Shown here: one piece after another, positions 1 to 64,000 of the stretch
Layout of the letters: the number at the start of each line of letters is the position of its first letter
How positions within the stretch are numbered: position 1 is the stretch's first letter
Origin: Succinivibrio dextrinosolvens
Lineage (GTDB): Bacteria; Pseudomonadota; Gammaproteobacteria; Enterobacterales; Succinivibrionaceae
Direction of reading: 5' to 3'
Length of the DNA stretch: 64,000 nucleotides
Assembly (NCBI RefSeq): GCF_011065405.1
Contig: NZ_CP047056.1
Location: 518,747 to 582,746 of the forward strand
Notes under the pieces: generated by a model
Told to the model about the DNA's origin: nothing
Database searches by the model: none
What the model saw: only the letters and a program-made list of their open reading frames with translations
Program-made: the position numbers and the translations under genes

Positions 1-322
1 GCCATTCGCCTTTCTCGTCTTTATAGCAGTATGGATGCTCTAAAAGCTGTTCTTTTACAGTATTATATCTTGCAATAACTGTTTTGATGGATGACTGTGC
101 AAGCTGAGATTTAAGTCTAAACTTTCCTCTTATATCCCTGTACAGTACTTTATTGAGACTGAAGAAGTTCAAGTCAAAGGAATGGGTAAAAACGTATTCT
201 GAAATAAAATTACATGCCTGTCGATACTGCTCCGTCATCTGACGTAACAGTGTTTCCTGTTCTGAAGGTACATTAATTCTTATTTTTAATGTTTTTGTAA
301 ATATCAAAACAGTTTTCTCCAA
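1..322 (-). CDS. tnpB: IS200/IS605-family TnpB, 5' part only (runs off the window)
   Basis: This frame is open from a TTG at 322 to the window edge, and an in-frame TAG lies just upstream of that start. The about 107 visible residues have the look of a TnpB N-terminus (helix-turn-helix/WED region), including the stretch QYRQACNFISEYVF and a later FRLKSQLAQSSIK segment. TnpB is the RNA-guided nuclease carried by IS200/IS605 transposons; the RuvC part would lie outside the window. A strong hairpin at 388-435 just upstream could be the transposon's left end. The start codon is uncertain because no good ribosome-binding site precedes it. Whether the rest of the gene is intact cannot be seen here. 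Confidence 0.7.
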   Translation of the reverse strand, partial: MEKTVLIFTKTLKIRINVPSEQETLLRQMTEQYRQACNFISEYVFTHSFDLNFFSLNKVLYRDIRGKFRLKSQLAQSSIKTVIARYNTVKEQLLEHPYCYKDEKGEW

Positions 323-387
323 GCCATATAATCCCTATATTCTAACAGTTATTGTAAAGAAATTCTTTAAGATATATATAGCCTGAG

Positions 388-435
388 TTGGCAGAGCTCC
401 GCCTCAGACTTAAGTCTGAGGTTTCCGCTCTGCAA
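388..435. repeat. Long imperfect hairpin with a 20-bp perfect palindrome
   Basis: The core CCTCAGACTTAAGTCTGAGG (402-421) is a perfect palindrome. It is nested inside a second stem, TTGGCAGAGC (388-397) pairing with GCTCTGCAA (427-435) with one bulged base. It lies 5' of the tnpB fragment, where the left-end hairpin of an IS200/IS605 element would sit. A T-run follows on the + strand, so a rho-independent terminator is the alternative reading. Confidence 0.5.
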
Positions 436-448
436 TTTTTTTGATGAA

Positions 449-769
449 ATGAATCAGTGTAAGGACTTTTGTGTGGATACAAAAGAACAGAGAATCAAGA
501 AGCTTGCCGGTATCAAGTCTATGTACGATATAGATTTGAAAGGCAGAATCACTCCTGAAGAACAGAAACTGTTTGATGATTGTATTAACCTCAAAATCTC
601 TGTTTCAGAATTCTATGAGCAGCTAAATGATGTAATCGCAAAAAAACATCAGAAAGAGCCTTTCTATGAAGATGAATCCATGGTTGAGACGGAAATGAGC
701 TTGTCTGAAGGAGAAGCAAAGAGAATGTTTGGCAATAAGCGACTAATCAACAAGGAAATCATAGTCTAA
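449..769 (+). CDS. Small acidic hypothetical protein, possibly VbhA-like antitoxin
   Basis: A 106-residue, charged, cytoplasmic-looking protein with no signal peptide or membrane segment. The middle (KEQRIKKLAGIKSMYDID... followed by GRITPEEQ and ISVSEFYEQL) is faintly like the short VbhA-type antitoxins that partner Fic proteins, but this is a weak pattern match and no Fic gene is adjacent. The start lacks a clear ribosome-binding site and lies only 13 bp after a transposon-like hairpin, so the true N-terminus may have been lost to an insertion. It lies next to a DinJ/YafQ pair transcribed the other way. Function unknown. Confidence 0.45.
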   Translation: MNQCKDFCVDTKEQRIKKLAGIKSMYDIDLKGRITPEEQKLFDDCINLKISVSEFYEQLNDVIAKKHQKEPFYEDESMVETEMSLSEGEAKRMFGNKRLINKEIIV

Positions 770-782
770 GATTGCTATAAAA

Positions 783-1067
783 TTATTCCTTGCTAAATAA
801 ATCGCTGTGAGTTCCTGTCCTGGTTAAAGATAACACCAACAAATCATCTGAGATTTGATAAATCAAAAGCCAATCAGGCTGAATATGGCATTCTCTAAAG
901 CATTTCCAATTTCCATTTAAGGAATGATCTCGGTTTGTTTCTGATAAAGGAATATCATTCGCTATTTTTCTAATAATATCATCTAACAATTCAATGTTTA
1001 GATTTCTTTTCATAGCGAGCTTGTAGTCTTTCTTAAACTGTTTTGTCCAGATTACTTGTTTTGTCAT
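783..1067 (-). CDS. yafQ: YafQ-type toxin (mRNA interferase of a type II toxin-antitoxin pair)
   Basis: A 94-residue RelE/ParE-superfamily protein. The block from DHSLNGNWK through ECHIQPDWLLIYQ to RTGTHSDLF is the YafQ signature. The residues known to form the active site in E. coli YafQ have counterparts here: H48, H61, D65, W66, H87 and F91. YafQ cleaves mRNA on the translating ribosome. The gene overlaps the upstream antitoxin gene by 4 bp, the usual antitoxin-first, translationally coupled layout. All key residues are present, so it is probably active. Confidence 0.93.
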   Translation of the reverse strand: MTKQVIWTKQFKKDYKLAMKRNLNIELLDDIIRKIANDIPLSETNRDHSLNGNWKCFRECHIQPDWLLIYQISDDLLVLSLTRTGTHSDLFSKE

Positions 1068-1336
1068 TTTTTCAGCTCTTTCAATGCATCTTCTAAATCA
1101 TATTTTTTTGCATCTGGATCATGTAACAGCTTATCGGACTCTAGCATTGCAGATAATGTATCCATATTTGGTCTTTGTAAACAGACATCAAATGGAAATC
1201 CTCCTTTTCTTATAGATTCCTTTAGAAAGACATTGATTGCAGTGGACAGTGACATACCGAGTTCTTTAAATAAGATCTCTCCTTTTTGTTTTACATCGCT
1301 TTCGATTCTACAAGTAAAATTTATTGTATTTGCCAT
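1064..1336 (-). CDS. dinJ: DinJ/RelB-family antitoxin
   Basis: A 90-residue protein beginning MANTINFTCRIESDVK, with the ribbon-helix-helix pattern of DinJ/RelB (beta strand, then KGEILFKELGMSLSTAINVFL) and an acidic, flexible C-terminus that would wrap the toxin. It is expected to neutralise YafQ and repress the operon. The ATG at 1336 is preferred over an upstream in-frame GTG at 1345 because AAGGTG sits 8 nt before it. It overlaps yafQ by 4 bp. The AT-rich sequence just upstream should hold the promoter and operator, but I cannot place them. Confidence 0.92.
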   Translation of the reverse strand: MANTINFTCRIESDVKQKGEILFKELGMSLSTAINVFLKESIRKGGFPFDVCLQRPNMDTLSAMLESDKLLHDPDAKKYDLEDALKELKK

Positions 1337-1459
1337 GATTTGCACCTTAATTTAATTGCAATATATTTAAAGTATAATCATTTGAATTGAAATTATCAAA
1401 ATAATGCTATTGAAACTATGTATTACAAAGTACTGGATAAATGTTGATCCCTAATTTTA

Positions 1460-1681
1460 TTAGATGACTCCAAAGATGTGATTGAAAGCTGAATTGATTG
1501 CAACACTTATTAAACCGACAACAGGATCATGTACGCAATTACCAATCACAGCCATAAGAGAAGCAATAAATCTTCCTTCTTCTGTAACAGGAGAAAAATC
1601 TCCATATCAAAAGGTGGTAAAAGTTACAATATACAAAATAACAGTTTCTTGGAATTGAAGAAAAAATATCTGGTTGCACAT
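1460..1681 (-). pseudogene. Relic of a voltage-gated-type potassium channel (pore and last helix)
   Basis: Read on the minus strand, a 74-codon frame gives a channel pore: ...ETVILYIVTFTTF, a TGA stop (1607-1609), then YGDFSPVTEEGRFIASLMAV. In living channels this is the TxGYGD selectivity filter; the first glycine codon GGA has become TGA. After the filter the last membrane helix is only partly preserved and the sequence ends after GVI at 1460. Voltage-sensor helices are not found upstream. The remnant is therefore both truncated and interrupted. It is an isolated relic between the DinJ promoter and another broken gene. Confidence 0.7.
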
Positions 1682-1894
1682 TATGTTTAAATAACTACAT
1701 GAGAATACAGCAAATAATTACGTTAATTCAAAAAAAACAAGGTTAATTACTAGTTCTTCTTTTTTTTCTTAAATGTGATGATGGTCATTGAAATGTAATT
1801 GGGGGAGGGTAAACTAGAAAAATCACGCCTATGTCTAAAACAATAATTATATTGCTCCAACAAATTTTTTTAAAAAGTGAAAGGAATGTGAAAA

Positions 1895-2350
1895 ATGAAT
1901 GAAGAAAAAAATTCAATTCATGAAACCCAAAACCATTCTATTTGTTTTTAGGGGCTTTTGGTTTACTCGTTATAATTTGCTTTTTTGTTTATATTTCTAA
2001 ATCTTCTATAAATGTATTCTCTCAACCTTCTGTTTGTAAAAAAATAGAAGTTACTAAAATCGGAATTGCACAATTATCAGATAGTGACCCAGCAATGCTT
2101 ATAGAAATATATGGTAATCCTGATTTTTTTGGAGGCTGGCTTAAAAAATTATGCTGCTTTATTTGTTTTAAGTAGGTTTGATGAGCCTTTAACTATTGAT
2201 GGATATAGTACAAATCGAAGTAATGAAATAAGAATTAATCAAAAAGCGTTAACATTTGGAAAAAAAATAAAATTATACACAAAAACAAATGTTGACTCTC
2301 TTATAGAAGCTTCCATTTCGACAAATAAAGGTAAATGTACTTTTACCTAG
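1895..2350 (+). pseudogene. Frameshifted small membrane protein
   Basis: A likely start is ATG 1895, with AAGGAA about 8 nt upstream. It encodes a short polar N-terminus that falls out of frame near 1940. A second frame (about 1942-2150) encodes a hydrophobic helix (GLLVIICFFVYI) and continues to GNPDFFGGWLK. At an A6 run near 2146 the sense moves to a third frame that ends at 2350 (YAALFVLSRFDEPLTIDG...). Joining the frames gives a plausible single-pass protein of about 150 residues, so I call one gene with two frameshifts. Family not recognised. Sequencing error in the homopolymers is an alternative. Confidence 0.45.
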
Positions 2351-2419
2351 GAGTAGTTTTTTTATAAGAATCGTTTCGTCCATACTTTTTGAAGAAGTAA
2401 TAAAAAAAGGAAGAGAAAT

Positions 2420-3400
2420 ATGTTTTGTGTAAAATGTGGCACTCAATTACCAGATGGGGCATCGTTTTGTTCTAATTGCGGTCACAAGATAGTTGACTCT
2501 TTATCGGACAATGTTTTGGATAATCAAAACAGCAAAAATGAGTATTTAAAGAAAGAAATTGAAACCAATAATAGTACAACTGAGTATTCTAAAGAAAGGA
2601 ACATTAAAGAAGATATAACTAGAGATAACAATCAATACTTCGACGAGAGTAGAGATTTATCTTCGTTAGATGTTTCTGAGGATTGGAAAAAAATTTTTGA
2701 AATTTTTGATCAGATTAATGTTTATAAAGATGGATACTTTTTTAACAAAGCATTAAGAAAAGTAAAATATTTTCAAAGATTAAAAGTTGCTTTCTGTTTT
2801 TGGGCATTTATTTTTGGTCCATTTTATTATTTTGTTAAGAAAATGTGGCTAAAGGGATTTTTATATTCCATTCTTATTTCGTTTTTTTTATTGCCGATAG
2901 ACATTTTAGAAATATTTGACATATATACTTTACCAAGTAAGGTTGAACGTCTCCTTTACATTATACCTTCAGCTTTTTTTGCAAGCTTTGCTAAATATGA
3001 TTACTATCTGTACAAAAGATATGATATTAAATACATTAGAGGCTTTCCTGATATATTCAAAAAAGCGTGGTTTACATTGTTATTATATGTGGCTTACATA
3101 TTGATATTATTTGGAAGTGTATTTTATGTAGGACAATCTTCATCTGATGATTCCAATTTTGAATCCTATTCTTCTTCCTCCTCTGAATCAAGCGTTTCTA
3201 GATGGTTCTCCTCCTTTTCGTTATTCGGACCAAATATTGATAAAGACTTTTCATTGTTTTCAACCGATTTCAATGGAGTTTGGGCTAATAATTCAAAAAA
3301 AATAAATGTCGACCTTGATAATAATTTCAAAGGAAAAGTTTGCCATAACGGAGTTTGTGAGGAGTTTAAAACAAAGTCTGGAAAAAATTTGAGTTCATGA
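2420..3400 (+). CDS. Zinc-ribbon membrane protein with DUF2628-like helices
   Basis: A 326-residue protein that opens with a zinc ribbon, MFCVKCGTQLPDG followed by SFCSNCG, four cysteines spaced CxxC-x(11-12)-CxxC. A charged linker of about 70 residues follows, then three or four hydrophobic helices. The motif FWAFIFGPFYYFVKKMWLKG (about 133-152) is typical of DUF2628-type bacterial membrane proteins. The C-terminus is a serine-rich loop and a short soluble domain (GVWANNSKKINVDL). The upstream spacer has AAGGAAGAG before the ATG. Function is unknown; zinc-ribbon/DUF2628 proteins are common in host-associated bacteria. The soluble end may be shortened. Confidence 0.7.
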   Translation: MFCVKCGTQLPDGASFCSNCGHKIVDSLSDNVLDNQNSKNEYLKKEIETNNSTTEYSKERNIKEDITRDNNQYFDESRDLSSLDVSEDWKKIFEIFDQINVYKDGYFFNKALRKVKYFQRLKVAFCFWAFIFGPFYYFVKKMWLKGFLYSILISFFLLPIDILEIFDIYTLPSKVERLLYIIPSAFFASFAKYDYYLYKRYDIKYIRGFPDIFKKAWFTLLLYVAYILILFGSVFYVGQSSSDDSNFESYSSSSSESSVSRWFSSFSLFGPNIDKDFSLFSTDFNGVWANNSKKINVDLDNNFKGKVCHNGVCEEFKTKSGKNLSS

Positions 3401-3488
3401 ACCTCTTGTAAACAAAGTCTTGAACCAAACGTAGCAAAGTCTTGATACAGTCTTAAACCTCAATCGTGATACAACTGCAAAATTATGT

Positions 3489-3518
3489 AAAAGGTAAGAA
3501 ATAACTTTTCTTGCCTTT
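3489..3518 (+). terminator. Hairpin terminator after the zinc-ribbon gene
   Basis: AAAAGGTAAGAAA pairs with TTTCTTGCCTTTT across a short loop, ending in a T-run. It can also act for the minus-strand remnant that ends at 3519. Almost the same hairpin recurs at 36173-36201. Confidence 0.65.
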
Positions 3519-3947
3519 TTAAATGTGTAAATTCCATGGCATTACACTTTCCAATACCTCTTTTGAGATTGAGTCGGATTTATAACCAATGATGGTGCCT
3601 CGGTTATCCTTTTCAAATTCAATCTCACTCATATGCTCGGTCATGACTGAAATAGCTTTTCTCATGTATGTTTCAAATTCAACACCGTGCATCTGGGCAG
3701 TTTTATATAGTGAATAAAATAATGCCAGATTATCTGCTGTTGCAGTATCTGCTCTTGATCTGTTTCTTATCAAATCAGCAGATACCCTATCAAACGTTTC
3801 GTTAATCTTTTTTGCTAACTCGTCATTTAATGGTGTAAGCCCAGAGAATAATCTGGATAGGTACTGACGACTATGTCCCACTTCTTTATAGAAATCCTCT
3901 ATTTTGATTAAAGATAACGAATAAACGCCAGCAAAGAGAAAATTCTC
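3519..3947 (-). pseudogene. C-terminal remnant of an IS66-like transposase
   Basis: The frame is open from 3947 (after an in-frame TAA) to the stop at 3519 but has no convincing start; the first GTG or ATG-like choices have no ribosome-binding site. The segment TADNLALFYSLYKTAQMHGVEFETYM resembles the C-terminal end of IS66-family transposases, where a conserved stretch of the type ASAVLYSLIETAKANGL precedes the end of the protein. The DDE catalytic core is missing. I infer a truncated insertion-sequence relic; the family assignment rests on pattern memory only. Confidence 0.45.
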
Positions 3948-3984
3948 TTAATGTGTGAGAGGAACAAAAAATAGGGATAAGAGC

Positions 3985-4011
3985 GCGCAGGAAACATAAT
4001 GTTTCCTGCGC
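3985..4011 (-). terminator. Perfect 13-bp hairpin ending the pel operon
   Basis: GCGCAGGAAACAT and its exact reverse complement are separated by one base, directly after the pelG stop at 4017. Downstream on the minus strand the sequence becomes T-rich only after about 10 nt, so it is a strong stem but not a textbook terminator. Confidence 0.6.
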
Positions 4012-4016
4012 AACTG

Positions 4017-5393
4017 CTACTGAGTTTTCTGTAGCATGAAGGTCTGGTATTCGAGATCAGAGAACTGTCTGTCAACAAGGAACAGACCAGTAATGGTACA
4101 AAGCAGCATTGAGAATGCAAAGCCGTATCCATAATACACAGGACCAAGATCAATACTTATATAGGAGAACAGGAAGTTTGAAGAAACCATGACTGCAGTC
4201 AGGATCAGAGCTCCGTATCTCTTATCCAGGTAATACATGACATTTAAAAGAGACATCACAAGAACCTGAAGACTTACACCTACAAGATCAATATAGAAAA
4301 GATTCAGATAAATAAGATCAATGCCAAAGGCTGATAGAATATCCTTAGCAAAAACCAGCAGCAGAGCCAGAGTTATACCCTGAACCTTGAAAATCTTATA
4401 AAGACACTTTCTGCAGGACTCGATCATCTGATCCTTGTAAAGAGTAATAGTGCTCAGAGACCCACCCTCTCTTACGGAATTATAGAATTTAAAACAGTTC
4501 TCTGTAAAATCAGTCTCAATTCTCATAATAAATACCGCCATTCCAGGAACTACAGCCAGATAAGCTAGGAAGATTGGAAGATCGTAAATATAAGAGGCTC
4601 TCATTACATCTATCTGAGCATATGAAGTCTCATTTCTGAACCAGAATACGAATTTATCAGCCCATACTCCAAGGTTATAGAACAGACCGCAGAATACAAG
4701 TGAAACATAAACCTTATGAGGATTTAAGAAATCAAATCTGATAAAGCAGAAACCAGGCATCGAGCGCACTACCTGAAGCAGGAAGGCAAATGTAAGAATA
4801 CCCTGTGATACACAGAATATAAACTCAAGACCTAAAAGACCAAAAGGAGGTATTGACCAGGCAAGAAAAACCATGAGACCGTAACCGGCAAACATGGTTA
4901 TAACAATACGGTAATACTCCTTCATACCAGACAGGAAGATAATCACAATCCACTGATTGGTCAGAAGTACAAAAGAGGCCAGCATACAGATTCTTACAGA
5001 AAAATCGATGCTTGGAAGAAAATTTAACAGTAAAAATCCTACCGCTCCTGATACTGCTGTTAAAAACAGCATAGCTCCGAACAGGTTAGGAATAATTCGG
5101 TTAGCCTCTCCTCTGAATTCGCAGTCAGCCACGAATCTTGAGAAAAGGATCTGGAAAAATCCACTTAGTATAAGCGACCCTGCCATCATATACGTTACCG
5201 AGATCAGAAACTGAATAATCAGAACTGACGGATAGATAACATCTATACTGATGATACCAATAATCATCAGAGCCATGATTGACAGTACCCAAGGGCCAGA
5301 ACTTACAATTGAAGCTATACCGTAAGCCTGTATTACTGAAGTTAGGGAATCCTTTTTAAGGATCTTCCTTAACTCAAAGCCTATTCCCGCCAT
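4017..5393 (-). CDS. pelG: PelG, inner-membrane Pel polysaccharide transporter
   Basis: A 458-residue polytopic membrane protein with about 12 hydrophobic segments, starting MAGIGFELRKILKKDSL, the typical PelG N-terminus. PelG belongs to the MOP flippase superfamily and forms the inner-membrane synthase/export complex with PelD, PelE and PelF, moving the growing GalNAc-rich polymer across the inner membrane. Its start overlaps the end of pelF by 20 bp, so the two are translationally coupled. It is the last gene of the operon and is followed by a strong hairpin. Length matches the family (about 456 residues). Confidence 0.95.
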   Translation of the reverse strand: MAGIGFELRKILKKDSLTSVIQAYGIASIVSSGPWVLSIMALMIIGIISIDVIYPSVLIIQFLISVTYMMAGSLILSGFFQILFSRFVADCEFRGEANRIIPNLFGAMLFLTAVSGAVGFLLLNFLPSIDFSVRICMLASFVLLTNQWIVIIFLSGMKEYYRIVITMFAGYGLMVFLAWSIPPFGLLGLEFIFCVSQGILTFAFLLQVVRSMPGFCFIRFDFLNPHKVYVSLVFCGLFYNLGVWADKFVFWFRNETSYAQIDVMRASYIYDLPIFLAYLAVVPGMAVFIMRIETDFTENCFKFYNSVREGGSLSTITLYKDQMIESCRKCLYKIFKVQGITLALLLVFAKDILSAFGIDLIYLNLFYIDLVGVSLQVLVMSLLNVMYYLDKRYGALILTAVMVSSNFLFSYISIDLGPVYYGYGFAFSMLLCTITGLFLVDRQFSDLEYQTFMLQKTQ

Positions 5394-6963
5394 CTATACC
5401 CTCTTGATAAAGTTTTCTGTAGGAATCAAACATCATTGATTCTTCATAATGTTTCAACACACGCTCGCGACCAATGTCACCGGTTTCACGCCATAACTTA
5501 TCGTCACTCAGGAAATGGTCAATCATTTCTACACCCTGAGCAGGATTTGCTATTGATATGACTTCACCTGCATGACCAAGATTTGGAGACTCGTTCTTTG
5601 CACCATATAGGATCTCAGAACAGGCTCCAACATCGGTTGCAATACAAGGAATACCACTTGCCATAGCTTCAAGCAGAACCAGAGGCTGGGCTTCAGAAAT
5701 TGAAGTCAGCATCATAATTCCAATCTGAGGCATAATTTTGGCCACATTCTGGTTTCCAGTGAATTTTACATGCTCCTGAAGCCCCAGACTCTGTACCAGA
5801 TTCTCACACTCTGACACATACTTTGGATCTTCTTCCTTAGGACCAACTACCCAACCTTCAAGATCCGGGTACAGCTCCAATGCGCCTCTGATGGTACGGA
5901 TAAAGGTTTTAACATCCTTAATGGAAACAACTCTTCCAACCAGAGCAACTACATGAGGAGGAGTCTGGGGTCTAAGCTTGTAAGCTTCCTCAAAGCGATT
6001 GGTTTTAATACCGTTAACCACAACTACGGTCTTATTTTCCGGAGCTCCATCAATTACCTGACGAAGTCTGTTTCCTTCAAACAAAGCAGTGATTCTGTAC
6101 GCTTCCTGATATGCAGACTTACCCATCTGCACAAAGAAATTGATCCAGATCCTGCGGATTAGATCCATACCTGAATGCATGGATATATCCAATGAGTCAC
6201 TTTTACTCTTAATCCAGGTTGCAAGTGACAGGTCAATCTTTCGCTCTTTTGTATAGATACCGTGCTCTGTCAGAAGGAAAGGCACGTTATTGGAGGCGTG
6301 AGCAAGCGCACCAAGGAAACCGGCATAACCTGTTGATATTGAGTGATAGCATTTAGCCTTAGGAAGATGAGCCGCAATTCTGCAAAGCTCAATTAGAGGC
6401 TGGTATAAGGTTCTGTATGTCCAGAAATAGTCCACAAATGAACCTTCAGCATCAATTGCATCATAACGCTCTGTGAGAATATCCCAGGAGTCTCTGCTAT
6501 ACAGAAGATCATTAATAGCATAAGGATCAGTACCTATAGCGTTGGCAAAGTCTCTTAATACTTCATGAGGAATAGGCTTTTCAGGGTTATCAAAGGAACT
6601 GATAACCTCTCTCCATAGGCCAAAGTCCTTGTTATTGGCTTTCTTAGGCATCTTCTTTGACAGTTTCTTATCGTCAGGAAGAATATAGTGCATTTCCATG
6701 CCAACAACATTTGAAGGAAGCTCATAGGCCATTTGCTTGTAAGCGCTTCTCTGACCACCAATGAACACCAGATAGAATGTGTATTGTGGCATATTGCTGA
6801 TAATCTGATGTACCCAGGAGGAAACACCGCCGCGAACAAACGGATAGGTTCCCTCAAGCATCATGCAGATATCAGACTTTGCGCCTACATTAAAGCTGGC
6901 ATCTTTCTTCATCAGCTCTTTGTAGACTTCACTAACACTCTTTTTTTCTTCACTATTTGGCAT
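5374..6963 (-). CDS. pelF: PelF, Pel glycosyltransferase (GT4)
   Basis: A 529-residue cytoplasmic glycosyltransferase. Near residue 35 it has EGTYPFVRGGVSSWVH, the hallmark of PelF. The C-terminal GT-B half carries VALVGRVVSIKDVKTFI and the nucleotide-sugar-binding EAQPLVLLEAMASGIPCIAT motif with its ExxxxxxxE arrangement. PelF uses UDP-sugars (UDP-GalNAc/GlcNAc in Pseudomonas) to polymerise Pel. It overlaps pelE by 11 bp upstream and pelG by 20 bp downstream, consistent with a stoichiometric PelDEFG complex. Length is near the family norm (about 507). Confidence 0.96.
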   Translation of the reverse strand: MPNSEEKKSVSEVYKELMKKDASFNVGAKSDICMMLEGTYPFVRGGVSSWVHQIISNMPQYTFYLVFIGGQRSAYKQMAYELPSNVVGMEMHYILPDDKKLSKKMPKKANNKDFGLWREVISSFDNPEKPIPHEVLRDFANAIGTDPYAINDLLYSRDSWDILTERYDAIDAEGSFVDYFWTYRTLYQPLIELCRIAAHLPKAKCYHSISTGYAGFLGALAHASNNVPFLLTEHGIYTKERKIDLSLATWIKSKSDSLDISMHSGMDLIRRIWINFFVQMGKSAYQEAYRITALFEGNRLRQVIDGAPENKTVVVVNGIKTNRFEEAYKLRPQTPPHVVALVGRVVSIKDVKTFIRTIRGALELYPDLEGWVVGPKEEDPKYVSECENLVQSLGLQEHVKFTGNQNVAKIMPQIGIMMLTSISEAQPLVLLEAMASGIPCIATDVGACSEILYGAKNESPNLGHAGEVISIANPAQGVEMIDHFLSDDKLWRETGDIGRERVLKHYEESMMFDSYRKLYQEGIDGGNRL

Positions 6964-7936
6964 TTAACCAATACTCCCTGATGTGAGAAAGTTTTGAGCC
7001 TTCAGAGGTATAAAGAGAGCCTAGGTATGTTTTTACAGAAGCATAGTCTCGCATTCTGAAAGCGCATTCAGCCAGATATGTATTTACCTGAGAATCCAGC
7101 ATCTTTGCATTTTTTGCTTTCTGAAGCGCAATCATAGCTGGCTCAATTTCGTTAAGCTCAAGCAGAATTCGACCTAAAAGCAGCTCAAAATTGCCTCTAT
7201 CTTCTATTTGAATAGCTTTCTGACACCATTTTTTGGCGTTGTTAAGATAGTGCTTAACCAGAACTGTATCGGCAATTCCAAGATAGCAGATTTCCCAGAA
7301 CTGCTGGGCAATATCGTAAGCAATATCTGCGGAATTGTTTTGCTCGAAGGAATCCTCAAGTCTCTTAATATTGTCGGTAATATCCTGCTCAATAGGGTCA
7401 AGCTGAGAATATGCCATGAGACGAACATCATCGGCAGGATCTCTTAAGGCAATCTTATAAAAGGATATTCTCTGATCTCGTGGCAGATGAGATACAGAGG
7501 AAATAGCCTCTACTCGTCTATCTGTGTCAGGTGCATTTAAAAGAATATCCCGCAGAGCGCCGGTACCCAGCTTGGTATACATCATGTCACGTGGATGTGA
7601 AGGCAGCTCTTCCCTTGGATTGTGAATCCACATAACCTCATCTTTTTTTCTTGGAAGGTTCATGGCTACAACCACACATACAAACAGTCCGACAAAGCCG
7701 ACAACAGGAAGGAACATGCACATCAGGAACATGAAGCCCACAGCAAGATAAGGTGTCTGTGATTCTCTCATTTTAGGAGGCAGCATCATATACATGGCAT
7801 AAGATGCACTTATACTTGCAATAAAATGAAAAAGTGAGAATACCAGAAGTCTCCTGTAGAGCTCGGCATCTGAAACAGCGTAAACAGCAGCACTTATATC
7901 ACTAATCAGGCTTAAAACAATAAGAAAAATCGTCAT
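6953..7936 (-). CDS. pelE: PelE, inner-membrane subunit of the Pel synthase
   Basis: A 327-residue protein with hydrophobic helices in the first about 95 residues, followed by a soluble domain rich in helical pairs (FELLLGRILLELNEIEPAMIAL, a TPR-like pattern). PelE has this architecture in Pseudomonas and bridges PelD to PelF and PelG. The start overlaps pelD by 35 bp, an unusually deep overlap; the chosen ATG gives a clean hydrophobic N-terminus (MTIFLIVLSLISDIS). Sequence conservation is low in this family, so the call rests on position plus architecture. Confidence 0.88.
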   Translation of the reverse strand: MTIFLIVLSLISDISAAVYAVSDAELYRRLLVFSLFHFIASISASYAMYMMLPPKMRESQTPYLAVGFMFLMCMFLPVVGFVGLFVCVVVAMNLPRKKDEVMWIHNPREELPSHPRDMMYTKLGTGALRDILLNAPDTDRRVEAISSVSHLPRDQRISFYKIALRDPADDVRLMAYSQLDPIEQDITDNIKRLEDSFEQNNSADIAYDIAQQFWEICYLGIADTVLVKHYLNNAKKWCQKAIQIEDRGNFELLLGRILLELNEIEPAMIALQKAKNAKMLDSQVNTYLAECAFRMRDYASVKTYLGSLYTSEGSKLSHIREYWLNAK

Positions 7937-9296
7937 CTTTTAAATCCAGTTTTTTAAGCTCTGAAATCAACTGTTCATTTTCGACTGATACATCCAAAGG
8001 ACCGGTAAAATCAAGCTTGATTGCACCATCTGACTCTCTGGTCATAAGACGATCAACTCGGTCAATGTACAGCTGAGCCTGTAGTTTTGTTGTTAGAGGC
8101 AGCAGAACAACAAGAATAGTTTCGTCATCATTATTTTTGCGTTTCCAGTAGATATCGGCACCACGACGAAGAGAAATAGTCTTGTCAAAAAGAGCTAGAG
8201 CTGCATCTGTATAACCTTTACAGAAAACAATACTGCTGTTCTGTCCGTGGAACTTGTTCTCATCAAGAGCCTTCTTAAGATAGCTTAAGAACAGATCCTT
8301 TTCTGAAATCTGAATTACAGGAGCAATTACACCAGTAGACATCATATCAGCGGCATAGGCGCTGACCAGATTTAAAATTGCAATATTCTGAGAGGTCAGA
8401 GTAAAGAACTTTACCTGAGAAACCACAACACAGGCATGCATAACACCGGTAGTATCAACTAATGGAATACACAGCTGATACTTTAGGGTTGAATCTGTCT
8501 CGTACAAATTAATAGGAGATAGAAGTTCCCTGCTCTCCAGCATGTCTTTTACCATACTGTCTTTTAAATCAAGATCTTCCATCTTACCGATTGAAGCAAG
8601 AGCCTTTGGATCAATTTTTCCATTTTCAACTCTATAGAGTCCAGCCTCTTCCATAACTACAATCGAAGCTAAAAGTTTCAGAACATGAGGGGCTAAGGTA
8701 GTTATTCTGTCGTGCTGATTTACCCCAAGTATTGGATATCTTTCGTTGAGTTTTTCAAGTTCACTGATACTTGAACGAAGACTTACCACCTGTCCAGCCA
8801 TTCTCTGCTCTAACTGATCATGAGAGGAACGAAGCATGAAATAGTTTTGAGTAAACAGAGACAGTTTCTTTTTCATGAATGCATAATCAAGGTCATTGCG
8901 GTGAAGTCTTTCTTCCCAGACATCACGAAACTCTCCTGCAATCATGTTAACAACCAGCATGCCTACTGCCTGATAGTATGAAAAATAATCAGTGATATTG
9001 TGATATTTAAAAAATGACAGTGTCAGCACAATAGACAGTATTGCTGAAATAAAGCCCATGGAGAAACCATAGCGCAGAGCAACAATGACCACAAATACCA
9101 AAGGCCAGAAGAATTCAGATGTATTCTCTACAGTAAACACTGGAACCGGGCCGCTCTCATCGAAATAAATATCTATAGAATTCATCCAGATCATTGCTGA
9201 AATAGCAGCCACTACGACAGTTTCAACCCACACAATCAAGGGCTGACTTGAAGCTCTGGTAACGAGTCGGACTAAGGCCTTAAGACTCTTATTCAT
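7902..9296 (-). CDS. pelD: PelD, c-di-GMP receptor of the Pel system
   Basis: A 464-residue membrane protein with four N-terminal helices (about 21-120), a coiled-coil-like linker (140-190), a GAF domain (about 200-320) and a degenerate GGDEF domain (about 330-460). The degenerate domain keeps the inhibitory-site motif RxxD as R378-G-A-D381, which in Pseudomonas PelD binds c-di-GMP and switches on polymer synthesis. No GGDEF active-site motif remains, so it should be a receptor, not a cyclase. It lies between pelC and pelE in the canonical order. Confidence 0.94.
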   Translation of the reverse strand: MNKSLKALVRLVTRASSQPLIVWVETVVVAAISAMIWMNSIDIYFDESGPVPVFTVENTSEFFWPLVFVVIVALRYGFSMGFISAILSIVLTLSFFKYHNITDYFSYYQAVGMLVVNMIAGEFRDVWEERLHRNDLDYAFMKKKLSLFTQNYFMLRSSHDQLEQRMAGQVVSLRSSISELEKLNERYPILGVNQHDRITTLAPHVLKLLASIVVMEEAGLYRVENGKIDPKALASIGKMEDLDLKDSMVKDMLESRELLSPINLYETDSTLKYQLCIPLVDTTGVMHACVVVSQVKFFTLTSQNIAILNLVSAYAADMMSTGVIAPVIQISEKDLFLSYLKKALDENKFHGQNSSIVFCKGYTDAALALFDKTISLRRGADIYWKRKNNDDETILVVLLPLTTKLQAQLYIDRVDRLMTRESDGAIKLDFTGPLDVSVENEQLISELKKLDLKDDDFSYCFKPD

Positions 9297-9316
9297 TTAT
9301 AAATCCCTTTCTGCGA

Positions 9317-9838
9317 TTATCTGCTGTAGTTAATGTCGCTTAAAATGTTCTCTACAACCTTCTGACCTGCACCGTTCAGGCTCTCACGACCAAAACCTGA
9401 TCTGCTGCCGGTCTTCTCATATACAACGTTGCCGTTTATATCCTTAATTCTGATAGTAACACTTACAACAGGCTCACCATCTAGACCAGCCTTGTAGTTC
9501 CACTCATCAACAGAACCTGAAATCACATAGTTGTGGCTTACAGTCTTAAGCCAGTCATTTGCCTTACGTGTTGTATAGGAATCATCAAGAATGCTCTTAA
9601 GATCCTTTGGCTCGTCAGCAGACTCATAAGCTACGTAATTTATGTTCTTTGCACTTAGTTCTGAACAGATAATAGTTCCGACATTTTCAGCTGCAAGAGG
9701 GGTATTTGACTGATTAACAAATGGCATTACCGCAAAGGTTGAACCGTTTGATACAGTCACACCGTTAGAACCTCTGTAGGTTGAGCAACCTGCTAAAGAA
9801 ACAATTGCTGCTAAAATAATAAAAGTTAGTTTTCTCAT
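9317..9838 (-). CDS. pelC: PelC, outer-membrane lipoprotein of Pel export
   Basis: A 173-residue protein with a lipoprotein signal peptide and lipobox LAGC (cysteine at 18), then a small alpha/beta domain containing FAVMPFVNQSNTPLAAE. PelC forms a ring at the outer membrane that funnels Pel into the PelB barrel. It sits 19 bp downstream of pelB. Length matches the family (about 172 residues). Confidence 0.93.
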   Translation of the reverse strand: MRKLTFIILAAIVSLAGCSTYRGSNGVTVSNGSTFAVMPFVNQSNTPLAAENVGTIICSELSAKNINYVAYESADEPKDLKSILDDSYTTRKANDWLKTVSHNYVISGSVDEWNYKAGLDGEPVVSVTIRIKDINGNVVYEKTGSRSGFGRESLNGAGQKVVENILSDINYSR

Positions 9839-9857
9839 TTTGTTTGTTCCTCAAATA

Positions 9858-12800
9858 TTAAAAAACCATGCTGTAACCGACTGTAATGACTACAGACTTA
9901 TTTCCCTGACGATCTGCTGTCTGCAGAGATGACATCAGGAAGAGCTCATCCTGAGCTTTAAATAAACTTACTCCAACCCCAGCACTGATACCTGCATCCA
10001 TCTTTTTCTCTGTAAAGTTATAACCTGTAAAGGCATCAAACATGAAACGAGGAGAAGGAACACTTGGGCCAGGAACACCAGGCTCACCGTGATTTGTGGT
10101 AAAACCTAATGCCAGATGCTTATACTGCTTGGATATATATGAATCTGAACCTAAACTGTTGATATTCTCATTATCAAGAGAACCGTTAAGTTTGTTAGTT
10201 TTGTTCAGAGGATCATCAGACAGATTGTTATTCTGATATAAACCAGCTACATATCCATAAACAGTCGGGTCTGAATTGAATACAGGTGTCATTGCCATAG
10301 CTTCCAGATCATATCCTGTACCCAGATTCTCATCGTAACGGGTCTTGTATTTGTGATAACGGGAGGTAAATACAAAATACTCACGTCCCCATGGATTTGC
10401 CCCGACACTCATCTGAGCATAATTATCCTTTCCAAGAACTGTCATCATGTGAGATAGAGTTGAGTGCTGATTTAAAGCTCCGGCAAAAGATACAGAGTAG
10501 CGTTCATCAAATCTGAACAGATAATCAAGTTTCACTCCGTATCTTGGATCAGCGGCACCATCTGCAAGATCAGCTGTTAAGGCATAATCGTGTTTTTCTG
10601 TTTCATAAGAGATGGATCCAATAATTCGCTTCTCAGATTTAAGCTTATCTATAGCCATATCATCAGGAGCTTTAGATCTCTGATATACAGTAGCAAGAGA
10701 AAGCTGACCTAAAGAATATGGAGCATGATAACTAACCGTATAGGAGTGAAGTCCCCACTTTGGCTGAGAATTATAGACAGCCATCAGACTGCGGGACATA
10801 GAATTGTTGTCTGCAGCCATCTGAGATCTTAAAGAATTGTTAACTGATTTATCAGGAGAAACTCCTACTGTTCTCTTTGCAAGCTGATAAGCCTCAAGAC
10901 GTTTGGTAAGCTTTTCAAGTGCATCATATCTCTCAGGCTCCTTGATACCTACACCGCGTTCTAGAAGATCTTTAATTTTTGCCTTATCCTTGGTTCTTAC
11001 AGCCAAAAGCAGTTCCTGACTGTCTGAAAGCGCATACTGAGCAAGAGATGAGCGTTTTCTGAAATAAATGGCACTCTTGATATCATTTCTGTCAATCAGA
11101 GTAGAAATAAACTGAGAAACCAGAGCCTGACTCTGAGTAGATTCAAGTTCTTTTCTGAGAACAGCTTCACCTTTATCCTTTGAGACAAAAGTAGAGATGA
11201 TAGAAGCAAGGGTCACATTGTTATCATCAAGACTTAACAGATCTTTAGTCTTGGTTTCAACAACAAAACGTCTTAGCTTATAGGATTTGTCTGTGTAGCC
11301 GAGATCCTCAAGAACAGAGGCATATGACAGAAGATCAACAGCAGAAGGTTCACTGACTGTAGACAGATACTGCTCATACCAGGCCTTTGCTTCATTACCA
11401 TACCCCAGCTCTGAAGCCAGACTTGCAGCTATCTGCCATGCATTTGGATTGGTTATAAACTTACTGCGATATTTCTTGTAAAGAGAATCTGCCTCTTTTT
11501 TATCACCGTTTAGAAGAGCAAGATTACATAAACCTTCAATTGCCTCTATATTAGAAGAGTCATTCTTCAGCATTTTTTCGTAAATGCCTTTTGCCTGCTT
11601 GTAATCACGCTCATGCATTGAAAGCACAGCTCTGTATGATAGAACCGCATTTGATCTGAATGAAGCAGGATCGTTTTTCTCAACAACCTTTACAAGCTTC
11701 TGCATAAGATCATAATTACCCTTCTCATTTGAGTAGGTCAAAAGCTCTGAGGCAATTGCAAAATCCTTCTTTTTTTCGTAATAAGCTATAAGCTTATCAA
11801 GATTGTTCTCATCAATAGGACCAATGCTGTTTAAAAGCTGATAGGTATTTGCATCTGATGAATTGCGATCAAGCAGAATATTCTGGGAGTATCTTCCAAT
11901 TGAGTCATCATCACAGCTCCAGGCAAGAGAAGAAACCATGATCATGTAATCATCATTCTCTTCATTCCAGTTTTTTACACTGGTGAGAGCTGTCAGTGCC
12001 TTTTTATCCTCACCAAGCATTACATAAGCATTAGCTGCATATAAAGCTTCCTGGGAAGTTGGAACTCTTACAGTTCTTAAAGATTCATAAGCCTTGACTA
12101 CCTGAGGATAATCCTGAACATAACTTGTCAGTCTAAGTTTATGTCCAAGGAGAACTTCATTCTTTGGAGATTTTTCAAGGAGACTGTCAACTGCTGAAAG
12201 AGCCTTCTCTGAACCATAGGCTTTTTCCATAACATCAACAAAATCGTCATAGTCATCTTCTGCAACCAAGCCCTTCTCAAAAGAAGCGTCATAGAAGATT
12301 CCCATCTTCTCCATGTCTGCCAGTGCACTTGATTCAGCTATTCCCTGTTCAAGTTCCTCTTTAGTTGGGTCAAAATTCAGTAATTCAAGGCTTAGACGCT
12401 GTGAATTTTCAATATCAGACTGCCAGGTATATACATCATGCAGTTTTCTGGCAATTTCAGGCTTATGATCCTGATGTTCATCTGAAGCATAAAGTTTCTC
12501 AAGAACATCCTTTGCCTTATCCAGATCCTGTTTTGAAACTGAAGTTTCAACCAGTTTCATGAGATTCTCATAGGTTGGCTCTTTCTGGCAAAGTGTTTCT
12601 AACAGCACTGCTGATTCGTCAAACAGACCAAGCTTGTTAGCAGTATCAATCTCTGCCTTTATAAAATTGATGTCATCCTTGAACTTACCGTCATACTCTT
12701 TTAAGAATGAGGCAAATAAATTCTTGTCAAAAGCTTCAACATACAGTTTGAAAAGCTCTTTATACCCTTCTTCTGTTTCGTTGTTCAGGAACAGAGACTT

Positions 12801-13406
12801 TCTGATTTCAAGAGCCTTACCATAGTGACCGGACTGAAGAGCTAAAGAATAAGTTTCGTTTAAAGTCTTATAATCAGGCTCTTCTATTTTGATGATATAG
12901 TCATAAGCACGGTTGGCATCAGAAATCTGGTAACAGATATTTACTATCTCATGGATCTGTTCTGGTGAGAAGTTTCTGTTTACAAGAGCATCGAGCTCTG
13001 CCTTAACCTCAGTTATAACCTGTTCTTTTGACTTGTTGTCAATAGAATCAGACATGGCAACACGAGTCTTAAGATACAGAATAAAGGTATCTAATGCAGA
13101 ATGGTCAGGGTCTTCCTTGATTTCAGGAGCCAAAAGGTCCATTACCTCATTGTAATTCCCCTTTTCATACAGAAGTTTTGCCTTTAAATAAGGAATCATA
13201 GGATCATCTGGATTGATCCTCTCTAATTCTTGAAGATAAGTTAAAGAAACCTCTGGTGAATTTGTATCAGATATTTTCTTCTCCAAAGCAGTTAGAGAAG
13301 GAGATAACACATACACTGCACCTGCAGCTCCTGCTGCAAGTAAGGCAACTGTGGTCTTGTTAAGAAGACGTGTTTGCTTGCGGTTATTGTCTTTGTTATT
13401 TTTCAT
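9858..13406 (-). CDS. pelB: PelB, TPR scaffold and outer-membrane export porin
   Basis: A 1182-residue protein. An N-terminal hydrophobic anchor (about 17-40) is followed by roughly 800 residues of helical TPR repeats (for example EEGYKELFKLYVEAFDK and IEAIEGLCNLALLNGDKKEA). The last about 300 residues alternate polar and aromatic residues, ending in VGYSMVF with a terminal phenylalanine, the signature of an outer-membrane beta barrel. PelB exports Pel and its TPRs bind PelA. The length matches Pseudomonas PelB (about 1193). It lies 24 bp after pelA. Confidence 0.95.
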   Translation of the reverse strand: MKNNKDNNRKQTRLLNKTTVALLAAGAAGAVYVLSPSLTALEKKISDTNSPEVSLTYLQELERINPDDPMIPYLKAKLLYEKGNYNEVMDLLAPEIKEDPDHSALDTFILYLKTRVAMSDSIDNKSKEQVITEVKAELDALVNRNFSPEQIHEIVNICYQISDANRAYDYIIKIEEPDYKTLNETYSLALQSGHYGKALEIRKSLFLNNETEEGYKELFKLYVEAFDKNLFASFLKEYDGKFKDDINFIKAEIDTANKLGLFDESAVLLETLCQKEPTYENLMKLVETSVSKQDLDKAKDVLEKLYASDEHQDHKPEIARKLHDVYTWQSDIENSQRLSLELLNFDPTKEELEQGIAESSALADMEKMGIFYDASFEKGLVAEDDYDDFVDVMEKAYGSEKALSAVDSLLEKSPKNEVLLGHKLRLTSYVQDYPQVVKAYESLRTVRVPTSQEALYAANAYVMLGEDKKALTALTSVKNWNEENDDYMIMVSSLAWSCDDDSIGRYSQNILLDRNSSDANTYQLLNSIGPIDENNLDKLIAYYEKKKDFAIASELLTYSNEKGNYDLMQKLVKVVEKNDPASFRSNAVLSYRAVLSMHERDYKQAKGIYEKMLKNDSSNIEAIEGLCNLALLNGDKKEADSLYKKYRSKFITNPNAWQIAASLASELGYGNEAKAWYEQYLSTVSEPSAVDLLSYASVLEDLGYTDKSYKLRRFVVETKTKDLLSLDDNNVTLASIISTFVSKDKGEAVLRKELESTQSQALVSQFISTLIDRNDIKSAIYFRKRSSLAQYALSDSQELLLAVRTKDKAKIKDLLERGVGIKEPERYDALEKLTKRLEAYQLAKRTVGVSPDKSVNNSLRSQMAADNNSMSRSLMAVYNSQPKWGLHSYTVSYHAPYSLGQLSLATVYQRSKAPDDMAIDKLKSEKRIIGSISYETEKHDYALTADLADGAADPRYGVKLDYLFRFDERYSVSFAGALNQHSTLSHMMTVLGKDNYAQMSVGANPWGREYFVFTSRYHKYKTRYDENLGTGYDLEAMAMTPVFNSDPTVYGYVAGLYQNNNLSDDPLNKTNKLNGSLDNENINSLGSDSYISKQYKHLALGFTTNHGEPGVPGPSVPSPRFMFDAFTGYNFTEKKMDAGISAGVGVSLFKAQDELFLMSSLQTADRQGNKSVVITVGYSMVF

Positions 13407-13430
13407 TTTAAAGAAAGCGACTATATTATC

Positions 13431-16172
13431 TTAGTTACAAATCAGAGTTCCGGAGATTGTTCCCTTATCCTTAGTTTCATATACCTGAACTGAAGACTCA
13501 GAGCTTTGAGTAAACTCATGAGAAGATACTAGCTGACATTTCTTATCTGACCAGACCTTCATCTTCAGAGGAATATAAGCAAGAATCTCAAAATCGATCC
13601 TGTTGTTGTTTAGCTGCCATTTATTAACAATTCCATTGGCACTTTTCAGCATTGGATTGGATGTTCTATTCTTTTTAAAGGAAACGTAGCTGCGTTTTTT
13701 GTTTAGAATCAGATAATTACCATCTTCGCAGTCGTTAAATCCAACAAGGTTGCTGGATACAGGATATCCATATGATTTAGGGGTTCTGATAGAACGGATT
13801 CCTGTTGATGTAATAACAAAAGTTCCATCTAAGGTTTTAGCAAGACCTGTCTCATACAGGGTTCTAGCTCTCATTGCGTACTCTGAAAGATACATAGGAG
13901 TTACTTCCTGAGAGAGCGCATAGTCATACAGGGACTTCAGAGCTTTTAAAGAAGACTGATAGGTTCCTGAGTACATATGGTAGTAAATAGCAATTGTTTT
14001 CAGTCTGCGTGGATGACCAGTAATTTCAAAGGATTCAACAGCTCGACCAAAACCGTCAAAATGCTCAGTCCACTCATTGGTGTACATATTCTCATTCATC
14101 ATAGGAGCATAAACCTGTACACCATTGGTGGTCCAGTAGATCACAGGAGAGACATTGGTCAGGGAATCTTTTCCCTTTACAACCATGGTATTGCCGCCGT
14201 TTACATTGAGAAGACCAAGCTTTTCAACTTTATCAATGGCTTCCTTTGAAGGATCGGCATCACCAGACCATAAAAAGACCTTAACTTTTTTACCTGGAGG
14301 ACACAGCTTTGTGTTGATGTAGTTTACTGAGCCTGCAGCTTCTCTGTCATAATCAACATGATCATAGCCAGGAACAGGAAGGAACTCGCCGTAGATAAGG
14401 TGAGACTTAGGATCAGACATATTCCAGGTAAAAGGATGTGAATAGGTATGAGAAGCAACTTCAACATTAGGTAATTCAAAGATTTTGCGTGCTAAAGCTT
14501 CAAGTTCTGGAGCCTGATCTGCATGAATACCGCCGGCACTGATCTCACCTTCAATAACAGAAATTGTCTGAGGAATCTCAATTGGCTTAAAGACCTCGTT
14601 ATAAAGGACTTCACTGACAAGAGGTCCTCCCTTAAACCAGGATCGTGATGGGAAACCATCACCGTCAACATGAGAGGTTAAAATTCTGAGACCAGACTCA
14701 CTACTGGCATCAGCTGCAGGTATTTCAGGCAGATTAAGCATCAGATCCAAAAATCCAAAAGGTTCTAAAAGCCATATATCCTGACCGTTGTTAAGACTGG
14801 TTACAGGATAAGGATCAACAGCTACACCTCCCCATGGAGCCTTAAATACAAGATCTGAAGACCCGTGGTTAGGATTGGTTACTCTGGCTAAAACTTTAAA
14901 CCCCTTTGATTCATCGACCTTATAGCTAAAAAGTTTATCTTTAGGAGAAAAAACAGGATTGATTATTCCCTTTGAAAGCGCAGGCTTTTTTTCAAGCTTG
15001 TAAGGAGCTTCAAGTTCTCCCTCAGAGGTAATTCCAAATGCCTTTAAAACCTCAGTATCATCTGGAAGGTTTCCCAAAAACAGGATTGGAAGGTAACCCA
15101 CGTGAGATTTAAGCCATTCAGTCAGCTCGTGGTTCTGTCTATAGCCGTCACCGCCTTCTGGGTAGAAGACAATGGCGGCATAACGTGAACGATCAACCTT
15201 TGAAAAATCAATGTCGTAAATATTTACATTGTCGACAATATAACCTTTGTATTCCAGAGGAGTAGTAATTCTGGTGTGAATTGCAGAACCGTTATCCTCA
15301 GAAAGATTGCCGTCATAAACACCAAGGATTCGTCTTGGGACAGTATAGGTATAGCTTACCCCCATACCATAAAGCATACCGTCACTTACATAAGGAGTAT
15401 AGCCAAGTGCTGCGATTCTCTTTGCAAGCTCCACTCTACCTTCAAGATCAGTATCAGGAAGATAATCAAGACCGATAGCTTCAACACCAGCAGACTTAAC
15501 ATGGTTCAGTCTATCCATAATCCACTTTCTGTCAGATTCACTAACATCACTGTAGGAATCATCTGTTGCAGAATAGGTTTTATAAACAGATTCAGCACCG
15601 ACTGCTTCTGGCTTGAAGTTGATTTTGTCAAAGATTTCAAAACCACGGTTAAAGATAAGCTTAGGAAGAACAGAATGAATACCGTTGACAAGCTTGGTTA
15701 AACCTTCAACCTGTCTGTCATACTCAGCTTTATCCTCTTCTTCATCAGCATATGCATTGAAGCTATCCAATGTATCAAGAAATAGACCGTCAAAATGACG
15801 CTTTTTTAAAGCCTCTACGCGTTGAATAATATGGTTATGCCATAACGGAGAGGTAACATCCATGATGTTGCTTTTCCACTCTTCATTATCAGTACGTTTT
15901 GCTTCCTTAAGATAATCAGGAAGAGATTCGTCATATTCTCCAACTGAAATGTATGAGTAAACAGAAATTCCGGCATTATGCAGCTCAGATATCTGTTTGT
16001 CTGTAACATTAGAAGGATCCAGTACAACCCGGTCAAAATTCAGTAATTCACGAATCGAATCGACTTCGTTGTAATAGAAACAGATTGATTTGTTTGTTTT
16101 CGCAAAAGCAGGATTAAGCACTGTCATAAGATAAAGCAGTGCAAATACAATTAACTTTCTCAAAATATTCAA
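13431..16172 (-). CDS. pelA: PelA, periplasmic Pel hydrolase and deacetylase
   Basis: A 913-residue protein with a signal peptide (NILRKLIVFALLYLMTVLNPAFA). The N-terminal domain (about 27-280) is the GH114-type glycoside hydrolase fold, with FDGLFLDTLDSF as the likely active-site loop. The C-terminal half holds the CE18-like deacetylase: SHVDGDGF near residue 500 and ASHTYSHPF near 576, supplying the metal-binding Asp and His residues. PelA trims and partially deacetylates Pel, making it cationic. It uses a TTG start at 16170-16172, the only start that keeps the full signal peptide; ribosome binding looks weak. First gene of the operon. Confidence 0.95.
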   Translation of the reverse strand: MNILRKLIVFALLYLMTVLNPAFAKTNKSICFYYNEVDSIRELLNFDRVVLDPSNVTDKQISELHNAGISVYSYISVGEYDESLPDYLKEAKRTDNEEWKSNIMDVTSPLWHNHIIQRVEALKKRHFDGLFLDTLDSFNAYADEEEDKAEYDRQVEGLTKLVNGIHSVLPKLIFNRGFEIFDKINFKPEAVGAESVYKTYSATDDSYSDVSESDRKWIMDRLNHVKSAGVEAIGLDYLPDTDLEGRVELAKRIAALGYTPYVSDGMLYGMGVSYTYTVPRRILGVYDGNLSEDNGSAIHTRITTPLEYKGYIVDNVNIYDIDFSKVDRSRYAAIVFYPEGGDGYRQNHELTEWLKSHVGYLPILFLGNLPDDTEVLKAFGITSEGELEAPYKLEKKPALSKGIINPVFSPKDKLFSYKVDESKGFKVLARVTNPNHGSSDLVFKAPWGGVAVDPYPVTSLNNGQDIWLLEPFGFLDLMLNLPEIPAADASSESGLRILTSHVDGDGFPSRSWFKGGPLVSEVLYNEVFKPIEIPQTISVIEGEISAGGIHADQAPELEALARKIFELPNVEVASHTYSHPFTWNMSDPKSHLIYGEFLPVPGYDHVDYDREAAGSVNYINTKLCPPGKKVKVFLWSGDADPSKEAIDKVEKLGLLNVNGGNTMVVKGKDSLTNVSPVIYWTTNGVQVYAPMMNENMYTNEWTEHFDGFGRAVESFEITGHPRRLKTIAIYYHMYSGTYQSSLKALKSLYDYALSQEVTPMYLSEYAMRARTLYETGLAKTLDGTFVITSTGIRSIRTPKSYGYPVSSNLVGFNDCEDGNYLILNKKRSYVSFKKNRTSNPMLKSANGIVNKWQLNNNRIDFEILAYIPLKMKVWSDKKCQLVSSHEFTQSSESSVQVYETKDKGTISGTLICN

Positions 16173-16393
16173 TTTTTTTCAGATAACACACAAAAATTAG
16201 CTTTCACTTAGCGTGAAGTTTTTGGACATTATAGTGATATATGTCATAAATTGAAATATCAGTTATTTTTGAGGAACTGTGTGATTTTTTGGCTTTTAGA
16301 TAAGATTTGACAAAAAATTAAGCCAGATAATGTCGGGAGAATGAATTATATTTTTTGACAAGATTAGACAAGGTTTATTGTGTATTTTATTTA

Positions 16394-16421
16394 TATATAT
16401 ACCACCTAAATACGTTGACAA
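16394..16421 (-). promoter_or_regulatory. Candidate sigma-70 promoter for the pel operon
   Basis: On the minus strand, TTGTCA (16421-16416) and TATATA (16399-16394) are separated by 16 bp, about 220 bp upstream of pelA. It is one of several AT-rich possibilities in this spacer; I prefer it because both boxes are close to consensus. Confidence 0.35.
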
Positions 16422-16699
16422 TACAAGAATATTAACAATCTTTTCACTAAATATAATGATATTCATTTTTAATATAAATTTGATATTTTCCAAAAAGGTT
16501 ATTCCGTTTTGTTGAAGTTCAAAAGAAGATAAAATGCAATTTATTTTTTTTTTAATTGCCTAAAAAAAGTGCAATTCCAAGATGATCACAATATGAAAAA
16601 TATTCTAATAAAAAGAGTATAATCCTGCTCCATTGAACAAAAACATAATAAAAAAATAATATTACAATAGCGGTAAGGGTTATTAAGCACCCCTTATGT

Positions 16700-16795
16700 A
16701 GTGTGATTTTATATTAAGCCATTTGGAATGAGTTTCTCCCAACTTATTCACATTATATGAATAGATTGCATCACCAATTGTGTAAAAATCACACT
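16700..16795. promoter_or_regulatory. Spaced inverted repeat in the pel-bcs divergent spacer
   Basis: AGTGTGATTTT (16700-16710) and its exact reverse complement AAAATCACACT (16785-16795) are 74 bp apart, just upstream of the first bcs gene. The right copy is also part of an imperfect local palindrome, TTGTGTAAAAATCACACTT, which recalls a CRP half-site pair but with non-standard spacing. The full spacer 16173-16828 is AT-rich and otherwise shows no gene. A regulator acting on the bcs side, or on both operons by looping, is an inference. Confidence 0.4.
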
Positions 16796-16828
16796 TAATA
16801 TGTATTGTTAAAAACAATTAGGTAAATA

Positions 16829-17455
16829 GTGATAATGTCCCAGAACGGTGATGAACTTAAGTTCAGGAAAGCTTATTCTGATCGAGTTGAGTTTAGAAGC
16901 TTTAACGAGAAGAATCCTGAAATATACAGCAATTCAAGATTCTCTTTAATTAGAGAACTAGCCACAGAAGCAGCACCTGCGGTTACTGATATCAAAAGTG
17001 CAGCATCAGTTAAAGAGCTTCTGTCAGTTACCCCTAAAAACGAAAGAGAAGAAAGAGAAGCTCAGACTAGAGTTGCCCTTTCATCTTCTGCATCTGTACA
17101 GAAGAAAAAAGCCTCTTCCTTAAAATCATTCCTCATAAAGAATTCTGAAGAACAGATTCAGGATAAAGTATCCCCTCTTACAGACAAGTTACCTGCTGTA
17201 CCTGCGGTAAACGCCACTTCTCATAAAGAGGGAAATAATACAATAGCTGTTACAACTGCAAATGCAGAAAAGACCTCAGCTAAAGACATTTCCAGCGAGC
17301 CAAAAGAAGAAATATCAGTTGCAAATGAGAGTATTGTTGTAAAAAAACAATCCAAGCCATTTTCTTCTCTATTCAGATCATCTATCACATCCGAATTCAG
17401 AGGCAGAAAAACAGACTCTCTGCAGGATTTGTATAAAAGATTGTTGAATAACTAA
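16829..17455 (+). CDS. Unrecognised first protein of the cellulose operon (BcsO/BcsP-like position)
   Basis: A 208-residue, low-complexity, Ser/Lys/Glu-rich protein with no membrane helix. Small variable proteins precede bcsQ in many cellulose operons (BcsP, BcsO, BcsR), and several carry short C-terminal motifs of the LxxLFxRL kind. Here KPFSSLF and the ending SLQDLYKRLLNN fit that pattern. The N-terminus has two repeated hydrophobic patches (SLIRELA, VKELLSV, LKSFLI) that could bind partners such as BcsQ or BcsA. A GTG at 16829 and an in-frame ATG at 16835 are both possible starts. It is followed by bcsQ after 38 bp. I cannot name the family with confidence. Confidence 0.6.
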   Translation: MIMSQNGDELKFRKAYSDRVEFRSFNEKNPEIYSNSRFSLIRELATEAAPAVTDIKSAASVKELLSVTPKNEREEREAQTRVALSSSASVQKKKASSLKSFLIKNSEEQIQDKVSPLTDKLPAVPAVNATSHKEGNNTIAVTTANAEKTSAKDISSEPKEEISVANESIVVKKQSKPFSSLFRSSITSEFRGRKTDSLQDLYKRLLNN

Positions 17456-17493
17456 CTGTTAAGAAACAATAGAATTAACGAGTATTTTTTATT

Positions 17494-18291
17494 ATGCCAG
17501 TAATCAGTGTTTGTTCTCCAAAAGGCGGTGTTGGTAAAACCACCGTTGTTGCCAATCTAGCATATGCATTCTCAAGAGCAGGAACCAAGGTAATTGTGGT
17601 TGATTTTGATCCTCAGAATGCACTAAGACTTTATTTCGGTCTGCCTTTAAATGATGAAAGAGGCTATGTTTCTACACCTAATACAGACTGGACCAACGCC
17701 TGTATTAACATCGACAAGAATCTTTACATGCTTCCTTTTGGTAAATCCAATAAGGAACAGCGGGCTCTCTTAGATGAAGCAATGGCTGAGCCTGACTTCT
17801 TCAAGAATGTTCAGGGAGGATTATTCAATAATCCGGATATTCTTATAATTGCCGATTTCGCACCTGGTTATACTCAGGCTTTAGAATCTATTGCTTCTGT
17901 ATCAGATATGCAGATTGTGCCACTGCTTGCAGATGCTGCTTCCATTTCTCTATTCTCACAACTGATGTCAGGAGGCCTTATGGACGGTCTTGTGGGAGGA
18001 GGTCTTGGCTTTTACATCATACTTAATCAGATTGATAACCGAATTAAGTTAAATCGAGAAGTGCAGAATTTCTGTGAACAGAACTTTAAAGATCAGCTTT
18101 TAGGAATGATTCACAGAGATACCTCTGTAATTGAAGCTGCCGGTCAGCAGATGGCTGTATTTGACTATAACAAAAACTCAGCAGCAGCCTTTGATATTGA
18201 AATTATCGCCAAAAAGGTAGCACAGAGACTTGGCTTTGTAGTTAACAAGGGAACCATGATTATCAATCCTTTAAGAAAGGAAAAGAACTAA
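17494..18291 (+). CDS. bcsQ: BcsQ, MinD/ParA-like ATPase of the cellulose operon
   Basis: A 265-residue ParA/MinD-superfamily ATPase with the deviant Walker A motif KGGVGKTT at residues 10-17, including the signature first lysine, and the switch region VVDFDPQNALRLYFG. BcsQ forms a complex with BcsR and BcsE in E. coli and is needed for assembly and polar placement of the cellulose secretion machine. No BcsE or standard BcsR is visible in the operon, so its partner may be the unrecognised protein encoded just upstream. It lies 18 bp before bcsA. Confidence 0.94.
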   Translation: MPVISVCSPKGGVGKTTVVANLAYAFSRAGTKVIVVDFDPQNALRLYFGLPLNDERGYVSTPNTDWTNACINIDKNLYMLPFGKSNKEQRALLDEAMAEPDFFKNVQGGLFNNPDILIIADFAPGYTQALESIASVSDMQIVPLLADAASISLFSQLMSGGLMDGLVGGGLGFYIILNQIDNRIKLNREVQNFCEQNFKDQLLGMIHRDTSVIEAAGQQMAVFDYNKNSAAAFDIEIIAKKVAQRLGFVVNKGTMIINPLRKEKN

Positions 18292-18309
18292 AGTTCGATA
18301 GGGTTATCC

Positions 18310-20421
18310 ATGAAACACCATTTATTTGTATCTCTGTTTTTAATCTTTGTTGCACTGCCAATTCTGATCCTGATGGTAGTTGCCCCAATGAGTACCCACA
18401 ATCAGTTTATCTATGGAATAACCATGATTACAGCCTGTTTTGTGGCTCATTTCATGTCCAAAAAACATTTCGTGTCTTTAGGAATTCTGCTGGTTGCAGT
18501 TATCTCATCAACAAGATACATGTTCTTCAGAATTACTCAGACCCTGGATTTTCCATCCTGGATTGACATGTTCTTCGGATATCTGCTGCTTTTTGCTGAA
18601 ATCTATATTTATATTGTTCTGCTTTTAAGCTTCTTCCAGCTGTCATGGGCATTAAAAAGAAAGATTGTTCCTCTGCCAAAGGATACCTCTCTATGGCCTA
18701 CAGTGGATGTATATATTCCTACATACAACGAATCTCTGGATGTGGTTAAGGATACTGTGCTTGCAGCTCAGTGCATGGAGTATCCAAGAGATAAGATGAA
18801 GATCTACATCCTTGATGACGGCAAGCGCAAGGAATTTGCATCTTTTGCAACAGAGGCCAATGTTGGCTACATTACCAGAACAAAAAACGATCATGCAAAG
18901 GCTGGTAACCTTAATCATGCAATGAAGCTTACCGACGGAGAGCTGATTGCAATTTTTGACTGTGACCATATCGCAACAAAGATCTTCCTGCAGTCAACTG
19001 TAGGAGCTTTCTTAAAGGATTCTAAACTGTCACTGGTACAGACTCCTCACCATTTCTACTCTCCAGATCCTATTCAGAGAAATCTGTATTTAGGAAGAGA
19101 TATTCCTGCTGAAAACGATCTGTTCTACGGACCTATTCAAAGAGGAAATGACAACTGGAACGCAACCTTCTTCTGTGGTTCCTGTGCCGTAATCAGACGT
19201 AAAGCTCTAGATGAAATCGGAGGCTTTGCGGTTGAGACCGTTACCGAGGATGCTCACACAGCATTAAGACTTCAGCGTAAAGGCTGGAAAACCGCTTATC
19301 TTGATCATATTCTGGCAGGTGGTCTTGCAACAGAGCGTCTGGTTCTGCACCTTCAGCAGCGTAACCGCTGGGCACGTGGAATGGTTCAGATCTTCCGTCT
19401 GGATAACCCTCTGTTAGGAAAAGGACTTACCCTGGCACAGAGACTGTGTTATCTTTCAGCTACCATGTATTTCTTCTTTGCAATACCTGTACTGATCTTC
19501 CTGTTTACACCAGTACTATATCTGCTCTTTGGTGTATCTATTGTTCATGGCTCTGTAGAACTGCTTCTGTCCTACGCTATACCGCATCTGATTCTGTCCA
19601 TATTTGCTTCTTCAAGACTTTACGGTAAATACAGATACAGCTTCTGGGGTCCTATTTACGATCTGGTTTTATCCTTCCATCTGGTACTGCCAACAGTCGT
19701 AACACTGTTCTCACCTCACCACGGCTCCTTTAATGTGACCGATAAAGGTGACACTGTGGACAAGGCCTATTTTGATGCGCGGTCAGTAAGGCCACATCTG
19801 ATTGCATGGGGAATTCTGTTCCTTTCAATTGTGATAGGAAGCTTAAAGCTGTTTATTCCAAACTACTTTGACGCTCAGCTTGAACCAACCATTCTTAATA
19901 TAGGATGGACTGTGTTCAATCTGATACTGCTGACTGCAGCTATCTGTGTTGCAAGAGAAACAGCCAACAAGAGAAAGACAGTCCGTCTCTATGTGGAAAC
20001 TCCTGTAAATATCTATCAGGAAAGCGGTCACTGTTCAAGAACTCTAATGCGAGACCTGTCAATGACAGGATGTCGTGTTGACAACTTTGAAAACGGTGAA
20101 CTTAATCTTTCTGAAGATCCTATCTCTCATATTGAAATCAGAACCGACAAGCACACTTTCTGTGTTCCAGTGGAGAGAATTATTCCTGCTTTTGGAAAAG
20201 ATGAGTTCATCCATATGAGATTCCTTGATGTTGATATTGATTCAAGACGTGAATTTGTAAGATTGCTGTTCTCCCGTGCAGACACCTGGGTAAGACCAGA
20301 GTACAAGCAGGATAATCCTTTCAGATCATTTATCACAATTTTAGGCTGTATTAAGGATTCTCTAAGAGGAAAACGTCGCCAGGACAACATCCATATTGCA
20401 GTGGTGGATATCAATGAATAA
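18310..20421 (+). CDS. bcsA: BcsA, cellulose synthase catalytic subunit (GT2, PilZ)
   Basis: A 703-residue inner-membrane GT2 synthase. Helices bracket the catalytic domain, which has the family motifs in order: YIPTYNE (about 134), LDDGKR (about 168), FDCDH (about 216), TEDAHT (about 312) and QQRNRW (about 348). The C-terminal PilZ domain has RKTVR (about 554) and DLSMTGCRV, matching the RxxxR and DxSxxG signature that binds c-di-GMP and relieves autoinhibition. It polymerises UDP-glucose into beta-1,4-glucan and threads it through the membrane. Its last 8 bp overlap the bcsB start. Confidence 0.97.
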   Translation: MKHHLFVSLFLIFVALPILILMVVAPMSTHNQFIYGITMITACFVAHFMSKKHFVSLGILLVAVISSTRYMFFRITQTLDFPSWIDMFFGYLLLFAEIYIYIVLLLSFFQLSWALKRKIVPLPKDTSLWPTVDVYIPTYNESLDVVKDTVLAAQCMEYPRDKMKIYILDDGKRKEFASFATEANVGYITRTKNDHAKAGNLNHAMKLTDGELIAIFDCDHIATKIFLQSTVGAFLKDSKLSLVQTPHHFYSPDPIQRNLYLGRDIPAENDLFYGPIQRGNDNWNATFFCGSCAVIRRKALDEIGGFAVETVTEDAHTALRLQRKGWKTAYLDHILAGGLATERLVLHLQQRNRWARGMVQIFRLDNPLLGKGLTLAQRLCYLSATMYFFFAIPVLIFLFTPVLYLLFGVSIVHGSVELLLSYAIPHLILSIFASSRLYGKYRYSFWGPIYDLVLSFHLVLPTVVTLFSPHHGSFNVTDKGDTVDKAYFDARSVRPHLIAWGILFLSIVIGSLKLFIPNYFDAQLEPTILNIGWTVFNLILLTAAICVARETANKRKTVRLYVETPVNIYQESGHCSRTLMRDLSMTGCRVDNFENGELNLSEDPISHIEIRTDKHTFCVPVERIIPAFGKDEFIHMRFLDVDIDSRREFVRLLFSRADTWVRPEYKQDNPFRSFITILGCIKDSLRGKRRQDNIHIAVVDINE

Positions 20422-22810
20422 TTTTACAAAAGTACTTTTACTTACATCTGCATTAGCATTCTCCACCCATGGATTTGCAGATGAGAATGATGCTAACGCA
20501 AAAAACAAGGAGCTTCCTCAGGCTCTTCAGGAAATCCTTTTAAATTCTACTCCGTTAGAGCAGAACGAAAATTACTTCACAGAACTATCAAGCAGTGATA
20601 ATTTCAATGTCAATACTCAGGAAAAAAAGGATGTAGCATACAATGCAGAGATTACCTTTGAAAAGCTGGGATTTCCACAGGGTATAACCATGACCTTAGG
20701 GCAGAAGCAAAGTGGACTGAACTTTACTCTGCCAACAGACAAGATCATTACAAAATCAAAGCTTGAGCTCTTTATTTCAGCAACTGAGAATATGGCTCAG
20801 AAAAGCCCTCATTTTACCGTGCTGCTGAATAATCAGGAGCTAGGCTCAATAGTAATCTCAAACGTTGAAACTTCTAGCTATGAACTTAATGTCCCATCAG
20901 AGTATTTGTCTCAGGAAAACAGTCTCACCTTTGAAATTGAAGAAGATCTATCAGCAGACTGTCAGATTGACTATACCGGTTTCAATGAAATAAGTATTGA
21001 GGGAAACAGCTTCCTGTCTGTTGAAGGAAATGCTCTGGAGATTGACTCTGATCTAACTTTATTCCCTCTGCCATTTTTTGATAAATATGAAATCAGCAAG
21101 GGAAAAGTTGAATATGTATTCTCCAAAAAGCCAAAGGCTGCTGTAATTAAGGCTGCACATATGCTTGCTTCTTTCTTCGGAGACAAGGCTGATTACAGGG
21201 GCATCCAGTTCAAGGTTTCATATGACAAGCTGCCTCACAATCATTCCATCTTCTTTGGAGCCCCAAATGAAAAGATAGCTGGTATCAGCCTACCCGAAAA
21301 GAAAGGCGTATATATCAGAAACAATCCATATTTCTATCCTTACAAGATTATCTTTTTGGTAGCAGAAACAGATGATGAATTCGCAAATGAACTACTACAG
21401 CTATGCGACCCTATTTTCTCTCCGAATGAAAAACTTGTGGATGTATCCTACTATCCAGTCTATGCAAGAACTGTAGCCGAAAGTACTGCCTACGACGCAC
21501 CTAAGTGGATATCTACTAACAGAAAAGTCTACCTTAGAGAACTTCTAAAATCAGGACAGTCTTTGACCACCAAAGGTTTCTGGCATAACTCTATTCATCT
21601 GCCATTCAGAACCGCACCAGATCTGTACATGATGTATGACGGACAGGCTGATCTGTATGTATCATACGAGTTTCCTGCAGAAAAGGAGCTTGACGAGAGA
21701 AACTCTGGTCTAAATGTTTCCCTGTCAGGAATTTTCCTTGACAAACTACCGGTCAACAAAAAAGGACTGCTAGAAAACATGTGGCGCCTGTTTGGCGGTA
21801 ATGCAAGACAGACCTACCGGCATGTACAGCTTGATCCATCTTATATATATGGCGAAAATGACATTGAGCTTTATTTTGACTTAAGACTTAACAACAATGC
21901 GCCTTGTTCTGTATTTGAGAATCAGAACATCAAGAGTGTAATCGATTCTTCAAGCTATATTGATCTGACGCAATCAGTTCATTATTCAAGACTGCCAAAT
22001 CTTTCATATTTTGTGGGGGCATCCTTCCCTTTCTCAAAATATGCAGATTATTCACGGACAGCTGTGCTGCTACCAGAGAATCCATCTGAGAATGAGCTTA
22101 AGGCCCTGTTTGACATGGCAGCACGTAGCGGAGAAGCCACAGGTGAAATAATTTCCAAACCAATGGTTCTACTAGGATTGAATGATGTCCGAGATCATGA
22201 GGAAGAACTACAGGAAAAAGACATTCTAATTGTTTCTACACTGATAAATAAGGATTTCCTGTCAGTGCTATTTAGAAACTCAGCTTTCACCTTCAACGGT
22301 TTTGAGCTAAATATCTATGACTACGGAATTCTGAATTTCAGAGGCGGTGTTATGCGCGGTCTTGAAAGACTGTTCTCTGGTGATTTCAGAAATCAGAATG
22401 CCGACGCCAACCGTTACGTTAGAACATCTCTTGCCTGGAGAGGCTTTTTAAGTATGCTCTCTCCTTTCGACTCAGAGAAAATCGCTGTAGTAGTAACAGC
22501 TACTGACGACAAGGAAATAGCAAAGCTTTCCGACGATCTCGATGATCCTCAGGTAAATCGTGAAGTAGGAGGAGATCTTACCGTTATCTCAGGAGATAAA
22601 CGAGTCGTTAAGTATACAGTGGGTGATTTCATCTATTCAGGTAATGTATCAACTCTCTTTAAAATCATGCATTTTGCCGGTGAGCATATTCTGTGGCTGG
22701 CAATTTTCTCTGTATTCATAGTTATGATGCTGTCACTGATTATTTCCAAGATTCTGCAGAAACGAGCTGTAAGACGTCTTGAAGAAGGCGGCTACCACAA
22801 AAGTGAATAA
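20414..22810 (+). CDS. bcsB: BcsB, periplasmic cellulose synthase subunit
   Basis: A 798-residue protein with a signal peptide (MNNFTKVLLLTSALAFSTHGFA), jelly-roll/carbohydrate-binding-type periplasmic domains and a single C-terminal membrane helix (ILWLAIFSVFIVMMLSLII) that docks on BcsA. The ATG at 20414 overlaps the bcsA stop by 8 bp (ATGAATAA) and gives a proper signal peptide, so it is preferred over an in-frame ATG 18 bp upstream. BcsB guides the glucan through the periplasm and is required for BcsA activity. Confidence 0.95.
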   Translation: MNNFTKVLLLTSALAFSTHGFADENDANAKNKELPQALQEILLNSTPLEQNENYFTELSSSDNFNVNTQEKKDVAYNAEITFEKLGFPQGITMTLGQKQSGLNFTLPTDKIITKSKLELFISATENMAQKSPHFTVLLNNQELGSIVISNVETSSYELNVPSEYLSQENSLTFEIEEDLSADCQIDYTGFNEISIEGNSFLSVEGNALEIDSDLTLFPLPFFDKYEISKGKVEYVFSKKPKAAVIKAAHMLASFFGDKADYRGIQFKVSYDKLPHNHSIFFGAPNEKIAGISLPEKKGVYIRNNPYFYPYKIIFLVAETDDEFANELLQLCDPIFSPNEKLVDVSYYPVYARTVAESTAYDAPKWISTNRKVYLRELLKSGQSLTTKGFWHNSIHLPFRTAPDLYMMYDGQADLYVSYEFPAEKELDERNSGLNVSLSGIFLDKLPVNKKGLLENMWRLFGGNARQTYRHVQLDPSYIYGENDIELYFDLRLNNNAPCSVFENQNIKSVIDSSSYIDLTQSVHYSRLPNLSYFVGASFPFSKYADYSRTAVLLPENPSENELKALFDMAARSGEATGEIISKPMVLLGLNDVRDHEEELQEKDILIVSTLINKDFLSVLFRNSAFTFNGFELNIYDYGILNFRGGVMRGLERLFSGDFRNQNADANRYVRTSLAWRGFLSMLSPFDSEKIAVVVTATDDKEIAKLSDDLDDPQVNREVGGDLTVISGDKRVVKYTVGDFIYSGNVSTLFKIMHFAGEHILWLAIFSVFIVMMLSLIISKILQKRAVRRLEEGGYHKSE

Positions 22811-22828
22811 GGGATTAGGGTTTAGAGT

Positions 22829-25800
22829 ATGAAAAATAGTAATTTCAATAAAAGCATATTAGCCATTGTCCTGGCTCAATTACTGATCCCTGCAGCCTAT
22901 GCTGCAAATGACGGTTCCGGAATGAGTTCAGAAGCAAATTCAAATTACGCTCAGGGAACAGAAAATTCTGGTAATTTAACAGATAACCTCTTTAATCAGG
23001 CTAAATTCTGGCATGACAAATTCCAGCATCAGAAAGCAGCACAGGCCTTAAACAGGATCCTTTTAACCGATCCAAACAATGAGGAAGCGCTGTACTACAT
23101 GTCCTTATGGGCAACAGAAATCAACCAGTCAAAGACTGCAAAAACCTATAAAGACAGACTTGCAAAGGCTAATCCTAACAGCTCTTATCTTGAGCAGCTG
23201 AACCGTGCGCAGAATATGTCAAATCTCTCAGCAGAACAGCTTAATCATGCAAGATCCTTAAGCCAAAGCGGTAATATTTCTGGAGCTATTGCTGAATACC
23301 GTAAGATGTTCTCAGGCAATATACCTCCAAGCACTCTGGTATCAGAGTACTATCTGACCATGGCCGGCGACAAGGTTTACTATGACAAGGCGGTAAATGA
23401 TCTCGTTACCTACATCAGAAACAACCCTAATGATGTCAACGCTCAGGTAACCTACGGTAAGATTTTAACCTACCGTAAGGCAACTCTGCGTAAAGGTATT
23501 GAGCTTTTAGAGTTCTACTCAAACCGTTCACAGGATGCTGACAAAGCTCTGCGTCAGGCACTGCTGTGGCTCACCCCTACAACTGCGGATGAAGAGATTT
23601 ACAAACGCTATGCAGCAAGACACGGGAACAACTCTGATGTAATTAAACACTATGAAGAGACCATTGTCGGCAGTCTGACCGAAAAAGCATACTCAAAGAG
23701 AGCTTCGGACAAGAAAGGCTCTATTGAAGAGTTTGAGAAGATTCTCAACCGTAATCCAAACAATCAGAATGCCCTAGAAGCATTAGGTTATATCTATCTT
23801 GAGGATAAGGACTACTCCAAAGCCTCCGATTATCTGCAGAGAGCAGCTGATCAGGGAGGAAGCAAGGCCGCCAAGCTAGGTCATGATGCACTTATGGCGA
23901 GAGCAAACTTCAATCTGTCTTTAAACAACTATGCTCAGGCCAATGCCATCATAGATGAGGTTTTAGCATCTACACCAAATGACAAGGATGCCCTCTTCAT
24001 AAAGGCAAATATAAATCTGAAGCAGAAGAATCTGCCTGCAGCGGAAAAAGCCTTAACAGATATCCTAGCTCAGGATCCTTCCAATGAAGGTGCAATTGAG
24101 TCACTGTATTATTTATACCGAGGAGCAGGTAATCAGACCAAAGCAAAAGAGATTTTAGATAAAGCCCCACTGATGTTGCGCGACAAGATCGTCAAGGCTA
24201 CAACTGTAAAGCCTTACGTTGATCCTGTTCCAGGCATCAGACGCAATGCGGAGAATCTGGCACAAGGCGGAAACCTTGAAGGCGCTGTTGATGTCTTAAA
24301 CGCAGGAGTCAACAAGTATCCAAAATCCACCTGGCTGCACTACGATCTTGCCAAATATCTGACCAAACAGGGTTACAGTGCAGGTGCAAATTCGCACATC
24401 CAGTATCTAATCCGTCAGGGTGCAAGCAATGAGGATTTATATGCAGGAGCCATGCTGCTGAATGAACAGAAGCAGTACGCAATGGCCTTAAATGCCATCT
24501 CACGAGCAGGAGCTTCCAATCATAAGACAAGAGTTTTAAAGGAAGAGATTTTAAGAAACAGAACCTTCTCAGAGGTTGAACTTTATCTTCAGCAGGGAAA
24601 TCCACATGCAGCTCTGAACACTCTTCAGACCATGAATATCTCCCCTGCTACCTTAAAGACAAGTCAGTTAGGACATCTTGCATATCTGTACCTAAAGTGT
24701 GGACAGAAGGACAGAGCTTTAGATCTTGCAAATCAGGCCATGTTAAGATCTGCTGATCCAACAGCTGGTATCGATGACTATGCGGATATTGTTACCGTTT
24801 ATACTGAAACCGGTAATTTTGACAAGGCTCGAGAGATCACCAACAATATGTCTATCCTTGCAAACTCAAGTGCCAAGGCTATTGATGATCTGAGTGTTGG
24901 AGATTCTATCCGCAAAGCAGATGCGCTGCGTGAGCTCAAACGTAATGCCGATGCCTATGACACTTTATATCCTCTGATTCAGGCAAATCCTGACAGTCCA
25001 GCCCTTAATATGGCAATGGCCCGTCTATATCAGGATAACGGCATGTATGATGAGGCTTATGCAATCTATGAGAATGTTCTAAGAACCGATCCAAATTCTC
25101 AGGATGCCTTGAAGGGAGCCATCAATGCAGCTATGTCCAACAAGGAATATGAAGTTGCAACTCAGCTTGCCCAGAGACTGACTCCTAGTGATGATCCTCA
25201 GACATTAACATTAATGGCAAGAGTTGATAACAAAAACAAGAACTATGAAGGAGCTTTGGCAAAACTAAAGCGTGCCCGTACTCTTTTAGACGGTCGTTAT
25301 GAGATTCTGCCCGACTCTCATTTATCAACCTCTATGAGTGCCCCTGCCAATACCATTGTGCATCAGCCAGGAAATCCATTCTCTAACCGAAAAGCATCCC
25401 TTTCAGCTACAAACAGACCTGATAATAAGGTTGTGCTGCCTTGGACACAAAACAGCAATTCCCCTTACTCCTCAGGCGTAAACATGAGACCTAAGGATAG
25501 AGTTGATGCTCTAAATGAAGTTAACTTCATGATTAGAGATCTGCAGGATAAGCTTGCAACCTCCGTCAAGATTGGAGTTGATGCTACTCAGAAGGATGGA
25601 GAAAGTGGTCTTAGCAAGGTTAACTATATTGCTGTACCAGTTACCTTCTCAACACCTGTATTTGAAGGATCAAAACTTGATCTGAACGTAACCCCTGATT
25701 CAATGTACGCAGGAGACCTTTCATCCTCCTCATCAGAGAAATGGGGTACCAATGCACTGAATGTTGGTCTGCAGAATTTCGTGCAGAGAATCAATTCTGT

Positions 25801-27067
25801 TCAGACAACATTCTTAGCAGAATATACAAACGCAAAAGCTACATATGATGCCGAATTTGCTAGATGGCAACAGGCAGTTGTTGGTGATCCATCTTTAGTT
25901 GCTCCTACTGATATCAATACAACCTTTCTAACAACGTTCAAGAATACCCATGGTTTTAACAATGTCTCAGATGATGACATGATAAAACTTCTTGCAGGAT
26001 TACAATCTGTAGCAAGTAATATATCGATGGAAGATCTTGCTGCATTAATAAAGAGCAACTCAACTTCACTTGATGCAAATGCATTTAATCTGACAACTGA
26101 AGATGGAAGAGAGAAATTCATCAACTACATCAAATCAATGGAAGATGCCGGCAAAACTCTCTATGCCGTAAATCAGTACTCAGATATCACCAACGTCATG
26201 TCTAACGCAAGAGCAAAAAAAGGCTCAGGTGTTGGCTTTAACATTGGATTATCCGATGACAATTACAGAGTCAATATGGGGGTAACACCTGTTGGTAAAG
26301 ATGGAACAACTCTTGTTGGAGGATTATTCTACAGACTGCCAGTATCTCAGAATGGAGAGTTAAGATTCAGCGGTTCCCGTACTGCAGTTAAGGACTCCCT
26401 ATTGTCTTACTACGGATACAAAGACGTGATATCCGGTACCTACTGGGGTGGTGTAACCAAGAACGGCGGTAAAATTGAATACGGTTATGATGACGGCTTC
26501 CTAGGAGGAACCTTAGGTGCATCATACTATGGATACAGAGGTAAGAATGTTCTGTCCAACAAGAGCTTTGGTCTGAATGCCGGACTTTATGTACATCCAT
26601 TTAAGCCAACCATGTATCAGGATATGACCGTTGGTATCGACCTCAACTATGAGAGATTCAAACACAACGAGAACAACTTCACATTCGGTCACGGTGGTTA
26701 CTTCTCTCCTCAGAGATACTTTGTGGCTTCAATTCCAGTAAGCTATATGAAGAGAACCGAGAATCTGGAGTTAAACAGCAGAGTTTCTCTGGGTTATCAG
26801 ATTTACCATCTTGACGAGGAAGATTACTTCCCAACCAATTCAGGGTACCAGACTGCGGCAGAATACCTTGCAGGCTACGGCTTCATCAAGAAGGCAAAAC
26901 ATGACTCTAAGGATGAAAGCGGCATAGGTGGTTCAGCAAGAGTTGCTCTTAACTACTATCTGCTTGACGACCTGATGATTGGTGGCGCTTTAAATTACAG
27001 CACCTTTGGCGAATACAAGGAAATGTCTGAAATGCTGTACATCAAGTCTGTTCTTGGAGGTATGTAG
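22829..27067 (+). CDS. bcsC: BcsC, TPR and outer-membrane porin for cellulose export, with a C-terminal-domain insertion
   Basis: A 1412-residue protein: signal peptide, about 800 residues of TPR repeats (for example ALYYMSLWATEINQSKTAKTY), then the BCSC_C beta-barrel domain. The barrel entry block KWGTNALNVG (about 971) and the block SGVGFNIGLSDDNYRVNMGV (about 1133) are near neighbours in E. coli BcsC, but here they are separated by about 145 largely helical residues that look foreign to the family. The end is SVLGGM, without a terminal aromatic residue. BcsC exports cellulose across the outer membrane. It is followed 2 bp later by bcsD. Confidence 0.95.
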   Translation: MKNSNFNKSILAIVLAQLLIPAAYAANDGSGMSSEANSNYAQGTENSGNLTDNLFNQAKFWHDKFQHQKAAQALNRILLTDPNNEEALYYMSLWATEINQSKTAKTYKDRLAKANPNSSYLEQLNRAQNMSNLSAEQLNHARSLSQSGNISGAIAEYRKMFSGNIPPSTLVSEYYLTMAGDKVYYDKAVNDLVTYIRNNPNDVNAQVTYGKILTYRKATLRKGIELLEFYSNRSQDADKALRQALLWLTPTTADEEIYKRYAARHGNNSDVIKHYEETIVGSLTEKAYSKRASDKKGSIEEFEKILNRNPNNQNALEALGYIYLEDKDYSKASDYLQRAADQGGSKAAKLGHDALMARANFNLSLNNYAQANAIIDEVLASTPNDKDALFIKANINLKQKNLPAAEKALTDILAQDPSNEGAIESLYYLYRGAGNQTKAKEILDKAPLMLRDKIVKATTVKPYVDPVPGIRRNAENLAQGGNLEGAVDVLNAGVNKYPKSTWLHYDLAKYLTKQGYSAGANSHIQYLIRQGASNEDLYAGAMLLNEQKQYAMALNAISRAGASNHKTRVLKEEILRNRTFSEVELYLQQGNPHAALNTLQTMNISPATLKTSQLGHLAYLYLKCGQKDRALDLANQAMLRSADPTAGIDDYADIVTVYTETGNFDKAREITNNMSILANSSAKAIDDLSVGDSIRKADALRELKRNADAYDTLYPLIQANPDSPALNMAMARLYQDNGMYDEAYAIYENVLRTDPNSQDALKGAINAAMSNKEYEVATQLAQRLTPSDDPQTLTLMARVDNKNKNYEGALAKLKRARTLLDGRYEILPDSHLSTSMSAPANTIVHQPGNPFSNRKASLSATNRPDNKVVLPWTQNSNSPYSSGVNMRPKDRVDALNEVNFMIRDLQDKLATSVKIGVDATQKDGESGLSKVNYIAVPVTFSTPVFEGSKLDLNVTPDSMYAGDLSSSSSEKWGTNALNVGLQNFVQRINSVQTTFLAEYTNAKATYDAEFARWQQAVVGDPSLVAPTDINTTFLTTFKNTHGFNNVSDDDMIKLLAGLQSVASNISMEDLAALIKSNSTSLDANAFNLTTEDGREKFINYIKSMEDAGKTLYAVNQYSDITNVMSNARAKKGSGVGFNIGLSDDNYRVNMGVTPVGKDGTTLVGGLFYRLPVSQNGELRFSGSRTAVKDSLLSYYGYKDVISGTYWGGVTKNGGKIEYGYDDGFLGGTLGASYYGYRGKNVLSNKSFGLNAGLYVHPFKPTMYQDMTVGIDLNYERFKHNENNFTFGHGGYFSPQRYFVASIPVSYMKRTENLELNSRVSLGYQIYHLDEEDYFPTNSGYQTAAEYLAGYGFIKKAKHDSKDESGIGGSARVALNYYLLDDLMIGGALNYSTFGEYKEMSEMLYIKSVLGGM

Positions 27068-27069
27068 GA

Positions 27070-27525
27070 ATGAAAACTTATTTCTCTACCTCATATAAGC
27101 AGGATGTTAACGGCTACGTGGAAATTCTGGTGCAGATCATCAAAATGATGAATATGAATGCCAGCAATTCCGAAGTAAATGACTTTCTCTTTGAAGTTGG
27201 AGTGAACCTTGCAAATCAGCACTCCGTAAAGGCTGCAGACACACTATCTGCTCTCCATGTCGAGATAAACGAGATCCTCTCAAAGCTTGGATTTGGAGTC
27301 TGTCAGATCGAGGATGCTAACAATCGTGTTATTATTAAGCATCATGATCTTCCTGTAATTGAAGACAGGGAGTTCAGGGACAAGTGGCTACAGTATTTCA
27401 GTGTGATTATGTGCGGACTGTATAACTGCTGGTTCCGTCAGACAGGTGCACCAGCAGAGCTTATATGCCGTATCAAGGAAATCATTTTCCCTTGTGATGC
27501 TGTATTCGAGTTTAAACGAGCATAA
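27070..27525 (+). CDS. bcsD: BcsD, periplasmic cellulose-organising subunit
   Basis: A 151-residue protein with no signal peptide, beginning MKTYFSTSYKQDVNGYVEIL and containing WLQYFSVIMCGLYNCWFRQ. Size, position after bcsC and fold pattern fit BcsD (AxCeSD), an octameric ring that channels glucan chains in Komagataeibacter. bcsD is not present in all gammaproteobacterial operons; its presence suggests crystalline or organised cellulose output. Two bp separate it from bcsC, indicating translational coupling. Confidence 0.85.
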   Translation: MKTYFSTSYKQDVNGYVEILVQIIKMMNMNASNSEVNDFLFEVGVNLANQHSVKAADTLSALHVEINEILSKLGFGVCQIEDANNRVIIKHHDLPVIEDREFRDKWLQYFSVIMCGLYNCWFRQTGAPAELICRIKEIIFPCDAVFEFKRA

Positions 27526-27542
27526 ACATAAGCAGGCGATCT

Positions 27543-28559
27543 ATGAAGATTAAAGAGCTTTTAAAAAAATCCATTACAGCAGCATTTGTGCTTTTATCAC
27601 TGACATCTACAGCCTTTGCTTCTGCCTGGGATGACTATAAACAGAGATATCTTTCAGCTGACGGCTCTATCATAGATACAGGAAATAACAGAATTTCACA
27701 TACCGAAGGTCAGAGCTACGGTCTGCTTTTTTCTCTGTATTATGATGATCAGGAAAGCTTCTCTAAGATTTTAAACTGGACTGATAATAATCTTTTTAAT
27801 AGAGAAAAAGGTCTTTATATCTGGGCTTACAAAAGACATGAGAATGATCCTCTAACTGATAAAAACAATGCAACAGACGGTGATCTGATGATTGCCTGGG
27901 TGCTGATTGAAGCTGGTAAGAAGTGGAATAAGCCAGAATACAGAAAAAAAGGAGAAAAACTTCTTTCTGTAATTCAGAACACACTGATTATAGACTTTGC
28001 TAAAAGACCGGTATTACTGCCAGGACTTGTAAGTTTTCTTGAGAACAGCCGTGTCACTATCAACCCTTCCTACTATATCTATCCTGCGTTAAATGCTGTA
28101 AACAAACACACCTATCAGAAAAAATGGAAACAGCTTGCTGATGAAGGGAAGAAACTGATTACCTCAGTTGAAGGCAGAAAAGTTCCTATCACTCCAGACT
28201 GGATTACTCTGGATCTCAACGGAAAAGTTCAGGTTTCAGACAGATGGCCTGCAAGATCAAGCTATGATGCCATCAGAGTTCCTCTCTATCTTTACTGGGA
28301 GGATGAGAATGCGCTAGAACTTGCTGAGTGGAAAAAGTGGTTTTCCTCTTTCCCTGCTGACAGTAATCCTGCCTACGTGGATGTACTCTCAGGAGAAAAA
28401 GCTAATTACAACATGAGTTCAGGACTTCTGAACGTCAGAAAGCTGGTTTTAGGAGAAAATATTTCCGAGCCAGTTTTCACCGACAAGGATGACTATTACA
28501 ACGCAAGTCTGTCCATGCTTGCATATTTAGCTTACAATCATGCCTTCTCAAAAAAATAA
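27543..28559 (+). CDS. bcsZ: BcsZ, periplasmic endo-beta-1,4-glucanase (GH8)
   Basis: A 338-residue protein with a signal peptide ending near SLTSTAFA. GH8 features are clear: ISHTEGQSYGLLFSLYYDD with the likely acid E55, and ATDGDLMIAW (D112, D114), a substrate-binding loop. BcsZ trims nascent cellulose and is needed for proper export. It closes the operon and is followed by a strong terminator. Length (about 340) is typical, unlike bulky secreted cellulases, so a role in synthesis rather than plant-fibre digestion is likely. Confidence 0.95.
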   Translation: MKIKELLKKSITAAFVLLSLTSTAFASAWDDYKQRYLSADGSIIDTGNNRISHTEGQSYGLLFSLYYDDQESFSKILNWTDNNLFNREKGLYIWAYKRHENDPLTDKNNATDGDLMIAWVLIEAGKKWNKPEYRKKGEKLLSVIQNTLIIDFAKRPVLLPGLVSFLENSRVTINPSYYIYPALNAVNKHTYQKKWKQLADEGKKLITSVEGRKVPITPDWITLDLNGKVQVSDRWPARSSYDAIRVPLYLYWEDENALELAEWKKWFSSFPADSNPAYVDVLSGEKANYNMSSGLLNVRKLVLGENISEPVFTDKDDYYNASLSMLAYLAYNHAFSKK

Positions 28560-28567
28560 TCATGACT

Positions 28568-28593
28568 AAAGCACGAATATCTTTTCGTGCTTT
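28568..28593 (+). terminator. Terminator of the bcs operon
   Basis: AAAGCACGAA pairs exactly with TTCGTGCTTT across a 6-nt loop, 9 bp after bcsZ. Confidence 0.8.
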
Positions 28594-28643
28594 GTATATG
28601 TTCATGATGCACAACTGAGATTTTAGTCTAAGAACCTTTTAAT

Positions 28644-28673
28644 TTGTTCATTGTTCAGGATCTTTCCTATACT
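28644..28673 (+). promoter_or_regulatory. Candidate promoter for ppk2
   Basis: TTGTTC (28644-28649) and TATACT (28668-28673) are 18 bp apart, ending 26 bp before the ppk2 start, with TAGGAGAG as ribosome-binding site. Confidence 0.45.
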
Positions 28674-28699
28674 TGAGATAGAGTTATAGGAGAGCTGTT

Positions 28700-29617
28700 A
28701 TGAAAATCTCACTTGAGTCCTATCTTGTTAAAGACAAAATTTCTCTAGCTGATATCAGCACCAAAGCTGATCCAAAAGTTAAAAGAGATGAGGTTGAATC
28801 ATCCTTATTCCCACAGATAACCCAGGAAATCTGTACGCTGCAGGAAAAACTCTGGGCCGAGAATAAACATGGTCTGATTATTCTTTTCCAGGGAATGGAT
28901 GCAGCAGGAAAGGATAGCGCTGTTAAAAGAGTCTTCTCTGAAGTAAATCCTGCTGGTCTTTCCATTGTTTCCTTTAAAGCACCTTCTGAAGAAGAGCTTG
29001 ATCATGATTACTTATGGAGAATCAACAAAGCCCTTCCTCCTCGTGGAGTTATAGGAATCTTTAACCGCTCTCATTATGAGGATGTTGTAACTGTAAGATT
29101 ACATGATCTGATCAAAAATGGTCCACTACCTGATGAAATAAAAAACGACTCTGATATCTGGAAAGATAGATACGAACAGATATGTAACTGGGAGAAATAT
29201 CTTTATCAGAACGGCTTTCATATGATTAAGATTTTTCTTCATGTATCAAAGGATGAACAGAGAAAACGTCTAGCAGAGAGACTCATTAATCCTGATAAGC
29301 ATTACAAATTTGATCTTGGTGATATCAGAGAACGACAGTACTGGGATCGATATCAGGATTTATACAGTGATATGCTGTGTCGCTCCTCTACCAAATATGC
29401 CCCATGGTATGTACTTCCTGCAGATAACAAATGGTTTACAAGATTACTGATAGCAATGCTGGTACGGGATACTCTGAGAGCAATTGATCCGCAGTTTCCG
29501 GAATTATCTGATGATGTCAAAAGCCAGATTCATACAGTCAAAACTCTATTTGAAGATGTTGACATGAAGGATTTTGGAGATGCAATTTTAAAGCTCTCGA
29601 AGTCAAAGAAAAAGTAA
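28700..29617 (+). CDS. ppk2: Polyphosphate kinase 2 family protein
   Basis: A 305-residue cytoplasmic PPK2. It has the Walker A motif QGMDAAGKDS (about 65-74), the lid-like block RGVIGIFNRSHYEDV and the C-terminal WYVLPADNKWFTRL segment typical of the family. PPK2 enzymes use polyphosphate to phosphorylate nucleoside mono- or diphosphates (or run in reverse); a single domain of about 300 residues suggests a class I or III enzyme, but the substrate cannot be fixed from sequence alone. It has its own promoter-like sequence and is flanked by hairpins, so it is probably monocistronic and not part of the cellulose operon. Confidence 0.93.
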   Translation: MKISLESYLVKDKISLADISTKADPKVKRDEVESSLFPQITQEICTLQEKLWAENKHGLIILFQGMDAAGKDSAVKRVFSEVNPAGLSIVSFKAPSEEELDHDYLWRINKALPPRGVIGIFNRSHYEDVVTVRLHDLIKNGPLPDEIKNDSDIWKDRYEQICNWEKYLYQNGFHMIKIFLHVSKDEQRKRLAERLINPDKHYKFDLGDIRERQYWDRYQDLYSDMLCRSSTKYAPWYVLPADNKWFTRLLIAMLVRDTLRAIDPQFPELSDDVKSQIHTVKTLFEDVDMKDFGDAILKLSKSKKK

Positions 29618-29694
29618 AGAACACGCATTTTTACAGTTCTCATTACTTTCCTTTATGTGAGAAAGGTTATCTTTTTCACAAAATCATCAGCTCT

Positions 29695-29721
29695 AAGGCT
29701 CGAATACGGATTTCGAGCTTT
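29695..29721. terminator. Hairpin after ppk2
   Basis: AAGGCTCGAA pairs with TTCGAGCTTT (one G-T pair). An A-run rather than a T-run follows on the + strand, so terminator function is plausible but not certain. Confidence 0.5.
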
Positions 29722-29807
29722 AAAAAAATCTCTTTATATTCCATACTTTATATATAACAAATATAAAAATATATCTCATCAGCGAGGATGTATCAGAGGA
29801 GTCTTTT

Positions 29808-30656
29808 ATGATTAAAGTTAGCTATGGTTCTAAAAGTCTGGAGAGTCTAAATCGGAATAAAACAGGAAAAAGTAAAAAACAGAAAACAGAGCCAGAGCAA
29901 GAAAAAATGAGAACAATGATACATTCTATAATAGGTGATTTAGAAAGTGTCATTAGAAAAGGAATTGAACAGCAAAAGGCGGGGACAAAAAATATAAATA
30001 TGAATGAAGTATTAGAATCTGTTGAAGAACTGTTTGGAATAAAAGCCAAAGAGGAATCTGATAATACCTTCTCTATTGACGGTACAGCTTTTACCGCTGA
30101 TGAACTTCAGAAGGCTGTGGGGGTACTTAAGGGAACTGAAGGAGAAATATCCGCTCACATCACTGAGTCAAAGCTCCTTGACTACATCAATTACGCCCAC
30201 TTTGAGATAGCTCGTAATGTCGTTGACAAATACTCAAAGAAGAACCTGAATGCACAGCAGACAGAGCTTGTTATCAAAGCATTAAACAGCTTTATTGAAA
30301 AGGCTCAGGAAGTTCACGACAGCATCATCAAGCGAATCTTTGAGAAAACTCAGGATAAATACTACGGCTACAAGGTTACTGATACTGCCGTAAATGATGA
30401 TCTTGCAACAGTAACCGGAGATAAAGTAGTTGCTTCTAATCAGGATCTGATAAACAGGATCACTTCCCTTTTCAGTTCAGTGGATTTCTCAGACTCTGCA
30501 GCTGTTTCCAAGGTTATAAACGATTTCAAGGAAATGGTAATTCCTGCCTATAAGGAAGTCACTGAAGATACCGAAAAACTTGAAGACAAGCTTAGCTATG
30601 ATGAGTTAAGCTTAAGCAAGACAATCAAAAACTTTGTGAATCATGTATCTGACTGA
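29808..30656 (+). CDS. Unknown, helical cytoplasmic protein
   Basis: A 282-residue protein with a strong ribosome-binding site (AGAGGAG). It has no signal peptide or membrane helix. The N-terminal 35 residues are Lys/Ser/Glu-rich and probably disordered (NRNKTGKSKKQKTEPEQEK), and the rest is mostly amphipathic helix with coiled-coil potential. I recognise no domain. It lies between ppk2 and a large c-di-GMP protein transcribed towards it, with its own terminator, so it is a stand-alone gene. Its disordered, positively charged head resembles the secretion or anchoring tails of some bacterial proteins, but that is speculative. Confidence 0.7.
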   Translation: MIKVSYGSKSLESLNRNKTGKSKKQKTEPEQEKMRTMIHSIIGDLESVIRKGIEQQKAGTKNINMNEVLESVEELFGIKAKEESDNTFSIDGTAFTADELQKAVGVLKGTEGEISAHITESKLLDYINYAHFEIARNVVDKYSKKNLNAQQTELVIKALNSFIEKAQEVHDSIIKRIFEKTQDKYYGYKVTDTAVNDDLATVTGDKVVASNQDLINRITSLFSSVDFSDSAAVSKVINDFKEMVIPAYKEVTEDTEKLEDKLSYDELSLSKTIKNFVNHVSD

Positions 30657-30692
30657 ACCTGGTCATAAATAGCAGAATTTATACAGTAAAGC

Positions 30693-30730
30693 GGCTCACA
30701 ACATTCTTCAGAAGTTTGTGAGCCTTTTTT
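30693..30730 (+). terminator. Rho-independent terminator
   Basis: GGCTCACAA pairs with TTGTGAGCC and is followed by six T residues, directly after the 29808-30656 gene. It also stands between two convergent genes. Confidence 0.9.
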
Positions 30731-30830
30731 GTCTGATATTCAAAATGTCTATTTTCTTCAGATTATAACTGCAGAAAACCTTTCTGATTATCTTTACGCA
30801 AGCTTATTTTCTGCAATTATGAAGATATAA

Positions 30831-33800
30831 TTACTCTCTTTGTCTTCTGTCGTGAGTACTATAGTATTCAGACTTAGCTGCATACATTTTTCTATCTGCA
30901 CTTTTAAGTGATTCATCAAGCTTTCGAGAATCGTCACACCATTCAAAACCGATAGATAAGGATTCGCTATTTCCAATCTTAGAGGCTTCAAGAAGATTAT
31001 CACGAATTGATTCAAATGAACCTATAGAAATATTTGGAATAATAGCGATAAATTCATCGCCTCCATTTCTATAGACATTATTTTCTCCGCAGAATCTGAA
31101 GAGCAGATTTACAGCTCCACGAATTGCCTCATCGCCAGAAGCGTGGCCTTGATTATCATTAATAAGCTTAAGTCCATTAAGGTCAGCAAAGACAATTCCA
31201 AGCTTAGATGATACCTTCTTAAGTTCAGCAATTCTTTCAAACAGGGCGTTACGGCTCCCCGCTCCAGTAAGTGAATCATGGGAACTTAATCGTTCTAGTT
31301 TTTCAAGAGAAAGGCTTAAGGCCATTCGGTCAGCAATGAAGTAGGAAACTGTTTCCAGTAGTCGTCTGGTATCGACCAGTTCATCTGCACGATAGTTCTC
31401 CGCTACAAGATAGCCTGAAAGTTTACCGTCGTTATAAAGAGGTGAAGCTATAAAGTTATTGATCTTAAGCTTCTTTAGGAAACCATAGAGTTTTGGACTG
31501 AATTCTGCTACCACTTCAGTATCATGGACCACAATACTGGATTCATTAAACAGAATCTTCTCCCAGTAGCTGATAGCGTGATAATCAAATTTTCTGCGAG
31601 AGAATATATTTGATTCAATCCCCCTTCTACACCATTCGAAAGTCCTTGAAACCTCCCACCCGTCTATATCAAAAATGGACAACCTATCAGGATGAATAAC
31701 CTTGCCAAGACATTCAAAGGAATTAGTAATGCCAACTTTTATGTTAGTCTCACTGTTTAAGATTCTTGCAATTCTGATAATACAATCATCCGTGGTCTTA
31801 CCGCGAGTAAGTCTGTCGTAATTTTTCTTATCTTCATCAATAATGGTAAACATTACTGCACAGCAGCCTGGTTTTGATGCAGGTGAACAGTAGAATTGAA
31901 GCCAGTGATGAACTGTATCTGAGAATACTCTGCCAGAAGCTATTTCTCCCAAGCTGGCTCGCTTGGTGAACTGTATCCACTGAACATCAGCCGTAGGAAA
32001 GTTTTCTCTATAGGTATGCCCCATCAGCTCTTCCATCGTTTTTCCTGCAATTTCACAGTATTTGCTGTTTACATACATGTATTGCAGATCAACAACTCTA
32101 TCCTCTTCTACAATTGGATGAACCAAAGCATAAGGAAGAGGTAAATCAGCATGAAGATCAAATTGAGAAATGTTCTTTAAGGAGGCTCTTCCCTGACTTG
32201 ATCTCATGCGTTTGGAGGCTAGTTCCATTACCTTCTGTGAATTTGAAGCTTCAGAGCCCTTAGCAATACCCAGATCTGCCGTCAAAGAGCATTTATGAGA
32301 ATCTACTTTTCGAATCTTACTGATTTCATCTTTAAGCTTCTGTAGAAGTTTTGAAAGTCTGTCATAGCTGTCACGGTAACAGATGATAAATCTGCCAGAC
32401 TGAAGTCGTCCCAAAGAAGTCATAGGAGTGAATACAGATTTAATTTTTTCAGCAATTTTCTTTAAGACCTTCTCGGAAAAAGCCAGACCGAATTCCCGTC
32501 TTAGCATTGTAACCGCAGTAACATCGCAGAGAATTATGGTATAGTCACGGTTGTGATCACGAAGCTCATTCTCCATTCCAAACAGAGCAATCAGAATACC
32601 TCTGGAATTCATAAAACCGGTTGCCGGATCAATAAATCTTGAATTCTGAACAGAATCATTATTCTCTTTCTCGGATAGCTCAATGAAATACCCCATCAGC
32701 CCGACAATTTTACCTTTTTTATAAATTGGGAATTTAGTGGCAGAAATAGGCTTAAGAACGCCATTAACCACGCATTCTCCATCAGAATTTCTGATAATAA
32801 GACCCTTTTTTAGAACATTCAGCTCATCCTGTCTGTATGGAGCATTATTAGTATGCCATCCTATCTCTTCATCATTTTTACCCTTAATCTCCTCAAAAGA
32901 TTTGATATTGAAGTAATCAAGGAAAGATTTGCTTACGCCTACAAAACGACGCTGAGCGTCTTTCCAGAAAAACTTCACATGGCTCTGTTCCATCATGGTT
33001 CGCCATAAAAGAGCATCCTTAGCAACAGAAGCTCCAGAGGATGAATTATCATCAAAGCCAAAATAACGGTTTACAGTCGAAACAATATCCTCCTGATACC
33101 CCATGGAAGAAGCCTTGATACAGACAAACATCTCCTTGTTATCTGTTTCAGGTACAGTGACAATAATGAAATCCTTCCATTCATAGTTACCATCAGTCCT
33201 TTTAATTCTGAAAGAATCCTCATAGAAGCCACGATTATACTTATTGATTCTCTCTAACAGATAATCCTTAGTCGTAAATTGACGATAGCGCTCAAGATCA
33301 TCAGGGTAAATATGGCGGACTGAATAGTTGGAGTAAAACTGCTTTAAGCCATAAAGAACTTCTCCACTTTTCTCGGTAGGAATGTCACTGAAGAGCACTG
33401 TTCTTGAATCAGTATTCATATTCACTAGGTAAATACTGTCAAAGACGGAAATAATATTTCTAAGTGTATTGTCAAGCAGCTTATTCTGATTCATGGCAAA
33501 ATCATAGTTAACTGCATCTATATGGGCCAACAGCAGAGAGTAGTTACGGTTTTTTACTACCTGCTCAAAGGAAAACAGATAATAACGACCTCTGTCCACA
33601 AAAATCATTTTCTCCTCATCGCCATTGACAATTGCTCTTCTGGCAAGGTTTCTGAATTTTCTGCTTAAAACAGAATCAGAGGAGTTCATGTTTATTCTAA
33701 TGGCATCAGAATCGGAAATCTTATCTGACGTGATAATATCCCTGTAGGCGTCATTCTCTCGCAAAAGCACAAATTTCTTGTCCTTACCATAAAGAAACAG

Positions 33801-35213
33801 CGCGGTAGGCATATTATCTGACATCTCAACCAGGCCAGCCTGATCAAAGAAAGATGCGGCCTCTCGACTTTCACAAAGCAAGCCTTTCTTTTCAATATAA
33901 GGAAAAATATCAGTAAAGCTCATTGGAGAACCAAAATAGTAGCCCTGAAGCTTTTCACAACCTATTTTACTTAGAAATTCAATCTGTTCCTCTGTCTCAA
34001 CACCCTCTGCAAGAGTATGAATTCCAAGTTTCTTTGCCATCTGAATTGTCTGGGCAATAATGATCTGAGAGCGCTGGTTCAGATTGGACAAAAACTCCAT
34101 ATCAATTTTGATTTCATTGAAGTTAAAATCTTTCAAAACATTAAGAGAGGAGTAACCGGAACCAAAGTCATCCATCCAGACTTCAATGCCGATTTCGTGA
34201 AATCTCTCAATCATGCCGCGCATCAGAGCATAATCCTTAATAACAGTAGATTCAGTAATTTCAACAACAAAATAGTCTGATGGAAGATTAAACTCCTTGA
34301 GAAGACCATCAATACTGTTGACAGGATCGCCTAATATAAAATCATATCTTGAAAAGTTCAGAGAAACAGGAACTACGTTTTTTCCTTCATCAAGCATGGA
34401 ACGAATAATCTGGGCAGTCCGGCGAGCTACAGCCATATCAAGTTTGAAGGAAAGCCCGTTGTTCTCTAAAACTGAGATAAACTGCCCCGGCTGAAGAAAT
34501 CCGTATGTAGGATCATCCCATCTGGCAAGAGCTTCAACACTGCAGATTCTTTTGGTAAGAGTTCTGATAACCGGTTGAAAATAAACTCGAATCCACCCTC
34601 TCTCAATAGCCTGATCAAGATGAGAAATAATATACTCCTTCAGAAGATAGTCAGAGCTCATCTTTTCATTAAACCAGGTATAACGAGATTCAATGGAGTA
34701 CTTATTGATATCAGCCGCCATTTTAGCTTTGTCTATGGCGTAAATGATATTCTCATCAATATGAGATAACGCATAGATTCCGGCTCTTACGTTAAGAGTC
34801 TTTCCTGAATTAGCTTGAGTAAGCGCAGAGAAAATACTTTGTAATTCATCCTCGATTTTATCGGTTGAACAAATAACCGCGAACTGATCACTGCCAAAAC
34901 GACAGCAGTTACCTCTACTGAATTTGGAGATCAGAATATTGGAAAAACAGACTAAAAGATTATCGCCCTCATCGAAGCCATAACGAAGATTAAAGGCTTT
35001 CATGCCTGCAAGATCGAAAAATACAACTGCAGGGATTTTTCCTGAGGAATTAACTTCATCGACGGAATTAGGGGCTAAAAACTGAAACTCTCTAATACCA
35101 GGAAGATTGGTTAAGGGATCATAACCTACTGAGGTAACATGCGAATGTATAAGAAGACTGCCGCCCTCACCAGCAGCTGCAGATAAAACTGGAGGCATAA
35201 TTGCGTTATTCAT
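30831..35213 (-). CDS. Multidomain c-di-GMP protein: GGDEF-EAL-PAS-PAS-GGDEF-PAS-GAF-GGDEF
   Basis: A protein of about 1460 residues without evident membrane helices. In order: a degenerate GGDEF (FGSDQF near 108); an EAL domain (about 185-440) with intact motifs SVEALARW, LNFS, VEITEST, MDDFGSGYSS and AEGVET; PAS-like regions (about 560-860); a second degenerate GGDEF (LQSGRF near 950); another PAS; a GAF-like domain (about 1140-1290); and a C-terminal GGDEF with intact RNGGDEF near 1388. Both a phosphodiesterase and one cyclase therefore look catalytically competent. The ATG at 35213 is chosen over 35252 because GAGG lies 5 nt before it. Its position beside Pel and cellulose loci suggests control of both. 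Confidence 0.93.
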   Translation of the reverse strand: MNNAIMPPVLSAAAGEGGSLLIHSHVTSVGYDPLTNLPGIREFQFLAPNSVDEVNSSGKIPAVVFFDLAGMKAFNLRYGFDEGDNLLVCFSNILISKFSRGNCCRFGSDQFAVICSTDKIEDELQSIFSALTQANSGKTLNVRAGIYALSHIDENIIYAIDKAKMAADINKYSIESRYTWFNEKMSSDYLLKEYIISHLDQAIERGWIRVYFQPVIRTLTKRICSVEALARWDDPTYGFLQPGQFISVLENNGLSFKLDMAVARRTAQIIRSMLDEGKNVVPVSLNFSRYDFILGDPVNSIDGLLKEFNLPSDYFVVEITESTVIKDYALMRGMIERFHEIGIEVWMDDFGSGYSSLNVLKDFNFNEIKIDMEFLSNLNQRSQIIIAQTIQMAKKLGIHTLAEGVETEEQIEFLSKIGCEKLQGYYFGSPMSFTDIFPYIEKKGLLCESREAASFFDQAGLVEMSDNMPTALFLYGKDKKFVLLRENDAYRDIITSDKISDSDAIRINMNSSDSVLSRKFRNLARRAIVNGDEEKMIFVDRGRYYLFSFEQVVKNRNYSLLLAHIDAVNYDFAMNQNKLLDNTLRNIISVFDSIYLVNMNTDSRTVLFSDIPTEKSGEVLYGLKQFYSNYSVRHIYPDDLERYRQFTTKDYLLERINKYNRGFYEDSFRIKRTDGNYEWKDFIIVTVPETDNKEMFVCIKASSMGYQEDIVSTVNRYFGFDDNSSSGASVAKDALLWRTMMEQSHVKFFWKDAQRRFVGVSKSFLDYFNIKSFEEIKGKNDEEIGWHTNNAPYRQDELNVLKKGLIIRNSDGECVVNGVLKPISATKFPIYKKGKIVGLMGYFIELSEKENNDSVQNSRFIDPATGFMNSRGILIALFGMENELRDHNRDYTIILCDVTAVTMLRREFGLAFSEKVLKKIAEKIKSVFTPMTSLGRLQSGRFIICYRDSYDRLSKLLQKLKDEISKIRKVDSHKCSLTADLGIAKGSEASNSQKVMELASKRMRSSQGRASLKNISQFDLHADLPLPYALVHPIVEEDRVVDLQYMYVNSKYCEIAGKTMEELMGHTYRENFPTADVQWIQFTKRASLGEIASGRVFSDTVHHWLQFYCSPASKPGCCAVMFTIIDEDKKNYDRLTRGKTTDDCIIRIARILNSETNIKVGITNSFECLGKVIHPDRLSIFDIDGWEVSRTFEWCRRGIESNIFSRRKFDYHAISYWEKILFNESSIVVHDTEVVAEFSPKLYGFLKKLKINNFIASPLYNDGKLSGYLVAENYRADELVDTRRLLETVSYFIADRMALSLSLEKLERLSSHDSLTGAGSRNALFERIAELKKVSSKLGIVFADLNGLKLINDNQGHASGDEAIRGAVNLLFRFCGENNVYRNGGDEFIAIIPNISIGSFESIRDNLLEASKIGNSESLSIGFEWCDDSRKLDESLKSADRKMYAAKSEYYSTHDRRQRE

Positions 35214-35487
35214 CAAGACCTCAATCTTTCTATTATTCTTAATCAATTCCATGTATTCATTATTTTTTTATCTGACTCAGTCTGATTAGACGACTGATAT
35301 ATAGCGAAAACATGAAGTTAATTTTTAGATACACTTTGTTTTATGGTAACTACAAAAAAGGAAAAAAATCTTTTTTTAATGGCAAATATTAGGTGACTAT
35401 TACAGTTTTTTTTCTAAAAAACAAACGAATATCAAAAATAGTATGAGAAATATAGCCCCATAAAAAAGACAAATAGGTATAGAAAAC

Positions 35488-35605
35488 TTTGACATCTCCC
35501 CTATTCATGGCTAAAGCCAGGGGGCGGGCAATCTTTGGTAAAACCGATACTATTGCATGAGGACGGGGCTGCTTTTTACCTACCTATTTAAGCTGAAGTC
35601 GGTTG
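35488..35605 (-). mobile_element. Solo IS200/IS605 right-end or omega-RNA-like scar
   Basis: On the minus strand the sequence folds as GGTAAAA...TTTTACC followed by CCCCCT-GGCTTTAGCC-ATGAATAGGGG, the nested hairpin style seen at the 3' end of IS200/IS605 elements, where the TnpB guide RNA and right end overlap. No tnpB frame is left here. It may be the leftover end of an old copy. The assignment rests on pattern memory of these ends, and no search could be run. The surrounding spacer 35214-35682 holds no gene. Confidence 0.4.
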
Positions 35606-35659
35606 AACTACCAGAGATTTAAACAGGAAAAGTAAAACAATTAAGAAGAAATGACAGAC

Positions 35660-35681
35660 AAAAAAAGCACCCTAAGGTGCC
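35660..35681 (-). terminator. tRNA-Ser terminator displaced by the integrated element
   Basis: Read on the minus strand, GGCACC-TTAG-GGTGC plus a T7 run directly follows the duplicated tRNA 3' end at 35683-35703. In the uninterrupted chromosome this would stand just after the tRNA-Ser gene; the element has moved it 8 kb away. Confidence 0.7.
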
Positions 35682-35682
35682 G

Positions 35683-35703
35683 TGGCGGTGAGAAAGGGAT
35701 TCA
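35683..35703. other. Distal attachment site (copy of tRNA-Ser 3' end)
   Basis: TGGCGGTGAGAAAGGGATTC matches the tRNA gene end TGGCGGTGAGAAGGGGATTC with one difference over 20 bp; similarity fades after this. Confidence 0.85.
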
Positions 35704-35746
35704 ATTTTAATTTTTATCTTTAAGATTCAATCTAATAAAAAATAGT

Positions 35747-35768
35747 GATCCCATTTTTGATCCCATTT
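35747..35768. promoter_or_regulatory. Two GATCCCAT repeats, putative integrase arm sites (left)
   Basis: GATCCCAT occurs at 35747 and 35759, 12 bp apart. Three more copies sit at the other end of the element. Short direct repeats at both ends with helical spacing are typical of arm-type recombinase or excisionase binding sites. Confidence 0.5.
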
Positions 35769-35819
35769 TTTAAAGTTTTTTTGATATTTTTTTATGAGAA
35801 TGTAAAGGAGCTTTCAAAG

Positions 35820-36044
35820 ATGGTTGTTCATTCTTTAAATTTAGCTGTATCGAAGGGCTTTATAAAATTATCCGCTGCTAAAGATTTTTTATTATTACGT
35901 CATGTGCCTGATTCATTTAAATATGATGATAACTGTATTTTATTAACAGTTCATAAGGCTTTCACGTATCAGGGTAAAGAATACAAGAGGGGTGATATTA
36001 TTCTTCATTTTTTAGATAGTCAGGATATACAGAAAATACAATGA
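35820..36044 (+). CDS. Small unknown protein at the left end of the element
   Basis: A 74-residue protein starting MVVHSLNLAVSKGF, preceded by a strong ribosome-binding site AAAGGAG with 9 nt spacing. It looks soluble and globular (DNCILLTVHKAFTYQGKEYKRGD). The same frame is open further upstream from 35745, but that extension is a hydrophobic Phe-rich run with no ribosome-binding site and overlaps the GATCCCAT repeats, so I reject it. No family recognised. It could be a satellite accessory gene. It faces opposite to the integrase and replication genes. Confidence 0.6.
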   Translation: MVVHSLNLAVSKGFIKLSAAKDFLLLRHVPDSFKYDDNCILLTVHKAFTYQGKEYKRGDIILHFLDSQDIQKIQ

Positions 36045-36066
36045 GTAAAAAGAGGAATAAAAGAAA

Positions 36067-36159
36067 ATGGAGCTTAAACAAATCAACTTATCAGAAGTAA
36101 ATTTTTTTGATATGTTTGATCCAGTCGTGGATCTTTCGACATTTACTAAACAATACTGA
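36067..36159 (+). CDS. Possible 30-residue micro-protein
   Basis: The frame MELKQINLSEVNFFDMFDPV... ends at 36159, just before a terminator. A 19-residue, very basic frame (36042-36101, MSKKRNKRKWSLNKSTYQK) overlaps it and starts with an ATGA junction at the stop of the preceding gene. Either could be a real small gene in the same transcript; the ribosome-binding site for the 30-residue frame (AGAGG) is rather far away. Weak evidence. Confidence 0.3.
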   Translation: MELKQINLSEVNFFDMFDPVVDLSTFTKQY

Positions 36160-36172
36160 ATAAAAATAAAGT

Positions 36173-36201
36173 AAAAGGTAAGAAATAACTTTTCTTGCCT
36201 T
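36173..36201 (+). terminator. Terminator-like hairpin, copy of the one at 3489
   Basis: AAAAGGTAAGAAA pairs with TTTCTTGCCTT. The core GGTAAGAAATAACTTTTC is identical to the hairpin at 3489-3518. Confidence 0.6.
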
Positions 36202-36210
36202 GTATTTATA

Positions 36211-36570
36211 GCCTGATAAGCTGATTATCCTTAAGAAGTCATGTGTCTAATACAGTGCCTTTGTTATAGTTTTCCAGATATAAACGACATACGACCTTCA
36301 ATACATCTGGAACTATCATCAAGGGCGTTAAATGCCCCCGCCACTATTCAGCTATTAAGCTGAATCATCTGTTAAGCCTTTGTTGTTTTAGTTATTCCCA
36401 GTAAAGAAGGATTGTAGAGCGCGCTCAAAAGCCTGATAAGGTCATATCTTTTAGATGGTATATTGCTGCTTAGTTGCTTGCATTATAGAAATGAAAAAAA
36501 AGCTACTGATAAGCTGATTCGCTTTAAGAAGTAATGTGTCTAATACAGTGCCTTTGTTATAGCTTTTATA
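36211..36570. repeat. Satellite repeat family, copy A (ends with a partial second unit)
   Basis: One unit contains, in order: TAAGAAGT(C/A)ATGTGTCTAAT with CAGTGCCTTTGTTATA; a stem ACGCCCTT...AAGGGCGT (imperfect in this copy); ATTCAGCTATTAAGCTGAAT, an inverted repeat; GAGCGCGCTC, a perfect palindrome; and GATAAGGTCATATCTTTTAG. A second unit begins at about 36507 and breaks off at 36570, where the 204-bp inverted repeat region starts. No frame runs through it. Confidence 0.85.
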
Positions 36571-36595
36571 AAATCTTATTTTTTGTATTTATATA

Positions 36596-36799
36596 TTCTG
36601 AATAATTAAAAATCGTGTCACTTTAGTCACTTTTTTAGTTTTTTATTTAGTTCTTTCAATAAGTTATTATTATAAAAATGGTGACTAACATAAATAAACA
36701 ATTATCAAACAATCGCATTAACTAATTGATTATTAGATATAAAAACAATGTGACTTTATAAAGTCACCAAAAATAAAACAGTCACCTTTTTTAAGATCT
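36596..36799. repeat. 204-bp inverted repeat, left copy (candidate replication origin)
   Basis: This matches the reverse complement of 42022-42225 over its full 204 bp with about three mismatches. It contains many GTGAC/GTCAC motifs, including the perfect palindrome GTGACTTTATAAAGTCAC and the direct pair GTCACTTTAGTCAC. AT-rich tracts lie between. No gene is present. P4 phage has the comparable arrangement of two iteron-bearing regions (ori and crr) bound by the alpha protein. Confidence 0.9.
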
Positions 36800-36831
36800 T
36801 ATTTCACCCGCAAATAATAAATAAATATCTT

Positions 36832-37200
36832 AATAGCCTTTAAGAAGTCATGTGTCTAATACAGTGCCTTTGTTATAGTTTTCAAGATATAAACGACATA
36901 CGCCCTTCAATACATCTGGAACTATCATCAAGGGCGTTAAATACCCCGCCACTATTCAGCCATTAAGCAGAATCATCTGTTAAGCCTTTGTTGTTTTAGT
37001 TATTCCCAGTAAAGAAGGATTGTAGAGCGCGCTCAAATACCTGATAAGGTCATATCTTTTAGATGTTATATTGCAGCTTAATTGCTTGCATTATAGAAAT
37101 AAAATAAAGCTCCTGATAAGCTGATTCGCTTTAAGAAGTAATGTGTCTAATACAGTGCTTTTGTTATAGCTTTTCAGATAAAAAAGACATACACATTAAA
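36832..37200. repeat. Satellite repeat family, copy B
   Basis: Same unit and orientation as copy A, about 90% identical, again followed by a partial second unit (from about 37117) that ends at the stop of the 37196-37471 gene. The ATTCAGC(C/T)ATTAAGC(A/T)GAAT stem has a mismatch here, while the ACGCCCTT/AAGGGCGT stem is intact. Confidence 0.85.
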
Positions 37201-37471
37201 AATAATTTAAAAAAGTATTCCTTTGTTTTTCTATAAAATCGTGTTGTCTATCCTCTGACAGTTCTAAATCATGAAAATACATTTGTGTTTTAGGTTCTGA
37301 ATAAGATCTTTTTTCAATCCCTAAAAGCCACTTAATAGCGACAACTGGATCTTTATTAGCCCTAATATAATGACGGCATAACCTACGCGCCTTTGAATAA
37401 GACAGATTAAACATTAAACAAAATTCTTTTAATGATCGATACTGAATACCATTAAAGACAAATGATTTCAT
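37196..37471 (-). CDS. Small putative DNA-binding protein of the element
   Basis: A 91-residue protein with a strong ribosome-binding site (AAGGAG) upstream of the ATG at 37471. The first half, IQYRSLKEFCLMFNLSYSKARRLCRHYI, has the spacing of a helix-turn-helix, and the rest is polar. It is isolated between two repeat copies. A role as a regulator or replication accessory protein is inferred only from size and setting. The family is not recognised. Repeat-family sequence runs right up to its stop codon, so the repeats may have invaded around it. Confidence 0.65.
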   Translation of the reverse strand: MKSFVFNGIQYRSLKEFCLMFNLSYSKARRLCRHYIRANKDPVVAIKWLLGIEKRSYSEPKTQMYFHDLELSEDRQHDFIEKQRNTFLNYF

Positions 37472-37658
37472 TTTTTTAACTCTCCTTATAGTTGTTTTCT
37501 GTATCAGCCTATTTAATAGGGATAGGGGGTGAAAATCTCTACAAAATAGCCCTATTCTACCGACCCGCCTAAGTTTTTTTTATTATGCGGTCAAATTAGC
37601 AAAATAAATCTATTTAGAATCTACGATAAAAAATAAAGATAGTATTTTCAACTCTTAA

Positions 37659-38163
37659 CCAGTAAAGAAGGATTGTAGAGCGCGCTCAAAAGCCTGATAA
37701 GGTCATATCTTTTAGATGGTATCTTGCTGCTTTAAAGTTTTGTGAGAAATAAAAAATATATAGCCTGATAAGCTGATTATCCTTAAGAAGTCATGTGTCT
37801 AATACAGTGCCTTTGTTATATCCTTTCAGATATAAACGACATACGCCCTTCAATACATCTGGAACTATCATCAAGGGCGTTAAATGCCCCGCCACTATTC
37901 AGCTATTAAGCTGAATCATCTGTTAAGTCTTTGTTGTTTTAGTTATTCCCAGTAAAGAAGGATTGTAGAGCGCGCTCAAAAGCCTGATAAGGTCATATCT
38001 TTTAGATGTTATATTGCAGCTTAATTGCTTGCATTATAGAAATGAAAATAAAGCCCCTGATAAGCTGATTCGCCTTAAGAAGTAATGTGTTTAATACAGT
38101 GCCTTTGTTATATATTTCCAGATATAAACGACATACGCCCTTCAATACATCTGGAACTATCAT
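37659..38163. repeat. Satellite repeat family, copy C (longest)
   Basis: It begins inside a unit (AGTAAAGAAGGATTGTAGAGCGCGCTC), runs through one full unit and most of another, and stops at GGAACTATCAT (38163), about 140 bp from the replication gene stop. Same orientation as the other copies. The spacer 38164-38303 has no gene. Confidence 0.85.
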
Positions 38164-38303
38164 AAAAGAGAAATAAAGATTTTAAAAGCGGGCAGCCATG
38201 TTTTAAAAACTGTTTCAGCTAGTCGATTTTCGGGCGTTTTACCACCCGAAATATATAAAAGCCTTTCCCAGTACCTTTTAACCTTTACAAAAGAATATAG
38301 CCA

Positions 38304-40673
38304 TCAACTTAAATAAAAAGGTTCGTTATTATCTTTAGTTCCTTTATATATTGAAGGTCTTTGTTTTTCACATTCTTTTTTATATGGGGCATAAGTTTTA
38401 AAGGCTTTTGGCAAAATAATAGTTATTTGTTTTTTATCAAGCCCCGCAATTTTTTGATCTCTGCAAATATGAAGGTTTAGAAGTTCGCAAAATACATCTT
38501 CAAAATGTTTTCGTGTTATTTTTTTAAGGGTTAAGAAATTGTTGTATTCGTGCCACTCATTCCAGTAATGCTTAATTGTGAATAACTCCATATTTTCAGG
38601 GGTAATCATTACATAATTTAAAAATGGCAAATTAGCCTTTATATTTTGTTCTTCTATAAAGTCAGATATTGCCTTATAAATGCTTGTTCCCTTTTTGGCT
38701 TTATTCTGTATAGAATCAATAAAAGGACTATCAGATATATATTTCCCAGTTGCTTTATAGTTTTTTAAACACTTATAAAAACCGTTGGTTAATAAATACA
38801 TAAATAAAGTATCTTTCATTTTCTGATCTTTAAAATCAGGAAAGATATTTTTATATTCAGGTCTATTTATTTTTGTGTTTAATGGAATATAAATCAATTT
38901 GTCTAAGATTTGAGGATCTTCAAAACCTATATAATGGTTCGAAGTTATATATAACCTACACTCTGGATAAAAGCCGCTTTTTTGTTGTATGTTTTTGCGC
39001 GCGCCTTCAATCATGCCACCGCCTAAAAGCTGCTTTATACAATCCCCCACGTTATCAAGGTTTATTTTGCTTAACACACTGGCGTTACTGTCACCGCTTG
39101 CTCCTTCATCTACTAACAATAAAGCGGTATGTTCAAGAGTAGCGATTTCAAAATTATGCTTAGAGCGATCTAAATCATCTAAATTTTTACTACTGAAGTA
39201 GAGTGTTTTATCAAATAGTGATCCTAAAACAGAATCAATTAGAGTCGTTTTGCCTGAATCAGCTACACCATGCAAATAAAAGAATTTTTTAAATTTTTGT
39301 GAACGCGATAAAGCTAGGCTTAAACTTTCAATAATCCTAGTTTTTATCTCTTGATAGTGATCTTTATATTCAGGGTTATATTTTCCAGATAAACAATTAA
39401 AGTATTCATCTATTTTTTTATATCTTTCTGTATCTTTTGAAAAGTTTTCTAAATAATTCGCTTGAATAGGCATAACAACAACAAGATTAGGACTAAAACC
39501 CAGTAATGTAGATTCTTCAGGGTTTTCTGTATTTATTTTTAATATACCGTTATTGACGGCTATATAGTTATCAGGGGCTTTATGTTTTTCCGTGCCATTT
39601 GCCATACATCTAAGATTATTTAATGACTTATCGCTTAACATTCCAGTTAATTGTGCGCTTTCTTCTGTTTCATTCGCGTATTGAATAGATAAATGTAGCC
39701 CTGATATTGTTTCATTATCTATGTGATAATATCGACCATCAAAAAGCCCCGACCTTTTAAAGCCCTGACTGTATAAAATATTAGTGTATTCACAATTAGA
39801 GCAAAAAAGGCGCGCTGTTTTCCCCTCTGTCGATAGTTCTTTCAGATCTTTTAAAGATAATGGGCGTTGCTGTCTTTCTTCAATAGTGATTTTATTTTGA
39901 TTATCTATATCAATAGATATATTTTGATTTAATTGAAGTGCCTTCTGTAACTCATTTCTAATAGATAAAACAGTAGATTCACTTATAAAAAAGTGTTTTT
40001 CTTTTCCTATCAAATCATAACAATTTTGCTGCGCTGTTTTTATATATTCAGTTATACATATATAAAAGGCATACAAAATAATTAAATCACTGGCACTGTA
40101 TATGCCATCTTTAAGAATTGTGATTATTAGGCGTGTATTTTCGTATATGGCGGGGTTATCAATATCCCCTTTGTTTTTTAAAATGGAAATATTAGATCTT
40201 AATTGTTTAATCTGTCTTATACTCTCTAAATAATTCGGGTTTAATAAGTAATGAACTCTAAAAACTAAAATTTTGATAGCTAGCATTAAAGAGCTTTCTG
40301 AAAACTGAAACGCGTTAAACGTATTAAATGCGTGTGCTAGGCATTTTTTATTACTCCTATCACGCGTTAATAAAGTTCTTTCTGCGTTTTTTATAATTCT
40401 TTTTTGTATATCTTCAGGTAAATTTTCTAAAGTGTCAGTGTTACTTAACGCGCTTTCTGAATCGGTGACAAAATTCTTCTTTATTAACTCTAAAATATTG
40501 AGATATAGCGCGGGTGTTTTATCATCAGGGGCTTTTAGCTGCTGTATATTCTGAAATAAGTTTTTATTATGAATAATGTTGTTTATTTCATTAAAAATAG
40601 ATTCGTATGTATCAGTAGGATAATTAAGCATATAAATACGCGCCCTTAGTTTTTTGTTATACTGAAGGGGCAT
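38304..40673 (-). CDS. Replication protein with SF3 helicase domain (P4-alpha-like size)
   Basis: A 789-residue protein. The C-terminal half is an SF3/D5-type helicase: Walker A GVADSGKTT (about 470), Walker B TALLLVDEG (about 520) and the motif LYITSNHY (about 576). The N-terminal about 290 residues are helical and match no primase signature I know; a CxxC (FCSNCEY, about 293) and the block after it could be a degenerate primase core. P4 alpha is 777 residues with primase, helicase and origin-binding parts, so the size fits. An inner ATG at 40631 has a better ribosome-binding site (AAGGG). It should unwind DNA at the element's origin. It follows two alpA-like genes. Confidence 0.85.
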   Translation of the reverse strand: MPLQYNKKLRARIYMLNYPTDTYESIFNEINNIIHNKNLFQNIQQLKAPDDKTPALYLNILELIKKNFVTDSESALSNTDTLENLPEDIQKRIIKNAERTLLTRDRSNKKCLAHAFNTFNAFQFSESSLMLAIKILVFRVHYLLNPNYLESIRQIKQLRSNISILKNKGDIDNPAIYENTRLIITILKDGIYSASDLIILYAFYICITEYIKTAQQNCYDLIGKEKHFFISESTVLSIRNELQKALQLNQNISIDIDNQNKITIEERQQRPLSLKDLKELSTEGKTARLFCSNCEYTNILYSQGFKRSGLFDGRYYHIDNETISGLHLSIQYANETEESAQLTGMLSDKSLNNLRCMANGTEKHKAPDNYIAVNNGILKINTENPEESTLLGFSPNLVVVMPIQANYLENFSKDTERYKKIDEYFNCLSGKYNPEYKDHYQEIKTRIIESLSLALSRSQKFKKFFYLHGVADSGKTTLIDSVLGSLFDKTLYFSSKNLDDLDRSKHNFEIATLEHTALLLVDEGASGDSNASVLSKINLDNVGDCIKQLLGGGMIEGARKNIQQKSGFYPECRLYITSNHYIGFEDPQILDKLIYIPLNTKINRPEYKNIFPDFKDQKMKDTLFMYLLTNGFYKCLKNYKATGKYISDSPFIDSIQNKAKKGTSIYKAISDFIEEQNIKANLPFLNYVMITPENMELFTIKHYWNEWHEYNNFLTLKKITRKHFEDVFCELLNLHICRDQKIAGLDKKQITIILPKAFKTYAPYKKECEKQRPSIYKGTKDNNEPFYLS

Positions 40674-40745
40674 ATATTTTTGTATAGCCTATAAATTTAT
40701 ATATGCCCTTTTAGATAGAGCTTTAAACTTTTTTTGTTTTCAGCT

Positions 40746-41006
40746 CTATTTTTTATTTAAATCTGTATTTAGATTTTGTTTTATCCAGAAAGTAACATCT
40801 TTTAATTTCCAGAATAAACGCCTTTTTATTTTTGCAACTGGTTTAGGAAATGAAAGATCTTTTCTGTATCTCTTAAAAAAAGTAGAGCTTGCCATTCCCG
40901 CTAATAGACAAACGCCTTCTTTTGGTATTAGCCATTGATTAGGTTCTATTTTTACAAGGTTGTTAAAAAACATTTCGATTTCTGCATATATGGTTGTGTC
41001 ATTCAT
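40746..41006 (-). CDS. AlpA-family regulator/excisionase, second copy
   Basis: An 86-residue protein of MerR/AlpA winged-helix type: PKEGVCLLAGMASSTFFKRY (helix-turn-helix), FPKPVAKIKRRLFWKLKDV and FWIKQN, the standard AlpA core. AlpA proteins activate integrase or excision genes in satellites and cryptic prophages. GGGGA precedes the ATG. It lies 16 bp after the first AlpA-like gene and 72 bp before the replication gene, suggesting one transcript. Confidence 0.85.
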   Translation of the reverse strand: MNDTTIYAEIEMFFNNLVKIEPNQWLIPKEGVCLLAGMASSTFFKRYRKDLSFPKPVAKIKRRLFWKLKDVTFWIKQNLNTDLNKK

Positions 41007-41022
41007 TTTTTATAGTCCCCTA

Positions 41023-41223
41023 TTAACTAAGATTGGTTTGAGAATTTTTTGATAGCAGCCATTCATCTATACTGTTTTTGTCATAAACTTTTTTCCCTTT
41101 TGTTATTTCTAAACCTTTTGGAAAAGTCGGATCATTCTTCAAAACCCTATAAAATAAGGCTTTTGAAATGCCTAAATAGTTATATACCTTTGTTGCAGTC
41201 ATATATTTAAGTTCATAAGTCAT
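41023..41223 (-). CDS. AlpA-family regulator/excisionase, first copy
   Basis: A 66-residue protein with the same core: TATKVYNYLGISKALFYRV, then DPTFPKGLEITKGKKVYDK and SIDEWLL. The frame is open further upstream to 41289, but that extension is a hydrophobic run with no ribosome-binding site; ATG 41223 has GGAG about 12 nt before it. Two different AlpA-like proteins in tandem suggest one acts as excisionase and the other as transcription switch. Confidence 0.8.
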   Translation of the reverse strand: MTYELKYMTATKVYNYLGISKALFYRVLKNDPTFPKGLEITKGKKVYDKNSIDEWLLSKNSQTNLS

Positions 41224-41466
41224 AAAAAAATAAACTCCAAAAAATAGCAAACCACCATAACCACAAAAATAATCTATAATTATTTTCATATAGTATCATT
41301 AAATTTCATAAGGCTTTTAAAGCTCCTATGAAACTAAGACAATATTAAGTATACACAATAAAAGGCTTTTGTTTTAATAAATGAAAAAATTACTAAGGTT
41401 AGATATATATAACAATATTCACAATAAACAATAAAAAAAGAATGATAGATAAGTAATAAGAGTTAC

Positions 41467-41570
41467 AAGGAATGACAAGGAATGATCATTAAGATAAAGG
41501 AATGACAACACAAAACGTTAAAAAAAAGTAATGAAATATAGATAAAAGTAATGAGATATAGATAAAAGCT
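41467..41570. repeat. Short direct repeats upstream of the alpA genes
   Basis: AAGGAATGA occurs three times (41467, 41477, 41497), followed by two copies of a GTAATGA(A/G)ATATAGATAAAAG unit. The gene-free stretch 41290-41646 holds these and otherwise AT-rich sequence. It should contain the promoter of the alpA-alpA-rep transcript; the repeats are candidate regulator sites. Confidence 0.5.
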
Positions 41571-41646
41571 AAGAAAACTTATATTTAACTAATTTTAAAA
41601 AATTTGAGCTATATCAAATTTATTAAAGGTAATTATTTAGACACAA

Positions 41647-42013
41647 TGCAGCCATTAAGCTGAATCATCTGTTAAGCCTTTGTTGTTTTAGTTATTCCCA
41701 GTAAAGAAGGATTGTAGAGCGCGCTCAAAAGCCTGATAAGGTCATATCTTTTAGATGGTGTATTGCTGCTTTAAAGTTTTGTGAGAAATAAAAAATATAT
41801 AGCCTGATAAGCTGATTCGCTTTAAGAAGTCATGTGTCTAATACAGTGCCTTTGTTATAGTTTTCAAGATATAAGCGACATACGCCCTTCAATACATCTG
41901 GAACTATCATCAAGGGTGTTAAATGCCCCGCCACTACTCAGCTATTAAGCTGAATCATCTGTTAAGCCTTTGTTGTTTTAGTTATTCCCAGTAAAGAAGG
42001 ATTGTAGAGCGCG
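41647..42013. repeat. Satellite repeat family, copy D
   Basis: Same orientation and sequence as copies A-C, although it sits next to the inverted (right) copy of the 204-bp repeat. It ends abruptly inside the GAGCGCG palindrome, 8 bp before the 204-bp repeat begins. Confidence 0.85.
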
Positions 42014-42021
42014 AAAAATTG

Positions 42022-42225
42022 AGATCTTAAAAAAGGTGACTGTTTTATTTTTGGTGACTTTATAAAGTCACATTGTTTTTATATCTAATAATCAATTAGT
42101 TAATGCGATTGTTTGATAATTGTTTATTTTTGTTAGTCACCATTTTTATAATAATAACTTATTGAAAGAACTAAATAAAAAACTAAAAAAGTGACTAAAG
42201 TGACCTGATTTTTAATTATTCAGAA
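42022..42225. repeat. 204-bp inverted repeat, right copy
   Basis: Reverse complement of 36596-36799 with the same GTGACTTTATAAAGTCAC palindrome and GTGAC motifs. It lies directly downstream of the integrase stop (42249). Together with the left copy it encloses the replication module. Confidence 0.9.
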
Positions 42226-42248
42226 CATATAAAACTAGAAATATAAAA

Positions 42249-43505
42249 TCATTCTTCAATTAACTTTTTAAATGATTCTGTTAAACAGTTTTGTACTAAA
42301 TAATCATTATAAAAATTCAGTAATAAAGAAAACTCCTTTAAGTAATCATACTTATTGTATGTTATGTGAATTTTATCATCTGTTTTGTGAGATAAAATTT
42401 TATCTATGTCTTTCTCATTAAAATTCATTTCAAATTTTTGGGATACTAAAAAAGTGTTAGCTGTTTTTCTTAATCCATGTATATTTAAATATTCAGTTAT
42501 ATTTGGGGGCAAAAGCATTAAACTTGCAGATATTTCTTTATTAGGGTTTGTCTTTGAAGGAAATAAAAAAGGGCTTTCCATACATTGAGTGATCTCTTTA
42601 TATTTTTTTAATAATTTTTTTAAATAAGGTGTTAGCGGGATAATATGATCTAAATGTTCGGTGTCGCGCCTTGTTTTTGTTTCATTGTTAGGAATGAGAA
42701 TAAAACCATGTTCGCAATTTTCCATTGATTCGCTATGAATATGATCCCATCTTAATTTTCTTATTTCTCCCCCTCTGCTAACAGTAAAAAGAACTAAAAG
42801 AATATAAACCTTATAACTTAAGGGATAATCATCAAGAGGGCTAAAAAGTTTTTCTTTTAACTGTTTAATATCAAGCCATTTAAAAGGTTTTGAAGGTTCG
42901 GAAATATTCAGATTTCTATCATTAAATTTTGGTTGTCTGGTATATCCGATTAAATCATTATGCTGAATAATACCATCAAGGCGGGCTTGTTCTAGGCAAG
43001 TTATAAGAGTGTTTAAACAGTTTTTTAGATTTCTTTTAGAGGTCTGTATATTAGCCGTTAATTCATTAACCAGTAGCGGCGTAATTTCATCTATTCTGTA
43101 ATCATCAAAAATATGCAGAACGCCATTATAATAGGCGTTTTTATTTCTGATTCTGGCTATACTAAGATTTAAATTTTTATCTGATTCAGCGCGCCATTTT
43201 ACCCAGTAATCTTTAAATAAAGGCGTTTTCTTTTGTTCTAAAATGTCATTTTTAGCCTTATCAGCAAAAATTTTTGCCTGATTATATGCAGTCGTTAATT
43301 TCATTTGTTCGTAATTGCCTATACATAAAGATGTATCTTTGTTATTTGCTTTAATTCTAGCCCAGTATGTAACAGAGTTATTTCTAACTAACAAAAATAA
43401 GCCACCGCCTAAACCTATTTTCTTTTGTTTTAGGTTGTTTTGTTTTATTTCTTGTTTTGCGGTTTTTAGCTTTTCAGATACATCTTTTTGTTTTAGCAAG
43501 TTCAT
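42249..43505 (-). CDS. int: Tyrosine recombinase (integrase) of the element
   Basis: A 418-residue P4-type integrase. An N-terminal arm-binding domain (about 1-90) is followed by a core-binding domain and the catalytic domain with R244 (TVSRGGEIRKLRW), H343-x-x-R346 (IHGLRKTAN), H373 (ILSHKTDD) and the nucleophile Y383 (ITYNKYDYL). All catalytic residues are present. It should integrate the element into the tRNA-Ser gene 180 bp upstream. The ATG at 43505 (AAGGGC upstream) is chosen over an in-frame ATG at 43535 that lies inside a GATCCCAT arm repeat. Confidence 0.94.
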   Translation of the reverse strand: MNLLKQKDVSEKLKTAKQEIKQNNLKQKKIGLGGGLFLLVRNNSVTYWARIKANNKDTSLCIGNYEQMKLTTAYNQAKIFADKAKNDILEQKKTPLFKDYWVKWRAESDKNLNLSIARIRNKNAYYNGVLHIFDDYRIDEITPLLVNELTANIQTSKRNLKNCLNTLITCLEQARLDGIIQHNDLIGYTRQPKFNDRNLNISEPSKPFKWLDIKQLKEKLFSPLDDYPLSYKVYILLVLFTVSRGGEIRKLRWDHIHSESMENCEHGFILIPNNETKTRRDTEHLDHIIPLTPYLKKLLKKYKEITQCMESPFLFPSKTNPNKEISASLMLLPPNITEYLNIHGLRKTANTFLVSQKFEMNFNEKDIDKILSHKTDDKIHITYNKYDYLKEFSLLLNFYNDYLVQNCLTESFKKLIEE

Positions 43506-43527
43506 AGCATAGCCCTTTTTTATATGT

Positions 43528-43560
43528 GATCCCATCTACTGATCCCACATAAGATCCCAT
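43528..43560. promoter_or_regulatory. Three GATCCCA repeats, putative integrase arm sites (right)
   Basis: GATCCCA occurs at 43528, 43541 and 43553 (spacing 13 and 12 bp), directly upstream of the integrase start and in the same orientation as the two copies at 35747-35768. Integrase binding here could also repress int. Confidence 0.55.
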
Positions 43561-43686
43561 ATATTTTTAAAACCTCTATATACAATTATAGACTATAATA
43601 TACAAAAAAATACTTGAACAGCCTTTAAAATAAGGTAATATGAAAACTTGATGAAACTTTAGAAAACGGGGTGATTTTTATTAGAA

Positions 43687-43709
43687 TGGCGGTGAGAAGG
43701 GGATTCGAA
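43687..43709. other. Proximal attachment site within the tRNA-Ser 3' end
   Basis: These bases of the tRNA gene are repeated at 35683-35703; the crossover must lie within the shared segment. Confidence 0.8.
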
Positions 43710-43776
43710 CCCCTGATACGCGTTAACGTATACACGCTTTCCAGGCGTGCTCCTTCAGCCTCTCGGACATCTCACC
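43687..43776 (-). tRNA. tRNA-Ser(GGA)
   Basis: The minus strand reads GGTGAGATGTCCGAGAGG..., with the 7-bp acceptor stem GGTGAGA/TCTCACC, a long serine-type variable arm, a GGTTCGAATCC T-arm and an encoded CCA (43687-43689). The anticodon GGA is at 43742-43740. The 3' half is the integration site of the 8-kb element, which restores an intact 3' end. Confidence 0.97.
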
Positions 43777-43888
43777 ATGTGAACGATGTTATTTTACTTA
43801 AAAATCTGTAATTTGCAAGAGCCTGACCACATCAGATCATCAAAAAAACCGGTTGATCTGGGGAAATTTAAAAAATTGAATAATAGAC

Positions 43889-44620
43889 TTAACAAGAATA
43901 GAAGTGGAACTTGTACCTGAGTCTAACAACTCCTGCCCTGACCACCTCACAGGATATGAGTTCCAGGGACTGTCCCTTCCCTGGTTTTTCATCAGGTTTT
44001 CCCTCGTACTCAAAGATTGAGCCTACACCGGATAGACCATCAACACCAGGATAAATCACAAGATACAGTTCATCAATCAGGCCCTGCTTTAAAAATGAAC
44101 CGTTAAGCTTACCACCACCGCTTAAAAGAACCTTTCTTAAACCAAAATCAGAATAAAGACTGTTTAACGCTCTGCGAAGATCATTACCGTCCTTTCCCGC
44201 AAAGGTATACGAGATTTCATGCTCTCTTAAATAATCAAGATATTCTTGAGAACAGGTATCCTCTCCAAGGATAACCATTAAAGTAGAGTGACCAAGAGTA
44301 TTGTCTTTATAGGCAACTGAACCTTTAGAGTCAAATACTGCGGTCATCTTGCTGTGAGTACGGATACCTAGAAAAGGTTCAGGATTCTCAACCTTAGTAT
44401 GAGTATCAGAGTGAAACTCATCTGAACAGTGATGTCTTTTTACAGTGTTTACACCTAATACAAAAACATCTGCCCTGATTTTTTTCTGAGTTTCATAGTA
44501 AACATCAGGATCACCTTCCCCTTTTTCACTGTAAAGGACAGACCATCTGGACTCATCAATACGTCCGTCGACAGAACTTTCCATAAGACAGATGACTCGC
44601 TGGGAAGGAGTGGTAACCAT
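43889..44620 (-). CDS. RibD C-terminal/dihydrofolate reductase-fold protein
   Basis: A 243-residue protein of the RibD_C/DHFR-like superfamily. It has the N-terminal MESSVDGRID segment, the FVLGVNTVKR stretch and LLSGGGKLNGSFLKQGLIDELYLVIYPG, which are standard for this family. Such enzymes reduce a pteridine or ribosylamino-pyrimidine with NADPH. There is no deaminase domain and no riboflavin genes nearby, so it is more likely a stand-alone reductase than RibD itself. It lies between the tRNA-Ser gene and the trb cluster. Confidence 0.85.
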   Translation of the reverse strand: MVTTPSQRVICLMESSVDGRIDESRWSVLYSEKGEGDPDVYYETQKKIRADVFVLGVNTVKRHHCSDEFHSDTHTKVENPEPFLGIRTHSKMTAVFDSKGSVAYKDNTLGHSTLMVILGEDTCSQEYLDYLREHEISYTFAGKDGNDLRRALNSLYSDFGLRKVLLSGGGKLNGSFLKQGLIDELYLVIYPGVDGLSGVGSIFEYEGKPDEKPGKGQSLELISCEVVRAGVVRLRYKFHFYSC

Positions 44621-44683
44621 ATAAAAATCCTCAAGAAGACTAACCTTGTTTATGATTATACAAGAATACTCAAAGAAAAAAAT

Positions 44684-45589
44684 TTACTTACCTGGATTTC
44701 TGTTAACAAGAAATCTGTATTTCTTTAAGGAAATTCCTCCGGCCCCATTCTCAAAGCCATTGGTTCCATACATCAGCGAAGACATAACCGGAGGCAGTGA
44801 TTTGGATAGAACATACATAAACAGAGAGATAAATATCATCACCATGCAGTCAGAATGTTTTAAAACACTCATACCATCCTCATAAAGTCTGGTTGCCTCA
44901 ATCACATCGTTCAATATCCTGCATCCGGCTTTGATAATGATAAGAACTGTAACTAGTTCAAGGCCTTTTGAGATCAGAAGCTTAAGATAATTCACCGCAA
45001 AATGACGGGTTGATTTAAGACCTCCAAAGCCAAGGACAAACACTCCGATTATGCATAAAATCTGAGCGGTAAGATAAATACTTACAAAGCGCAGTATTAC
45101 AAAAAACATCACCATCGAAAAAACAATCATACAGACAATGATCTGGACCTTAGATACAAGCCCCAAAACATTTAAGGTGGTAAGATTAGTGATCTGCCGG
45201 TCTATGTTGAACACCAGATCAATAAGCTCTGACGGTCCCATATAACCGTTATCAACCATGGTTACAAAGGAATCAATTATCGACTTGCCTATAGCATAGT
45301 CATTACTCAGAAGATAGAAGAAAATACCGGTAAATAGAACTCCTGTAACTAAAGAGAAGAAAAACTCCGACATATCGCCGTTAAAAGCACAGCGTATACC
45401 GGTCATAACCATACTCATTGGAACTAAAAACCAGAAGAGCCTCATGGCGGCCTTATGAATAGGAACAGCACTGTCATTCACACATAAGACAAACTCGTCT
45501 ATCAGAGAATTTAATATTCCATCCGCATTGAGTTCAACAGCGGATGCTGAACCTGTTATAAAAAGGAGGGATAGCAGTAAGATTTTCAC
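44684..45589 (-). CDS. trbL: TrbL/VirB6-family inner-membrane component
   Basis: A 301-residue polytopic protein with a signal-like N-terminus (MKILLLSLLFITGSASA) and five or six hydrophobic helices. It occupies the TrbL slot at the end of the cluster. VirB6/TrbL forms part of the inner-membrane DNA path. RP4 TrbL is much longer (about 528), so this protein is closer to VirB6 in size and lacks the long TrbL tail. A GTG at 45589 is preferred over 45598 since AAGG is 8 nt before it. Confidence 0.8.
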   Translation of the reverse strand: MKILLLSLLFITGSASAVELNADGILNSLIDEFVLCVNDSAVPIHKAAMRLFWFLVPMSMVMTGIRCAFNGDMSEFFFSLVTGVLFTGIFFYLLSNDYAIGKSIIDSFVTMVDNGYMGPSELIDLVFNIDRQITNLTTLNVLGLVSKVQIIVCMIVFSMVMFFVILRFVSIYLTAQILCIIGVFVLGFGGLKSTRHFAVNYLKLLISKGLELVTVLIIIKAGCRILNDVIEATRLYEDGMSVLKHSDCMVMIFISLFMYVLSKSLPPVMSSLMYGTNGFENGAGGISLKKYRFLVNRNPGK

Positions 45590-45603
45590 CGAGCTCACCT
45601 TAA

Positions 45604-46374
45604 CTACATAGTCACATCCAGATGACGTGATTTTGTATTATTATCATTACGTAAAAAAAGCTCATCTGCCTTTTCTTTTATCTTTTCCTTTTCGTGGTTC
45701 TTGGTAATTTCACTTGAAGAAATTCTGTTGAGATCAGAGATCTGAGCTGTAAGCTGCACCAGAGCATTAGCCTGAGAAGCATTTACTTTTGAGAGCGTAT
45801 CAATAGAATCATTAAGCCCCAGTGAATCCTCGGACTGCATGGAGAATTCATTGAGTTTATCTATGCTTTCAAGCAAAAGCTGCTGAGTCTTTATGGCGTT
45901 TTCTTTTGTATGTGCTGAAACAGATAAGGCTTCATTATCAATCATCTGATTAAGCTTCCTGAAATTGCAGGAATCACTTTCAAGACACTTAAGCCAGGCC
46001 TCTGATCTGATGGAATCCTCTGAATAGCCTGCTGCCGATTCTGTATTTTTGGCAAAGGCATAGCTGGCTTCTAAAAGCAGCATGGAATTCTGATTAAGCT
46101 CCTGAACGGACTTCCAGGCATCCTTATACTGAAAGCTGGAATTACTCTCCTCTCTGGAGTTCTCCTTTATAAAATAGGATTCAAGTTTTCTAGCCTTACT
46201 GCTGTTATCCTCTGACCAGGCCTTAAGCGTCTTATAGGTGGCATTAAGCTTTTCAATCATCTCATTGCCCTGACTGTGAGAAATTCCGCCAGACTGAGCG
46301 GCTGCAATGTTAATAAGAAGATAACCTGCAAGACACAAAATAATAAAATTAGTATTTAATAAAATACTCTTCAT
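45604..46374 (-). CDS. trbJ: TrbJ/VirB5-family pilus protein
   Basis: A 256-residue secreted protein: signal peptide (about 1-26), then long helices containing QQLLLESIDKLNEFSMQSED and LVQLTAQISDLNRISS, the helical hairpin style of VirB5/TrbJ minor pilins. RP4 TrbJ is 258 residues. The ATG at 46374 (GGAG 7 nt before) is used, which overlaps trbI by 26 bp. The position between trbI and trbL is the IncP order; RP4 has trbK between them, missing here. Confidence 0.7.
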   Translation of the reverse strand: MKSILLNTNFIILCLAGYLLINIAAAQSGGISHSQGNEMIEKLNATYKTLKAWSEDNSSKARKLESYFIKENSREESNSSFQYKDAWKSVQELNQNSMLLLEASYAFAKNTESAAGYSEDSIRSEAWLKCLESDSCNFRKLNQMIDNEALSVSAHTKENAIKTQQLLLESIDKLNEFSMQSEDSLGLNDSIDTLSKVNASQANALVQLTAQISDLNRISSSEITKNHEKEKIKEKADELFLRNDNNTKSRHLDVTM

Positions 46375-47740
46375 GATTAACTCCATAAGGTTCTTTGAAA
46401 AAGATATCCTTGGTAAGAGATATGGTGAACTTATAGCCAGGCTGAACCTTCAGAGTTGGAGCGAGATTGATGTTACGCTCAATGATTCGGCTCAAGGCCT
46501 CGGTAACATCGGATGAGAGTTCCCTTGCCTGGGTAGTATATAGAGTTCCGGCTCCTGATGTGGTCCCGTAAGTCTGCTGGACTGATGAAGCTGCCGTGGT
46601 TATTGAGGAGAGGAAAAAGCAGTTGCTTAAGATCCTGAAGAAATGATTATCGACATCTGCCTCAAAACCAGCAAAGCCGTCAGGAGACTGTCCCGGCATT
46701 GAACCTATATTGATAGAATGTCCATTAGGAAAAATAATACGGTTAAAGCCTAAAAAAAGACGCTGAGCTCCGAATGCGGCAGTTGAACCATACTGACCTA
46801 AAAGCTTTGATCCCTTAGGTATTAACAGGAATCTGCCGCGGATACTGTCTCTGATATCACGGGTTACCATAGCGCTTATCTGTCCAGGCAGCTCTGAATT
46901 GATGCCGGTGGAGAGAACCGCTGGAATGACAGTCCCCTGCATCAGAGCAAAAGGCGTCTTAGGCTTTATCACTTCATTTTCAAGAGTAAAGTTGTCCCTT
47001 TCAAAGACCTCATATCTGGAAAGAGTCTGCTCCGCCTTATCAAAAGATGAATGCCTGTCATCAGAAGCCGTAAAAATATCAGACTCATCTTTACTATAAC
47101 GAGATGAAGATGCATCATTTACAGGCTTTACAGAAACTGCAGTCTCATCATGGTTAAAACGCAGCTCCACTCTGGTAGGAGCAGCTTTTGCCTTACGATA
47201 TTCTGCCGCACGGTTAAGATTGAGTTCATTCTCCTTTGGTTTTCTCTCTTTTATTCTTTCAGCAGAAGCCTCTGCTGTGTAGGAATAATCCTCAGCTTTT
47301 GAGTTTCTGTCTAAAAGATTCCCCTTCTCCCTGTACTTTATGTATTCCTTAAGATAATCCTCCGTATCCATACTTTGCTCAGGTGAAGGAACATTCTTCT
47401 GATCTGGTGACAATGACGTTGAAACAGAAACAGCAGTTTCCTTTAAATTATCTGAGAATACCTCCTTTGCATCATATTTTGAAGGTTCAGCATCGCTTTT
47501 AGCCTTTTCACTACCATCTTTTGAAGACAGATTTCTTGCGATCCCCGATGCTACCTTATCAGCATATTTAAGGTTGTTCTCCACACTGTACAGTTTCTCC
47601 CCAGCCTTAACCGCTCTCTTATTCTGAGAATTAATGATATAACCCGACATTACTATCATAAGGATACAGGCAGAAGCTCCGATAGTAATGAGATAGCCCC
47701 ATTTTTTGGATAGCGGGCCTGTTCTGATTCTGTCAAACAT
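46349..47740 (-). CDS. trbI: TrbI/VirB10 core-complex protein
   Basis: A 463-residue protein with a cytoplasmic N-terminus, one membrane helix (about 17-35), a long charged periplasmic linker and the C-terminal TrbI domain (VIPAVLSTGINSELPGQISA, FLLIPKGSKLLGQYGS). VirB10-type proteins span both membranes and sense ATPase energy. It starts 2 bp after the trbG stop. Length equals RP4 TrbI (about 463). TrbH is absent between trbG and trbI. Confidence 0.93.
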   Translation of the reverse strand: MFDRIRTGPLSKKWGYLITIGASACILMIVMSGYIINSQNKRAVKAGEKLYSVENNLKYADKVASGIARNLSSKDGSEKAKSDAEPSKYDAKEVFSDNLKETAVSVSTSLSPDQKNVPSPEQSMDTEDYLKEYIKYREKGNLLDRNSKAEDYSYTAEASAERIKERKPKENELNLNRAAEYRKAKAAPTRVELRFNHDETAVSVKPVNDASSSRYSKDESDIFTASDDRHSSFDKAEQTLSRYEVFERDNFTLENEVIKPKTPFALMQGTVIPAVLSTGINSELPGQISAMVTRDIRDSIRGRFLLIPKGSKLLGQYGSTAAFGAQRLFLGFNRIIFPNGHSINIGSMPGQSPDGFAGFEADVDNHFFRILSNCFFLSSITTAASSVQQTYGTTSGAGTLYTTQARELSSDVTEALSRIIERNINLAPTLKVQPGYKFTISLTKDIFFKEPYGVNHEEYFIKY

Positions 47741-47742
47741 AC

Positions 47743-48687
47743 CTAGACCTCCTTTACGATATCCGCACAGACAGACTTGCCATCTGATCCACTGACAATA
47801 CGAAGATGATCGTAGACACCGTCGATTACATAGGTATGCCCCTCAATGCGGAAGTTTAAAAGAGCAGTGTTATCTTCTCCTAGCAGAGGCAGCCCGTCAC
47901 TGGTAACTCTAAAGACTGTAGGCAGATCATTGCGCTGAAATTCAGATGGTAGCTGTATATAGGTATTCACCCCATCATCAAAGGCGTTTATAGGAAGGAG
48001 TGAATCATCTCCCTCTACAGAATAGGAGTAATTACGGCTTCTGCCTGAGCTACCACCTTCAACTTTACTGTTTTCATTTGTTCCATACTGATATGAGACA
48101 GTAGAAATTCTAGGTGAGGGCTCCATATTGTCAGCAAGAGAGTAGTCAAAGCGCTGAGCTGCTCTTGAGTCTTCATACTGAGAAGAATTAAGCTTCAGAC
48201 TATGACCGGGATAATTGAAGCTTACTGCCGGCATAAAATCCTTCTGTGATGATTTCAGAGCAATATGATAGGTACGGCGATTGGTGGCTATGATAAGGGA
48301 TGTTTTAAGTCCGTTATCCAGAGCTTTGACCACAATATGCTCGGTTCTGTCAGCTCCACTGCCAGATACTGCACTGTCAATAAGCCAGCGGGTAGAATCT
48401 CCTAGCTGAACGGTAAAAACGCGCTCGCCTTTTTCCATGGAGATATCCGTTATTTCAAACAAAGCACAGACCACAGTAGGGATTCCGCTGCCATAGGTAA
48501 ATATTACCTGTCCTGGTAACACAGCCTGAGCTGAAACCTGTCTTCTGTCTAAAACCTCAAGTTTCTGTATGGTGTTAAGATCACGCTCATCAAGATAAGA
48601 CATTTCACCACCATATTCACTGCCATCCGAGGCAATACAGGCAAAGGAGAAGCAAAGAGAAATCAGAAGCACATTCTGTTTATTCAT
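47743..48687 (-). CDS. trbG: TrbG/VirB9 outer-membrane core protein
   Basis: A 314-residue protein with a signal peptide and the VirB9/CagX pattern: an N-terminal domain with FTYGSGIPTVVCALFEITDI and a C-terminal domain with DGVNTYIQLPSEFQRNDLPT and YVIDGVYDHLRI. It forms the outer-membrane ring with VirB10 and normally with a VirB7 lipoprotein, which is not seen here. Its ATG lies inside the end of trbF (8-bp overlap). Confidence 0.93.
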   Translation of the reverse strand: MNKQNVLLISLCFSFACIASDGSEYGGEMSYLDERDLNTIQKLEVLDRRQVSAQAVLPGQVIFTYGSGIPTVVCALFEITDISMEKGERVFTVQLGDSTRWLIDSAVSGSGADRTEHIVVKALDNGLKTSLIIATNRRTYHIALKSSQKDFMPAVSFNYPGHSLKLNSSQYEDSRAAQRFDYSLADNMEPSPRISTVSYQYGTNENSKVEGGSSGRSRNYSYSVEGDDSLLPINAFDDGVNTYIQLPSEFQRNDLPTVFRVTSDGLPLLGEDNTALLNFRIEGHTYVIDGVYDHLRIVSGSDGKSVCADIVKEV

Positions 48688-49366
48688 GGTTCATCTCCTT
48701 AACAAGTTTTTTTGAAGTTCTAATCTCATAGATCAGAACTGAAAGAGGATTAAGTCTTATCTCCTCCACATTATCAAAGCTGATGCTGCCGATTCTATAG
48801 CTTAAAACGGACTTGAAGTGCTTTTCTGTTATCTCATCAAATCTCTGGGTTATAACAGAATAGTCCACCTGAAAGCTGTTATTAGAAAGTCGTGAGACAC
48901 TATCGATTTTTACATCTGCAAGAAGGTTACCTCCAGATCTGAACAGCTCCGAGTCGTTATAAAAGCCATCAAGATAGCGACGGGCCTGACTTTCCAGATC
49001 CACCATGGAATAAACCTTGCGGATATACTCTCGCTGAAGAGAGCTGTCCTGACACATAGAGAATGCTTTTTCTATAAAGTCACACATAAAAGCGGCCAGG
49101 GCTGTTTCGGGAATTTCCTTTGAACTCTGAAGTCGATCGGAGGCAATAACACTGCCCTGTTTATCTACTGTAACTATATAGGGAATAACCTGAGGCTCTT
49201 TATGCAGCAGCAGAAGATAACCAAGCGATACAAAGCCAAGCGCTATACCACCTAACCCCATAATCAGCGGAAGAACATTTCTCATGTAACTAGATGAGGC
49301 AAAGGTATACAGAGTTACGGAGTCTCTATGCTCCTTTCTCTTAAATAAAGATCTTAGAGTTCCCAT
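48680..49366 (-). CDS. trbF: TrbF/VirB8 inner-membrane assembly factor
   Basis: A 228-residue protein with one N-terminal membrane helix (about 32-55) and a periplasmic NTF2-like domain (ESQARRYLDGFYNDSEL, NNSFQVDYSVITQRFDE). VirB8/TrbF nucleates the secretion complex at the inner membrane. It overlaps trbE by 13 bp upstream. Confidence 0.9.
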   Translation of the reverse strand: MGTLRSLFKRKEHRDSVTLYTFASSSYMRNVLPLIMGLGGIALGFVSLGYLLLLHKEPQVIPYIVTVDKQGSVIASDRLQSSKEIPETALAAFMCDFIEKAFSMCQDSSLQREYIRKVYSMVDLESQARRYLDGFYNDSELFRSGGNLLADVKIDSVSRLSNNSFQVDYSVITQRFDEITEKHFKSVLSYRIGSISFDNVEEIRLNPLSVLIYEIRTSKKLVKEMNHE

Positions 49367-51852
49367 ATAAAATCACCACCCTCACTGTTAAATCGCATAT
49401 CAAGCTTTTCTCTGTCCTTAGCCACAAAGGACAGTAGCTTAAGCTCGCTTTCTGATATAGCCAGATTGAACTGCATGAAATTTCCGTCCTTATGTAAAAA
49501 CAGATCTTTTTTAGGTATCCCCTTAAAAATTTCCTCCTGCTGCGGGACGTTAAGACCTAGTCTTGAGTAAAGCTCCATAAGAGCAGGGCTTTTTATATCC
49601 GCATTAGGCAGATAGATTCTGGTCTTAACGCAGTCAAGAATATCCTCAAGCAGCTTTGAGCGGGCAAAATCATTTAGCGACTGAGTCGCAAGAATAACCA
49701 CGGTATTGTGCTTTCTCACGGTTTTAATCCAGGAAAGAAGCTGCTTACAGAAATAGCTGTTAGATAGCATCAGCCAGGCCTCATCAATAATGATGGCTGA
49801 GCTTTTTACCTTCTGAATCTCTGAATTGATTAAACTGAAGATGCAGTCTAGAACCGGATAGAGATTTCTATTGCCGTGCTCAAAAAAACTTCCACACTCA
49901 AAAACTGTCAGAGCAGAATTGAGGTCCGGATTGTCCGTACCATCCAGAGGACTGTCAGGATTTACCGAAACAAGGTAATTACGCAGGCCAAGCTTGAGTT
50001 CGGTGTTATTTAAAAGATTGTAAAAATCCGTCAGAGAATGTCTCTGTTCAGACTGCTGTGATAATAGTTCAACCGTTCTGAAGATAAGCTGACGCTCCCC
50101 GTCAGTAAGAGTTTTTCCGTTATACTCATACAGTTTCTCTACAAACAAAGCTCCCGCACTTATCTTTGATGGAGAGGAAAGATCCCGTAGAGGACAGAAC
50201 CTGTGAGATGAGGCCTCTTCCAGACTCAGGTGGTTTCCCTTTAAAAACCGGCTTAAGGCATAGAAAGACTGGCCCTTGTCAAAAGCAAAAATCTTCATGC
50301 CTTCATATTTCAGAAGACTTAAAAGAGTCGCCCCTAAGAAAACAGATTTACCGCAGCCAGGAGGTCCAACCACCAGGCAGTTGGCAAGATCTTTTACATG
50401 CAGATTAAGGTAAGCAGGCTCCTGTGCTTTAGAAACCACCTTCATGAGATAAGGAGCATTCTCACCGTAATTAGGATTAGGAGAGAATTTCTCCCCGCTG
50501 TAGTTTTTGTGCAGAGGCAGAAGATCTGCCACAACCTCAGAAGAAACCATGGCACGTCTTAAGTTCTCAATACTGTGACCAGGCAGTGAGCCAAAGTACG
50601 CATCCGTAGCATTTAAAGATTCAACCCTGCCAACAAAGCCTAAAGATTCAAAAAGTTTGAGACATTGTCTGGCCTTCTCCTCTAATGCTTTTACAGATTC
50701 ATCAAAGATAATCACCGTTGACGATAGAGCACCGAAATTATCAGCCTTTTGAGACATGGATTTACGAGCTTCATCCACATTCTCCACCATCTCCTCGGCA
50801 TCCCTGTCCACTGCTGAATCAGAAGATGAGGAGAGCATAGATAAAAAAGATTTACGCTTCTGAATCCACAGACGTCGTAAAAGAGCAAGCTTAAGCGAGG
50901 ATTCGACTTTTGAGTAGGAAATAAAACGGTTCGAAAAACGAAACTCAAAAGGCAGTGCACATAAAGATCTTAGCATTCCAAAATCAGAAACCAGAGGAAA
51001 ACCGTCAATACTTATGACAGCAATATATCTATCCCCAAGCTTTGGACAGTTTCCCGGAATAAAATCATCAGAAGAAAGCATAAGATCCAAAAGCGCTGCT
51101 TTTTTAGGGTAGGAAAGTTCTGTCTTTACTCCTTTTATACAGTTCAAAAGATAATTAACCGTCTCATGAGTGAGGTTACTCTTAGCTGCCACAGTGGAAC
51201 ATAAATAAGAGTTCTCTAAGGACACTGCTTTCTCTTTAGGACCAAGCTCCTCTATCTCACAGAAGGAAGAGAAGCCGTCAATAAAGCTTTTAGACTCCTG
51301 ATTAAAGGTCTTAACCGTATTTAAAAATCTCTGTGGCAAGTGACTGTCACCACGAAACACAGACTCAATGTCAGCTGTCTCAAGGTTGCAGCCAAGCTTA
51401 GTGAAACTCAGAAAAAACTCATTGGTATAGATGGTATTTTTCTCAAAGAACTCTGCCCTTTTCTCATACAGGCGTTTGGCCTCAGAAGAGCCGTAAAATA
51501 ATTCACCATTATTAGTTTTGGCTGAAGTATTCTTTGAACGAATCACATCACAGTTGAAGATGTAGGACTTATCAAGTCTGCGAATACTTCCCGTAATCAT
51601 CGAATGCAATTTTTCAAGAGCTTCCTCAGATAAATATGATGTACATCCCGGAGTAATTCTATAGCACTTCATCAGAGCACCATTTTTTAGGATCACCGTA
51701 TTCTGCGGTCCCAAAACAGCGTAGTCCAGAAGATCAGTAAAACTGTAGTTTCTGGAAAATTTCTTATAGGGCAGAAATATTCCTAAAACAAGACAAATAC
51801 AAAGCGCAATCAGGATCGCACCTGACAGCATAAAAGACGAAACAAGAAACAT
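49354..51852 (-). CDS. trbE: TrbE/VirB4 secretion ATPase
   Basis: An 832-residue protein with an N-terminal hydrophobic stretch and a VirB4-type ATPase: Walker A VVGPPGCGKSVFLG (about 498), Walker B SAIIIDEAWLML (about 687) and the following ATQSLNDFARSKLLEDILD. It powers pilus assembly and substrate transfer. RP4 TrbE is 852 residues. It lies 2 bp after trbD. Confidence 0.96.
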   Translation of the reverse strand: MFLVSSFMLSGAILIALCICLVLGIFLPYKKFSRNYSFTDLLDYAVLGPQNTVILKNGALMKCYRITPGCTSYLSEEALEKLHSMITGSIRRLDKSYIFNCDVIRSKNTSAKTNNGELFYGSSEAKRLYEKRAEFFEKNTIYTNEFFLSFTKLGCNLETADIESVFRGDSHLPQRFLNTVKTFNQESKSFIDGFSSFCEIEELGPKEKAVSLENSYLCSTVAAKSNLTHETVNYLLNCIKGVKTELSYPKKAALLDLMLSSDDFIPGNCPKLGDRYIAVISIDGFPLVSDFGMLRSLCALPFEFRFSNRFISYSKVESSLKLALLRRLWIQKRKSFLSMLSSSSDSAVDRDAEEMVENVDEARKSMSQKADNFGALSSTVIIFDESVKALEEKARQCLKLFESLGFVGRVESLNATDAYFGSLPGHSIENLRRAMVSSEVVADLLPLHKNYSGEKFSPNPNYGENAPYLMKVVSKAQEPAYLNLHVKDLANCLVVGPPGCGKSVFLGATLLSLLKYEGMKIFAFDKGQSFYALSRFLKGNHLSLEEASSHRFCPLRDLSSPSKISAGALFVEKLYEYNGKTLTDGERQLIFRTVELLSQQSEQRHSLTDFYNLLNNTELKLGLRNYLVSVNPDSPLDGTDNPDLNSALTVFECGSFFEHGNRNLYPVLDCIFSLINSEIQKVKSSAIIIDEAWLMLSNSYFCKQLLSWIKTVRKHNTVVILATQSLNDFARSKLLEDILDCVKTRIYLPNADIKSPALMELYSRLGLNVPQQEEIFKGIPKKDLFLHKDGNFMQFNLAISESELKLLSFVAKDREKLDMRFNSEGGDFIWEL

Positions 51853-51854
51853 AA

Positions 51855-52154
51855 TCAGCGGTTATATTTTGAATGATACTTTGAATACTCAGAAGCCTGA
51901 GCCTGATAAAAAGATCTATAGCGGATATTTCTTACATATACCTGTCTGAACAGAGGATCACTACGGGTCATATGCGCAATAACGGCCCATCCGGCAAACA
52001 TAATCAGAAGAGTCTCAATGGAACCCAAAAGTGAAATATTCAGAATAAAACCAAGCATACACAGCATCAGCCAGAGCAGAAACAGTGTTCTCTCTGCACC
52101 TAAAAGCGTATGTGTTCTTAATAATGAAGGATAAACCTGATGTTTTTTATTCAT
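51855..52154 (-). CDS. trbD: TrbD/VirB3 inner-membrane protein
   Basis: A 99-residue protein with two hydrophobic helices (about 23-61) and a polar tail ending YSKYHSKYNR. Size, position before trbE and pattern fit VirB3/TrbD, which links the ATPase to the pilus base. The 193-bp gap upstream (52155-52347) to trbC contains no convincing gene. Confidence 0.85.
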   Translation of the reverse strand: MNKKHQVYPSLLRTHTLLGAERTLFLLWLMLCMLGFILNISLLGSIETLLIMFAGWAVIAHMTRSDPLFRQVYVRNIRYRSFYQAQASEYSKYHSKYNR

Positions 52155-52347
52155 GAAAAGCTATAGGATCGACAAAACTCTACAAAACAGCATATACCGC
52201 AGTACTCTTACACAGCAGATAAAATGCCCTCACAGAAAGCAAGCAGAACGCTCACCTGCTATATTTGGGACTTGCCTTCATGTATACGCATATATGAGAC
52301 CAACTCTGTGCATAAAAGCCACGACAGAAAGATTACTTCGCTCTTAA

Positions 52348-52803
52348 TCAGGCCAGAGCCCTATCCTCATCAACAGGAGAACAGAAATTCAGAAACTTAA
52401 AATCAGAGCTGACATGCTTCAGGGAACATTGTCTTGAATAGTCAGAGAACACTCTGTTGACAATACGTTCTCCCCTGTCAGATTTAGCCAGGGTGGCACC
52501 ATTGAAGACACTGGACATAAAACTGTTGGCACCTACCAGAAGAGTCATCACGAACACAAGATAAACCAGAGTTTTCATAAAGCGGTTGATTTCCCCGCCA
52601 GTGAAGATCAGAGTAACACCACAGGAGATAATGCCGATAATGGAAACCGAAAAGGCTACCGGTCCAGTCAGTGATTTCTGAATAGTTTTAAGCCAGTCCT
52701 CATAGGGAAGAACTGCACTTGATGCTGTATCTGCCGCATAGGCGGAAGTAAAAACCGCACACAGGGAAACCAGAGCAACCAGGGTGATTAAAAATCTGTT
52801 CAT
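52348..52803 (-). CDS. trbC: TrbC-type pilin (VirB2 family)
   Basis: A 151-residue protein with a signal peptide ([23 protein letters not shown]) and the TrbC core: [37 protein letters not shown] and [14 protein letters not shown] hydrophilic tail of about 40 residues follows, as in RP4 TrbC (145 residues), whose tail is removed before the pilin is circularised. The ATG at 52803 has GAGG 7 nt upstream and gives the signal peptide; the same frame is open further upstream, into trbB, but without support. Confidence 0.92.
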
Positions 52804-52939
52804 TTCATACCTCAATAAAGGAGTCTTATCGTCAGAAGGAAAGCTCAGATCCGGTTTAATATTTCTGTTTTTATGTAAAGGAATCTGAAAAAGTCCATAA
52901 ATTAAACCGTTTAGCAAAGGAATCAGAGCGTTAAACTCA

Positions 52940-53899
52940 CTAAATTCCAATTTCCTCGAGTACATAAGCGTTGTTCGAGTATCCTTTGACAAGCACTATG
53001 CTCTCTACATGACGATAAGGACGTTTTCCCAAAACAATGACCGCGTCTAAAGACAGAGCAATAAGCTCGTCTATCCCTTTTGCCGGAGCATAAGGATGTC
53101 TGGAGATTAAAAGCTTTAATCTGTCCAGACACTGAAGAGCTGAACCTGCATGGATAGATGCAACTCCCCCCTTATGACCTGTTGAAAAGGCATCAATCAT
53201 ATCTAATGCTTCAATGGAGCGGATCTCGCCTACCACGATACGGTCAGGACTAAATCTTAAGGAGGCCCTGACCAGATCACTCATTGAAGTCTTTGTACAG
53301 GTAAAAAGGTTTACACAGTTATCTGCACTTAATTTCAGTTCTGGAGTATCTTCAATACAAATAATGCGGCAGGCAGGATCAAGTTTTGTAATCCGATTTA
53401 GGATCGAGTTAATAAAACTGGTCTTGCCACAGCCCGTCTGACCACAGATCAGAAAATTCTTACGCTTCTCTATAAGAGAGTTTATTGCTCTGGCCTGACT
53501 ATCCTTTATAAAGCCGCTTAAAAGCAGTTCATCAAAGGAAAGATTCAGGGCTTTGAGAACTCTCAGGGTGAAACTGGTTCCTCTTGATAGGGGCGGCATC
53601 AGTGCAGAAAATCTTGCACTAAAGCGTTCAAGCTCACACTCAAGCATTGGAGCTTCCTCATCAATTTCTCTGTCATTAAGTGAGGCTATAGTTCTGACTA
53701 CAATCTCCGCACGGGCTTTTGTAAAGTTATCTTCCTGCACAATGGTGCCATCTGTATACTTCACAAAAAATCTTCCGTCCGGATTAAGCATCAGCTCCTC
53801 AACTAAACCAGAATCAAGAGCACTTACAACGCTCTCACCTAAACCTTCATATAAAGATCTGTATAGATTTTCTTTAATCCTTGTATGGTCTGTGTTCAT
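52940..53899 (-). CDS. trbB: TrbB/VirB11 traffic ATPase
   Basis: A 319-residue hexameric-type ATPase of the VirB11/PilT class: Walker [16 protein letters not shown] (about 150-164), Asp box region [15 protein letters not shown], Walker [16 protein letters not shown] and the His box [19 protein letters not shown]. It drives pilus assembly and substrate hand-off. The ATG at 53899 has GAGG 5 nt before it and is preferred over ATGs at 53923 and 53917. First gene of the cluster. Confidence 0.95.
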
Positions 53900-54529
53900 T
53901 TTTACCTCGGGCAACATTATCATGCATAAAAAAATGGCCCTGCACGTAAGGGGGTCATTTTTTGTGAGGATTCCGAATTGCGCATTGAAATTAAAGGAAA
54001 AAGAAATTTTTCTAAGACGTGATCTGATGTAAAAGTGAATATACGGAAGAGTTATGATTCTAAGTCTATTCTAAGTAACCAAAAAATATGCAATTTTTCT
54101 CCGATTGCTTCTGACTAATAGAAAATGGCTTAATAGAAGTAGAGCCTAGGACTGCATGGTGACAGCAACCGTTCACGTAATAATATTAATAGTAATAATT
54201 ACTACTTTTGATAATTTTAGGCAAATTTTATTTTTGTTAACTATTTTTTGTAAAGATACTTTGTATAATATAGTATTATAAAATAAAATACAGTATTTTA
54301 GATTTTGTTAAGATTCAATGTATTACAACACAAACATAGAACAGACTTATAAAAAAATGAAATAATTCTCCCAAACAACAAAAGTTTAAAAAATAAAATA
54401 AGGCAAATTTTAAAAACTGGACTATTCTTATAATGCGAGGTGGAAATATTTTGCTTTAAATTTTTTGCATTATAAATTTATAAGTTTCCACAGCAGTCAA
54501 ACAAACATAAGTAGCTACTGGAGGTCGAT
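53900..54529. promoter_or_regulatory. Divergent spacer upstream of trbB, with an inverted repeat
   Basis: The spacer is very AT-rich and has no gene. TTATAATGC (54428-54436) and its exact reverse complement GCATTATAA (54467-54475) lie 54 bp before the next gene and could form an operator overlapping its promoter. The trbB promoter must also be in this spacer but I cannot place it. Confidence 0.4.
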
Positions 54530-54922
54530 ATGACTATAACCAACAGATTAATTGCTCCAGAACACATGCAATCTTCTGACTGGCATTTTAAGATTCCTAA
54601 GAAGAAAGTTCAGATTGCAGGATATGACGATGATCCATTTGCTGATGATCAGTTCTTTCCTGATGATAACACAGACGTTACCGAGGACTACAGCTTCGTA
54701 TTTGCCTTCATTAGGAATCAGATCAGCTGGAGCGAGTTTAAAACCGAGTTCAACAAGCTGAATATGTCACAGAAGTTAAAGGTACCTTTTGTATACTGTG
54801 TTTCTATGATACAGGACTTCGGTTATGTTATCAGAGAAGTGTTCTCTATTACCGTACCTATTCTCCTGCTTGCATGTCTAGGCTACGTGGCATGGTCACT
54901 GATGTTACAGTATTTCTTCTAG
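54530..54922 (+). CDS. Unknown tail-anchored membrane protein divergent from trb
   Basis: A 130-residue protein with a very strong ribosome-binding site (GGAGGT). Residues 1-100 are soluble, with an acidic patch (YDDDPFADDQFFPDD). One C-terminal helix (ITVPILLLACLGYVAWSLML) ends the protein, so it should be tail-anchored facing the cytoplasm. I recognise no family. Sharing a spacer with trbB suggests co-regulation with the secretion system. A terminator follows. Confidence 0.75.
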   Translation: MTITNRLIAPEHMQSSDWHFKIPKKKVQIAGYDDDPFADDQFFPDDNTDVTEDYSFVFAFIRNQISWSEFKTEFNKLNMSQKLKVPFVYCVSMIQDFGYVIREVFSITVPILLLACLGYVAWSLMLQYFF

Positions 54923-54949
54923 TATCTTCCAAAGGAGGACTCTGAATGC

Positions 54950-54987
54950 ACGGGAAAGAGCGAAAGTTCTTTCCCGTTTGCTTTTTT
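54950..54987 (+). terminator. Terminator after the tail-anchored protein
   Basis: ACGGGAAAGA pairs exactly with TCTTTCCCGT, followed by TTGCTTTTTT. AAAGGAGG and an ATG at 54946 sit just before it, so a 22-codon frame (54946-55014) overlaps the hairpin; it may be chance. Confidence 0.85.
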
Positions 54988-55091
54988 GAAATGAACCTTA
55001 TCTGCAGGAAGTAATAACAGTCACTTCCTGTCAGATGATAATTGCAGGAGCAGATGTTGTATCAGAAAAATAAGCCACATGGAACTGGGCA

Positions 55092-56039
55092 TTACTGACT
55101 TATAGGCTTACCGTCATCACCAATCTGCATGGATTTAGCAGTTCCAAGATTACTCTCTTCACTCTTTTCCTCGGTAGCCATGATAGGCTTGCCATCCTCA
55201 CCGATTGAAGCAGCTCCGCCACCAGGTTCAAATGGCTTGATAGCAGGTTCTGCCTCTTTCTTCTCCGGCTCACTTACAGGATCAATAGTATCCTCAGCCA
55301 CATCCGGTTCAGGCGTTAAGCCATCAGAACCTTTCTTTGGTTTGACGGAGTAATCCTTAGGCGCAAGTCCTTTTGGCTCTCTTGAGATATAATCTGGCAG
55401 CAAGGTAACCGGACCACGGTGATCTTTTGCCAGAGCACTTAGATTCTTACAGTCATCAAGGACAGTTTTGGAAATATCAAAAAAGCCTTCAAGCGGGATC
55501 TTATAGACTCGAGGTTCGGTAGTCTCTCCCTGCAGAACGGCAATCTTAAGACTTCCCCCCTCGGAGATCTGCAAAAACAGATCAGAGAGTTTCTTCTCCT
55601 GAGTGGCAGTTAAAGGAGCAAAAATGATTCTGGCAGGAGGAATAATCTCGCCACGCAGGGAATACTCCTGACCACTGTCTACAATCACTCTTGCATAGAC
55701 AAAGCCGCGCTCAAGATCACGTATGCCAATATCAAGAGTTGTCAGATCAAGTCCTAGTGCAGGAGTCTGACTCTGATACATACACCCTACTCTGAAGGAA
55801 AACTTTTTTGTTAAAGACTGGACAACATTAAGAACAGCCTGTCTATGACGGATGGTTCGGTCCATCTGCAGAATCTTGGCAGGAGAACCTTTGGTGAAGA
55901 CAAAATCTGAATCGTCGTTAAGTCTCCAGATATATGAAGTTGACAGTTCCCATCCTGACTGCACAGCTGCGTACGATGGAGTCATACACAGTGTGGGTAT
56001 AAACAGAAGACTTCTTAGAAACTTGGTGCTGAACTTCAT
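55092..56039 (-). CDS. Unknown exported protein with a repeated C-terminal motif
   Basis: A 315-residue protein with a signal peptide (LLFIPTLCMTPSYA). The N-terminal about 220 residues form a predicted soluble periplasmic domain (GWELSTSYIWRLNDDSDFVF, FVYARVIVDSGQEYSLRG). A Pro/Glu-rich tail follows that carries the motif IGEDGKPI and then IGDDGKPI near the end. No family recognised. It converges with the tail-anchored gene and lies 1.2 kb from trbB, so a link to the secretion machinery is possible but only by location. Confidence 0.75.
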   Translation of the reverse strand: MKFSTKFLRSLLFIPTLCMTPSYAAVQSGWELSTSYIWRLNDDSDFVFTKGSPAKILQMDRTIRHRQAVLNVVQSLTKKFSFRVGCMYQSQTPALGLDLTTLDIGIRDLERGFVYARVIVDSGQEYSLRGEIIPPARIIFAPLTATQEKKLSDLFLQISEGGSLKIAVLQGETTEPRVYKIPLEGFFDISKTVLDDCKNLSALAKDHRGPVTLLPDYISREPKGLAPKDYSVKPKKGSDGLTPEPDVAEDTIDPVSEPEKKEAEPAIKPFEPGGGAASIGEDGKPIMATEEKSEESNLGTAKSMQIGDDGKPISQ

Positions 56040-56244
56040 AATAATGTAAAACCCTATGCTGCAGGTGAAGAATTAAGCAGTTTGTTATCGTGTAATCAGT
56101 AATTTCAGAGCTAAATAGAGATAACTGTTTTAGCACTGATATTTTTATTATAGATGATTGATAATATTTTTTTACAAAAATTGCTGATATAACAATGAGA
56201 AAAAAGAGAGCTGTGTTTTATTACGTATAAATATACCTGGCAGT

Positions 56245-57555
56245 TTAATCATCTTCATCTTTTGACTTTACAAACTCTTCTACAAGGTAAAGTGGAATAT
56301 TAACAAGCCATCCCTGGTCAATATATCCATTCATGGAGAAACGCCAGCCCTGCATTTCCTCATTCTCATCGACTACCGTTTTAAGACTTTTTGATCTGAC
56401 ATTATCTCCTGCTTTAACTTCAATTGGATACACCTTGTCCTTCTGAATTACAAAATCTAGCTCTAAAGTGGAATTATCCTTTGAGTAATAATAAGGATGT
56501 TCTTTATTACTTATAAGCTGCTGAGCTACAAACTGTTCAGTGAAAGCTCCTTTGTATTCGGAGAATATATTATTATCTATAAGAATATTTTTAGCCTTAA
56601 CTTCAGAAAGTGCTCCAAGCAAACCTAAATCTGACAGGAAAAGTTTAAATACACCAAAATCCTCATAAAATTTCAACGGCATTGATAACGCCTTTACTCT
56701 TTCAACTTTATAGATAAGCCCTGCATCATTAAGCCACTGAATAGCATCTTCAAATTCTTTGGCTCTTCCACCTTTCTTTAACATGCTGTAAACAAACTTC
56801 TTATTTTCCTTAGCAAGCTGAGATGGAATAGAATTCCATACCATTTCGACTTTTGTTAGCTGATTGGCAGGAACATGTTTAGAGAAATCCTCTTTGTAGT
56901 TTTTTATAATACGTTTCTGTATGGTACGGGTTCCATTCAAATCATGTGTTTTAAAGTAAAAGGCTACCGCCTCGGGCATTCCTCCAACAAAATAATACTG
57001 ACGTAGCAAATCTTCAAGCTTTGAGGATAACGGAGTTATATAATCCCACTTATGTTCACATATCAATTCAGCAAGATTACTGTTATCCGAAGCAAGAAGA
57101 AACTCCATAAAAGTCATAGGATAAACGTCAATTTCATCAACCTTGCCAACAGGAAAACCTGTTCCACTGTGCAGACCAATACCTAACAGACTGCCCGCAA
57201 CTGCAATATGATATTCAGGAGAATTTTCACAAAAATATTTTAAGGAAGTAAGCGCTAATGGAATTTGCTGAACCTCATCTAAAACGATAAGTGTACTTCC
57301 TGGCTTTATAGTTTCTCCAGTAAGTGCAGAAAAAACTCTAATTAGACGCACTGTATCAAAATCGGTAAAAGCATTCTGCATGGCAGGATTATTATCGCAG
57401 TTAATATACGCCATATTTTTGTATTCATTTCTACCGAATTCTTTTAGTAGCCATGTTTTTCCTGTCTGTCTGGCCCCATTAACAATAAGAGGTTTTCTAT
57501 ATGGACTATTTTTCCAATTAAGAAAATCATTGTAAACAGCTCTTAACATATTCAC
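56245..57555 (-). CDS. AAA+ ATPase with DUF4143 nuclease-like C-terminus
   Basis: A 436-residue protein of the AAA_14/DUF4143 family. Walker A is NGARQTGKTW (about 25-34) and Walker B is STLIVLDEVQQIP (about 83-95). The C-terminal domain has LELDFVIQ...YPIEVKAG (about 366-382), a D-x(n)-ExK arrangement like PD-(D/E)XK nucleases. These proteins are frequent in gut bacteria and archaea, often near mobile DNA; their substrate is unknown. A nine-copy tandem array sits directly upstream of its start, making this example unusual. Confidence 0.9.
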   Translation of the reverse strand: MNMLRAVYNDFLNWKNSPYRKPLIVNGARQTGKTWLLKEFGRNEYKNMAYINCDNNPAMQNAFTDFDTVRLIRVFSALTGETIKPGSTLIVLDEVQQIPLALTSLKYFCENSPEYHIAVAGSLLGIGLHSGTGFPVGKVDEIDVYPMTFMEFLLASDNSNLAELICEHKWDYITPLSSKLEDLLRQYYFVGGMPEAVAFYFKTHDLNGTRTIQKRIIKNYKEDFSKHVPANQLTKVEMVWNSIPSQLAKENKKFVYSMLKKGGRAKEFEDAIQWLNDAGLIYKVERVKALSMPLKFYEDFGVFKLFLSDLGLLGALSEVKAKNILIDNNIFSEYKGAFTEQFVAQQLISNKEHPYYYSKDNSTLELDFVIQKDKVYPIEVKAGDNVRSKSLKTVVDENEEMQGWRFSMNGYIDQGWLVNIPLYLVEEFVKSKDEDD

Positions 57556-57619
57556 CTCTTTAATAAATTGTTATCTATTAAAAAAAATAGCATGTAAATA
57601 TCAAAAAGTCGAGATAATA

Positions 57620-57900
57620 AATTACATTTTTATGAGGGATAAATAATGTATTATTTACATTTTTATGAGGGTTTAAATAACGGTTATTTACATTTTTATG
57701 AGGGTTTAAATAACGGTTATTTACATTTTTATGAGGGTTCAAATAACTGTTATTTACATTTTTATGAGGGTTCAAATAACGGCTATTTACATTTTTATGA
57801 GGGTTCAAATAACGTCTATTTACATTTTTATGAGGGATAAATAATGCATTATTTACATTTTTATGAGGGATCAAACAGCAGTTTACATCTTTATGAGGTT
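57620..57900. repeat. Nine-copy 33-bp tandem array upstream of the AAA+ ATPase gene
   Basis: The core TTACATTTTTATGAGGG starts at 57622, 57655, 57688, 57721, 57754, 57787, 57820, 57853 and 57883. The first eight are exactly 33 bp apart and the last is degenerate and 30 bp away. The 17-bp core is constant while the 16-bp linkers vary (GTTTAAATAACGGTTA and relatives). Because 33 is a multiple of three, open frames on both strands are artefacts of the repeat. It begins about 65 bp upstream of the ATPase start, so it is a likely regulatory array. The rest of the gap, 57901-58082, shows nothing. Confidence 0.95.
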
Positions 57901-58082
57901 TCAAATATTAACGGTAAAAAAATGAGGCCAATAATTCTAGATAATGGGTCGACCAATAGTGAAAAAGGTTAGCAAAGGAAGAATTAAAGCAATTATTAAA
58001 TGCATAGAATTTTCCTTATAAAAGTATAAAAAATAAAACAAGATGGTAATTAGGTGAGTTAAGAAAAAAGCCCTTTCTGCAG

Positions 58083-58247
58083 CTAATCCTCTTTTCTACA
58101 TTTGTCCTTAAGGACTTCACTTAAATCTTTAAATCTCTTATTGCGACCTATTAATTCTGACAGTATCTGTTCTGAACTAATTCTGTAATCGATTTTCCGC
58201 AGATAATTCTGAATGTATCTTGAGTTAATAAACTTAATGCCATCCAT
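58083..58247 (-). CDS. Small unknown protein
   Basis: A 54-residue, basic, helical protein (MDGIKFINSRYIQNYLRK...) with a strong ribosome-binding site (GGGGGG) 5 nt before the ATG at 58247. It contains ISSEQILSELIGRNKRFKDL, which could be a small DNA-binding or antitoxin-like fold. No family recognised. It lies 94 bp downstream of the phosphatase gene, on the same strand. Confidence 0.5.
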   Translation of the reverse strand: MDGIKFINSRYIQNYLRKIDYRISSEQILSELIGRNKRFKDLSEVLKDKCRKED

Positions 58248-58340
58248 GATTCCCCCCTTCAGCATGCCCCGTTATTCTACGCATCGTTTTTTTGGAGTTA
58301 AAGATCTGCTCTAAATAGGAAGTTATTTTTTCTCTATTGT

Positions 58341-59231
58341 CTAGATAGCTTTGCAGATAATCTGGTTTTCAATACTCCTTTTATATGATTCTACTAATCT
58401 TTCAACAGTGCATCCATATTCGAAAGACTCATCAAGTCGAACTTCATAGCAAAGAGTACCGATTAGCCTGTATTTGCAGTTTGTTCTAGCTGAATCTGGC
58501 TCAATTTCCAGCGCAAGCTTTAATACATGCCCCGTATCTAGCTCTATTCCATATTCCTGTCTTACAAATCCTGGATTAGTTGGAGTATGTCCGCTTACAG
58601 AGAAAACTTTCTGACCGTTAAATATACGAGGCTCATATAGATACCTTTCGGCACTCCCTCTAGGTCTCCACCAGAGGAAGGTATCGTCAAAGTTTTCTAC
58701 ATCAAACGGATCTTCGAAGAACTTAACCTCTTCGTGAAGCGGTATACCTGAGTGGGTAAACAGAATATTTCCGCATAGATAATGTGACTGACAGCGTCTG
58801 ATGTAGTCATCATAGATTTTTGGAAATCTGATTTTATTCCTGTTCTCGATATAATCAGCACCTTCGGTAATGGCTTTGTCAAAGGAATCAAGAGTCTTAT
58901 CTCCACCGTTTACGGTATGCCATAAGGGAACCCAGTTTTGGTAATAAACCGTCTCAGGATATAAAGCTTCTAAGGACATGAATTCATGATTTCCAAGAAT
59001 ACACAGAGCATCAAGCTCCAGGAGTTTTTTGACAACACCATAGCTGTCGGGGCCGCGATCAATTGCATCACCAAGAAATACGACCTTAGAATTTCCGTCA
59101 TAGTGCTTAAGCAGTCGTGACATCGCCTGACTGCAACCATGCAGATCTGTCATAACAAACAGCTTTTCAGTAGGACTGAAGCCTTTAACCTCGTAATAAG
59201 GTGTAACAAATGTTTCTATATCCTTTGTCAT
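58341..59231 (-). CDS. PP2A-like serine/threonine protein phosphatase (metallophosphoesterase)
   Basis: A 296-residue calcineurin-like phosphoesterase with the metal-binding motifs MTDLHG (about 27-32), GDAIDRG (54-60), GNHEF (78-82), a LFTHSG motif and SGHTPTN later on. It matches lambda-phosphatase-type PrpA/PrpE enzymes, which dephosphorylate proteins or act as Ap4A hydrolases. All metal ligands are present. Ribosome binding is weak (AAGGA about 13 nt before the start). Confidence 0.9.
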   Translation of the reverse strand: MTKDIETFVTPYYEVKGFSPTEKLFVMTDLHGCSQAMSRLLKHYDGNSKVVFLGDAIDRGPDSYGVVKKLLELDALCILGNHEFMSLEALYPETVYYQNWVPLWHTVNGGDKTLDSFDKAITEGADYIENRNKIRFPKIYDDYIRRCQSHYLCGNILFTHSGIPLHEEVKFFEDPFDVENFDDTFLWWRPRGSAERYLYEPRIFNGQKVFSVSGHTPTNPGFVRQEYGIELDTGHVLKLALEIEPDSARTNCKYRLIGTLCYEVRLDESFEYGCTVERLVESYKRSIENQIICKAI

Positions 59232-59270
59232 TTGTGCATTATCCTTTTGGGGAGACCTTCATTTAGTGTT

Positions 59271-59510
59271 TTATACCCATGCTGCAGTGCTCTCATTAGG
59301 CAGCTTTATTCCATCATTAACCAGAAAGTAGATATGCAGAACTGCATGACCTGCATAATAGTAGTCAATATCAGTCATATCTGAGTAAATCTCTCTGGTC
59401 TTCGGATTAAAATGCAAAGAGAAATCTGTCTTTTTAATTCTATCTATTACATGACAGTCCATTGATACCGTTCCGTCTTCATGCAATGTAATGTTTCTTA
59501 GCTTAACCAT
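59271..59510 (-). CDS. Small unknown protein
   Basis: A 79-residue protein beginning MVKLRNITLHEDGTVSMDCHV and containing FSLHFNPKTREIYSD and an aromatic patch YYYAGHAVLHIYFL. It is predicted to be beta-rich and soluble. It follows the 59522-59929 gene by 11 bp, so they probably form an operon, with the phosphatase gene 39 bp further on. No family recognised. Confidence 0.65.
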   Translation of the reverse strand: MVKLRNITLHEDGTVSMDCHVIDRIKKTDFSLHFNPKTREIYSDMTDIDYYYAGHAVLHIYFLVNDGIKLPNESTAAWV

Positions 59511-59521
59511 AAGGACAGTTC

Positions 59522-59929
59522 CTATTTGAAATGTTTAACAAACTTGATTACTGTTTTAAGCTCATAATGCAAAGTCTTTTCATCAAGGCATACGCCTTTC
59601 TCTCTGTCATACATATGGTTCAGATCCACTCCAAGAAAGATTAGGCCTTCAAAAAGATGCTCGTATCTCTTAAGTATCGGAGGAATCTTCTTCTCCCAGG
59701 TAATTTCAACTTCCTCAGGAAGTTCTCCGCTGTTCTCAATAGCAAGATCAACAGCTGTACTGTATTCATTACCAAAAGCGACATATCCGATGTAATAGTC
59801 AACAGATCTGTTGGTAAGTCTGGCGGAAAAACATCTGAAACCGTCTATTGAGAACTCTTTGAACTCAGAAATGTCCTTTGCGAAATTACCAAGTTTGCTG
59901 AAGTCCCCGTTGATTTGAAGTTCTTCCAT
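59522..59929 (-). CDS. Small unknown protein
   Basis: A 135-residue soluble protein (MEELQINGDFSKLGNFAKD...), preceded by GGAGA. The first half looks beta-rich, the second (EEVEITWEKKIPPILKRYEHL) helical. No family recognised. It is the first gene of a likely four-gene transcript running to 58083. Confidence 0.65.
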   Translation of the reverse strand: MEELQINGDFSKLGNFAKDISEFKEFSIDGFRCFSARLTNRSVDYYIGYVAFGNEYSTAVDLAIENSGELPEEVEITWEKKIPPILKRYEHLFEGLIFLGVDLNHMYDREKGVCLDEKTLHYELKTVIKFVKHFK

Positions 59930-60372
59930 AGTTATTCTCCGTTTATGTATTCTAAATACCGCATAATCCGACTGACCCAGCCAGCCAATCCAGACTAATC
60001 AGCAAATAAATTTTTCTAATAATTTAAATCTGGAACGAACATGTGTTAGTGGGCATGTCATAGTTTAAGGGCTGCTTTTATGTTTCTATTGTAGCGATTA
60101 GATCTCTCTGAAATCGTGAGAATGTAAATAATGTTTTTTTTGAAAGAAAAATGAATTTATTACGCGGAGACCAAACGATACGTACATTGGTCACATTTTA
60201 ATTAAACTCAGGAGAAAATGCCTTTTACAGGATCTATATAGAACAAAAGACCTTGCACCGCTCCACAATTAAACTGTTCTTTAGAGCATAATTAGTCAAA
60301 ATAAGCATAAAAACATCAACTTTCTTGTAATGTTTCTATATAATTTGTAATGAAACGTTGAAGGAATAGCAA
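59930..60372. other. Intergenic region without a gene
   Basis: An AT-rich divergent spacer. TATAAT at about 60342 with a TTGTAA-like box and AAGGA near 60361 could serve the ATPase gene starting at 60373. I see no RNA gene or repeat. Confidence 0.4.
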
Positions 60373-62133
60373 ATGGCAAAGAAAAAGATCATAGTAGGAA
60401 TGAGCACATTATCTGAGATTAGAGATAAAGATGGCGTTTATGTAGATAAAACCAGATTTATTGATTATCTTGAAAATAATGCAGGAACCAGTGTTCCTGT
60501 TTTCCTGCGACCACGACGCTTTGGCAAAAGCTTAACTGCAAGTATGCTGCACAGTTACTATGATATTTCTGAAAAGGAGCAGTTTGAAAAGAATTTCAAG
60601 GGGACCTGGATTTATGATCACAGAACTCCTCTTGCCAGCTCCTATTATGTAATCCATTTCGATTTTTCCTATGTCTTATCGGAATCTTCACAGGTAAATG
60701 ACAGTTTTATAAACGCAGTTGTAGACGGTATATCTTACTTTAGTGACAAATATCCTGAGTATGGACTTACTGCAGAAGAACTTGAGCCATCACTATACAA
60801 GAATGCAACTGATGTAATGTCTAAATTTCTGAGAAATTTCTCTAGAAATGCTAAAGCTGGAGAATATCTCTATGTCATCATTGATGAGTATGACCATTTT
60901 GCCAATGAAATACTGACAAAAGACAAGGAATCCTTTAAAGATATAACTTCAACTGCAGAAGGTCATGAAGGTTTAATTAAACAGTTTTATGCTCTCCTCA
61001 AATCCAATTATCGTGGCAATCGTAATGGAGGTATTGACAGATTCTTTATTACTGGCGTGTCATCTGTTTCTTTAGATTCTGTAACATCAGGTTTTAATAT
61101 TGCAACCAATATCAGTTCAAAGCCAGACTTCCAGGAAATGATTGGTTTCACACATGATGAACTGTCAGCAATAATTGATGAAACTGTAGATTTTTCACTG
61201 CTTTCAGGCGTTACAAAAGAGCAGATTATTAATTTAATGGAAGAGAACTTTGACGGTTTTTCCTTTTCTGAAGATGCCAATGAGCAGATATTTAATTCTA
61301 ATCTCTGTCTTGCATATCTTGATGCTCTTATTTCAAGAAAAAGAATTCCTGATCCAAATGAAATTTCTCTAAATGATGATGCCGGCAAATTAAGAGGAAT
61401 GCTGAGTCTCTGCGAGGATGATGTTAGGGAAGAAATAGTCAAAGCAATGTTTAATAAAGAGCCAATTGTCACAAAACTCCCTGACAAGATGAATCTGAAC
61501 AGTACAGATTATTTTGATAAAGCTCAGATGATATCTCTGCTTTATCATTTAGGCTATTTGACAATCGATACTGAAGCTACCAGAGAGGAAGGCATTTCAA
61601 GTTTTGTCATTCCAAATAAAATCTATGAAAAACTTTTTTTAGATTACTGTCGTCAGGCTATTGGCTACCAAGCAGATAGTAACAAAGATTTAACCGCTAT
61701 GTATGAGGAATCTGCAGATATAACTCCTCTCTTAGAGACTATGACAGAGCAGATAGAGAACAAGCTTAATCCTCAGTCTCTTGGAAAACTCTCTGAGATG
61801 GCACTGCAGCTTATTTGTGACAGTATCATTAATAACAGTAGAAAGAGACAGCTTACCTCCTATACAGAGTTTTACACTGGTAAAGGCTTTGCTGATGTAC
61901 TAGTAAAGAATACCTATCCTAACGGACACTATTTCCTTCTCGAACTTAAATATCTACATAAAAAGGATGACAGCAAATCTGCAGTAGAAGGAAAATTTGC
62001 AGAAGCAAGAGAGGAGATTGAAAAATACCGTGAGGGTACGGTTCTCAAAGAGAAGGTTGGTAATCGTCCGCTTGACAGCTATGCCATTGTTTTTGTTGGC
62101 TCAGAGTGCAGATTATGTAAGAAAATTAACTAA
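60373..62133 (+). CDS. AAA-ATPase-like protein with PD-(D/E)XK C-terminus (PDDEXK_9)
   Basis: A 586-residue protein of the family AAA-ATPase_like (PF09820) plus PDDEXK_9. The N-terminus has YVDKTRFIDYLEN and the phosphate loop FLRPRRFGKSLTASML (about 43-58); a Walker B-like YVIIDEYDHF lies near 165; the C-terminal GKGFADVLV...FLLELKYL (about 505-530) gives the nuclease-type D and ELK residues. These genes are abundant in gut bacteria and often repeated across a genome; function is unproven, with mobile-element or defence links suspected. A clear AAGGAA site precedes the ATG. Confidence 0.92.
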   Translation: MAKKKIIVGMSTLSEIRDKDGVYVDKTRFIDYLENNAGTSVPVFLRPRRFGKSLTASMLHSYYDISEKEQFEKNFKGTWIYDHRTPLASSYYVIHFDFSYVLSESSQVNDSFINAVVDGISYFSDKYPEYGLTAEELEPSLYKNATDVMSKFLRNFSRNAKAGEYLYVIIDEYDHFANEILTKDKESFKDITSTAEGHEGLIKQFYALLKSNYRGNRNGGIDRFFITGVSSVSLDSVTSGFNIATNISSKPDFQEMIGFTHDELSAIIDETVDFSLLSGVTKEQIINLMEENFDGFSFSEDANEQIFNSNLCLAYLDALISRKRIPDPNEISLNDDAGKLRGMLSLCEDDVREEIVKAMFNKEPIVTKLPDKMNLNSTDYFDKAQMISLLYHLGYLTIDTEATREEGISSFVIPNKIYEKLFLDYCRQAIGYQADSNKDLTAMYEESADITPLLETMTEQIENKLNPQSLGKLSEMALQLICDSIINNSRKRQLTSYTEFYTGKGFADVLVKNTYPNGHYFLLELKYLHKKDDSKSAVEGKFAEAREEIEKYREGTVLKEKVGNRPLDSYAIVFVGSECRLCKKIN

Positions 62134-62319
62134 CAAATTTAGAGCTTTTAACCAACGGTTAATGCAGGAAAAAGCTTCTTATGAGTTCCGCTTATTGTGA
62201 AGATAGTTTGTGTCTCCTAAAAGGATCCTATAAAAGGGATCTTGTTATTGTTTCAGGTCACAAACTATTCTGTCACCTAAGGATCACTTGTTTTCAAACA
62301 GTAGATATAAGGACTTTCT

Positions 62320-62910
62320 ATGGACGACTCTCTTAAATATTTAAAACCTGTAGCAATGGAAAAGGCTTACCGACTCCTGAATGTTGGTGGCACCGGGATG
62401 ATTAGCGCAGAATACAAAGGTGAAACAGGAATGATGCCTGCTACCTGGGTTTGCGCTCTAGATCTAATGCCTTTCAAGGCTACTGCTGTGATTGACAAAT
62501 CTCACTTCACAAGACCGTTAATTGAAAAGAGCGGTTATTTTGCTATAGCTCTTCCAACGCTTGAGATTATAGAAGAGACCATGTATCTGGGCTCTGTCAG
62601 CAAGTATGATGTTAAAGACAAAATCGAGAAAAGCGGAGCCAAAATCTTCACATTGGATGGATTCGATATTCCTTTCATGAAAGGCTGTGCTGCATATATG
62701 ATTTTCAAGCTGATACCGGAAGAACACAATCAGCAGGCATATGATCTCTTTATTGGTGAGTGTGTTAAAGCCTATGCAGATGAAAGAGTCTTCAAGGATG
62801 GTCACTGGATATTTGAACAGGCTGATCCAAAATTCAGTACTATTCACTATGTGGCAGGAAACCATTTCTATTCTATAGGAAAGGCTTACGATACGAAGAT
62901 TTCCATCTGA
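62320..62910 (+). CDS. Flavin reductase-like (FMN-binding split-barrel) protein
   Basis: A 196-residue protein with the split-barrel pattern of the flavin reductase family: MMPATWVCALDLMPFKATAVI, then RPLIEKSGYFAIALP and GCAAYMIFKLIPEEHN. Members bind FMN and reduce flavins or act as pyridoxamine oxidase-like proteins. It stands alone, with its own spacer on each side. The substrate is unknown. Confidence 0.8.
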   Translation: MDDSLKYLKPVAMEKAYRLLNVGGTGMISAEYKGETGMMPATWVCALDLMPFKATAVIDKSHFTRPLIEKSGYFAIALPTLEIIEETMYLGSVSKYDVKDKIEKSGAKIFTLDGFDIPFMKGCAAYMIFKLIPEEHNQQAYDLFIGECVKAYADERVFKDGHWIFEQADPKFSTIHYVAGNHFYSIGKAYDTKISI

Positions 62911-63217
62911 TAGTGGACTTGTGGATTCTTCTCTTCAAATCCTGATTAAAGCTGCCTGAGAGAATTATTCCTTGGGTGGGATTTTTTTATGTTCTGTATA
63001 GATGGTCTGACCATGGTGATCGGACCATAGGTGCCGTGTCCTGCTATTTGTTTCCTAAAGCTTTTGCAATCTTCTTGTCGGTGTTGTACTTGTTAAGAGA
63101 AAATAAGGTTGATTAAGGATGTGAAATCTCATTGCGAGCATTACCCCCTCGGATGAAAACGTGTTTTTTTCACCTGCATCAGTTATAATTAAGGTAAGAA
63201 ATAACTGAGGAATGAGC
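62911..63217. other. Intergenic region with weak hairpins
   Basis: No gene. ATGGTCTG...CGGACCAT (about 63001-63028) may form a weak stem. The segment AAGGTAAGAAATAACT (about 63191-63206) is identical to the 5' half of the hairpins at 3489 and 36173, but the 3' half is missing, and here it stands at the start of a gene instead of at an end. Confidence 0.4.
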
Positions 63218-63484
63218 ATGAGTAAAAGTGTTGACGAGCTTGTGGAAGAATTTCTTCAACAGCATGATCTAAGCAAAAATACACCTGAGATAGCAGAGGA
63301 GTTTTTCAGAAAAATAACCGATCCTAAAATTGTTAAACAGAATGTTCAAGCAGCAATTGAAAAAGATTGGAGTTTGGGAATTCCTGTGATGCAAATGGAT
63401 TCAAAGGGGATCTATGAGCTCAAACCAGATGGAAGGAAGATTTATACAGAACCTTGCCCGAAGGACAGATTTTTAATCAAATAG
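63218..63484 (+). CDS. Small unknown acidic protein
   Basis: An 88-residue protein (MSKSVDELVEEFLQQHDLSK...). The ATG at 63218 has GAGGA 6 nt before it, better than the in-frame ATG at 63212. The helical first half resembles small antitoxin N-termini, and the C-terminal part ends YTEPCPKDRFLIK. It converges on a zeta-toxin-like gene and so is not in the usual antitoxin-first arrangement with it. No family recognised. Confidence 0.55.
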   Translation: MSKSVDELVEEFLQQHDLSKNTPEIAEEFFRKITDPKIVKQNVQAAIEKDWSLGIPVMQMDSKGIYELKPDGRKIYTEPCPKDRFLIK

Positions 63485-63512
63485 AGAATATGCAACATTT
63501 ATTCTGCTCAGT

Positions 63513-64000
63513 TTAATTACTCTCTGAAAAAATCTTTTTAATAAAATCAACATGTAGTTTTTTCTTTGTGAAAAACTGTCTTTCTTCTGCAGACTTAAAA
63601 AAAATCATTTCAGGACTGTTTTCATTGTCATAAACATAGATTGTATCAGTTCTTTTTATCAATTCAGGTAATATGAGAAGAGATCTATTGTATCTTCTTA
63701 GGATATCTGCATCTGCGACGTTATGTCCTCCTTTTATAACTCTTTGGTGAACTCTCTTGATATTCATTAGAGGAGAACCAACTGTTACGTATAGTAAATC
63801 AATTCTATATCCTTGCTCTTTTGCTTTATCAGCCAAATCGATGATACTTCTTGAAGATGCAGTTGTTTCTACTGCAAAACTAGTTTTTTCTCTTATCATT
63901 TTTTTTCTAAGAGTTAGTGCAGTTTTAGCCGCCTTAAGATTCGCTATATTCTGTTCGGTTACAGATAACTGGTTAATAGAGTTGAAGCCCATTTCCTTTA
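63513..64000 (-). CDS. Zeta-toxin-like kinase, 3' part (5' end outside the window)
   Basis: The visible about 160 residues match the C-terminal two-thirds of zeta-toxin/AAA kinases that phosphorylate UDP-sugars: SFAVETTASSRSIIDLAD, GYRIDLLYVTVGSP, RVHQRVIKGGHNVADADILRRYNRS. The Walker A region should lie upstream, beyond 64000, and the frame is open to the edge; the ATG at 63992 is unlikely to be the start. Zeta toxins are held in check by epsilon-type antitoxins; none can be seen. It ends 28 bp from the convergent 63218 gene. Confidence 0.8.
   Translation of the reverse strand, partial: KEMGFNSINQLSVTEQNIANLKAAKTALTLRKKMIREKTSFAVETTASSRSIIDLADKAKEQGYRIDLLYVTVGSPLMNIKRVHQRVIKGGHNVADADILRRYNRSLLILPELIKRTDTIYVYDNENSPEMIFFKSAEERQFFTKKKLHVDFIKKIFSESN

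Follow-up and report, generated by a model that had tools for sequence, protein, structure and literature searches.

Replication of the satellite phage P4 requires two separate regions, ori and crr, at both of which the alpha primase-helicase binds iterons. P4 poses the question of why replication should require another cis region in addition to the origin. The core genes of P4-like satellites comprise psu, delta, sid and epsilon, besides int, alpA and alpha; ORF88 of P4 is a gene which we take to be alpA/vis.

As described in PMC6092414, PICI origins always consist of two iteron sets flanking an AT-rich region and are located immediately 3′ of the replication initiation gene; some AlpA-type proteins, such as P4 Vis, act in excision and others, such as PICI AlpA, as activators. 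The PICMIs of Vibrionaceae, as presented in PMC10803314, are very small elements containing int, alpA and a primase-type gene, which integrate beside fis and are packaged as concatemers; a cos/pac site in the helper was not found by the authors. The PLE of Vibrio cholerae, according to PMC7145576 and PMC8263062, is a satellite with its own initiator, of the RepA_N type, and a single iteron origin with three ~30-bp semi-palindromic iterons. Among the titles and abstracts of the matches listed, mostly outside subscription journals, there was no report of satellites in Succinivibrionaceae, nor of paired or inverted satellite origins.

The integrated element and its gene content

The window, i.e. 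the whole stretch of Succinivibrio dextrinosolvens DNA that was analysed (64,000 nucleotides), contains an 8.0-kb element (35683-43706) integrated in a tRNA-Ser gene. The uninterrupted insertion site is present in two related genomes (G016 and G002), in which the two flanks of the element are contiguous, with a 20-bp overlap. The ORF list and the profiles of the six main ORFs describe an integrative element with an integrase and a replication gene and without virion structural genes. Its features are as follows (strand in parentheses):

35683-35702 (no strand): attL core, 20 bp, with 1 mismatch to the 3′ end of tRNA-Ser at 43687-43706
35745-36044 (+): ORF99, small protein adjoining attL; no family match above cut-off
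36204-36588 (+): first copies of a 290-bp repeat array (repeat search)
36588-36804 (+): left inverted arm (arm L) with 6 GTGAC-type sites, at 36617 (−), 36626 (−), 36681 (+), 36750 (+), 36763 (−) and 36781 (−); palindrome at 36750-36767
36813-37190, 37659-38172 and 41650-42013 (all in the same orientation): further copies or parts of the 290-bp repeat
37196-37471 (−): ORF91, small phage-gene homologue, similar to a local-phage gene beside antiterminator Q
38176-38277 (+): cos-like sequence, ~100 bp, best conserved at about 38216-38249
38304-40673 (−): Rep, 789-aa SF3 helicase-type replication protein with a P4-family-like C-terminal half (profiles)
40746-41006 (−): AlpA-like protein 2 (PF05930, E 0.095, below cut-off)
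41023-41289 (−): AlpA-like protein 1 (PF05930, E 3e-4; score of 21 bits, exactly at the cut-off)
42017-42233 (−): right inverted arm (arm R) with 6 GTGAC-type sites; palindrome at 42054-42071
42249-43535 (−): tyrosine integrase, 428 aa (PF00589, E 9.4e-9; phrog_1, E 1.1e-33)
43687-43776 (−): tRNA-Ser (GGA), the insertion site, with the attR core at 43687-43706 (ARAGORN, Rfam tRNA, site comparison)

Pfam and PHROG scans of the six main ORFs, which took in neither frames shorter than 60 aa nor additional overlapping ones, gave no match to psu, delta, sid or epsilon. Neither a capsid-size gene nor a PICI-specific gene was recognised in the element, and the Rfam scan returned the tRNA only, plus a sub-threshold match on the same tRNA. 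The best relative of the integrase (48% identity) is encoded in another genus of the family, on a contig that ends 191 bp past int. AlpA-like protein 2 shares 34% identity over 65 aa with an HTH_17/excisionase-like protein of a prophage resident in the same genome.

The label 'primase' for the 789-residue protein derives from its helicase half: PF19263 matched above cut-off (E 5.6e-7, residues 467-583), the PHROG DNA primase family matched with E 1.4e-8, and TIGR01613 matched the helicase half below its cut-off (E 3.5e-6). Scanning of the N-terminal 358 residues recognised no primase domain. BLASTP similarity to P4 alpha is not significant (E 0.23). Structures predicted from single sequences for Rep and for the 158 residues at its C terminus had pLDDT values of 33 and 40, respectively, and were unusable, and PDB matches with E values of 0.001-0.3 were disregarded, the proteins being seemingly unrelated. 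In the genomes of the genus (19), family (56) and class (369), the protein found no match other than its own copy, and none was obtained in IMG/VR, GTDB contigs, phages and plasmids, the contig scans being sensitive to close relatives only. Rep appears, from its sequence, to be an orphan helicase of the P4-family type.

The ~100-bp sequence at 38176-38277, which is 76-77% identical to stretches at three phage loci (L058, L059 and L060), is very likely a cos site. Of the 13 other places where it occurs, 8 have the terminase small-subunit gene (terS) no more than 0.9 kb away; these 8 represent about four phage groups (G013 with L061-L063; G014 with G015; G004; and the resident prophage, which is carried by the same chromosome as the element). 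The cos-like pattern was detected at 11 places in 7 of the 56 family genomes and the reversed pattern at none. An element-wide DNA search, which scored no more than five candidates per genome and may have passed over weaker matches, yielded besides this stretch only short matches (29-44 bp) outside the element. A second link with local phages is ORF91, with 49-51% identity over 91 aa to proteins of L060 and L058 and 49% to the resident-prophage copy. The homologue of ORF91 in local phages adjoins antiterminator Q.

Since the element combines insertion in tRNA-Ser, its gene set, a shared phage gene and a cos-like sequence that at most of the other places lies beside terS, it is probably a cos-type phage satellite. 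That it is a satellite had been proposed before and has good support from the sequence, through the tRNA-Ser insertion with uninterrupted sites in two genomes and the cos-like sequence shared with local phages and the resident prophage. By sequence and position, the element and its helper phage would have a packaging signal in common. It seems to represent a cos-type satellite from the Succinivibrionaceae whose candidate helper, a prophage, resides in the chromosome that it occupies itself.

Two near-identical inverted arms

A repeat search revealed two inverted arms of 217 nt each, 97% complementary and separated by 5212 nt. They are 96-97% alike over the full 217-228 nt and 98.5% alike over the best 204 bp (21.6% GC). 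Within these, 36596-36799 and 42022-42225 had been described as reverse complements with about three differences, and the count is exactly 3 in 204 bp (36615, 36616 and 36691), two of them adjacent. BLAST detected no third copy in the 3,468,545 bases of the own genome; phage sequences did not match the arm, and plasmids gave only two matches, both short and partial, which we attribute to chance. As expected from the first reading of the sequence, the interval between the arms contains the replication gene, both alpA-like genes and one small gene, ORF91, according to the ORF list and profiles; it also holds the cos-like sequence and several direct copies of the 290-bp repeat. As ends of a composite transposon the arms were rejected: no transposase was recognised in the six main ORFs, and inspection by eye showed no target duplication at the arm edges.

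Each arm contains one copy of the palindrome noted earlier, GTGACTTTATAAAGTCAC, and the window has no others. When 3 mismatches are allowed, a mean of 0.06 occurrences is expected by chance, and two were reached in 1 of 100 shuffles. With no more than 1 mismatch, the palindrome is found in only one of the 56 family genomes, that of the element itself, and there at the arms only. Because the palindrome is private to the element, the reader of the arm sites is probably element-encoded; besides Rep, AlpA or Int could fill this role.

The further GTGAC/GTCAC motifs noted previously bring the number of sites to 6 per arm. None of 5000 first-order Markov resamplings of arm L reached 6 (mean 0.126), and the other 7588 bases of the element contain 2 such sites only. 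The sites cluster in two noncoding, AT-rich places only, of which one precedes the rep operon and the other follows it. Across each AT-rich arm, the sites are grouped as a pair near one end, an isolated site, and a group of three near the opposite end. An unguided word count over the arms ranked AT-rich 6-mers (13, 12 and 12 occurrences) above AGTCAC (10).

Two other explanations were considered. The arms may be AlpA operators or excision sites, or accessory sites of Int, without any role in replication; AlpA-type proteins do act in excision or activation (PMC6092414), and two alpA-like genes lie between the arms. Yet arm R is at the 3′ end of int and arm L 0.9 kb from attL, so that neither adjoins an att core, and no gene begins immediately after either arm: the closest start, that of alpA1, is 0.7 kb off with a repeat copy in between; we consider this explanation unlikely. 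It is far less probable still that the palindromes are outward-facing terminators insulating the module. In a simple scan, GTGACTTTATAAAGTCAC with its T-rich tail did score as terminator-like at both arms, facing outward, but the stem is weak (3 G-C pairs), 5 terminator-like sites were counted against 3.5 expected in shuffles, and the other GTGAC sites and the 200 bp of near-identity would be left unexplained. Most likely, by analogy with P4, the arms are sites bound in cis by Rep, in a replicon with two stations like that of P4.

Comparison with P4 and other satellites

The suggested P4-like two-region design stands as far as layout is concerned: as in P4, two stations flank the operon, and binding by Rep and a role as origin are proposed by analogy. 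In control scans, for which the motif was known beforehand, P4's own motif formed clusters in P4 (X51522) at exactly ori and crr, flanking the alpA-alpha operon, and at two equivalent places in four of five E. coli P4-like elements; the fifth had a drifted motif (AGTGAACA) at the two equivalent places examined. Judged against these controls (P4 and the 5 E. coli elements), the element described here likewise has two separate iteron stations flanking its alpA-rep operon.

The likeness to P4 (X51522) comprises (i) an SF3-type helicase assigned to the P4 family by profile, (ii) an alpA-like gene in the operon, (iii) two iteron stations, upstream and downstream of the operon and about 5 kb apart, and (iv) sites of mixed sense with a 9-bp spaced pair and a GGTGA core. 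The site order in arm L is −−++−−, with a first spacing of 9 bp, and that of a P4 crr unit, when read in the same GGTGA sense, is −−++−, also with a first spacing of 9; the probability of sharing the site order alone by chance is 0.06. As had been anticipated, this likeness is structural, the copies being inverted and the motif different; the iteron cores are nonetheless similar (GGTGAACA in P4, GGTGACT here). Whereas ori and crr of P4 are unlike each other, crr consisting of two direct 120-bp repeats, the stations of the element are near-identical inverted copies, an arrangement seen in none of the 6 P4-type elements checked. The element also differs in that sid, psu, delta and epsilon were not recognised and the BLASTP similarity to alpha falls short of significance.

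Like the Gram-negative PICIs, e.g. EcCICFT073 (PMC6092414), the element carries int, alpA, rep and a cos site resembling those of helper phages, and, with no capsid-remodelling gene recognised, it would use helper-size capsids. The difference concerns the origin, which in PICIs is in one place, 3′ of the replication gene. The arms do not lie immediately 3′ of rep, and the first 1.5 kb 3′ of rep, occupied by the cos-like sequence, repeats and ORF91, contains no GTGAC cluster. These observations bear on the possibility that one arm copy would suffice, to which we give some, though less than even, credence. Each arm is laid out like the PICI origins (two iteron sets around an AT-rich region; PMC6092414), and a recent copy would fit the count of 3 differences in 204 bp, of which two are adjacent. 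The nearer arm is, however, 1.5 kb from the rep stop, away from the PICI position, and the farther one precedes the operon; an arrangement with the operon in the middle fits P4 better.

The element shares its very small size, int, alpA, a primase-type gene and presumed packaging as a concatemer with the PICMIs (PMC10803314), but it resides in tRNA-Ser instead of beside fis and has an evident cos-like site. With the PLE (PMC7145576, PMC8263062) it has in common an own initiator and putative iteron origin, the initiator type, the iterons and the single PLE origin being different.

No relative carrying an inverted arm pair was found in the genomes and databases searched. Genes with DUF5906 gave 16 matches in 9 of the 56 family genomes, including the own genome; 14 of the other 15 loci were compared, G041:C73 being left out as its match coordinates and scores are the same as those of G041:C65. 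A long near-identical inverted pair surrounds the DUF5906 gene at none of the 14 loci. Half of these (7) were inspected gene by gene; to the eye, most resemble replication genes of phages or of other mobile elements. An exception, and the closest approach to a distant sister, is L044 (G045:C81), in which a 633-aa gene product shares 30% identity with Rep over 123 aa and an AlpA-like gene (30% over 50 aa) is located directly upstream; its 3.5-kb contig is too short to show an arm pair. L043 and L049 have weak matches to Rep.

Proposed working of the element and its other repeats

We propose, with a probability of about 0.6, that the element is a cos-packaged phage satellite and that its arms are cis-acting replication stations of its own replicon. 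Activity of a helper phage would switch on the alpA-alpA-rep operon, and the integrase together with AlpA, the likely excision factor, would release an 8.0-kb circle. Rep would then bind the six GGTGACT-type iterons in each AT-rich arm and, on the model of alpha at the ori and crr regions of P4, either pair the arms across the looped 5.2-kb module or load the helicase at both. Replication would produce concatemers, which the helper terminase would cut at the shared cos and fill into helper capsids; as no capsid-size gene was recognised, these would probably receive multimers. The near-identical mirrored stations would allow a direct test of whether the roles of ori and crr differ or whether both load Rep in equal measure.

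In the yeast 2-micron circle, re-orientation of the replication fork by recombination leads to amplification. An arm pair serving to flip the 5.2-kb module, or to re-orient a fork for amplification, is improbable here. In principle, recombination can occur between long inverted repeats of near-identical sequence on a circle, and the arms, with 98.5% over the best 204 bp, exceed the best long pairs of the 290-bp repeat (95-96% identical); over their full length, however, they are barely above these repeats (96-97%), the six main ORFs yielded no recognisable recombinase besides the integrase, and mixed orientations within a concatemer would presumably suit cos packaging badly. Only slightly less doubtful is a pair of interchangeable mirror-image origins, kept alike by recombination between the arms, with forks starting from both in opposite senses and the 5.2-kb module, including cos, invertible. 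The near-identity of the arms would fit recent duplication or homogenisation, and the contrast with the other repeats of the element is modest.

As a signal of an origin, GC skew was rejected, since 125 of 1000 shuffles gave a range as large as that observed; its maximum is inside arm L and its minimum 0.7 kb from arm R. The 290-bp repeats, copies of which also lie left of arm L, are confined to the element within the own genome. They were likewise dismissed as structured RNA (z-scores of −0.57, +1.33 and +0.98; no Rfam match). The element contains five complete GAGCGCGCTC palindromes (at 36417, 37025, 37678, 37968 and 41717) and a truncated sixth at 42007, and each complete one is flanked by −35/−10-like hexamers on the − strand.

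Boundaries and gene content of the element

In the comparison genome G016, sequences corresponding to 35538-35702 and 43687-45000 align as one unbroken stretch with a 20-bp overlap, and an uninterrupted site is likewise present in G002 (from 35616-35702 and 43687-44677). These alignments delimit the element to 35683-43706, a unit of about 8.0 kb. The outer flanks in G001 (to 35439 and from 43683) are 0.4 kb apart, and the left core has no match there. Further to the left, the positions equivalent to 35438 and 35538 are separated in G016 by 8.6 kb of other genes, and no gene among them resembles one of the element.

Features of the element (window positions)
35683-35702, attL-side core, 20 bp, one mismatch relative to the tRNA-Ser 3′ end at 43687-43706
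35745-36044, + strand, ORF99
36588-36804, arm L
37196-37471, - strand, ORF91
38172-38277, cos-like sequence
38304-40673, - strand, Rep, 789-aa replication protein
42017-42233, arm R
36204-36588, 36813-37190, 37659-38172 and 41650-42013, copies or part copies of the 290-bp repeats, in one orientation, noncoding

Inspection by eye revealed GATCCCA-type repeats just inside both ends (35684-35790 and 43536-43600), which are possible integrase arm sites, and, just past the insertion site (44684-52154), consecutive genes that look like a type IV secretion (VirB-like) cluster.

Inward from tRNA-Ser, the genes encode a tyrosine integrase, two AlpA-like proteins, Rep and ORF91, followed by ORF99 next to attL. 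Rep matches DUF5906 (E 5.6e-7, above the cut-off), PHROG DNA primases (E 1.4e-8) and TIGR01613, ‘phage/plasmid primase, P4 family’ (E 3.5e-6, below the cut-off). The best matched stretches fall in, or extend into, the helicase half, where a Walker-type GVADSGKT segment can be read; the N-terminal 358 residues yielded no recognisable primase domain. No close relative of Rep was found in the genus, family and class genomes, IMG/VR, GTDB contigs, phages or plasmids searched. A helicase gene for a weak relative (30% identity over 123 aa) and, directly upstream of it, an AlpA-like gene lie within 451-2557 of L044, a 3.5-kb contig (G045:C81); L044 is possibly a distant sister replicon.

An integrase 48% identical to that of the element is encoded within 1-1526 of locus L113 (G040:C187). 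The 5′ region of its gene is found again at the opposite end of this contig (12688-13065) and at the right end of a second contig, L114, which suggests several copies of a sister element. Three copies of the iteron-like CAGCGGGAATA are located just past this integrase gene.

The inverted arms and the 290-bp repeats

An inverted-repeat search aligned the arms without gaps over 217 nt (97% identity), with 98.5% identity over the best 204 bp. The original prediction of 204-bp reverse-complement copies with about three differences was exact, the mismatches being an adjacent pair (36615-36616) and position 36691. Both copies carry the predicted palindrome and GTGAC/GTCAC motifs, with six sites per arm and two in the remaining 7588 bases of the element; for arm L 0.126 sites are expected, and six were reached in 0 of 5000 Markov resamplings. 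The 18-bp palindrome (at most one mismatch) occurs in one of the 56 family genomes, the element's own, at the two arms only. No third arm copy was detected by BLAST across this 3,468,545-base genome.

Gene conversion had been offered as a source of the near-identity. Recent copying or homogenisation is likely, but the 290-bp repeats, in their best long pairs (95-96% identity), are hardly less alike than the arms (96-97% over 217-228 nt), so that such a process would not set the arms apart. In principle, the module between the arms could also invert.

The 290-bp repeats make up about a fifth of the element and, in its own genome, are confined to it. Five complete marker copies contain the palindrome GAGCGCGCTC flanked by -35-like and -10-like hexamers on the - strand, the strand of the operon and ORF91. 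These repeats may be repeated promoters, a weak reading because the whole promoter scan gave fewer sites than chance (33 versus 43.5 in shuffles). A role as structured RNA was rejected, as two copies (one on both strands) fold no better than shuffles.

Comparison of the arms with P4 ori and crr

Replication of P4 needs both ori and crr. In the P4 record (X51522) the latter is labelled ‘cis required region for replication’. There are two clusters of the type-1 iterons, one at crr (4291-4590), immediately 3′ of alpha, and the other at ori (9310-9413), on the 5′ side of ORF88; the leftward genes begin with ORF88 and end with alpha. A scan for TTCACC/GGTGAA clusters, for which the P4 motif was known beforehand, returned exactly these two clusters in P4 and two equivalent places in four of five E. 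coli P4-like elements (chosen among 12 listed matches of 1143 records); in the fifth, whose alpha is 81% identical, the motif is AGTGAACA, present in both equivalent regions. The GTGAC cluster scan of the element returned the two arms alone, one 5′ and one 3′ of the alpA-alpA-rep operon. The layout thus matches the P4-like two-region design originally proposed, and the original interpretation is partly supported. In an unguided word count over both arms, AT-rich 6-mers rank higher than AGTCAC.

The proposed departures from P4 were borne out. The iteron core is GGTGACT in the element and the similar GGTGAACA in P4, and a long near-identical inverted pair is absent from all six P4-type loci (P4 and the five E. 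coli elements); in five of them, all except L126, BLAST picks up the direct crr repeats. The site order of arm L (--++--, first spacing 9 bp) resembles that of a P4 crr unit (--++- in GGTGA sense, first spacing 9); since the chance of the order alone is 6%, this is a hint and no more.

We consider it fairly probable (roughly 0.6) that the element is a satellite of the cos type and that its replicon has two stations in the manner of P4, the putative stations being mirrored near-copies. Confidence is slightly lowered by the small difference in identity that separates the arms from the other repeats, and by the unguided word count, which did not single out the motif. It could also be that AlpA or Int, and not Rep, reads the arm motif. 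Alternatively, each arm may be a complete PICI-type origin, the second being a duplicate and not a partner; the arm structure fits the description, in an excerpt of PMC6092414, of a PICI origin as two iteron sets around AT-rich DNA. Under the two-station reading, the near-identical mirrored stations are probably new, the P4 two-station replicon being already known. No relative carrying the arm pair was found in the collections searched with Rep and the arm.

The cos-like sequence and candidate helper phages

When the DNA of the whole element was searched against the family, the longest of the listed matches outside the element was that of 38172-38277, in phage contigs. Its degenerate core pattern was found at 11 places in 7 of the 56 family genomes, all seven of the element's own genus, and the reversed pattern, used as a control, at none in the same 56. 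With three places from IMG/VR this gives 14, one being the element itself. At 8 of the 13 others a terminase small-subunit gene lies 28 to 875 bp away: G013:C5, L061, L062, L063, the own-genome prophage, G004:C100, G014:C93 and G015:C132. These form about four groups, as the IMG/VR places L061-L063 are closely related to G013:C5 (small subunits 97-100% identical) and G014:C93 and G015:C132 are near-alike. The gene was not seen in the fetched stretches of G003:C44 (whose contig ends 190 bp beyond the site), G007:C95, G003:C2, G003:C26 and G014:C90. The terminase large subunits are of the lambda GpA type in both cases tested, and the prophage small subunit matches the corresponding PHROG (E 1.5e-28). 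An alignment of 11 cos-like sequences keeps AGCTAG..GA.TTTCGG.CG..T..CCACC.G, though a few of the letters are shared by just 10 of the 11 rows; its dyad symmetry is weak (7-8 of 11 pairs). The annotated phage collection contained no match. Judging from its position, the sequence is very likely cos.

ORF91 shares 49-51% identity over 91 aa with a small phage gene, homologues of which lie within the fetched stretches at 8 of the 13 other places. In the local phage locus L058 and the resident prophage, this homologue overlaps by 14 bp an antiterminator-Q-like gene (prophage protein: Pfam E 2.1e-5, just under the cut-off; PHROG E 2.1e-8). P4 delta is described in an excerpt of PMC8628076 as a homologue of P2 ogr; by analogy, we would guess that ORF91 may couple the element to late gene expression of the helper.

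The resident prophage, at and around G000:C1:2910985-2911013 (L071, L075, L076), also has a tail-sheath gene. Its gene set comprises int, the antiterminator-Q-like gene, the ORF91 homologue, the cos-like site, both terminase genes (GpA-type large subunit) and portal, and it has the cos-like site plus one gene in common with the element, which makes it a candidate helper.

At L081 (G014:C90, 11116-12395) and L077 (G003:C2, 7470-8635), a cos-like site and an ORF91 homologue lie among ordinary-looking chromosomal genes; no terminase or integrase was recognised near these sites, and prophage remnants or minimal cassettes are suggested. In the cos-bearing prophage L079 (G004:C100), an integrase-like gene adjoins a tRNA-Ser that resembles the one used by the element, and helper-type phages and the element may therefore compete for one insertion site.
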